From contig JAFGNZ010000239.1 of assembly GCA_016926755.1 (NCBI GenBank), forward strand, positions 1 through 32,169: 32,169 nt of DNA. Direction: 5' to 3'. This DNA comes from Myxococcaceae bacterium (GTDB lineage: Bacteria; Myxococcota; Myxococcia; Myxococcales; Myxococcaceae). The stretch's first letter is position 1. Each line of letters starts with the position of its first letter. Position numbers and translations under genes: made by a program. The notes beneath the pieces are model-generated. The model had not been told where the DNA came from. It did not search any database and was given only the letters and a program-made list of their open reading frames with translations. Below, piece by piece: positions 1 through 32,169 of the stretch.

Positions 1-1099
1 AGTAGATCAGGTTCGACTCGACGTCCGTCACCGCGTGGCTCAGCTCGTGGACCGTCACGTCCAGGTCCTTGCCCAGCTCGATGGAGTTCACGCCGTCGCC
101 ATCGCCGTACACCATCTGGGTCCCATCCCAGTAGGCGTTGACGTAGTTGTTGCCGTAGTGGACGGTGCTGATCAGCTGGGCGCCCGCGTTGTCGTACGAG
201 TCGCGGCCGAAGAGCGTGTTGTAGCAGTCATAGGTGAGGCCCAGCATGTCGTAATTCATGTCGACGTGGGCGTCACCGATGGCCGCCTGGCCCTCGCTGC
301 GCTTGAGCGTGCCCGGCGTGCTGGAGCCGTTGTTGGCGCTGTACACCTTGCGGTTCTTCGCGGTGTGGATCTGCGAGTCCTCCAGCACGAGCGAGCCGTC
401 GCTGGCCTTCACGTACACCAGGGTGTGCACCGGGAAGCCATCCTCGCGCTCGCCACGCACGCGCACTTCCTGCGCCAGCACGAGCTGGCCATTGCTGTCG
501 CGCACGTACACGAGGCGCTCGGCCTTGGCGTCCGCCTTCAGCGCGCCCGTCGCGTTGATCGCGGCGAGGCCGGCGGCGTCCGCGGAGATGCGCGGCGCGG
601 CCAGCGCGTTGCCCTGGCCCTGGCCGTCACGCGCCGAGGCGTTGGCGGCGTAGATGTTGCCCGCGCGGTCCACGTGGAGGATCAGCTCGCCGCCGAGCAC
701 GGGCACGCCGCCCTTGAGCTGGGCGAAGCGCAGGTGCTCGTGGCCGTTCTGGTCCACCGTCGAGCGCGTGTAGACGAGGTTCTCCGCGGAGAGGCGGAAC
801 ACCGGGCCGATGCTGGTCAGCGCGGTCTGCACGCTGGCCTTCGCGTCGGTCGCCGTCAGCCCCGCCACCGAGCGCGAGGCCTGGCCGAGGTTGCCCTCGA
901 TGAAGGAGGGGATGCCGTCCTCGTGAGTGCCCACGACCCGAGCGCTGCCCAACGCGGTCAGCGCCTGCTGGATGTCCGTCCCGTTCTTCTCAGAGGTGGA
1001 CGTCACCTCTTCGGCCGCCACGGGCTCCTCGGTGGCACAACCGGCGAAGGTCAGACCCAGCCAAGCCGCACAAAACGTCTTCAGGATTTTATTGCTCAA
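1..1099 (-). CDS. M4 family (thermolysin-like) metalloprotease lipoprotein, C-terminus outside the window
   Basis: Reading leftwards, this gene encodes an N-terminal lipoprotein signal (hydrophobic stretch ending FAG-C, Cys21), then a long pro-region of the FTP/PepSY kind (about residues 30-200) and the start of an M4 catalytic domain. The zinc motif HELSH is at residues 351-355, followed by AVTDVES as is usual in M4 enzymes; the downstream Glu ligand and the stop codon lie beyond base 1. I chose the TTG at 1099-1097 because AGGAGG lies seven bases upstream of it; an in-frame GTG two codons earlier (1105) sits only two bases from that Shine-Dalgarno and is less likely. Known for the family: secreted or surface-attached endopeptidases made as zymogens, cleaving before hydrophobic residues. 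Role here (predation or protein nutrition) is inference. Confidence 0.9.
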   Translation of the reverse strand, partial: MSNKILKTFCAAWLGLTFAGCATEEPVAAEEVTSTSEKNGTDIQQALTALGSARVVGTHEDGIPSFIEGNLGQASRSVAGLTATDAKASVQTALTSIGPVFRLSAENLVYTRSTVDQNGHEHLRFAQLKGGVPVLGGELILHVDRAGNIYAANASARDGQGQGNALAAPRISADAAGLAAINATGALKADAKAERLVYVRDSNGQLVLAQEVRVRGEREDGFPVHTLVYVKASDGSLVLEDSQIHTAKNRKVYSANNGSSTPGTLKRSEGQAAIGDAHVDMNYDMLGLTYDCYNTLFGRDSYDNAGAQLISTVHYGNNYVNAYWDGTQMVYGDGDGVNSIELGKDLDVTVHELSHAVTDVESNLIY

Positions 1100-1385
1100 A
1101 CGCACTACCTCCTCGGGGGAAAAGCATGTCTTTCCTGACATACTAGTCAGCATCAGAGCAACTACTTTTTTGGGGAAGTAGGTTCTAACAATTTGAGCAT
1201 TAATTAAAAAAATATCCCACTAGACAGCTACAGCGGCTTATGCGGGGTTCCGTTTTTGGGATTCCTCAGCGCTGGCGGCCCATTACGAGGGCGGCGACAA
1301 CGTGGGAAACGCTCCGACCCAGCGTTGTCGCGGGCAGCACTCAGAGTGATTTTTGACTCAGCCTCGCGAGCGGCCGATCTAGAAT
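1100..1385. other. Intergenic region upstream of the M4 protease
   Basis: About 290 bases without a supportable gene. It holds an AT-rich patch (about 1145-1225) that stands out from the GC-rich surroundings and probably carries the promoter of the leftward protease gene; I could not pick convincing -35/-10 boxes. A 74-codon rightward reading frame here runs into the antisense of the M16 gene and has no family signal. Confidence 0.4.
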
Positions 1386-1408
1386 TTTCCGTCCACGCCG
1401 GACGGAAA
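1386..1408 (-). terminator. Hairpin just after the M16 operon
   Basis: A perfect 9-bp stem (TTTCCGTCC / GGACGGAAA) with a 5-base loop starts a few bases after the stop codon at 1411-1413 of the leftward M16 operon. The stem is followed on the minus strand by AATTCT, not by a clean T-run, so it is a probable but not textbook intrinsic terminator. Confidence 0.6.
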
Positions 1409-1410
1409 CA

Positions 1411-2868
1411 TCAGCGCTTCGCCGCGGGCAGAGGCGCGAAGCTCTTGTCCGAGAGCTTCATCTCCGTCACCGGGCCGTAGCGGCGGGCGACGTCGCGAAT
1501 GGCGGAGGCCTTGCCCAGGAGGACGAGGGTGAGGTCCTCCGAGGCCGGCAGCACGCGCTGGATGACACCGCGCACGCGCTGCGTGCTGGCGCTCGTCACG
1601 GTGTCGGCGAAGCCCTCCACGTCACTGGCGTCGAGCCCGTAGAAGGCCAGCTCCGCCAGCTTCGCGGCGAGCTGCCCGCTCGTCTCCAGCGAGGGCGGGT
1701 ACTGGCCCAGGACATAGGCCTTGGCGGAGGCGAGCGCCGCCTCATCCATGCCCTCGCGCCGGTACCGGGTGAGCACCTCGAGCGCCAGGTCGACGGCCTT
1801 CCCGGTGGACTCCGTCTTCGTGTACGAGAAGATCGCCACCGTGCCCGGCTGCGTCTCGCGCAGCACCATGGAGCTGGCGCCGTAGCTCAGGCCGGACTTG
1901 ATGCGCAGCTCCGTGTTGAGCAGCGAGGTGAAGCGGCCGCCCAGCAGCGTGTTGGCCAGCACCAGGTCCACGCGGCTCGGATCATCTCGCGCGATGCCGG
2001 TGTTGCCGAGCCAGAAGTACGTCTGGGTGGCGTCCGGCTTGTCCACCAGCAGCACCCGCCGGCCCTTCGCGACGGGCGTGGGGGGAGCCACGGGCGCGGC
2101 GACCCCGGCGCGCGCCCAGCCCCCGAGCGCGGCCTCCAGCCGGCTGGCCAGCTGCTTCGTGTCGAAGTCTCCCACCACCGCGAGGATGAGGCGATCCCCG
2201 CCCAGGTGGTCCCTGGCGTACGCCCGCACGTCCTCGCGCGTGAGGGTGGCGAGGGAGGCCTCGCTGCCGATCACCGGCCGCCCATAGGGGTGGCTGGAGA
2301 AGTGGAAGGCATGGGCGTAGAGGTCGATGAGGCCGCGCGGATCTCCATCCTTCGCGGCGGCGATCCCAGAGACCATCCGGTCGCGCATCTTCTCGAACTC
2401 GCTGGCCTCGAAGCGCGGCCGCATCAGCACGTCCGAGAGCAGCTCCACCATCAGCGCGGTGTCCCGTGCCAGGAAGCGGCCGTTCACCAGGAGCGCCTCG
2501 CGGGCCGCGGTGACGGAGAGCTCGCCCCCCACGCCATCCACGGCCTCCGCGAACTGGCGGGCATCGCGCTTGCCCGCGCCCTTGAGCAGCAGCTCCCCGA
2601 CGAGCGACGCCACGCCCTCCTTGCCCTGGGGATCCCCCAGGCCCCCGCCGCGCAGCCGCGCGCTGAAGGAGACGAGCGGCACCTCGTGCTTCTCCGCCAG
2701 GATGAGCCGGGCCCCGTTCTTCAGCTCGATCACCGTCGCCTTCGGCAGCCGCACGCCCTGCGGAGGGGCCGCGGCCGGCTTCGGCGCCACGGGCCGCGCG
2801 CCCTGCGCTCCCGCTCCCGTGGCGATCAGCAGCACCGCCAGCACCACCCTGCCCATGCTCCCGCTCAT
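1411..2868 (-). CDS. M16 family peptidase-like protein lacking the zinc motif
   Basis: 485 residues with a signal peptide (about 1-21) and two M16 half-domains. At the place where active M16 enzymes carry HxxEH, this protein has LVGEL (in the stretch after KEGVAS), so it cannot bind zinc in the usual way. The C-terminal half keeps the substrate-holding Arg/Tyr region ([12 protein letters not shown]). In M16B peptidases one subunit often supplies HxxEH and a partner supplies the Arg/Tyr motif, so this is most likely the non-catalytic partner of the gene just upstream. Its ATG overlaps that gene's stop by four bases (ATGA), indicating translational coupling. The signal peptide places the pair in the periplasm. 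Substrate unknown. Confidence 0.9.
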
Positions 2869-4244
2869 CGTCCCGCCTCCTTCTCCGTCAGGGCCTGTCC
2901 TTCATCCGTGGGCGCCAGCACTCCGACCGTGCGGCGCTCCGGGGAGAGGATGCGCTGGGCCACCTTGCGCACCTGCTCGCGCGTCACCTGCTCGTAGCGT
3001 GCGGGCGCCTCGAAGAGCTTGCGCCAGTCTCCGTGAAACACCTCATAGGTGCCCAGCTGATGCGCCCGGCTGCTGATCGTCTCCAGCCCGCGCCAGAAGC
3101 CCGCCACGGTGATGTTCTTCGCCTTGCGCAGCTCCGCGTCGGTGACGCCCTGGGAGCGCACCTTCTCCAGCTCCTCGCCGAGCAGCTTCTCCACCCGGGC
3201 CACGTCCCCGCCCGGCGGCAGGTCCACGAGGAACCACACCAGGGAGGGATCGAAGGAAGGCCCGGCGTGGCAGTTCACCTGGATGGCCACCCGCTCCTCC
3301 TCCACCAGCCGCCGGTGGAGCCGCGAGGAGTCCCCCTCGGCCAGGATGCTCGCGAGCAGCTCCAGCGCCGGCAGCTCCGGATCCTTCGCGTCCACGCCGT
3401 GGTAGGCCACCTGGAGCAGCGGGGCCTGCGCCATCCGCTTCACCTGCACGCGCCGCTCGCCCTGCTGCTCGGGCTCCTTCGTGCGCACCGGCTCGGGCGG
3501 CGGCTGCGAGGGCAAGGGCGCCAGGTACTTCTCCGCCAGCGCGAACACCTCCGCGGGCGTCACCGCGCCCGCCACCACGAGCGTGGCGTTGTTGGGCGCG
3601 TAGTACGTCTGGAAGAAGCGCTGCAGATCCTCCATCCGCCAGGACTCGATGTCCGAGGGCCAGCCGATGACGGGGAACTGGTACGGGTGCGCCACGTAGG
3701 CGGTGGCCTGCACCTGCTCCATCAGCGCCCCCATGTTGTCATTGTCGATGGCCGAGCGCCGCTCCGAGTAGACGACGCCGCGCTCGCTCTCGATCATCTT
3801 CGGATCGAAGGAGAGGTGCGCCAGCCGGTCCGCCTCCAGTTCGAAGATGGTCTCCAGCGCCGAGCGCGGGAACCACTCCATGTAGGTGGTGACGTCCTCG
3901 GAGGTGGAGGCGTTGTTGCTGCCCCCGGCGGCCTCCATGACGGTGTCGAACTGCCCGGGGCCGTACTTCTTCGCGCCGTTGAACATCATATGCTCGAAGA
4001 AGTGGGACAGGCCGGTGATGCCGGGGCGCTCGTTGCGGCTGCCCACCCGGAAGAAGTTGAAGAGGGCCACGTTGGGGATGTCGTGGTCCGGCCAGACGAT
4101 GACCTTCAGCCCGTTCTTCAACGTCCGGGCCTCGATGCCCGCGCCGAGCCGGGCCGCCTCCCCCTTCCCTGCCTTGCCCTGCGCCCCGGCGGCTGAGCCC
4201 ACCAGGAGCGCCACACCCACCACGAGCCACCGCTGACGGAACAT
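2865..4244 (-). CDS. M16 family zinc peptidase (catalytic subunit)
   Basis: 459 residues. A signal peptide covers about residues 1-21 (start [10 protein letters not shown], cleavage near AAGAQ). The inverted zinc motif HFFEH is at residues 81-85 and the third ligand is probably Glu161 in the ERGVVYSE stretch, the normal spacing for M16. The reading frame stays open upstream to about 4625, but the ATG at 4244 is preceded by a strong AGGGAGGGTGG ribosome site and is directly followed by the signal peptide, so I start there. It is first in a two-gene operon with the zinc-less M16 gene. Known for the family: chamber-forming peptidases that degrade or process peptides. The pairing suggests an alpha/beta heterodimer. 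Confidence 0.92.
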
Positions 4245-4326
4245 CCACCCTCCCTTTGCATACGCGCGCGCGCCGAACCTGCTGGCGGGGCGCATATTCC
4301 CAGGAGTCGGGGCGGATGGCTCGCCC

Positions 4327-7300
4327 TCATGCACCCAAGGCGGGGGAGGACCGGGCCCGGGCAGCCCCTGGCTCCGGCTCGGAGGTGAAGCGCAGCAGGG
4401 CCAGGAGCTGCTCGGGCGTGAGCGCGGCGGCCCCGTCCGCCCCGGAGAGCAGGCTGGAGGCCAGCTCCCGCTTCTCGGCGTGGAGCGCGACGATGGCCTC
4501 CTCGATCGTCCCTTCGGCCACGAGCCGGGACACCGTGACGGGCCGTGTCTGGCCGATGCGGTGCGCGCGATCCGAGGCCTGGTCCTCCACGGCCGGGTTC
4601 CACCACGGATCCAGGTGGATGACATGATCGGCGGCGGTGAGGTTCAGCCCCGTCCCCCCCGCCTTGAGCGAGATGAGGAAGACGTCTCCCTCGCCGCGCT
4701 GGAACGCCTCCACCCGCGCCTGGCGCTCGGCCGGCGGCGTCTGCCCATCCAGGTACTGGAGGGAGAAGCCCCGCGCCTCCAGCGCCTCGCGCGCCAGGCC
4801 CAGGAGCCGGACGAACTGGCTGAAGATGAGCGCCCGGCCGCCCTCGGCGCGCAGCTCCTCCACGCGCTCCAACAGCCGCTCCAGCTTCGAGGAGGACAGG
4901 GGCGCGTCCGGATCCACCAGGCGGGGGTGGCAGGCCAGCTGCCGCAGCCGGGTGAGGGCCGCCAGCAGCTCGAAGCGCTGGCCCTCGCTCACCGCGTCTC
5001 CCATCCGCTCCAGCGCGGCGAGCCGGACGCTCTCGTACTGCCGGCGCTCGCCCTCGGAGAGGACGACGGGGACGAGCGTCTCGATGCGCGGGGGCAGCTC
5101 GCGCGCCACCTCGGCCTTGGTCCGGCGCAGGAGGAAGGGGCGGAGCACGCGGGAGAGCGCGGCGCGGGCGGCCGGATCCCTCTCGCGCTCGATGGGCCCG
5201 GCGAAGCGCGCGCGGAAGGACTCGCGGCTGCCGAGCAGCCCGGGGAAGACGATGCGGAACAGGCTCCACAGCTCCGAGAGGCGGTTCTCCACCGGCGTGC
5301 CCGTGAGCGCCACCCGCGCCTCGGCCTGAAGCCCGCGCAGCGCCCGCGCGCGCGCCGTGTCCGGGTTCTTCGCGGCCTGGGCCTCGTCCACCACGAGCGT
5401 GGCGAAGGAGACGCCCGCGAGGCGCTCGGCATCCCGGACCAGCAGCCCGTAGCTGATCAGCAGCACGTCCCCCGCCTTCAGCCTCGCGAGCAGCTTCTCC
5501 CGGTCCGCCTCGGGGTAGGGCCTCACGCGCAGGGAGGGGGCGAAGCGCTCGGCCTCGCGCGCCCAGTTGGAGCAGACCGAGGTAGGGGCCACCACGAGCG
5601 CGGGCCCTGCCTTCACGCGGTGCAGCAGCAGGGCCAGGGCTTGCAGCGTCTTGCCCAGCCCCATGTCATCGGCCAGGCACCCGCCTCCGCCCCACTCGGT
5701 GAGCCTCGCCATCCAGGTGAAGCCCTCGCGCTGGTAGTCACGCAGCTCGGCCCTCAGGCCGGCCGGGAGGGGGATGTCGCGGACCTGGGACTTGCGGATG
5801 CGCGTGGCGAGCCTGCGCCAGTCCGGCGGGGCATGCACCTCCACGCCGGCCTTGGCCAGCGCGTCCAGCACGGGGGCCGCGGCCTTGCTCACCTCCAGCC
5901 CCGCGCGCGTGGGGTGCGCCAGATCCGCCAGGGGCGTGAGCTGCTCGCGCAGCGCCTGGGTGAGCCGCAGCCAGCGCCCCTTCCCCAGCGGTACGAAGCG
6001 GCGGCGGTGGCGCAGCGCCTCCAGCAGGGCGGACAGCTCCACCCGCTCCCCCTCTACCTCCACGCCTCCGCTGATGCCGAACCAGTCCCGCTCGCGCCGC
6101 ACCTCGATTCTGAGGCCCCGCGCATCCTGCACGCCGGACACGCGCCAGGGCTGCTGCTCCCACTCGACGCGCAGGCGCGGGCCGGTCAGCGGCTCCAGCC
6201 GCTCCAGGAAGTCCAGCGCCGCCTCCGCCCCCTCGAGGAGGAAGGGCGAGGAGGTGTCCGTCGCCTGCACCCCCAGCCGCTCGCGCAGCGTCAGGGCCTC
6301 GGCGCGCTCGGCCTCGAGATCCCGCTCCGTCACCACCCGCTCTCCTCCCCGCAGGCCCCGCACCTGGGGAGCGCCCTCGCCCGGCGGCAGCGGCGGCGCC
6401 TCCGGCAGCGGACGGACGCGGAGCTCCCCCTCCAGCGAGTCCTCTCCCACGGGCCGCAGGCGCAGCAGGAGGCCTGGCTCGGGGGGGACGGCGCGGGCCT
6501 CCAGGGACTTGGGGAGGGAGATGGGGCAGACGGACTCCAGCCCCACCAGGCTCCGCAGCAACGCGGGGCGCGCCTCCCCTGGCAGCCGCGCCCCATACTC
6601 CCTCAACCGGGTGAGCACCTCGCGCGCTCCCGGGGGGACATGGACCAGCGTCAGGCGCGGCAGCTCGGGCTCGAGCAGGAGCCAGGGCAGCGGCGCCTCG
6701 AGCCCGGCGGGCGGAGGCACGAGCGCCTCGGGACTGAAGACGCCCCCCTCGATGGCGGGATGAACCGTGAGGTCCTCGCCGCGCTCGGAGAAGGTGAAGC
6801 CGAGGGCGGCCTCCCGCACCCGGAGGGGCGCGTCCAGCCGGGCGTCGGCGACGAGGTGGGGGCTGTGCGCCAGGAGCCTCAGCGCGCGCAGCAGGAGCAG
6901 GTAGCCATCACCGGCGAAGGGGAGCCGGGCGCTGAGCTCCGCGAGCTCGAGCGCCTCCAGCTCGCGGGGATCCGAGAGGAGCGCGCGGGCCTCGTCCTTG
7001 TCCCGCCAGCTCACCTGCGAGCCCTTGGACAGGCCACCCTTCTTCACCGGGCGATGAGAGTAGATGCGCAGCCGGGGCTTGCCCTTCTCCAGCCCCTCCA
7101 GGCGGAAGCTCAGGCGCGAGATACCGTCGGGGCGAGCCCGCGGCTGCGCCGAGAGGGCGGCCTTCTCGAAGGCGGCGAGGAGCTCCCGGGCAGGCACCTC
7201 GAACAGCAGCTGCGCGAGGCGCGCGTTGAACTTCTCCCACTGGGGATCGGCGAGCATGTCGAGCAGCGCATCGAGCGCGGAGAGGGCATGGACGCAGCGA

Positions 7301-8289
7301 GCCACCTCTCCCCAGGTGCACCAGCAGGACAGGCCCTCCTGATCCTCGAGCAGCGCGCGCGGGTCCACCGTCACGCGCACCCTCACCAGCCTGCCCCAGG
7401 GCACCTGCGCATCGTTGGAGGGAGGTGGGCTGCCGGGCTCCTCGACGAAGAGGAGCAGCGGGCGCTCCCGGAAGGTGACCTCGGGCCTGCCTGGGAGGAG
7501 GCGAGGGACGGCGTGCTCCCGCACCCGGGCGCGCGCCCTCTCGAGGGCCTCCCTCCAGGGGATCAGGCGCGCATCCGTGGGGGGCGGGCGCGGCGAGGCG
7601 GCCTGGGCCTGCTCGTGCTCGAGCCCCCGGCGGACACGCTCGGCCTCCGCGCCCAGCCAGGCCCACACCGCCTCGCGCAGGAGGGCCTGGGTGGTGGCGC
7701 CTTGAACCTGCCGGCGCAGCTCCAGCGTCCCATCCAGCGGCGCGGTGACCGGCAAGTGCTCCAGCCCATAGAGCCCGGGCGTCTCGTGGAAGCCTCGCGG
7801 CAGGAACGGCCCCACCACGGCCAGGGGCATCCGCCGCGCATGGGTGACGTGGTGGGCCTCCAGCCACGCGTGGAGCGCTCCAGCCTCCTGGGGCCGCTCG
7901 TCCCGAGGCGGCGGCCGTGCCCGCTCCGAGACGGAGCCGCCCGCCTGAAGGAACGCCAGCCCGAGCGCGACGGCGTGCTCGCAGAACCCCTGGCTCCAGA
8001 AGGTCGTGCACTGGCACTCACAGAAGAAGCCATCCGCGTCGGTCGAGATGACCACGGTATAGGGCTGGCCGCGACGGCCGAGGACCTGGCCATGGAGGGC
8101 ATCGGGCAGCGCCTCGAACGAGGTGACGCGGTGCAGGGCCAGACACGCCTGGCCCTGCTTGAAGAGCCGCGAGCCCACCGTCTCATACAGCGCTTCACGG
8201 GTGAGCCACCGCCGCAAGGGCACCAGGGCCCCCGGAGCGGCAGGCCGGTGCGGAGACTGGGACTGGGGTGTCACATGTGGGTTGGCCAT
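4327..8289 (-). CDS. SNF2-family DEAD/DEAH helicase with two SWIM-type zinc motifs
   Basis: 1320 residues. An N-terminal SWIM zinc finger (CECQC...FCEH, about residues 86-101) is followed by a second CxC...CxH set (CWC...RCVH, about 320-333), then a long family-specific region. The C-terminal 500 residues form a full SNF2 motor: Walker A DDMGLGKT near 875, DEAQ near 967, TGTPVEN, then ISLKAGGTGLNL and DRAHRIGQTRPV near 1240. Known for the family: ATP-driven translocases on double-stranded DNA (HepA/RapA-like); SWIM domains bind DNA or protein. The start at 8289 has only a weak ribosome site and lies 34 bases after the 77-residue gene, so it may be translated from the same message. SNF2 proteins occur both in housekeeping and in phage-defence loci; which applies here is not shown. 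Confidence 0.9.
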   Translation of the reverse strand: MANPHVTPQSQSPHRPAAPGALVPLRRWLTREALYETVGSRLFKQGQACLALHRVTSFEALPDALHGQVLGRRGQPYTVVISTDADGFFCECQCTTFWSQGFCEHAVALGLAFLQAGGSVSERARPPPRDERPQEAGALHAWLEAHHVTHARRMPLAVVGPFLPRGFHETPGLYGLEHLPVTAPLDGTLELRRQVQGATTQALLREAVWAWLGAEAERVRRGLEHEQAQAASPRPPPTDARLIPWREALERARARVREHAVPRLLPGRPEVTFRERPLLLFVEEPGSPPPSNDAQVPWGRLVRVRVTVDPRALLEDQEGLSCWCTWGEVARCVHALSALDALLDMLADPQWEKFNARLAQLLFEVPARELLAAFEKAALSAQPRARPDGISRLSFRLEGLEKGKPRLRIYSHRPVKKGGLSKGSQVSWRDKDEARALLSDPRELEALELAELSARLPFAGDGYLLLLRALRLLAHSPHLVADARLDAPLRVREAALGFTFSERGEDLTVHPAIEGGVFSPEALVPPPAGLEAPLPWLLLEPELPRLTLVHVPPGAREVLTRLREYGARLPGEARPALLRSLVGLESVCPISLPKSLEARAVPPEPGLLLRLRPVGEDSLEGELRVRPLPEAPPLPPGEGAPQVRGLRGGERVVTERDLEAERAEALTLRERLGVQATDTSSPFLLEGAEAALDFLERLEPLTGPRLRVEWEQQPWRVSGVQDARGLRIEVRRERDWFGISGGVEVEGERVELSALLEALRHRRRFVPLGKGRWLRLTQALREQLTPLADLAHPTRAGLEVSKAAAPVLDALAKAGVEVHAPPDWRRLATRIRKSQVRDIPLPAGLRAELRDYQREGFTWMARLTEWGGGGCLADDMGLGKTLQALALLLHRVKAGPALVVAPTSVCSNWAREAERFAPSLRVRPYPEADREKLLARLKAGDVLLISYGLLVRDAERLAGVSFATLVVDEAQAAKNPDTARARALRGLQAEARVALTGTPVENRLSELWSLFRIVFPGLLGSRESFRARFAGPIERERDPAARAALSRVLRPFLLRRTKAEVARELPPRIETLVPVVLSEGERRQYESVRLAALERMGDAVSEGQRFELLAALTRLRQLACHPRLVDPDAPLSSSKLERLLERVEELRAEGGRALIFSQFVRLLGLAREALEARGFSLQYLDGQTPPAERQARVEAFQRGEGDVFLISLKAGGTGLNLTAADHVIHLDPWWNPAVEDQASDRAHRIGQTRPVTVSRLVAEGTIEEAIVALHAEKRELASSLLSGADGAAALTPEQLLALLRFTSEPEPGAARARSSPALGA

Positions 8290-8323
8290 GAGTTCACAGG
8301 CACGCCTGCCGGGAGCAGCAGCG

Positions 8324-8557
8324 TCAGGGCGCGCTCAGGCCCTCTCTGTCCATGCGGGACATCACGTAGAGGTGGGCGTCGAAGTAGCGCTCCATCATCT
8401 CGTCCGGCGAGCCCTTGAAGTGGCCCCAGTGGTAGACGTTGGAGAACCGGTAGGCGGAGATCTCCGCGCGGGTGGAGAGCGCGCGCAGCTCGGCCTGCTC
8501 CTGCGGGGTGAGGGGCCGGTCCACGGCCCGGAACTCGTAGTACGGGTATTCGCTCAT
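8324..8557 (-). CDS. Short protein, probably N-terminal stump of a larger conserved family
   Basis: 77 residues beginning MSEYPYYEFRAVDRPLTPQE and containing a WGHFKGSPDEMMERYFDAHL stretch. From memory, this opening is typical of a conserved bacterial protein of several hundred residues that is often found next to SWIM-domain genes; here the resemblance stops after DAHLYV and the frame ends twelve residues later. The start overlaps the preceding gene's stop (ATGA, four bases), so the operon structure is intact. Either a truncated remnant that is still translated, or a naturally short relative. Function unknown. Confidence 0.65.
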   Translation of the reverse strand: MSEYPYYEFRAVDRPLTPQEQAELRALSTRAEISAYRFSNVYHWGHFKGSPDEMMERYFDAHLYVMSRMDREGLSAP

Positions 8558-9144
8558 GGGGTGTCTCCAGACCAGCTGCCGAGGGGGAGCGAGCCGGTGG
8601 GTTGAAAGAACTCCTCGAGCACGAAGTGGTGGTAGTTCGTGCTGTCGAGCCGGGAGGCGAAGGCCCTCGCCGACTGCCGGAGCCGATCGGCCATGGCCTC
8701 GAACTCGGCGCGGCTCACGTCACGCAGGGAGAGATAGAGGCGCGCGGCGGCCCGCAGGTAGGAGAACAGCGGGTTCGGATCCTCGCCGTCGGGGCGCCGC
8801 CGCAGGTACCGGTAGAGGCGCTCGAACTCCCGATCACGCTCGGGCCGCCCCACCACGTAGCAGTACTCGGCGGCGGTGGCCTCGAGCAGGATGAAGAAGG
8901 GCTCGTACCGCGGCGGGGGCGCGTGGGAGAAGTCCGGGGCGGGCGCCGAGCCCGTCCAGAGCTGGGAGATGGGTTGGAGGGGGAGCCAGACGACCCGGCC
9001 CTCCTCATCCATCACGGGGACGGGGAGCCGGTCCAACCGCACCACCGCCCGGTGCTCCCCGAGCGCGATCGGCACCTTGAGGAGCTCCGGGCGCCTGGGA
9101 TTCATGCCTCCTCTCTCGAGCGCCGTGATGACAGCCGTGTCCAT
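8554..9144 (-). CDS. Conserved hypothetical protein, first gene of the SWIM/SNF2 operon
   Basis: 196 residues, no family recognised, no signal peptide or membrane segment. It has a proline-rich middle (APPPRYEP) and a mainly helical, arginine-rich C-terminal half (ERDREFERLYRYLRRRP). I start at the ATG at 9144, which has GGGGAAGG just upstream; an in-frame GTG at 9156 would add four residues but has no ribosome site. It is translationally coupled to the 77-residue gene and followed by the SNF2 gene, suggesting that the three act together. It is divergent from the large HIT-PLD-helicase gene, sharing a short promoter region with it. Confidence 0.75.
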   Translation of the reverse strand: MDTAVITALERGGMNPRRPELLKVPIALGEHRAVVRLDRLPVPVMDEEGRVVWLPLQPISQLWTGSAPAPDFSHAPPPRYEPFFILLEATAAEYCYVVGRPERDREFERLYRYLRRRPDGEDPNPLFSYLRAAARLYLSLRDVSRAEFEAMADRLRQSARAFASRLDSTNYHHFVLEEFFQPTGSLPLGSWSGDTP

Positions 9145-9199
9145 GACCTTCCCCACCAGGTAGTGTCTCTTTCGCCCAACCTAATACCTTGGGTCTCAC

Positions 9200-9217
9200 C
9201 GTGCCAGCACTTGCACG
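9200..9217. promoter_or_regulatory. Inverted repeat in a divergent promoter region
   Basis: CGTGC-N8-GCACG lies in the 141-base gap between the divergent genes starting at 9144 (minus) and 9286 (plus). The symmetric form and position suit a repressor or activator site for both. No protein is assigned. The S24/LexA-like domain in the rightward gene makes self-regulation conceivable, but that is speculation. Confidence 0.25.
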
Positions 9218-9285
9218 CGCTCCAGGCAGGCAGAGGGCGTGGGTTGGGTGCCCGGAGAGGGCCGACCCTGGAGTAGGGTGTCGGC

Positions 9286-12200
9286 GTGTCGTCACCGTTC
9301 CTGGCGATCCCCGAGTCCGAGTGGGTTGCCTCCAACACGCTGGCCTTCGCCATCCTCGACCGGTATCCGGTGAGTCCGGGACACACGCTCGTCATCCCCC
9401 GTCGGCCGGTGGCCACGTGGTTCGAGGCGACGACCGAAGAGCAGCGCGCCCTCTTCGAGCTGGTGGACGAGATCAAGCGGCGGCTCGACGCGAAGCTGGC
9501 GCCGGACGGCTACAACATCGGCTTCAACGTGGGTGAGGCGGCGGGGCAGACGGTGTTCCACCTGCACGTGCACGTCATCCCGCGATTCCGAGGGGACGTG
9601 GCCGACCCGAGAGGTGGGGTGCGGCACGTCATTCCGGGCAAGGGCAACTACCTGGTGACGCCCGCGAAGCCGCTGGCGACGGGTGGGGCGGAGGATCCCT
9701 TCCTACATCACGTGGAGCCGCTCTTCGGAAGAGCCACCGATGTAGCGGTGCTGGCGGCCTTCGTGCAGGACAGCGGGCTGGAGCTGCTGCACGCGGCTGT
9801 GGAGGAAGCGCTCCGTCGGGGGGCTCGGGTCCGCATCCTCACGGGGGACTACCTGGCCATTACCCAGTCCGTGGCGCTGCGCCGGCTGCTTGACTGGATG
9901 GACGAGAGCCAGGCACGGCGGGAGAAGAAGGCAGGGGGACTCTTCGAGGCGCGCGTGGTGGAAGTGGAGCGGCTCGGGCTTCGCTCCTTCCACCCGAAGT
10001 CCTGGCGCTTCGAAGGAAAAGGGCTCGCGGTGGCATTCGTCGGATCGAGCAACATCTCTCGGACGGCGCTGGACACGGGCATCGAGTGGAACCTGCGCGT
10101 CGAGCGCGACCGTGAGCCGCGCGCCTGGCAGGAGGTGGTCGCGGCGTTCGAGGCTTGGTGGGACCGGGCGCGGCCTTTGGAAGCAGCGTGGGTTGCGGAG
10201 TACGCGGACCGGGCCCGGAGAGCGGACCGGGCACCGCCGGCGGGAGAGCAGGAGGTGGAAGCGCCCCCTCCTCGGAACGAACCCCACGAAGTGCAGCAGG
10301 AGGCCCTTGCTGCGTTGGCGAGCAGCCGAGCCGAGGGGCGTCGCCGGGCGCTGGTAGTGCTCGCGACGGGCCTGGGGAAGACGCTGCTCGCGGTGCTCGA
10401 CATCGAGGCCGTGCGTACAGCGTCGGGCGAAATTCCACGAGTGCTCTTTCTGGCCCACCGGGCGGAGCTGCTGACCCAGGCGGCGGAGACGTTCCGGCGC
10501 CAGCTACCGGAGCTGCGCTTGGGTTGGTTCATCGGCGACCGGGCGGAGCTGGAGGGGGACGTGGTGTTGGCCTCCGTGCAGAAGCTGTCTCGCCCGGAGC
10601 ACCTTGCCCGGCTGAAGGCAGCGCCCTTTGACTACGTCGTCGTGGACGAGGTGCACCACGCGGATGCGGCGAGCTACCGGGCCATTCTCGGGCACCTCTC
10701 ACCCGCGTTCCTGCTGGGGCTGACCGCGACACCCGAGCGCGCGGATGAGGGAGACGTGCTCGGCCTCTTCGACGACCACGTGGCCTACCGGGCGAACGTG
10801 GGCGAAGGCATCGCGCGGGGGTTGCTGGTCCCGTTCACGTACCAGGGACTGAAGGACGACGTTGCCTACGAGAACCTCCCCTGGCGCAACCGGCGCTTCG
10901 ATCCCGAGCACCTGTCCGCGGCAGTGCAGACCGAGACGCGAATGCAGCGCCTGTGGAAGGCGTGGGAAGAGCATCCCGCCCGTCGCTCGCTGATCTTCTG
11001 CTGCTCGGTAAGCCATGCCACCTTCGCGAGGAAGTGGCTGAGCGCCAAGGGCGTGCGGGTAGCGGAGGTCCACTCGGGGCCAGGCTCCGCGAACCGGACC
11101 GAAGCCTTGAGGCAGCTTGCCCAGGGTGGGCTCGACGCGCTGTGCACGGTGGATCTGTTCAACGAGGGCGTCGATGTGCCGCTCATCGACCGGGTGGTGA
11201 TGCTGCGCCCCACGGAATCACCGGTGGTGTTCCTCCAGCAGCTTGGCCGAGGTCTGCGTCGAGCTGAGGGAAAGAAGAACGTCACGGTCATCGACTTCGT
11301 GGGCAACCACCGGGTGTTCCTGGACCGGGTGCGCACGCTGCTCGCGCTCGGCCGGAGGCCCCTGTCACTGCGGGACTTCCTGGTGGGTGGCCAGGAGCCC
11401 GAGCTGCCCGCTGGGTGCTCCGTGCAGGTAGAGCTGGAGGTGAAGGAGCTGCTCGCGAAGCTGCTCCCCTCCGGCCGCACGGAGGTGGAGCGCGTGTACC
11501 GCGAACTCCGGGATGCGCGAGGCCGCCGTCCCACGGCGGGTGAGTTGTATCGGATGGGCTACCGGCCAGGGACTCTGCGGGAGGGATACGGTGGCTGGTT
11601 TGGCTTCGTGGAGCGAGAGGGTGATCTCTCGACCGACGAGGCCCGCGCGCTGGAGGCGGGGCGGGAGTGGTTCCAGGAGCTGGAAGCCACCGTCATGCGC
11701 AAGTGCTTCGAGCTGGTGTTGCTGGAGGCGTTGCTCGAAGCGGATTCCCTGGAGCGGGGCATGGCGGAATCGGAACTCTCCGACCGAAGCCTGGCCATCC
11801 TTCGTCGTTCGCCGGAGCTGATGAGAGACCTGGAGGGTGTCACCGCGCTGGACAACCCACGCAACCCGAGCTCTCGCTCGTTCCGGGCATACTGGAGAGC
11901 GAATCCGATCAAGGCGTGGACTCAAGGAAGGTGGTTCCGAATCGAAGGAGAGCGCTTCGTCCCAAGGCTCTCGATTCCTGAGGATGCCCGGGCTGCCTTC
12001 CAGTCGCTGACGTATGAGTTGCTGGACTACCGGCTCGCCCAGTACCGAGCCCGGGCGAGCGCGGGAGTTCAGGGTACGGCCTTCGAGGCCGCGGTCACGT
12101 GGAACAAGCGCGATCCGATCCTGAAGCTGCCTTCGCGGGTCAAACGTCAGGATGTGCCATCGGGCGAGCTGGACGTCCGGATCTCCGATGGGAGCCTTTG

Positions 12201-13506
12201 GCGCTTCCGGATGATGAAGGAGTTCTGCAACGTCGCAAGCCCGGTGGGCACGGATCGCAACCAGCTTCCGGATCTCATGCGCCGCTGGTTCGGCCCTCAG
12301 GCCGGCCATCCGGGAACCGCCTTCCGCGTCCGATTCGTACCAGGACCGGATGGCTGGTGGGTGGAGCCAGTCCAGGCGGAGGTGATTCCCCTGATGCGCC
12401 CGGGCACGCTGGTGGCCTTCCCGAGCCTGCGAGCCGCCGCGGGCGCCGCGAGCCACGCGGTCGCACTCGAGAGCGCGCCTGAAGCCGAACGGATCCGCCT
12501 TCCCATCACGGCACAAGGTGAGGGGCTGTTCGCGGTGCGAGCCTCAGGCGATTCGATGGAAGGAGGCGAGCGTCCCATCCGAGATGGGGACTGGCTCGTG
12601 ATGCGCTACGCACGCGGAGTGAGCGCGAGCGGGGTCGTGGGCAAGGTGGCGCTCGTTCAAGTTCCGGATCCGGCTGGCTATGCCTATCAGGTGAAGCGCC
12701 TCATTCGTGAGAAAGACCGCTGGCTGTTGCGCTCGGACAATCCTGCTCGGGCCTCCTTCGAGGCGGCGGAGGACGTCGTTCCCATCGCGCTTCTCGTCGA
12801 GATCGTCCCCCCAGAGCGCCTGGGGCCTGAGCGTGGCGCGCACCTGACTGACGAGCAGGTCATGGAAGCGTTCGGGCTCGAAGCAGCTCCGAAAACAGGT
12901 CGGCGCAACGGACACCTGTTCCTCTGCGTCACGAGGAAGGAGGTGCTCGTAGAGCCCGCTCGGCTCGATCTTGGAATCGCGGATCGGCGGCCTGCTGAGA
13001 CGGCCTTCGTGCTCACGAGATCAGAGCCGCAAGGCCCATGGCGTTACTGGGGAGTGGCCCGCTGGCGCGAGGATGAAGACCGCTGGGCCCTCACGGAGCC
13101 GGTGGATTACGCGACATGGCGTGCCCTGGGCCACGGGCGCACCAGCTCGCGCAACCTTCCACCCGAGGCCATCGCCCGGGCAGAGGCCTGGATCGAGCAG
13201 TTGCTCCGCATCCACCCTCCGGGAACACGCCTCGAGCGCAACGGGAAGACTTGTCGCATCGTGGGCAGGTCCCCACGAAGTGGAGTGCGTATCGATGGAG
13301 GCCCGGGAGGCTTCGAGGAGCGGACAGTGAGCCTGACGGACATCGCCTGGACCTTGATGGCTCGGGACGACACGCGAAAGACAGGCGGCATGCTGGATGA
13401 GGCGCGCGTGAACCGTCTCCGCTACCTGGAAGGGACACCTCAGGCGTCGACCCGCTGGATTGACACAGGTTGGGCGCTGTTCCTCCTCTCTGAGACTGAG
13501 TCCTGA
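9286..13506 (+). CDS. HIT - PLD nuclease - SF2 helicase - S24/LexA-like multidomain protein
   Basis: 1406 residues from a GTG start. HIT domain at about 1-125 with its histidine triad H92-x-H94-x-H96. A phospholipase D-type nuclease domain follows (about 138-290) with HPK at 236-238 and GSSN at 253-256, one HKD-like half-site, so it would work as a dimer. An SF2 helicase core spans about 330-690: Walker A ATGLGKT 360-366, DEVH 454-457, TATP 480-483, QQLGRGLRR 651-659. Residues 700-1030 are a helicase-associated region I cannot name. An S24/LexA-like fold follows at about 1075-1175, with the expected catalytic Ser1090 (ASGDSM) and Lys1137 (QVKRL). The last 200 residues are unassigned. PLD-helicase proteins of this kind are common in defence islands, and Wadjet lies 1.8 kb away, so a DNA-targeting defence role is likely but unproven. 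The HIT domain could process nucleotides. Confidence 0.9.
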   Translation: MSSPFLAIPESEWVASNTLAFAILDRYPVSPGHTLVIPRRPVATWFEATTEEQRALFELVDEIKRRLDAKLAPDGYNIGFNVGEAAGQTVFHLHVHVIPRFRGDVADPRGGVRHVIPGKGNYLVTPAKPLATGGAEDPFLHHVEPLFGRATDVAVLAAFVQDSGLELLHAAVEEALRRGARVRILTGDYLAITQSVALRRLLDWMDESQARREKKAGGLFEARVVEVERLGLRSFHPKSWRFEGKGLAVAFVGSSNISRTALDTGIEWNLRVERDREPRAWQEVVAAFEAWWDRARPLEAAWVAEYADRARRADRAPPAGEQEVEAPPPRNEPHEVQQEALAALASSRAEGRRRALVVLATGLGKTLLAVLDIEAVRTASGEIPRVLFLAHRAELLTQAAETFRRQLPELRLGWFIGDRAELEGDVVLASVQKLSRPEHLARLKAAPFDYVVVDEVHHADAASYRAILGHLSPAFLLGLTATPERADEGDVLGLFDDHVAYRANVGEGIARGLLVPFTYQGLKDDVAYENLPWRNRRFDPEHLSAAVQTETRMQRLWKAWEEHPARRSLIFCCSVSHATFARKWLSAKGVRVAEVHSGPGSANRTEALRQLAQGGLDALCTVDLFNEGVDVPLIDRVVMLRPTESPVVFLQQLGRGLRRAEGKKNVTVIDFVGNHRVFLDRVRTLLALGRRPLSLRDFLVGGQEPELPAGCSVQVELEVKELLAKLLPSGRTEVERVYRELRDARGRRPTAGELYRMGYRPGTLREGYGGWFGFVEREGDLSTDEARALEAGREWFQELEATVMRKCFELVLLEALLEADSLERGMAESELSDRSLAILRRSPELMRDLEGVTALDNPRNPSSRSFRAYWRANPIKAWTQGRWFRIEGERFVPRLSIPEDARAAFQSLTYELLDYRLAQYRARASAGVQGTAFEAAVTWNKRDPILKLPSRVKRQDVPSGELDVRISDGSLWRFRMMKEFCNVASPVGTDRNQLPDLMRRWFGPQAGHPGTAFRVRFVPGPDGWWVEPVQAEVIPLMRPGTLVAFPSLRAAAGAASHAVALESAPEAERIRLPITAQGEGLFAVRASGDSMEGGERPIRDGDWLVMRYARGVSASGVVGKVALVQVPDPAGYAYQVKRLIREKDRWLLRSDNPARASFEAAEDVVPIALLVEIVPPERLGPERGAHLTDEQVMEAFGLEAAPKTGRRNGHLFLCVTRKEVLVEPARLDLGIADRRPAETAFVLTRSEPQGPWRYWGVARWREDEDRWALTEPVDYATWRALGHGRTSSRNLPPEAIARAEAWIEQLLRIHPPGTRLERNGKTCRIVGRSPRSGVRIDGGPGGFEERTVSLTDIAWTLMARDDTRKTGGMLDEARVNRLRYLEGTPQASTRWIDTGWALFLLSETES

Positions 13507-13564
13507 TGCCCGACTCGGACAACTGACGATGGACGCGCCCATGAGCAGCCCCTTGGGAGCAGGA

Positions 13565-15004
13565 TCAGCGCTCTGATGGCTCCTCGCGCACGTCCGTGGA
13601 GCCCGACATGGGCGGAGGCTTGCGGCGGGGAGGAAAGGCGGGGGCGAAGCACCTGCCCTTGAAGAACACGTAACCCCCCTGCTCGCACGACGCGGCATCC
13701 TTCGTGCGGAGTTCCAACCAGCAGCTCCCATTGATGAGAACCTGATCGCTGCCGGCGCACTGGCCCTTCTCGTTCGGTCTGCGCTGCCCCGGGAACGGCT
13801 TCGGGGGCGTATCCTGGGTGATCGCCTTGCGCTCGGAGGGGGGCTGGACGGGCGCGGGGAACGTTGTCGGCGCCGCCTCTCCCACTGCCGAAGTGCCCGC
13901 ATCCGGGGCCTCCACCTCCAAAGCCACCTGCTCCTTCGTGGGCGCATCCTCGGGCCGTGGCTCCACCCCAAGCCTGCTCCACAGCAGCCAAAGTGCTCCC
14001 AGCATGGCCACGGCGCTTGCTGACACCCACGCCATGACACGCGTCCGGGGCCTCACCGGGGCCCGTGGGGGTTGCCCATCACGCAGCGGTTGATCCAGCT
14101 CCGGCCCCCTGCGCCGCGCAGCGGCTTCGAGCGCCTCGGCCAGCGCTCCGGCCGTGCCGCGGGCCTCGGGTGCCAGCGAGAGCATCCGGAGGGTCAACGC
14201 GCTGAGCAGCGGATCCACCCGGGGGTTGAGCGCTCGGGGCGCGCGCAGGTGGGGCGCCTCCATGTGCCAGGTGCCCGTCTCGTCCTCCTGGGGTTCCGCG
14301 AGGGGCGGGTACTCGCCTGTGACGAGCCTGTAGGCGGTGACGCCCAGGGCGAAGACGTCATCGGCCGGACTGGCCGGGTAGCAGGCGTTGGGGTCGCGCA
14401 CGGAGCGGATCCAGAACAGCCCCGCCTCGGGGGAGCGGTAGGCCGGCGTGCCAGGCGGAGGGGACTGCCAGGTCAGGCGCGCGGCGCCCTGGTAGTGGCC
14501 GGCGCCGAAGTCCATGAGCACGGCGCTGCCATCCGAGCGCCTCACCAGGATGTTCTCCCCTTTCACGTCGCGGTGGACGGCGCTGGCCGCGTGGGTGGCC
14601 TGGAGCGCCCGCGCCAGCTGCGCCAGGAGCTGGAGCAGCTGCCGGGAGGTGGGGGAGTGCTCGCGCGCCCAGTCATACAGGGGCGTGCCGTCCACCCAGT
14701 CCATGACGATATAGGGGTGAGTCGTGCCCGCCGGGTGCCTCCAGAAGCCGTGGCCGCGCAGGCGAGGCACGCCCGGGTGCTGGACGAGCGAGAGCAGCGC
14801 CACCTCGCGCATGAAGCGAGGATCCCACGGGTAGAGGGCCAGCTTGAGGGCCACGGGGCCTGCGTGCTCCTGGCCCACCTGGAGGGCGCGGTGGACGGCG
14901 CCATAGGCGCCATGGCCGTGGCAGTCCAGCACGCGCCAGTCGCCCACCTGCGTACCAGGGGGCAGGCAGCACGGGTGCGGTTGGGGAACTGGCTCGCTCT
15001 TCAT
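13565..15004 (-). CDS. Transmembrane Ser/Thr protein kinase (Hanks type)
   Basis: 479 residues. The cytoplasmic kinase domain (about 20-300) has the glycine loop GHGAYG (30-35), VALK with Lys54, HRDVKGEN (144-151), DFG (165-167) and the activation-segment end GTPAYRSPEA, so it should be active. One membrane helix lies at about 324-342, followed by a proline-rich linker and a C-terminal tail with four to five cysteines (in CAGSD, SCWLE, SCEQGG and GRCFAP). Kinases with this tail are common in Cystobacterineae. It is convergent with the HIT-PLD-helicase gene (58-base gap) and divergent from jetA (253-base gap, no clear promoter boxes seen). The target is unknown; a link to the flanking defence genes is suggested by position only. 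Confidence 0.92.
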   Translation of the reverse strand: MKSEPVPQPHPCCLPPGTQVGDWRVLDCHGHGAYGAVHRALQVGQEHAGPVALKLALYPWDPRFMREVALLSLVQHPGVPRLRGHGFWRHPAGTTHPYIVMDWVDGTPLYDWAREHSPTSRQLLQLLAQLARALQATHAASAVHRDVKGENILVRRSDGSAVLMDFGAGHYQGAARLTWQSPPPGTPAYRSPEAGLFWIRSVRDPNACYPASPADDVFALGVTAYRLVTGEYPPLAEPQEDETGTWHMEAPHLRAPRALNPRVDPLLSALTLRMLSLAPEARGTAGALAEALEAAARRRGPELDQPLRDGQPPRAPVRPRTRVMAWVSASAVAMLGALWLLWSRLGVEPRPEDAPTKEQVALEVEAPDAGTSAVGEAAPTTFPAPVQPPSERKAITQDTPPKPFPGQRRPNEKGQCAGSDQVLINGSCWLELRTKDAASCEQGGYVFFKGRCFAPAFPPRRKPPPMSGSTDVREEPSER

Positions 15005-15257
15005 GAGGTGTCTCGCAGTGTGGAGGTGAGCCTGTCACCGCCTCTGCCGAGAACCTACCTCATAGGTCGCCAAAGTCGGGAGCGACTCAACATCAACGAG
15101 CACACGGTGCCAGCGGAGGGCGCTGACCTGTGCTCACCCAGCTCTATCGCGAGGCCGAGCGCCACCGATGACCTGCTCGGTCACACTCCGGACAGGCTAC
15201 CTGGTTGGTCACTTTCTTCCCCCTTTTCGGAGGCAGGCCCGGTAGAGTCCGCCCACT

Positions 15258-16697
15258 TTGCACCCCACTGCCATACCCGACCTCTTCGGACGTGTGCCGG
15301 CAGCGCTGTTCGGGCCGCTCTCCGGCCCCCTGGCGCCGCTCTACTGGGCGCTCCTGGCGCGGTACTACCAGTACGAGTTCGAGCGCGAGCCGTTCGCGCT
15401 GGTGAAGCCGGCGGCCCTCGAGATCGCCGAGCAGCTCCTGCGCGCCTCCGCCCCCTGGCAGGAGCGGCGTGAGGAGCTGCTCTCGCTCGCGGGGGAGGCC
15501 TCGCCCTCCGAGCCCGAGCTGGAGCTCGCGGACGACGGCGCGCTCGCGCGTGCCACCGCGCGGCGGCTCGTCTCTCGCTTGGAGGCCACGGGCTGGTTCC
15601 ACTTCGAATACCGCAGCACCGTGGGCCAGGTGCTGAGCTTCCATCCCTGGGCCGCGCGCGTGCTCGACACGCTGGTCCGCGTCGCCCGAGACGAGCAGCC
15701 CATCTTCCAGGGCTACGCCCACTCCATCGCCACCCTGCTCAAGCCCGACACCTTCGCCAGCCGCCCCGGCGTGTCCCTGCGTGAGGCGCGCCGCCACACG
15801 CTCGAGCTCGTCCGCGAGCTCAAGATCCTCAACCGCAACATCTACGCCTTCACCCAGCGCCTGCTCGACGAGGTGACCACCGCCTCCGGAGTGCTCGCGG
15901 AGGGGATCGACCACTACCGGGACGCGGTCATGGCCAACTACCACCGCCTCAAGACGGTGGAGAACCTCTACCGCTGGCGCACCGATATCCTGTTGCGGCT
16001 CGACGCCATCGAGCGGGACTCCGTCTCCACCGAGTCCGCGGCGGGCTGGTATGCCGACCAGCTCGGGCTCGATCCGAGCGCCGCCGCCCGGCAGGTGCAG
16101 GAGGACCTGCACCTCATGCGGATGCAGTTCGAGACGCTCCCGGAGATCACCGACGACATCGACGCGCGCAACGCCCGGTTCAGCGGCGTGGCCCTCCGCA
16201 AGCTGATGTACCTGCTGCGGCAGGACCGCCGGACGGAGGGGCAGCTCCAGTATCTCGTCGAGCAGCTCGCGCGAGACGAGGCGCCGGAGCTCGACTTCGA
16301 CGTCTACAAGTGCGAGCTGCTCTGCGACGGCTTCCTCTACACGCCGCCCACGCGACGACCGAGGGCAACACCCCAACCGCTCCCCCCTCGACGGCATGCG
16401 CTGTCCGAGGACGTCCGGAAGCAGCTCGCCGAGCGCTTGCGCAACCCCTTCGCGAGGGCCCGCCTCGAGGAGTTCATCGGGGCGCTCCTCGGCGCGAGGC
16501 AGGGGGCCGCCATGGAGGAGGTCCCCCTGGAGAATGACGGGGACTACGTGCGAGCCATCCACCTCGTCGCCCATGGGCTCGACGGCAGAGGGACGTACCG
16601 CTTCCGTCCCGCGGAGGACGCCGCTCGGACGCCGGTACGCAGGGGCGTCTACACCGTGCCCGCGGGCCACCTCGAGCGCGCGCGGAAGAGGGGGTGA
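15258..16697 (+). CDS. jetA: Wadjet protein JetA (kleisin-like subunit)
   Basis: 479 residues, mostly helical. After the opening PDLFGRVPAALFGPL it has the extended helical middle (TLELVRELKILNRNIYAFTQ) expected of the JetA family, and its place before a JetB/JetC/JetD set settles the identity. In Wadjet, JetA is the MukF-like kleisin that bridges the two JetC heads and binds JetB, forming a DNA-loop-extruding motor. The start is a TTG at 15258 without a good nearby ribosome site (GGAGG lies some 25 bases upstream), so the exact N-terminus is uncertain. The stop overlaps a possible GTG start of jetB. This heads the four-gene operon. Confidence 0.87.
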   Translation: MHPTAIPDLFGRVPAALFGPLSGPLAPLYWALLARYYQYEFEREPFALVKPAALEIAEQLLRASAPWQERREELLSLAGEASPSEPELELADDGALARATARRLVSRLEATGWFHFEYRSTVGQVLSFHPWAARVLDTLVRVARDEQPIFQGYAHSIATLLKPDTFASRPGVSLREARRHTLELVRELKILNRNIYAFTQRLLDEVTTASGVLAEGIDHYRDAVMANYHRLKTVENLYRWRTDILLRLDAIERDSVSTESAAGWYADQLGLDPSAAARQVQEDLHLMRMQFETLPEITDDIDARNARFSGVALRKLMYLLRQDRRTEGQLQYLVEQLARDEAPELDFDVYKCELLCDGFLYTPPTRRPRATPQPLPPRRHALSEDVRKQLAERLRNPFARARLEEFIGALLGARQGAAMEEVPLENDGDYVRAIHLVAHGLDGRGTYRFRPAEDAARTPVRRGVYTVPAGHLERARKRG

Positions 16698-16702
16698 CGG
16701 CC

Positions 16703-17374
16703 ATGGACTTCTTCGCCGAATACCCGCGCCTGGAGCCAGCCCAGCAGGAGCGCTTCCGGCTCGTCATCACCCGGCTGCTCTCCGGCGAGGTGCTCACCCC
16801 GGGAGAGGCGCTCCGACCGGACGCGGACTGGCGCTTCGCCGAGCGCTTCCGCGAGCTGCTCGAGGCCTACCTGCGCATCGGCGGATGGAGGCTCGACATC
16901 GACCTCAGCCTCCGCCTGTGCCGGGCTGTCCACGAGGCGGGGGAGCAGCGCGTCCGCTTCAACAAGCTGGAGAGCCTGGTGCTGTGCACGCTCCGGCTGG
17001 TGTACCACGAGCAGATGCAGCAGGCGACCGAGGAGGTCCGCTGCGAGGTGCAGCTCGGCGACCTGCGCGAGCGGCTCATCCAGAGTGGCCGCCCCGCGCA
17101 CCAGCTCCACCGGCGAGCCCTCGTGAACGCGCTGCGGCGGCTGGAGCGCCACTCGCTCGTCGCGCTCGGGCGCGGCATCACGGGCGAGGACACGGACCGG
17201 TTTCACGTCCACCCGCTCATCGAGAAAGTCCTGCCGCCCGACCGCATCGCCGAGCTGTTCGAGCGTGTCCGCGCGTACGCGGCCGAGAAGCCGCGGGAGA
17301 ACGGCGCCGAGCCCGAAGCGAGCGAGGCCGACGGCGAGGGGCAACCCCAGGCAGAGGAGGAGGACGCTCCATGA
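16703..17374 (+). CDS. jetB: Wadjet protein JetB (KITE-like subunit, DUF4194)
   Basis: 223 residues from the ATG at 16703, which has AGAGGGGG eight bases upstream; an in-frame GTG at 16694 that overlaps the jetA stop is the alternative. The body has winged-helix character (LVNALRRLERHSLVAL, about 135-155) and an acidic tail rich in Glu and Ala. In the complex JetB dimers bind the JetA kleisin, as KITE or MukE proteins do in other SMC complexes. The gene overlaps jetC by four bases (ATGA). Confidence 0.88.
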   Translation: MDFFAEYPRLEPAQQERFRLVITRLLSGEVLTPGEALRPDADWRFAERFRELLEAYLRIGGWRLDIDLSLRLCRAVHEAGEQRVRFNKLESLVLCTLRLVYHEQMQQATEEVRCEVQLGDLRERLIQSGRPAHQLHRRALVNALRRLERHSLVALGRGITGEDTDRFHVHPLIEKVLPPDRIAELFERVRAYAAEKPRENGAEPEASEADGEGQPQAEEEDAP

Positions 17375-20300
17375 TGCGCCTCGAGGCGGTCCGCCTCATC
17401 CACTGGTACCACTTCCAGCACGAGCTCCTGCCCATCAACGGCAGCTGCCTGATCTTCGGAGACAACGGGAGCGGCAAGTCCACGGTGCTCGACGCCATCC
17501 AGCTCGCCCTGGTGGCGGACCAGACCGAGATCCGGTTCAACAAGGCGGCCAACGAGCACAGCCGCCGCAGCCTCCATGGCTACGTGCGGCACAAGCTCGG
17601 CTCGGAGGACGAGTCCCGCCCTGGCCAGCTCCGGTTCGGCCGCGGCGCTTGCACCAGCTATGTGATGCTGCGCTTCAGCGACGAGACAGGCAGCCGCCCG
17701 CCGTTCGTCTGCGGCATGGTCCTGGAGGCCGGCGAGGAGGACACGGCCGTCCAGAAGTGGGGCTTCGTCATCCCCGACGTTGCCCTGGAGGAGGTGCCTG
17801 CGCTCGCGCCCGGCGAGGTGGTCCGCACCGCGCGAGACTTCCGCATCCAGCTGCGGGCCCTCCCGAAGGCGCAGTCCTTCCCGGACGTGGGCACCTATCG
17901 GGACGATGTGCGGCACCGGCTGGGGCTGCTGCCGCCATCCTTCCACCGGCTCCTGGTGAAGGCCCTGGACTTCAAGCCCATCGGTCAGGTGCGCGACTTC
18001 GTGTTCCACTACCTGCTGGATGAGCGGATGGTCGACACGGCGGCGCTGCAGGCCAACATCGAGCACTACAAGCGCCTGGAGGCCGAGGCGCGCGCGGCGG
18101 AGCGGCGCATCGCCGACCTCGATGCCATCTGCGCCCAGGGCGAGCGCATCCTCCACAAGCGGCGCACCGCCGAGGCTCACGAGTACCTGATCCTGCGCGC
18201 CCGCCAGCACCTGGCCGAGGAGCGCGCCCAGGAGACGGAGGCGGAGATCGCTCGCATTCAGCTCACGCGTCAGCAGAACGACGCCGAGCTGGCGCGGCTC
18301 GACAAGGAGCTGGCGTTCCTCGAACGGGAGCACGAGCGCATCATCGGCCTGCTCCAGGCGGACCCCACCTACCATCAAATCCAGGCGCTCGAAGCCGAGA
18401 TGGAGCGCGCGCGGGAGGACCTGAGGCGAGCCGAGCACAGCGGCCTCGAGGCCCGGGGGCTCCTGGAACGACAGACGGAGTTCCTCTCGCTGCTGCTCTC
18501 GGAGGGCGCGAGAGATCTGCGGAGGAAGCGCCAGGAGCTGTTCCGGGAGGACGAGCTGGTGGGCGCGTCCGAGGAGCCTGCCCTCATCCAGCGCCTCCGG
18601 GAGACGCTGGCTCGGGACGGCGCGCTGGCGGGCCGAGACCTGTCTACCTGGAGCGGCCGACTGGACAAGGCCGCGGAGACGCTCGGGCGCGCGAAGCTCA
18701 TCCTGGAAGAGCAGCACCGCCGCGCGCGTGATGAGGGGCGGGAGCTCGAGGCCGAGCGGCAGGAGCTCGAGAAGGGGCGCCAGACGTATGACGCTGGCGT
18801 GGCGGCGCTCCTCCACCTCCTGCGCGCCAGGCTGAAGGGGCGCCGCGCCCCGGCCCCGCTCTGCGAGCTCATCGAGGTCCCCAACCCTCGCTGGCGCAAC
18901 GCGGTGGAGGGCTACCTGAACACCCGCCGCTTCGACATCCTGGTGGACCCCGAGGACTTTCCCCGGGCGCTCTCGCTCTACGAGAAGAACAAGCGCGGGT
19001 ATGACTTGCCCGGGCGTGGCTCTGTCTTCATCTCCGGTGTCGGCCTCGTGGACATCGAGCGCCTCCGCGAGCGCCAGCCCAGCTCGCGCCCCCGCGCTCT
19101 CGCGCTGCAGGTGGAGACGGAGGATGAGCTCGCCCGCGCCTACGTGGACTTCGTGCTCGGCGACGTCATCTGCTGCGACGACGAGCAGGAGCTTCGCCGC
19201 CACGCGCGAGCCATCACCGACACCGTCATGGTGTACCAGAACTTCGCCGCGCGGCAGACGCCCCCGAGCGTGTACTCGCGGCCCTACATCGGCCAGGCGG
19301 CGCGGCTCCGGCGCAAGGACGCCATCGAGGCCCGGCTGGGCGAGCTGCACCAGGAGTTCGTCTCGGCCGCGGCGGACATGGAGTGGCTGAAGGCGGCCCT
19401 GAAGCGCTGCCAGGATGCACGTCTCGGCGCGGCGCAGCTGCCGCGGCTGGTGGACGAAGCGGAGGAGGCACCGACGCTGCGCGCTCAGCTGGCACAGCTC
19501 GAGCGGAGGCACAGCCAGCTTGACCGTGGCGCGCTGAAGCAGCTCGAGCAGGATCGACTCCAGATAGAGGCGGACCGCAAGAAGCGGGGGGAGGAGCAGA
19601 AAGAGGCCCAGAAGCGGGCGGGCACCCTGGAGAGCGATGCGCGCGGCGCGGCGAAGCGGCGGCAGGAGGCTGAAGAGGGGCTCCAGCAAACCCGGACGGC
19701 CCTGGAGGCTACGAGCATCGCCCAGAACGCCGAGCGGCGCTCCGAGGCCGAGGCACGCTACCTCCAGGCGCACGCCGAGAGAGGCGCGGAGCGCATCGTC
19801 ACCGTCTTCGAGCACCAGCGCAGCATCGTCATCGGCGAGGTCCACAACCTGGTGCAGAAGATGGTCGAGCTGAAGACACGGTTCGCCAACGACTATGGCT
19901 TCGCCGGCGAGACGCTCGGAGAGGGTTACGCCGAGCACGAGGCCGAGCGGGAGCGTTGGCGCGAGAGCCGGCTCCCGGAGTACCGGGAGCGCATCGCCGA
20001 GGCCAAGCGCAAGGCCACCGAGCAGCTCGCGGAGGACATCATCTTCCGGCTGCGCGAGAACCTCCTGCTGGTGCAGCGGCAGTTGAACGACCTGAACCAC
20101 GCGCTCAAGGACGTCCCCTTCAACGGCGACCGGTATCAGTTCACCCGGGAGGTTGCTCCCACCCATCGGCCGTTCTACGAGCTCATCATGGCGGCGGGGC
20201 AGTTCGAGCGGGACTCCCTCTTCGGCACGCAGACGCTGGCCAGCGAGGAGTCCCGCCGCACGCTCCAGGAGCTGGTGGACCGACTCCTCGAAGGAGAGGC

Positions 20301-20769
20301 GCGTGAGGTCAAGACGGAGCTGGAGGCCCGGGCCGACTATCGCGAGTACTTCAACTACGACATCCAGATCACCCAGCCGGATGGCTCGAAGTCCTCTTAT
20401 GACAAGGTGGCCGGCGACAAGTCGGGGGGCGAGACGCAGACGCCCTACTACATCGCCATCCTCGCCTCGATGTACCGGATGTACCGCGCCGGGGCGTTGG
20501 AGGGAGGGCCCGCCTGCGGCCTGGTGCTGCTGGACGAAGCCTTCTCGAAGATGGACGAGCAGCGCATCGCGGCCATGCTCCGGTTCGCGCGCAACCTGGG
20601 CTTGCAGCTCGTGATGGCGACGCCCAAGGAGCGCGTCACGCTGGTGGCGCCGTGGGTGGAGCGCTCGCTCTTCATCTACAAGGACCTGCACTCCGGCGAG
20701 CCCTCTGTCTCGGACTTCACCAAGGAGCTCTCCCGCGATGATGGCGCCCGAGCTGTCGGCGCGGCGTGA
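17371..20769 (+). CDS. jetC: Wadjet protein JetC (SMC-like ATPase)
   Basis: 1132 residues from the ATG at 17371, which overlaps the jetB stop; the open frame extends far upstream, but MMRLEAVRLIHWYHFQHELL is the usual N-terminus of this class. Walker A GDNGSGKST is at 30-38, the ABC signature SGGE near 1018 and Walker B LVLLDEAFSKMD near 1052-1063. Between them lie a first coiled coil (about 240-470), a globular hinge-like part (about 490-655) and a second coiled coil. Known role: ATP-driven loop extrusion by the JetABC dimer on circular plasmid DNA. All ATPase motifs look intact. Its end overlaps jetD by 32 bases. Confidence 0.93.
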   Translation: MMRLEAVRLIHWYHFQHELLPINGSCLIFGDNGSGKSTVLDAIQLALVADQTEIRFNKAANEHSRRSLHGYVRHKLGSEDESRPGQLRFGRGACTSYVMLRFSDETGSRPPFVCGMVLEAGEEDTAVQKWGFVIPDVALEEVPALAPGEVVRTARDFRIQLRALPKAQSFPDVGTYRDDVRHRLGLLPPSFHRLLVKALDFKPIGQVRDFVFHYLLDERMVDTAALQANIEHYKRLEAEARAAERRIADLDAICAQGERILHKRRTAEAHEYLILRARQHLAEERAQETEAEIARIQLTRQQNDAELARLDKELAFLEREHERIIGLLQADPTYHQIQALEAEMERAREDLRRAEHSGLEARGLLERQTEFLSLLLSEGARDLRRKRQELFREDELVGASEEPALIQRLRETLARDGALAGRDLSTWSGRLDKAAETLGRAKLILEEQHRRARDEGRELEAERQELEKGRQTYDAGVAALLHLLRARLKGRRAPAPLCELIEVPNPRWRNAVEGYLNTRRFDILVDPEDFPRALSLYEKNKRGYDLPGRGSVFISGVGLVDIERLRERQPSSRPRALALQVETEDELARAYVDFVLGDVICCDDEQELRRHARAITDTVMVYQNFAARQTPPSVYSRPYIGQAARLRRKDAIEARLGELHQEFVSAAADMEWLKAALKRCQDARLGAAQLPRLVDEAEEAPTLRAQLAQLERRHSQLDRGALKQLEQDRLQIEADRKKRGEEQKEAQKRAGTLESDARGAAKRRQEAEEGLQQTRTALEATSIAQNAERRSEAEARYLQAHAERGAERIVTVFEHQRSIVIGEVHNLVQKMVELKTRFANDYGFAGETLGEGYAEHEAERERWRESRLPEYRERIAEAKRKATEQLAEDIIFRLRENLLLVQRQLNDLNHALKDVPFNGDRYQFTREVAPTHRPFYELIMAAGQFERDSLFGTQTLASEESRRTLQELVDRLLEGEAREVKTELEARADYREYFNYDIQITQPDGSKSSYDKVAGDKSGGETQTPYYIAILASMYRMYRAGALEGGPACGLVLLDEAFSKMDEQRIAAMLRFARNLGLQLVMATPKERVTLVAPWVERSLFIYKDLHSGEPSVSDFTKELSRDDGARAVGAA

Positions 20770-22054
20770 GCTCCTGACGCGCCTGCTGGATACCTACGAG
20801 CGGAGCGCCATGTACCGCCGAGCGCCGCCCTGGCCCCGCCAGGTGCGCCTCCGCCTGGACCCCGGCGCGTTCCCGGAGGCGTTTGCTCCCGAGGGCCGAG
20901 AGCGCCTGGCCGAGCTGCGCGCCGCCGCGGAGCACCTCGAGCGAGAGCGCGCGATTGGAGTGGTTCGCAGCAAGGGGGGGCTCTACGAATCGCCGGAGCC
21001 GAAGGAGGTCCGGCTCGGCCCCGAGCACCTCGCACGCGCCTACGCCCTGGCGAGCGCCTTCGGGTACACGCCCCTCGAGCTCTCTTTGAAGGCGCTGTCC
21101 GAGCACGCGGCGGCGTCGAGCGCTCGCACCGTGCTCCCGTGGGTCCAGTCCTTCCTGGCCACGGTCTCTCTGGAGCTGGCGCGCGGGGAGGGAGGTCCCC
21201 TGGTGGCCTCGCGCGAGCGCCTCAAGCAGGACTGGCGAGACTGGCGCGACGCGCTCACGGCGGTGGTCGCACTGGCGGGGGGAGCGCGTGGCTGGGAGCG
21301 CGTCGTGAGTGAGCGCCTCTTCACCGACTCCAAGCGCCTGGCCTCCATCCGTGGACAGGTGGCGGGGCTGTTGTCACGGGTGGATCCTCGGTTCGCGGAC
21401 GCCGCACCCGAAGATCCTCAAGAGATCCTGGAGGCGTACGGCGTCCACCGCCGTCCGAGCTTGTTGAGATGTGCCGGCTGCGCGGAGATGCGGGTGGGCG
21501 GGCGGCTGTATCGGTTGGAGGACTTCTCGCCCTCCGCGCACCTGCCGGAGGCCTGGGCCGAGGCGTGGGTGGCTGGCGTCGCCGAGGCCAGGGTGGACAT
21601 CATCACCACGGTGGAGAACGAATACCCCTTCCTCGCGTACATCGAGGAGGCAGGTGGGCCCTGCGCGCTGGGAGAGCGCCGCGAGCTGGTCGTGTACACG
21701 GGCGGGTTCCCCACCCCGACGCTCTCGGCAGCGCTGGCGCAGGTCGCCTCGCGGAGGCCGGAGCTTCGATTCCGCCATTGGGGGGACGCGGATGCGGGCG
21801 GGCTTCGAATCTGGTGGCACCTGCGCTGTACGCTGGCGCATGAGCTGGAGCTGTTCCGGACGACGCCGGAATGGTTGGCGCAGCAGCAAGAGCGCGCACA
21901 GCGGCTGACCGCGGCAGAGCGCTCGGACCTGGAGCGGGTTCGGCAGGTGTTGCACCGCGCCGCGGATGCGAGCTCCCGAGACGTTCTCGAAGCAGTCCGC
22001 CTGCTCGACACGCTGCTGGCCTTGGGGATCAAGCTCGAACAGGAGAGGTACTGA
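20738..22054 (+). CDS. jetD: Wadjet protein JetD (Toprim-like nuclease)
   Basis: 438 residues starting at either of two adjacent ATGs, with AAGGAG ten bases upstream. The N-terminal half is helical. The C-terminal half is the JetD Toprim-like domain: the conserved acidic residues are visible as Glu293 (TTVENEYPF) and the Asp350/Asp352 pair (HWGDADAGG). In Wadjet, JetD is recruited after JetABC has fully extruded a circular DNA and cuts it, giving plasmid restriction. No frameshift or lost catalytic residue is seen, so the four-gene system appears complete. I do not assign a Wadjet subtype. Confidence 0.92.
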   Translation: MMAPELSARRELLTRLLDTYERSAMYRRAPPWPRQVRLRLDPGAFPEAFAPEGRERLAELRAAAEHLERERAIGVVRSKGGLYESPEPKEVRLGPEHLARAYALASAFGYTPLELSLKALSEHAAASSARTVLPWVQSFLATVSLELARGEGGPLVASRERLKQDWRDWRDALTAVVALAGGARGWERVVSERLFTDSKRLASIRGQVAGLLSRVDPRFADAAPEDPQEILEAYGVHRRPSLLRCAGCAEMRVGGRLYRLEDFSPSAHLPEAWAEAWVAGVAEARVDIITTVENEYPFLAYIEEAGGPCALGERRELVVYTGGFPTPTLSAALAQVASRRPELRFRHWGDADAGGLRIWWHLRCTLAHELELFRTTPEWLAQQQERAQRLTAAERSDLERVRQVLHRAADASSRDVLEAVRLLDTLLALGIKLEQERY

Positions 22055-22061
22055 TCACTCC

Positions 22062-22391
22062 ATGAACATCAACGACGCTCTGGAGGATGCCCCAAAGCGA
22101 TGGGTCGAGACCTGCGCGAGCAGTGACGTCGGCCTGTGATGGATCGCAGACGACGTTCGCCAGCTCAGGCCTGGAGCATCGGAGAATGAGATCCGCGTTG
22201 AAACCCTGCGCGCGCTTCGCCCCCTCCTGAACCAAGGCATGCTCCGGGCGGCCAGACTCCTGCCAGGGGGCGCATACCAACTGTGGGAGGGCTCGGTTGA
22301 GGAGCACCTGGCGAGGATCGACACGGAATGGGCCGCGCTCGGGCACCCTCCTGACATCGAAGACATCGTCTTGTTCATCGGTGCTCGCTGA
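22062..22391 (+). pseudogene. Small conserved gene broken by an in-frame TGA
   Basis: An ATG eight bases after the jetD stop opens a frame of 110 codons that is continuous except for TGA at 22137-22139 (codon 26). The context reads DVGL-stop-WIADDVRQLR, and the C-terminus is EDIVLFIGAR. From memory, small proteins of this kind carry GLWWIADDV at this place, so a single TGG-to-TGA change would explain the stop. The protein would be about 109 residues, acidic and soluble, possibly an immunity-type protein, but the family is not named. A restart at the downstream ATG (in NQGMLRAAR) would give only a fragment. Confidence 0.65.
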
Positions 22392-22435
22392 ACGGCACTG
22401 GCTGGCCGTGCCTTACCCGCTCACGATTGCATCAC

Positions 22436-22747
22436 ATGGACCTCCACTCCCTGCTCGAAGAGGTCTCCCGTGACCACTTCCCGTATCCGCCCGCCACTCC
22501 CGAGGAGACTGAGAAGTTCGAGCGGCGGGTGGGCTGGAAGTTGGATCCCGACCTACGAGCCTTCTACCTGCACTGCAACGGGGGGACCTTGTTCAAGAGG
22601 GGGCCGGACGCGGACTACCGCTTCCTCCCGCTGTCGGAGATCGTCCGAGCCAGGGTGGCCATCTTCGGAGAGGACAAGGACGAGGACGGCCCCGCCTCGA
22701 TGTACGCCATCTGCGATCTCCGTAAGCCACCGGTCCTACCCAGGTAG
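22436..22747 (+). CDS. SUKH (SMI1/KNR4) family protein, shortened
   Basis: 103 residues from the ATG at 22436 (an in-frame TTG at 22427 adds three). The N-terminal SUKH pattern is clear: PPATPEETEKFERRVGWKLD, then AFYLHCNGG and FLPLSEI. The family usually continues for another 30-50 residues after the CDL stretch; here two adjacent TAG codons follow CDLRKPPVLPR, so the last strands are missing. Known for the family: immunity proteins against contact-dependent and polymorphic toxins. No toxin gene is present in this window, so it is either an orphan immunity gene or a decaying one. Confidence 0.65.
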   Translation: MDLHSLLEEVSRDHFPYPPATPEETEKFERRVGWKLDPDLRAFYLHCNGGTLFKRGPDADYRFLPLSEIVRARVAIFGEDKDEDGPASMYAICDLRKPPVLPR

Positions 22748-23060
22748 TAGGTGATGGCCGCTGCATGCAGAGTGGCGGCCCCATGAAGCATGGCTCGTTG
22801 CTGGCGAAAATCCTCGCGACCCGATCCAAGGCTCCTCCTTCCCCTCATCCGCTCAAGTGGGCCGCCTGAGGAACTTGCCACTCATGAGCGTCCGAGAGTG
22901 CCCGACACTAGGTCCCAGGTCGCGACGGAAGCGCCGGCGGAGTAGGGTGCGCATCTTCCGCAGAAACTGTCCCTGCGGCTCGCTGGAAACCCGCCAAAGA
23001 CGGCCTCCTGGATTATGCTCCTCACGCCTCAGTACCTCAGGGGACGATGAAGGGGGCGGT
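22748..23060. other. Gene-poor gap with possible remnants
   Basis: About 310 bases with no gene I can support. One rightward frame stays open from about 22740 to 22868 in the +1 frame after the SUKH stop, with no recognised sequence. Near 22965 a frame reads NCPCGS, resembling the core of a SEC-C zinc motif but without its second cysteine pair; this may be chance. The gap probably also carries the promoter for the HipA-like gene. Confidence 0.4.
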
Positions 23061-23822
23061 GTGCCGCACGAGGGCCTAAATCGGCCAAGGGAGCTATTCG
23101 GTAACGCGCTGACACGCGCCTCTGGGCTGGTTGACGGAAAGCTGGTTGATGCAGAAAATTCCAGCGAAGCTGTATATTCAATGGATGCGCTTGGTCGCCG
23201 GTGGGTTCGTAAGAAGATGCTCTACACGGGTTGGCAGCCGATATTAGCTGAGTCGATTGGATGGCTCCTCGCTCGGGAGATAGGGCTCCGTGTGCCGGCA
23301 GGCGCAGTCGGCGGGACAGGCAACGAACTCTCCTGGCTCAGTGCGTACATCGGTGATGCGCTTCACTGGCAGCGCGGCTTGGCACACTTTGTGAAAAATA
23401 TTGACGAGTTCGGCGCGATGCTGACGCTCGATGCGATCATCTTCAACGACGATCGCCACTCGAAGAACATCCTCTTGGTCCCAGACCAGGGAGAGGAGGA
23501 CTACGTGGCTTGGGCGATCGATGTCGGGAATGCGCGGGTGGGATACCCTACTGAATTCGCGGCCTTGGGGCTTGATGTCCCGACGAAGCCGAATATTGCA
23601 CGTGGGCTTCCCATCGAACTTATGAAGGTCGGAGCCTTCGCAGCCGCAAAGAAGGCCGCTCAGTTAGCTGGCACCCAGACTCTTGCTAGGTACGTCGGGG
23701 AGGCATGCGATGTTGTAGGTGAATCCACCGCCAATCTACTGTTGGGTGCGTTGTCGGAACGGATGAAGCATGCAGGCGAACTCGTTGAGAGGTACATGCA
23801 GGTAATCGAGGGAATCCCATGA
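23061..23822 (+). CDS. HipA-like kinase-fold protein
   Basis: 253 residues from a GTG at 23061 preceded by GAAGGGGG; the frame is open further upstream but without family resemblance. The sequence has a nucleotide-binding-like lysine region (RRWVRKKM, about 47-54), a catalytic-loop motif NDDRHSKN (129-136) and a metal-binding-like segment AIDVGNAR (152-159), the arrangement of HipA-related kinases. It lacks the N-terminal HipA domain, so it belongs to the short HipA-like group. It overlaps the DUF3037 gene by four bases. Base composition is clearly less GC-rich than the flanking genes, which suggests transfer. A role as kinase toxin or regulatory kinase is inferred from the family only. Confidence 0.8.
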   Translation: MPHEGLNRPRELFGNALTRASGLVDGKLVDAENSSEAVYSMDALGRRWVRKKMLYTGWQPILAESIGWLLAREIGLRVPAGAVGGTGNELSWLSAYIGDALHWQRGLAHFVKNIDEFGAMLTLDAIIFNDDRHSKNILLVPDQGEEDYVAWAIDVGNARVGYPTEFAALGLDVPTKPNIARGLPIELMKVGAFAAAKKAAQLAGTQTLARYVGEACDVVGESTANLLLGALSERMKHAGELVERYMQVIEGIP

Positions 23823-24643
23823 CTGCGCGCTTCCGCTTGGTCCAATACGTACCGGACCCCTTTGCAGAAACGAAAATCACGGTCGGTGCCCTCGTCGAGG
23901 TAGATGGCCGAGTTGAGCTAGTTCGTTCTCGTGTGCTCCCCGGTCCAAAGTGTGTTGGGGGACGTGGCGCGTGGATCACCATGCAGATGGTGCTTGATTC
24001 TTTAGGGGCCCCAGACAGTTTCGATGTGCGCTCAGGTGAAATCAGCCCCCTAGCCGGAATCACTGAGCCGCGCATTGTTCCTGTGGGAGTCGAGAACCCA
24101 ATTTCCTGGGTAGCATCTGCGGTACTTCCTCAATTTGGGGAATCAGAGCAAGACCTGCGCGAAATTGCTCATCGACAGAGCAGAGATAAACTGGGCTATC
24201 GCTTCTTCGAGCAGTGGAACGTGAGCATGTACGTTCAACGAAAGTTCCGTCCAGAGCTCCTCCCTGTCCGGAACTCCTCTCGTCTGCCACAAGTCAAGCA
24301 CGACATTTCTCATTTTGTTTCAGGTCCTTCTGAGCTTCTCCTCATGGAACCAATCATTGGCACCCGAGCAAGACTGGTAGACGACCTCAAGGGAATTAGT
24401 GAGTCGTTTCTTGCTTATCGTTCTCTATTCGAGATGTCACGCACAGAGCGGCAAACATCCTTCATTGTATACGTACTGTCGAGAGGATATGGGGGAGCGG
24501 TTAGCGAGGCGCACGAAGTCCTAAAGGGAGCAGCCACCCAGATAGTTAACGTGGACGACCCATCACAGCGTATACATTTTCTACAGCGCATTACAGATAT
24601 TGGTCGTTCTGGCGGAAACCAGGGCGCGTTGCAACTTCAGTGA
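23819..24643 (+). CDS. DUF3037 family protein, partner of the HipA-like kinase
   Basis: 274 residues beginning TARFRLVQYVPDPFAETKIT, the typical opening of DUF3037 (a YVPDP stretch followed by an NVG-like turn). No membrane segment or catalytic motif is recognised. DUF3037 genes are regularly found directly after HipA-like kinase genes, and here the two overlap (ATGA), so they probably form a functional pair. Codon and base use is the most AT-rich in the window, consistent with recent acquisition. Function unknown; a neutralising or substrate role for the kinase is possible. Confidence 0.8.
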   Translation: MTARFRLVQYVPDPFAETKITVGALVEVDGRVELVRSRVLPGPKCVGGRGAWITMQMVLDSLGAPDSFDVRSGEISPLAGITEPRIVPVGVENPISWVASAVLPQFGESEQDLREIAHRQSRDKLGYRFFEQWNVSMYVQRKFRPELLPVRNSSRLPQVKHDISHFVSGPSELLLMEPIIGTRARLVDDLKGISESFLAYRSLFEMSRTERQTSFIVYVLSRGYGGAVSEAHEVLKGAATQIVNVDDPSQRIHFLQRITDIGRSGGNQGALQLQ

Positions 24644-24820
24644 GTTCGGCTTTCTGCATTGCCCATAGCTACTGAACCGCAAAGTCCTACGACCCACGAG
24701 GCGATGTCGATTTGATGCTCGCGAATGGCGAATTTCGCGTCTGTGATTTTAAAATCGAAGGTTCGTTCACCAACTTGGGTTAGACCTGTCTCTACTGCAC
24801 CGAGATCCTCATTCTTCAGT

Positions 24821-25340
24821 TCAGCGCAGGGTGGGGATCTTCGCTGGAACAGCATGCGTTGCGTAGAAGCGCCTCGTCGTGCTCGGACTCTTGTGATTGA
24901 GGAAGGCCGCGACCGAGGCCGGATCAGTTCCCTTCTCGATGGCCCAGGTAGCGACGGAGTGGCGGAATCTCCCGGGAGTAAACGGCGCGATGCCCGCTGC
25001 CTTAGAGCTCCTAACAAAAATAAGGACTGGAGCCATCTCCCGAGGGAAGGAGACCCCTCAAACCTGATTTTTGTTAGGCGCTCTTAGCCAGGGGCGCGTC
25101 GAGGTAGATGGGCGCTTCATGCGGAGCCCCCGCAGGGTTGTACCCCTCGGGATCGGCCTCGAACCGCTTGAGCTGCTCCATCGCAGCCCGCAGGTTCCCG
25201 GCCCGAGTGCTGACCTTGTAGCTCTTCCCGTTGATCATCCGCCGGATGACGTAGACCTTCCGGCCCTTCGCATCCGTGCGAACGAAGCCGCCTTCCCACG
25301 TCTCCACGTAGTCCTGGCTCTTGCCCTTGGCCTCGCCCAT
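24821..25340 (-). pseudogene. Tyrosine recombinase (integrase) with a large internal deletion
   Basis: The minus strand encodes two ends of one integrase. The N-terminal part (25340 to about 25087) starts MGEAKGKSQDYVETWEGGFV with GAGGAGGT upstream and runs to YLDAPLA. The C-terminal part (about 25004 to 24821) reads KAAGIAPFTPGRFRHS, then LNHKSPSTTRRFYATH, holding the RHS region and the His...Tyr end of the catalytic domain. Together they give about 140 residues against 370-400 for an intact enzyme, so the core-binding domain and most of the catalytic domain are gone. The gap is filled exactly by a 79-bp palindromic element that adds a stop codon after the N-terminal part. It lies just beyond the 3' end of tRNA-Phe, a usual integration site. 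Confidence 0.85.
25005..25083. repeat. 79-bp palindromic element, copy A
   Basis: Terminal inverted repeats of about 21 bp (GAGCTCCTAACAAAAATAAG on the left; GAGCGCCTAACAAAAATCAG as complement of the right) enclose a GC-richer centre. TTA flanks it directly on both sides (25002-25004 and 25084-25086). It is inverted relative to the 79-bp copy at 31734 and roughly 85% identical to it by eye. It has no coding capacity of its own; a MITE- or REP-like element is the best description. It sits at the deletion junction of the integrase gene. Confidence 0.85.
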
Positions 25341-25410
25341 CCGCTCGCGACCTCCTCATCAGAAAACGTGCGGGAGGTTGCCCGTATTTTGCCCACGGCG
25401 CACTGCGGGC

Positions 25411-25445
25411 AAAAAAGAAGGGCGCCAGACCGAAGTCCAACGCCC
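25411..25445 (-). terminator. Intrinsic terminator of tRNA-Phe
   Basis: On the minus strand an 11-bp stem (including GU pairs), starting GGGCG and closing CGCCC with a TTCG tetraloop, is followed by TTCTTTTTT. It begins 21 bases after the tRNA 3' end. This is a textbook rho-independent terminator. Confidence 0.88.
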
Positions 25446-25466
25446 TGAATTCTCTTGGGTTTTCTG

Positions 25467-25539
25467 TGCCCAGGGGCGGAATCGAACCACCGACACGGGG
25501 ATTTTCAGTCCCCTGCTCTACCGACTGAGCTACCTGGGC
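25467..25539 (-). tRNA. tRNA-Phe (anticodon GAA)
   Basis: 73 bases folding into a full cloverleaf: acceptor GCCCAGG/CCTGGGC with discriminator A, D-stem GCTC/GAGC, anticodon stem GGGGA/TCCCC around the loop CTGAAAA (anticodon GAA), T-arm with TTCGATT. CCA is not encoded (CAG follows the discriminator). The integrase remnant lies on its 3' side. I could not find a second copy of its 3' end in the window, so the att repeats are not established. Confidence 0.96.
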
Positions 25540-25564
25540 GGACGTCTCTGCGAAAAGCAGCGCC

Positions 25565-25593
25565 GATTTACGGGGACTCCCCTTCTACGTCAA
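25565..25593 (-). promoter_or_regulatory. Promoter of tRNA-Phe
   Basis: On the minus strand TTGACG (25593-25588) and TAAATC (25570-25565) are separated by exactly 17 bases, and the tRNA begins 25 bases after the -10 box. The -35 matches the sigma-70 consensus at five of six positions; the -10 is weaker (three of six). A GC-rich block follows the -10 box, a discriminator-like position typical of stable-RNA promoters. Confidence 0.65.
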
Positions 25594-25716
25594 GCGCGTT
25601 CTGATCCTTCCCTCCCCACACTCGCCCGCTCGCCCGGTCCCCCTCCCTCCTGCCACCCTGTGCGGAACTTCTTGCCTCCTCGTGAATCCAAGCCCCGTCC
25701 ACCCCTAGAGGTACGC

Positions 25717-26610
25717 GTGAGCTGGCTCAACTACCACCACCTGCTCTACTTCTGGACCGTCGCCCGCGCCGGCACCATCGCCAAGGCCGGTGAGGAGCTC
25801 CGCCTCGCCCAGCCCACCATCAGCAGCCAGATCAAGCTCCTCGAGGAGTCCCTCGGCCACAAGCTCTTCGAGCGCCAGGGCCGAAAGCTCGTCCTCACCG
25901 ACGTCGGCCGCACCGTCATGCGCTACGCCGATGAGATCTTCCGGCTCGGCAATGAGCTGAAGAACGTCGTCGGCGGCCTGCCCGCCGGCCAGCAGCTCCG
26001 CCTCCACGTCGGCGTCGCCGATGTCGTCCCCAAGGTCGTCGCCGAGCGCCTCCTCCAACCCGCCCTCGACGTCGGCCCCCTGCGCATCGTCTGCCGCGAA
26101 GGCCCCCTCCCCCAGCTCCTCGCCTCGCTCGCCCTCCATGAGCTGGATGTCGTGCTCGCCGATGCCCCAGGCTCCGAGCCCGTCAGCGTCCGCGCCTTCA
26201 ACCACCTGCTGGGCAAGTGTGGCGTCACCTTCTTCGCCGCCCCCGCTCACGCCCACCTCAAGCGGGACTTCCCCCGCTCCCTGGACGGCGCCCCCATCCT
26301 CATGCCCTCCGAGGCCAGCTCCATCCGCCACGCGATGGACCTCTGGTTCGAGGCCCAGGGCGTGCGCCCCACCGTCGTCGGAGACTTCGACGACAGCGCC
26401 CTCCTCAAGGCCTTCGGTGAGCGGGGGCTCGGCGTCTTCGCCATGCCCTCCGTCATCAAGGCCGAGGTCGTCCGCCAGTTCGACGTCTCCGTCATCGGCC
26501 ACACCGACGAGATCGAAAGCTGCTTCTACGCCATCTCCGTCGAGCGTCGCCTGCGCCACCCCGCCGTCGTCGCCATCGCCGAGGCGGCTCGCTCGAGCCT
26601 CTTCTCCTGA
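25717..26610 (+). CDS. nhaR: NhaR-type LysR family transcriptional activator
   Basis: 297 residues from a GTG at 25717 with AGAGGT upstream. The start SWLNYHHLLYFWTVARAGTI and the helix-turn-helix up to about residue 62 match the NhaR group, as does the C-terminal end ARSSLFS; the effector-binding domain spans about 90-290 (motifs GVADVVPK and GDFDDSALLKAFGERG). Known role of NhaR: sodium-responsive activation of the antiporter gene nhaA and, in E. coli, of surface polysaccharide genes. No antiporter gene is next to it in this window, so its targets are elsewhere. Not part of the accessory region; GC content is backbone-like. Confidence 0.9.
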   Translation: MSWLNYHHLLYFWTVARAGTIAKAGEELRLAQPTISSQIKLLEESLGHKLFERQGRKLVLTDVGRTVMRYADEIFRLGNELKNVVGGLPAGQQLRLHVGVADVVPKVVAERLLQPALDVGPLRIVCREGPLPQLLASLALHELDVVLADAPGSEPVSVRAFNHLLGKCGVTFFAAPAHAHLKRDFPRSLDGAPILMPSEASSIRHAMDLWFEAQGVRPTVVGDFDDSALLKAFGERGLGVFAMPSVIKAEVVRQFDVSVIGHTDEIESCFYAISVERRLRHPAVVAIAEAARSSLFS

Positions 26611-26625
26611 CTGGCAGGCCCGCTC

Positions 26626-26820
26626 CTACCCGGGCGTCCCCGCATCCACCGGCGCGGTGATGGGACCCGCGGGGCCGGGCGGCTCCGCTGGCACGTTCTG
26701 GACGGGCGCCGGCCCCACCTGATCGATGGGCACCTGGCTCTCCGTCCCGGGAGGCTGGGTCGTCCGGCAGGCGAAGGCGACAGCGGCCAGCAAAGCGGCG
26801 ATGAGCACGGCGCGGCGCAT
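26626..26820 (-). CDS. Small proline-rich lipoprotein
   Basis: 64 residues from an ATG at 26820 with GGGAG upstream. The signal MRRAVLIAALLAAVAFAC ends in a lipobox (AFAC, Cys18), followed by a short tail rich in Pro, Gly, Ala and Gln without a recognised domain. It is convergent with the nhaR-type gene (15-base gap). Small disordered lipoproteins of this kind are frequent in myxobacteria; function unknown. Confidence 0.7.
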   Translation of the reverse strand: MRRAVLIAALLAAVAFACRTTQPPGTESQVPIDQVGPAPVQNVPAEPPGPAGPITAPVDAGTPG

Positions 26821-27025
26821 GGGTTCTCCCGTGAGGTTGCCGCGGACCCTAAGGAGCGCCCCCCAGCAAGGCAATGCGCCGTGCGGCCATTCGTTCGGCA
26901 CCGGATGGATGCCCGTACCGCCGGGCCCTCGGCGCTCAGGCCTCCCTCCCAGCTTGCCCTCCTGCTCGGCTGACACCCACCCCCGCAGTGCCCAACTTCC
27001 TCAGGTCTCATTCCTGGGGAGCCTG

Positions 27026-28318
27026 ATGCTGGACCTCGTCGATCTCGGCAAGCGTTCGTTCGCCGCCTACCGTGGCATCGCGCCCGATGAGCAGCTCGAC
27101 GAGGCGCTCCACCTGGCCGAGCGCCTCCGAGGCGTTCGCTGCCTCCACCTCAACGCCACCCCCTACGGCGGCGGCGTCTCCGAGATCCTCCGCTCGAGCG
27201 TCCCCCTCCTCAATGATCTGGGGCTCGTCGCCGAGTGGCAGCTCATCCGCGGCGATGCCTCCTTCTTCCAGGTCACCAAGCGCCTCCACAATGCCCTCCA
27301 GGGAGACGCGACTGAGCTCTCCGAGTCCGAGAAGGCCATCTACCTCGCCCACTCGCAGCTCAACGCCTCCCACCTCTCCGCCGATTATGACTTCATCATC
27401 GTCCATGATCCGCAGCCCGCGGCCCTGCCCATGCTCGGCGGCCGCAAGGGCGCGCAGTGGATCTGGCGCTGCCACATCGACACCTCGCGGCCCAACCCTC
27501 AGGCCTGGGAGTTCCTCCGCCCCTTCCTCTACGCCTACGACGCCGCGGTCTTCACGGTCGAGGAGTTCATCCCGCCACACTTCCCCATCAACCATGTGGC
27601 CGTCCAACCGCCGGCCATTGATCCGCTCAGCCCCAAGAACCTCCCCCTCCCCGAGGAGCTCGCGCGCCACGTCCTCGAGTGGATCGGCGTGCGCCTGAGC
27701 CGGCCCCTCATCACCCAGATCAGTCGCTTCGATTTGTGGAAGGATCCGCTGGGGGTCATCGACGCGTACCGGCGCGTGCGCCCCCACATCCCCAACCTGC
27801 AGCTCGCCCTGGTGGGCTCCCTCGCGCTGGATGATCCCGAAGGGTGGCAGGTCTACCGGCAGATCCGCGAAGCCACCACCGGCGACAACCTCATCCACGT
27901 CTTCACCAACCTGGTGGGCGTGGGGAACATCGAGGTGAACGCCTTCCAGACCCTCTCCAACGTCGTCCTCCAGAAGTCCCTCCGAGAGGGCTTCGGCCTC
28001 GTCGTCTCCGAGGCGCTGTGGAAGGGCACCCCCGTCGTCGCCGGGCGGGCCGGCGGCATCCCCCAGCAGATGCCCGAGGGCACGGGCGGCATCCTCGTCG
28101 ACACGGTGGAGGAGTGCGCCGAGGCGGTGCTGCACCTGCTGCGCCACCCCCAGGAGGCCCGCTGCCTGGGCGAGCAGGGCCGCGAGCACGTGCGCCGCCA
28201 CTTCCTCATGCCGCGGCTCCTGCTGGAGCACCTGCGGCTGCTGGACGCGCTGGTCCATGAGAGGCCCATTGAACCCCGCGGGCTGGCCCTCGCCCCCCAC
28301 CCTGGCGTCTCCCCATGA
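27026..28318 (+). CDS. treT: Trehalose synthase TreT-like glycosyltransferase (GT4)
   Basis: 430 residues from an ATG at 27026 (GGGGA upstream); the frame is open about 300 bases further up but without family resemblance. The N-terminal domain has ATPYGGGVSEIL (about 44-55), a TreT hallmark; the C-terminal GT-B half has ISRFDLWKDP and the E-x7-E type donor motif REGFGLVVSEALWKG. Known reaction of TreT: nucleotide-diphosphate-glucose plus glucose to trehalose, reversible. Related GT4 enzymes cannot be fully excluded. It is the first gene of a three-gene set with four-base overlaps (treT-nfeD-slipin). Confidence 0.82.
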   Translation: MLDLVDLGKRSFAAYRGIAPDEQLDEALHLAERLRGVRCLHLNATPYGGGVSEILRSSVPLLNDLGLVAEWQLIRGDASFFQVTKRLHNALQGDATELSESEKAIYLAHSQLNASHLSADYDFIIVHDPQPAALPMLGGRKGAQWIWRCHIDTSRPNPQAWEFLRPFLYAYDAAVFTVEEFIPPHFPINHVAVQPPAIDPLSPKNLPLPEELARHVLEWIGVRLSRPLITQISRFDLWKDPLGVIDAYRRVRPHIPNLQLALVGSLALDDPEGWQVYRQIREATTGDNLIHVFTNLVGVGNIEVNAFQTLSNVVLQKSLREGFGLVVSEALWKGTPVVAGRAGGIPQQMPEGTGGILVDTVEECAEAVLHLLRHPQEARCLGEQGREHVRRHFLMPRLLLEHLRLLDALVHERPIEPRGLALAPHPGVSP

Positions 28319-29685
28319 GCCGCCGGGCCACAGAGCGTCACCTCCTGACGCGCGGCCCCCTCACCCCGGCCCTCCTCCTGGCGGCGCTGGTGCTCTGGAG
28401 CGGGCTGCTCGCCGCGGCCCCCACCCGCGCGCCCACCGTGTCCCGGTGCACGCTCGAGGGGACGGTGGACGCCGGCTCCGGCGCCTACCTGGCCGAGTGC
28501 GTCCGGCGCGCCGAGGAGGCGGGCCACGCCGCGCTGCTCGTCCGGCTGGACACGCCCGGCGGCTCGCTGGAGTCCACGCGCGCCATCGTCAGCGCCTTCC
28601 TCGCCTCGCGCGTGCCCGTCCTGGTCTGGGTGGGCCCCTCGGGCGCGCGGGCCGGGAGCGCGGGCGTCTTCGTCACCCTCGCCTCGAACCTGGCCGCCAT
28701 GGCGCCGGGCACCAACATCGGCGCGGCGCACCCCGTCGTCGGCCTCACCGGGGAGGATCCCGAGCAGGCCGGGGGCAAGGAGATGGCGCGCAAGGTGGAG
28801 AACGACACCGCCGCCTTCGTCGAGAGCATCGCCCGCCAGCGCGGCCGCAACGTCGAGTGGGCCACCACCGCCGTGCGCGAGAGCGCCAGCGTCTCCGCCG
28901 AGCGCGCCCGGGAGCTGCGCGTCGTGGAGCATGTCGCCCCCTCGGAGGAGGCGTTCCTCACCTGGGCGGATGGACGGCGCGTGGAGACGGCAGCGGGCCC
29001 GGTGCTCCTCACCACGCGCGAGGCCCAGGTGGTGGAGCTGGCGCCGAGCCTCGGCCAGCGCCTGCTCCACGCGCTCGCCCACCCTTCCGTCGCCTACCTG
29101 CTCTTCCTGGTGGCGGCGCTCGGGCTCATGGTGGAGCTGACGAACCCAGGCCTCTTCGTCCCGGGCCTCGTCGGGTTGGTGGCCCTCGTGCTCGCCCTGC
29201 TGGCCTCCTCCGCCCTCCCCGTGCGCGCAGGGGCCGTCGTCCTCCTCATCCTCGGCGCGGGGCTGCTCATCGCGGAGCTGTTCGTCACCAGCGGCCTGCT
29301 CGGCGCCGGCGGGGCGCTGCTGCTCGTCCTGGGCGGCGTGCTGCTCGTGGATCGCTTTGATCCGGACTGGTTCGTCGATCCAGCCGCGCGCCTGCGCGTG
29401 CCGCTGCGGCTCATCCTCCCCACGGCCCTGGTCTCTGCCAGCTTCGCCGTGTTCATCGCCTTCCGCGGCGCCCAGTCCCGGCGCCTGCCCCAGCTCGCCG
29501 GAGACGTGGGGCTGCTGGGCGAGCGAGGCACCGCGCTCAGCCCCCTCTCCAGCGAGGGCGGCGAGGTGTTCGTCCACGGAGAGCGCTGGCAGGCCATCTC
29601 CTCCACTCCCCTCCCCCGCGGCGCCCAGGTGGTGGTGCGCCGCGTGGAGGGGCTCACCCTGTACGTCGATGAGGTGAAGACATGA
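28315..29685 (+). CDS. NfeD family membrane serine protease (long form)
   Basis: 456 residues: signal or anchor helix (about 16-35); ClpP-like protease domain with nucleophile Ser115 in [10 protein letters not shown] and the probable catalytic Lys160 before the END motif (Lys155 is the alternative); a run of four or so membrane helices (about 250-390); and a C-terminal OB-fold NfeD domain (about 395-456). Known for the family: the long NfeD protease cleaves the hydrophobic C-terminus of its stomatin partner and is encoded beside it, as here. Start overlaps the treT stop (ATGA), end overlaps the slipin start. Confidence 0.92.
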
Positions 29686-30437
29686 GCGATCTGTTCGGGG
29701 CCTTTGGCCTCTTCATTCCCTTGATCATCGCCTTCCTGCTCTTCGCCTCGGGGGTGCGCATCGTCAACGAGTACGAGAACGGCGTCGTCTTCCGGCTCGG
29801 CCGCTACGTGGGCCTCAAGCGCGCGGGCTTCCGCTGGCTCATCCCCTTCGTCGAGCGCATGGTCATCATCGACCTGCGCACCGTGGCCAAGGACGTGCCC
29901 CCGCAGGACGTCATCACCAAGGACAACGTCAGCGTGAAGGTGAACGCCGTCGTCTACTTCCGCGTCATCCACGCCGACAAGGCCGTGCTCCAGGTGGAGG
30001 ACTACCTCTACGCCACCAGCCAGCTCGCGCAGACGACGCTGCGCGCCATCCTCGGCCAGGTGGAGCTGGACGAGCTGCTCTCCCAGCGCGACCGCGTCAA
30101 CCGGGACATCCAGAAGGTGCTCGACGCCCACACGGATCCGTGGGGCATCAAGGTCTCCAACGTGGAGGTGAAGCACATCGACCTGCCCGTGGAGATGCAG
30201 CGCGCCATCGCCCGCCAGGCCGAGGCCGAGCGCGAGCGCCGCGCGAAGATCATCTCCGCCGAGGGCGAGCACCAGGCCGCCGAGCGCCTGGCCCAGGCCG
30301 CCGACGTGCTCAGCCGCAACCCCTCCTCCCTCCAGCTCCGCTACCTGCAGACGCTGGTGGAGATCACCGGCGGCGGCAACCAGACCATCATCCCCATCCC
30401 CCTGGAGCTGCTGCGCGCGCTCGGCGTGGGGCGCTGA
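29682..30437 (+). CDS. Slipin (stomatin-like SPFH/band 7 protein)
   Basis: 251 residues. An N-terminal membrane hairpin (about 6-24) is followed by the SPFH domain (about 25-190; markers [16 protein letters not shown] and [19 protein letters not shown]) and a coiled coil rich in Ala, Glu and Arg (about 180-215). The C-terminus is hydrophobic ([14 protein letters not shown]), the segment that NfeD partners cut. It forms membrane-scaffold oligomers. Last gene of the treT-nfeD-slipin set; the next gene is convergent after a 30-base gap. Confidence 0.93.
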
Positions 30438-30467
30438 GGCGCCCGTCAACAGGAGCGTTGGCACCGC

Positions 30468-31046
30468 CTACCAGCGCCGCGAGGTAAAGAGGCAGTCAAT
30501 AAGCTTCGCCTCGCCGAAACGAAGGCGCCCTACTTCCACGTCGGGCACCTGGGTGAAAAGCACCTCTCCCGTCAGAGGCTGAGTGCCGAGATGGGACTGT
30601 ACAAGCGCCTCAAGCCTCGACTCTGTGGCCCGGTAGGGCTCGGGTAGCGGAGGGTAGTAGACCTGCTCCCGCTGAACCTTTCCCTCTCGTGTTGTCTGTG
30701 ACGAACCGTAGCAGACATGTACAGGAGCCAGGAGGCTCACGAGGAGCACGACTGAATTCTGCTCCGCTGCTCCCATGCCAGCACCTGGTAAATACACTCT
30801 CAAGGTCCGGCAGGGCTCGTGGAGGAACGAAGGGATTTCCCAAAGCGTACAGTCCACCATCTCGCGGCGCGCGGTACGGAGGAACAACTCCCAGTCGTTA
30901 GTGCCCTTGCGCGCCTCCCCCAGTAGGGTGTTCAAGCGCTGGAATTGTTCCGAAGCGTCATACTTCGGCTCGTGGAGGGCGATTCCCGGTGGATAGAATC
31001 GATGAATGAGAGCAACCCATTCCTGCGCGCTTGAAGGAATTCTCAT
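30468..31046 (-). CDS. Hypothetical protein downstream of a lipoprotein gene
   Basis: 192 residues (start MRIPSSAQEWVALIHRFYPP), no signal peptide, no family recognised. The sequence looks like a compact soluble alpha/beta protein, with a hydrophobic strand SVVLLVSLLAPVHVCYG at about 123-139 and an ending CLFTSRRW. It follows the lipoprotein gene by 21 bases on the same strand, so the two are probably co-transcribed. In myxobacteria, a lipoprotein gene followed by a soluble small gene is the layout of lipoprotein toxin/immunity pairs; that reading is only positional. Confidence 0.7.
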   Translation of the reverse strand: MRIPSSAQEWVALIHRFYPPGIALHEPKYDASEQFQRLNTLLGEARKGTNDWELFLRTARREMVDCTLWEIPSFLHEPCRTLRVYLPGAGMGAAEQNSVVLLVSLLAPVHVCYGSSQTTREGKVQREQVYYPPLPEPYRATESRLEALVQSHLGTQPLTGEVLFTQVPDVEVGRLRFGEAKLIDCLFTSRRW

Positions 31047-31067
31047 GAAGGCTCGTCTCGCGGAACT

Positions 31068-31535
31068 TCAGTCTTCAGGAAAGTGTCTCGGAGTAATGCC
31101 CAGCGTCCTGAATTTCGTCACTGTTGCACCCTTGATAGACTGCCTCAGGGTGGCTTCCATCTCCTCGATGAAGCGCCGACATAGCAAGGCACTGGCAAGC
31201 CCGCGATGCTTCAAAGCGACCTGAGCAGCCCTGTCAGCAGCCATGGCAGCCATTAGCTGAGCCTCTTCTTCCAGTATAGGCCCATCAATGTTGAACGCAG
31301 GGACTCCCACTTCGACGTCACACCAGACCGGCTGGGAGCTAGCTGCGGACAGGTGCCCAAGCAAGATGACGACCTGCGCCACCCGCCAGCCCCCAGGTTG
31401 ATGACTCTCCCAAGGAACAATAGTGTGGAACTCGAACGACGAGGGCGGCATGCCTCCAAGTACGAGGGTCGCGCATGCTGTCATCAGCAGCAGGCAAAAA
31501 CTCGCAACAAGGTTCCGCCGAAGACATCCACGCAT
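31068..31535 (-). CDS. Lipoprotein of unknown function
   Basis: 155 residues. The signal peptide ends in a lipobox (LLLMTAC, Cys21). The mature part has GWRVAQVVILLGHLSAASSQ and PVWCDVEVGVPAFN, then a helical part with CRRFIEEMEATLRQ and a proline-terminated end. It resembles, from memory, myxobacterial lipoproteins seen only in that order, but no domain name is assigned. The ribosome site is weak (GAGAAA). Two copies of a palindromic element lie directly upstream, from 31573 on, so its promoter region has been remodelled. Confidence 0.72.
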   Translation of the reverse strand: MRGCLRRNLVASFCLLLMTACATLVLGGMPPSSFEFHTIVPWESHQPGGWRVAQVVILLGHLSAASSQPVWCDVEVGVPAFNIDGPILEEEAQLMAAMAADRAAQVALKHRGLASALLCRRFIEEMEATLRQSIKGATVTKFRTLGITPRHFPED

Positions 31536-31572
31536 TTGATTTCTCGACCTGGGCCTTCTGACAATGAGTTGA

Positions 31573-31657
31573 GAGCGCCCAAAAAAAGCAAGGGTCGACC
31601 AGACCCTCCAGAGAGGAGACGCCCCTCAACCCGGGCTTTCTTGTTAGGCAGGCGCTC
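31573..31657. repeat. Palindromic element, copy B (diverged, 85 bp)
   Basis: The ends GAGCGCCC and GGGCGCTC-like (GGCGCTC) and the inner GTTGAGGGG-GTCTC block (on the complement) match the 79-bp element, but with small insertions and several changes, and without the flanking TTA. It lies 38 bases upstream of the lipoprotein start and 76 bases from copy C. Confidence 0.7.
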
Positions 31658-31885
31658 CTATTTCAAATAGCTGGCAAAAAGGACAACAAAGACCAAAACC
31701 ACAATCACAACAAGGAGTGCAACAATGCCTTTAGAGCGCCTAACAAAAATAAGGGTTGAGGGGTCTCTCCCCTCGGAGCGGTGGCTCCAATCCTTATTTT
31801 TGTTAGGAGCTCTTAGTTCCCGTTTCGCAGAATGCATAGACGAGCATCTCCCAAGCCGATTCGCCGATTCGTTTTCTATCTCCAC
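31658..31885 (-). other. Possible small membrane protein gene read through copy C
   Basis: A 75-codon leftward frame starts at 31885, passes in frame through the whole palindromic element and ends with a single strongly hydrophobic helix (GIVALLVVIVVLVFVVLFAS) and YLK. The helix-coding part (31658-31730) lies exactly between copies B and C. Either the element was captured into a small membrane-protein gene, or only the helix-coding remnant is genuine. No start with a good ribosome site was found, so I do not call it a gene. Confidence 0.3.
31734..31812. repeat. 79-bp palindromic element, copy C
   Basis: Same length and ends as copy A but in the opposite orientation: left end GAGCGCCTAACAAAAATAAG, right end the complement of GAGCTCCTAACAAAAATAAG. 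TTA flanks it directly on both sides (31731-31733, 31813-31815). The inverted repeats are nearly perfect over about 21 bases, and the whole could fold into a long hairpin. Confidence 0.85.
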
Positions 31886-32169
31886 GAGGATGTTGCCTCT
31901 GCACTGTCTCTTTGGGAAGAAGTCTCTGCTGCAATAACTGGCTCAGCAGTCTGCCAGCCATTATAGGCCCATGCCCGACCAAGATACCCGGCGCCGACCG
32001 CCCCCTCACTCCGGCCCCTTCCCGGGAGGCGAGGAGGGCTCCTCGAATAGTTCCCGCATCTCCAGATGGATGGCCCGCCGGCTGGTACCCGTTCACGCGT
32101 CTGGTTTGAGAGAGAGGCAGGCAGGCTGAAGAGGGAGCAGGGAAGAGGGCATGTGCGAGGGTGGACCTG
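31816..32169. other. Window end without a supportable gene
   Basis: About 350 bases. A leftward frame (32096-31803) stays open and contains ESAWEMLVYAFCETG before stopping inside copy C, and a shorter rightward frame is also open; neither shows a family or a ribosome site. It may be the 3' part of a gene that copy C has cut, or non-coding sequence. Confidence 0.35.

Follow-up and report, generated by a model that had tools for sequence, protein, structure and literature searches.

The 32,169-nucleotide stretch of DNA analysed here (the window) carries one gene whose product appears, from sequence and predicted structure, to be a SauUSI-like restriction enzyme, a relative of the type IV enzyme SauUSI. 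We tentatively read it as an ATP-driven enzyme of this kind with a self-cleaving domain of the LexA/UmuD type placed between motor-nuclease and reader, and we hold this description to be quite possible rather than probable.

A single open reading frame joins HIT, PLD nuclease, SF2 helicase and S24 domains, as the first-pass annotation of this DNA had proposed, and every Pfam match listed for the protein lies above the curated cut-offs. The residues to which that annotation pointed (H92/H94/H96, H236-K238, GSSN at 253–256, the SF2 motifs, Ser1090 and Lys1137) all stand at the positions it gave, while the SRA-fold reader and the B3-like domain had been overlooked (Table 1). Relatives at 72% identity retain the entire frame, so the gene is real and not a chance fusion. 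Pfam places PLDc_2 (PF13091) at residues 169–292 (5e-7), ResIII at 332–485 (4e-34), Helicase_C at 555–658 (1e-12) and Peptidase_S24 at 1051–1160 (4e-9); among 25 of 27 NCBIfam families listed, no model was matched at its cut-off. H92, H94, H96, H236, K238, G253–N256 and K365 are invariant in a ten-sequence alignment of the protein with nine relatives of 39–71% identity.

Table 1. Features of the gene and its protein, with positions in the window.
Feature	Positions	Strand	Basis
Whole gene	9286..13506	+	1406 aa, GTG start; full-length relatives at 72% identity
HIT domain, residues 12-102, His triad H92/H94/H96	9319..9591	+	Pfam PF01230, 6e-24
PLD-type nuclease domain, ~residues 150-300, H236/K238, GSSN 253-256	9733..10185	+	PF13091
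SF2 helicase-type ATPase, ~residues 325-680	10258..11325	+	PF04851, PF00271, SauUSI 7clg match
Helical coupler region, ~residues 690-930	11353..12075	+	AlphaFold2 model; position corresponds to SauUSI coupler
B3-like DNA-binding fold, residues 932-1032	12079..12381	+	Structure comparison, middling; outside Pfam families
S24 / LexA-UmuD-fold domain, residues 1037-1178	12394..12819	+	PF00717; structure comparison
Predicted self-cleavage dipeptide Ala1052-Gly1053	12439..12444	+	Ala-Gly/Cys-Gly in 45/45 distinct sequences
Catalytic Ser1090 codon	12553..12555	+	Ser in 45/45 sequences
Catalytic Lys1137 codon	12694..12696	+	Lys 16/45, Arg 28/45, Met 1/45
Compact SRA-fold target recognition domain, residues 1181-1283	12826..13134	+	SauUSI 803-953, Z 10.1 (predicted model)
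C-terminal extension, residues 1290-1402	13153..13491	+	Missing in several relatives

The closest known relative is SauUSI (PDB 7clg, E 2e-73), the match to which begins at residue 154, and PADLOC mREase_IV matches the protein at E 2e-90, in keeping with the earlier proposal of a nuclease-helicase of the defence type. The protein has the fusion of a PLD nuclease bearing HxK and GSSN to an SF2 ATPase that is a hallmark of the SauUSI type, and the order PLD nuclease, SF2 ATPase, coupler (residues 618–805 of SauUSI in the excerpted text of PMC7913695) and SRA-fold reader is that of the Staphylococcus aureus enzyme, which depends on 5mC or 5hmC. The architecture, which the first-pass annotation could not match to a named system, belongs beside these restriction enzymes. 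What SauUSI lacks are the HIT domain at the N-terminus, the B3-like domain, the S24 domain ahead of the reader and the C-terminal extension; the reader of the window's protein is shorter and missed by the DUF3427 profile.

In the predicted model, residues 1181–1283 align with SauUSI 803–953 at 2.5 Å over 103 residues, and the next 15 structural matches (Z 5.3–6.8) are what we take to be SRA-bearing proteins, the label being assumed for some of them; Foldseek alone gave no match to this part at E ≤ 0.001. DUF3427 (PF11907) has no match in the protein at E ≤ 0.1 and is matched in the relatives L041/L091, L032, L086, L138 and L136, so that we call the window's protein SauUSI-like and not a member by profile. 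Since its SRA-fold part is also about 50 residues (slightly fewer) shorter than that of SauUSI, the modified-base pocket may be altered. Residues 932–1032 resemble plant B3 domains at a middling Z of 6.6–7.2 in VIA-align structural alignment. For this part, the only match in a PDB sequence search had E 1.4, and in Pfam three families were each matched by a single member, DUF1869 being the best at 0.006; none is a convincing sequence relative, and the Pfam matches were taken as chance.

The predicted S24 domain is closest to LexA (3k2z, Z 14.1), CI (8gmu, Z 13.5) and UmuD (8gmt, Z 11.3), and its structural matches include structures of all three with RecA filaments. It has in common with LexA, lambda CI and UmuD the fold, the Ser-Lys dyad and an Ala-Gly dipeptide 37 residues ahead of the serine, the position at which these proteins cut themselves, and Ala1052-Gly1053 aligns with the VAAG of the LexA of the same genome. 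The first-pass annotation had seen no obvious Ala-Gly cleavage site of the LexA type; this was wrong, as the dipeptide is both present and conserved. Its suggestion that the domain releases a fragment or acts as a sensor only survives in part, since the LexA/UmuD fold of the predicted model and the dipeptide fit release, whereas "sensor only" better suits relatives with Arg in place of Lys1137. Unlike LexA, CI and UmuD, the window's S24 has no repressor HTH (Pfam matched no HTH family in the protein, other domains preceding the S24) and no polymerase partner, and it is set between motor and reader.

Across 45 distinct S24 sequences the dipeptide is Cys-Gly in 31 and Ala-Gly in 14 and the serine is invariant; these sequences were mostly chosen by a family profile containing the dipeptide, so that the 45/45 is somewhat favoured. 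Serine and Ala-Gly or Cys-Gly also occur in eight further relatives, which stand outside this alignment and were found without or below the profile (L082, L083, L084, L115, L118, L122, L143 and the plasmid protein H4). The lysine, present in the window's protein and in all 21 Myxococcaceae rows readable at that column, is not universal across the wider family. All 16 sequences with Lys have HIT, and the 28 with Arg are mostly from a proteobacterial clade in which HIT mostly gives way to a class I SAM methyltransferase, either as part of the protein or encoded just upstream; L138, from Rugamonas rubra, is an Arg-bearing example. With Arg so frequent, cleavage may not be a function common to the family.

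Relatives were gathered by an alignment-based scan from which the best 80 of 458 candidates were kept, so all counts lean to proteins like the window's. On this basis, S24 is widespread in SauUSI-like enzymes, occurring in 44 of the best 80 and in several phyla; HIT is found in 42, and 13 have both, 12 of these within a single frame. The HIT-PLD-helicase core is thus common, and proteins of the HIT/methyltransferase PLD-helicase-DUF3427 type share it, most of them, unlike the window's protein, without HIT or without S24. Homologues mostly without one of these parts were what the first-pass annotation had named as speaking against it, and proteins with all four parts are in the minority.

The S24 domain either precedes the reader or is the last domain. 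Comparison of L032, in which DUF3427 follows directly and S24 is absent, with L041 (the same gene as L091), in which S24 and then DUF3427 follow, places it at the boundary of coupler/B3 and reader. S24 directly ends the protein, with no reader, in 10 of the best 80 (L115, L118, L120, L121, L123, L131, L132, L133, L137 and L140) and in H4; L082–L084 also terminate in it. Seven relatives (L087, L092, L095, L096, L097, L101 and L113) stop 0–13 residues past the B3-like part, and their loci otherwise contain neither a DUF3427-like nor an S24 match. A quick LG+G4 tree, with the S24 of L082–L084 and L143 included and the truncation of L079 and L104 at contig ends taken into account, gives four changes of S24 state. 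As 26 of its 84 inner branches are open and some branches are long, how often S24 was gained is uncertain.

Single-sequence scans of genome and viral contigs found no relative, whereas the alignment-based scan did. None of 72,556 plasmid records contains 80% of the query at a single locus and 19 contain part of it; the plasmid matches are annotated 'DUF3427 domain-containing protein' or 'DEAD/DEAH box helicase family protein'. By hand count, HIT-type loci or fragments (E ≤ 1e-60) occur in 28 of 96 family genomes, and some copies of the gene are broken. Neighbourhoods were compared in 34 flanked loci (up to about 8 kb per side, some ended by contig ends, three with gene fragments only). The gene stands beside an M16 peptidase gene, a conserved chromosomal place, in 16 of the 34. 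A Wadjet system adjoins the gene in the window; JetA-D occur in none of the 34 loci, and a general functional pairing was rejected. PADLOC at E ≤ 1e-15, applied to 104 ORFs that flank the gene at 17 loci (of 166 ORFs in all, 62 mostly shorter ones were omitted, among them every one of the eight of L081 and four from L107), matched 62 families; among the 25 listed, HamA, HamB, BrxL, AbiEii, HNH and PDC-S08 had one member each and SoFic and PDC-S07 two each, which, counted without a control set, is only suggestive.

The genome has two full RecA genes and one LexA, and its only two PF00717 matches are LexA and the window's S24 protein. What we take to be the deltaproteobacterial LexA box consensus was found upstream of the genome's own lexA and, at up to 2 mismatches, nowhere in the window (0 against 0.93 expected by chance). 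Transcription of the gene thus shows no sign of regulation by the SOS response, and LexA control of it is not supported.

In the proposed mechanism, the SRA-fold reader of the intact protein would load a PLD-nuclease dimer onto modified foreign DNA, for example with 5mC or 5hmC, and the loaded enzyme would translocate along the DNA and then cut. RecA filaments on damaged, recombining or incoming single-stranded DNA would press the S24 domain into its cleavable state, in which Ser1090/Lys1137 would cut Ala1052-Gly1053 and part residues 1–1052 (HIT, PLD, SF2, coupler, B3-like) from 1053–1406 (S24, SRA, extension). SRA-guided restriction would then stop: in the excerpted text of PMC7913695, the SauUSI ATPase is switched on by reader binding, so reader loss should end guided cutting. 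The freed N-terminal part would have the domain content of the seven natural relatives that end after the B3-like part. The HIT domain probably strips a nucleotide adduct or dinucleotide signal. Counted against cleavage are the Arg in 28 of 45 sequences and the S24-ending relatives, which have no reader to remove.

These two observations, the second with S24 standing where the reader would be, speak for a non-cleaving dock or dimer clamp, in which the S24 domain would bind RecA filaments or pair like UmuD' and bring the nuclease-helicase to RecA-coated DNA (phage recombination intermediates and incoming single strands would be such targets). The RecA-filament structures among its structural matches point the same way; such a dock, however, would need neither the dipeptide and serine kept in 45/45 nor the lysine kept in the window's own family, and we regard it as rather unlikely for this protein. 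Cleavage might also arm the enzyme, S24-SRA restraining the nuclease until SOS self-cleavage frees a less specific one against phage or host DNA in abortive defence. The existence of natural HIT-PLD-helicase-B3 proteins without S24 or a recognised reader means that the fragment could be active alone, but reader binding activates rather than restrains SauUSI in the excerpted text of PMC7913695, and a suicide nuclease that everyday DNA damage could set off would presumably exact a high cost; this reading is improbable.

A DNA-repair or nucleotide-handling helicase with no part in defence would fit the HIT domain, the matches to RadD and XPB-like helicases and the place by the M16 peptidase gene. 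It is nevertheless improbable, given the patchy distribution and broken copies in the family genomes, a SauUSI match far stronger than that to RadD (2e-73 vs 1e-19) and a reader fold common to modification-dependent restriction enzymes.

Taken further, self-cleavage triggered by RecA filaments would remove the modified-base reader, and the remaining enzyme of HIT, nuclease, motor and B3-like part would be targeted differently; DNA damage would in this way re-program restriction directly, without transcription. Several bacterial lineages would have acquired the same S24 module at the reader junction, the Arg-bearing branch having turned into a RecA dock. We consider this fuller scenario unlikely on balance.

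A link between restriction and DNA damage is already known from the ClpXP-dependent restriction alleviation of type I enzymes (excerpted text of PMC4231737 and PMC11109961). A search of the published literature found, among the papers listed, no description of an S24 domain in SauUSI-like or restriction enzymes, and the terms LexA and S24 do not occur in PMC7159879, PMC10853773, PMC7641849 or, in its excerpted text, PMC7913695. A LexA/UmuD-type domain at the reader junction of a restriction enzyme would be a direct, one-protein link from RecA filaments to restriction. The domain is widespread (44 of the best 80 of 458), its predicted cut site is defined, and one purified protein would suffice for a test; relatives with Arg provide a ready-made comparison of cutting and docking. 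Placed just ahead of the DNA reader, the S24 domain may couple defence directly to the cell's alarm for DNA damage.

The gene for P0001, a 1406-residue protein, starts with GTG, and Pfam places HIT, PLDc_2, ResIII, Helicase_C and Peptidase_S24 in it over the cut-offs, which bears out the first-pass annotation's union of HIT, PLD, helicase and S24 domains in one gene; the residues listed there were found at the positions given. Because Myxococcaceae relatives at 72% identity keep the frame over the full length, the fusion is real. The order is HIT, PLD, SF2, coupler, B3-like, S24, SRA-like and extension.

The core belongs to a known kind. The top PADLOC family is mREase_IV (residues 150–723, E 2e-90), and the top solved chain is 7clg, the type IV restriction enzyme SauUSI (residues 154–677, E 2e-73). 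PMC7913695 describes SauUSI as a dimer of PLD nuclease (1–191), SF2 ATPase, helical coupler (618–805) and SRA-fold target recognition domain (806–953), with the ATPase switched on by target recognition; PMC3874153 gives DUF3427 as the Pfam label of its C-terminal part.

An AlphaFold2 model of P0001 residues 669–1406 (mean pLDDT 87.4, 33 sequences) resembles LexA, CI and UmuD at about 1040–1177 (3k2z, Z 14.1; 8gmu, Z 13.5; 8gmt, Z 11.3), and the matches of this S24 part include structures with RecA filaments. Residues 932–1032 resemble plant B3 domains at Z 6.6–7.2, which is middling, yet several distinct B3 entries concur. The B3-like domain (about 110 residues, consensus NxLPxLLRxWFGPxAGxPGT) is conserved in the 32 sequences of alignment A5, for which no convincing Pfam family was found. 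For a second model, of residues 1178–1406 (pLDDT 85.8, 7 sequences), the top match is the SauUSI reader (Z 10.1, 2.5 Å over 103 residues), and the next 15 rows (Z 5.3–6.8) are SUVH5, ScoMcrA, PvuRts1I, AspBHI, UHRF1/Np95, TagI and one lattice entry at UHRF1-like residues; the regions matched in ScoMcrA, PvuRts1I and AspBHI are SRA domains. Foldseek alone gave no match at E ≤ 0.001 for these residues; it is the second-look aligner, together with the equivalent position, that supports the SRA assignment. The C-terminal reader is predicted to be SRA-like, diverged and compact, and may bind modified bases. Five relatives with or without S24 (L027, L028, L093, L100, L108) end in another domain, patterned SRGG..G....RN..Y..GL..LL.R, possibly an alternative reader.

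In the relative L032 (41% identical), the B3-like part runs directly into DUF3427, and in L041 (the same gene as L091) S24 lies between the B3-like part and the DUF3427 match. On this sequence comparison, S24 is read as an insert at the reader junction, with P0001 of the L041 type.

The first-pass annotation had seen no Ala-Gly cleavage site; P0001 does carry a predicted one, Ala1052-Gly1053. Of 45 distinct S24 parts (46 aligned, P0001 included), 31 have Cys-Gly at this place and the other 14 have Ala-Gly, always preceded by Ala, the motif being somewhat favoured by the choice of most parts with a profile built from P0001's family. Cys-Gly is the dipeptide cut in UmuD, and Ala-Gly that in LexA and CI. 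Ser1090, Met1091, Gly1101 and Asp1102 are invariant; the 37 residues from the pair to Ser1090 equal the distance in lambda CI, and VPLLGKVAAGA of the genome's own LexA aligns with FPSLRAAAGA of P0001. Eight further relatives outside this alignment show Ser with Ala-Gly or Cys-Gly (L082, L083, L084, L115, L118, L122, L143 and the plasmid protein H4); L082, L083 and L084 form a sister lineage ending in a different S24 version, with Ser, Lys and AAAG and no reader behind. The Lys column holds Lys in 16/45, all with HIT, Arg in 28/45 and Met in one (L091, Lys next); in a separate comparison, all 21 readable Myxococcaceae rows have Lys. P0001's clade thus carries site and full Ser-Lys dyad, and a mainly proteobacterial clade site, Ser and Arg.

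Among the best 80 of 458 relatives by similarity to P0001, the two parts whose conservation the first-pass annotation had proposed to survey are each common, HIT in 42 (separate upstream gene in L152; weak in L149 and contig-cut L112) and S24 in 44, but occur together in just 13, 12 of them in one frame; 29 have HIT without S24 (five cut by a contig end) and seven have neither. In 21 of the 80, all with S24 (second frame in L143), an N-terminal class I SAM methyltransferase replaces HIT by sequence motif, as Pfam confirmed in both relatives scanned (L136, L138). Ten S24 relatives lack both HIT and a fused methyltransferase; a methyltransferase-motif frame lies just upstream in eight and in neither L125 nor L132. 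A Pseudoalteromonas plasmid likewise has a separate methyltransferase gene, adjoining an ABC-three-component system. S24 accompanies the methyltransferase in 29/30 tree rows and requires four changes on a quick core tree (87 rows), whose many open forks allow one or several gains. HIT itself may handle nucleotides, as first suggested. In literature largely outside subscription journals, we found, among the papers listed, no description of S24 insertion at the reader junction, of HIT-for-methyltransferase exchange or of a conserved cleavage dipeptide in SauUSI-like enzymes; a text search found neither LexA nor S24 in PMC7159879, PMC10853773, PMC7641849 and PMC7913695.

Scans of the genome turned up a single LexA match and two RecA genes above the cut-off, and PF00717 matches LexA and P0001 alone. 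A deltaproteobacterial LexA box was found upstream of the genome's lexA and not within the window; RecA, if acting, would work on the P0001 protein, not visibly via its promoter. We propose, tentatively and as somewhat short of probable, that RecA stimulates S24 to cleave itself at Ala1052-Gly1053, which would part the motor-nuclease from the SRA-like reader and end reader-guided restriction. Seven HIT relatives stop 0–13 residues past the B3-like part, with the domain content of P0001 after such a cut, and their existence suggests that the predicted N-terminal fragment could be a working enzyme; profiles that exclude P0001's diverged reader found no DUF3427-like domain or S24 elsewhere in their loci. 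Ten S24 relatives stop right after S24, with no DUF3427-like match in their loci, a warning that reader removal cannot be the function everywhere.

The main rival, S24 as a RecA dock that does not cleave, is rather unlikely overall and is the preferred reading for Arg-bearing relatives. LexA with Arg for the catalytic Lys is impaired, a point on which a literature search gave nothing usable. That P0001 is a repair enzyme is improbable, the next solved chain, RadD (1e-19), matching far more weakly than SauUSI; about as improbable is the reading in which the same cut arms the nuclease.

Coordinates of features in the window and in compared loci
Feature	Sequence	Position	Strand
M16-peptidase gene	window	2865–4301	
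SNF2-type helicase	window	4327–8289	-
P0001 gene	window	9286–13506	+
B3-like domain	window	12079–12381	
Type I Wadjet, JetA-D	window	15258–22054	+
JetA	window	15258–16697	+
JetB	window	16694–17374	+
JetC	window	about 17365–20769	+
JetD	window	20738–22054	+
Gene pair resembling a HipA-type kinase and partner	window	22857–24643	+
tRNA-Phe	window	25466–25539	
Class I SAM methyltransferase, fused or separate upstream, in proteobacterial relatives	L138	2357–6244	
same	L136, L116, L127		
same	L162	7341–7943	
Broken copy, genome G040	L075	7351–8336	

The Wadjet system downstream of P0001 is complete; JetA-D occurs in 0/34 flanked loci compared. Hachiman, BrxL, AbiEii and SoFic are among the matches listed beside distant relatives (no control set). 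The SNF2-type helicase, with strong DpdE-model matches and also matched beside the locus in several Myxococcaceae, is probably an ordinary SNF2 protein, not a Dpd system. Near the tRNA-Phe gene, a gene pair resembles, by eye, a HipA-type kinase and a DUF3037-like partner (weak PADLOC match, PDC-M03A). Because the M16-peptidase gene has a neighbouring match at at least 73% identity in 16/34 flanked loci, P0001-type genes often sit at an old chromosomal place in Myxococcaceae. By hand count, 28/96 Myxococcaceae genomes carry the HIT-type gene, whole or in fragments; the G040 copy has lost a large internal part, leaving residues 1–66 and 1135–1406 in different frames, and that of G006 (L057) is broken near residue 1075, with the remainder about 1.7 kb off. 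This patchy spread with broken copies fits an accessory defence gene.
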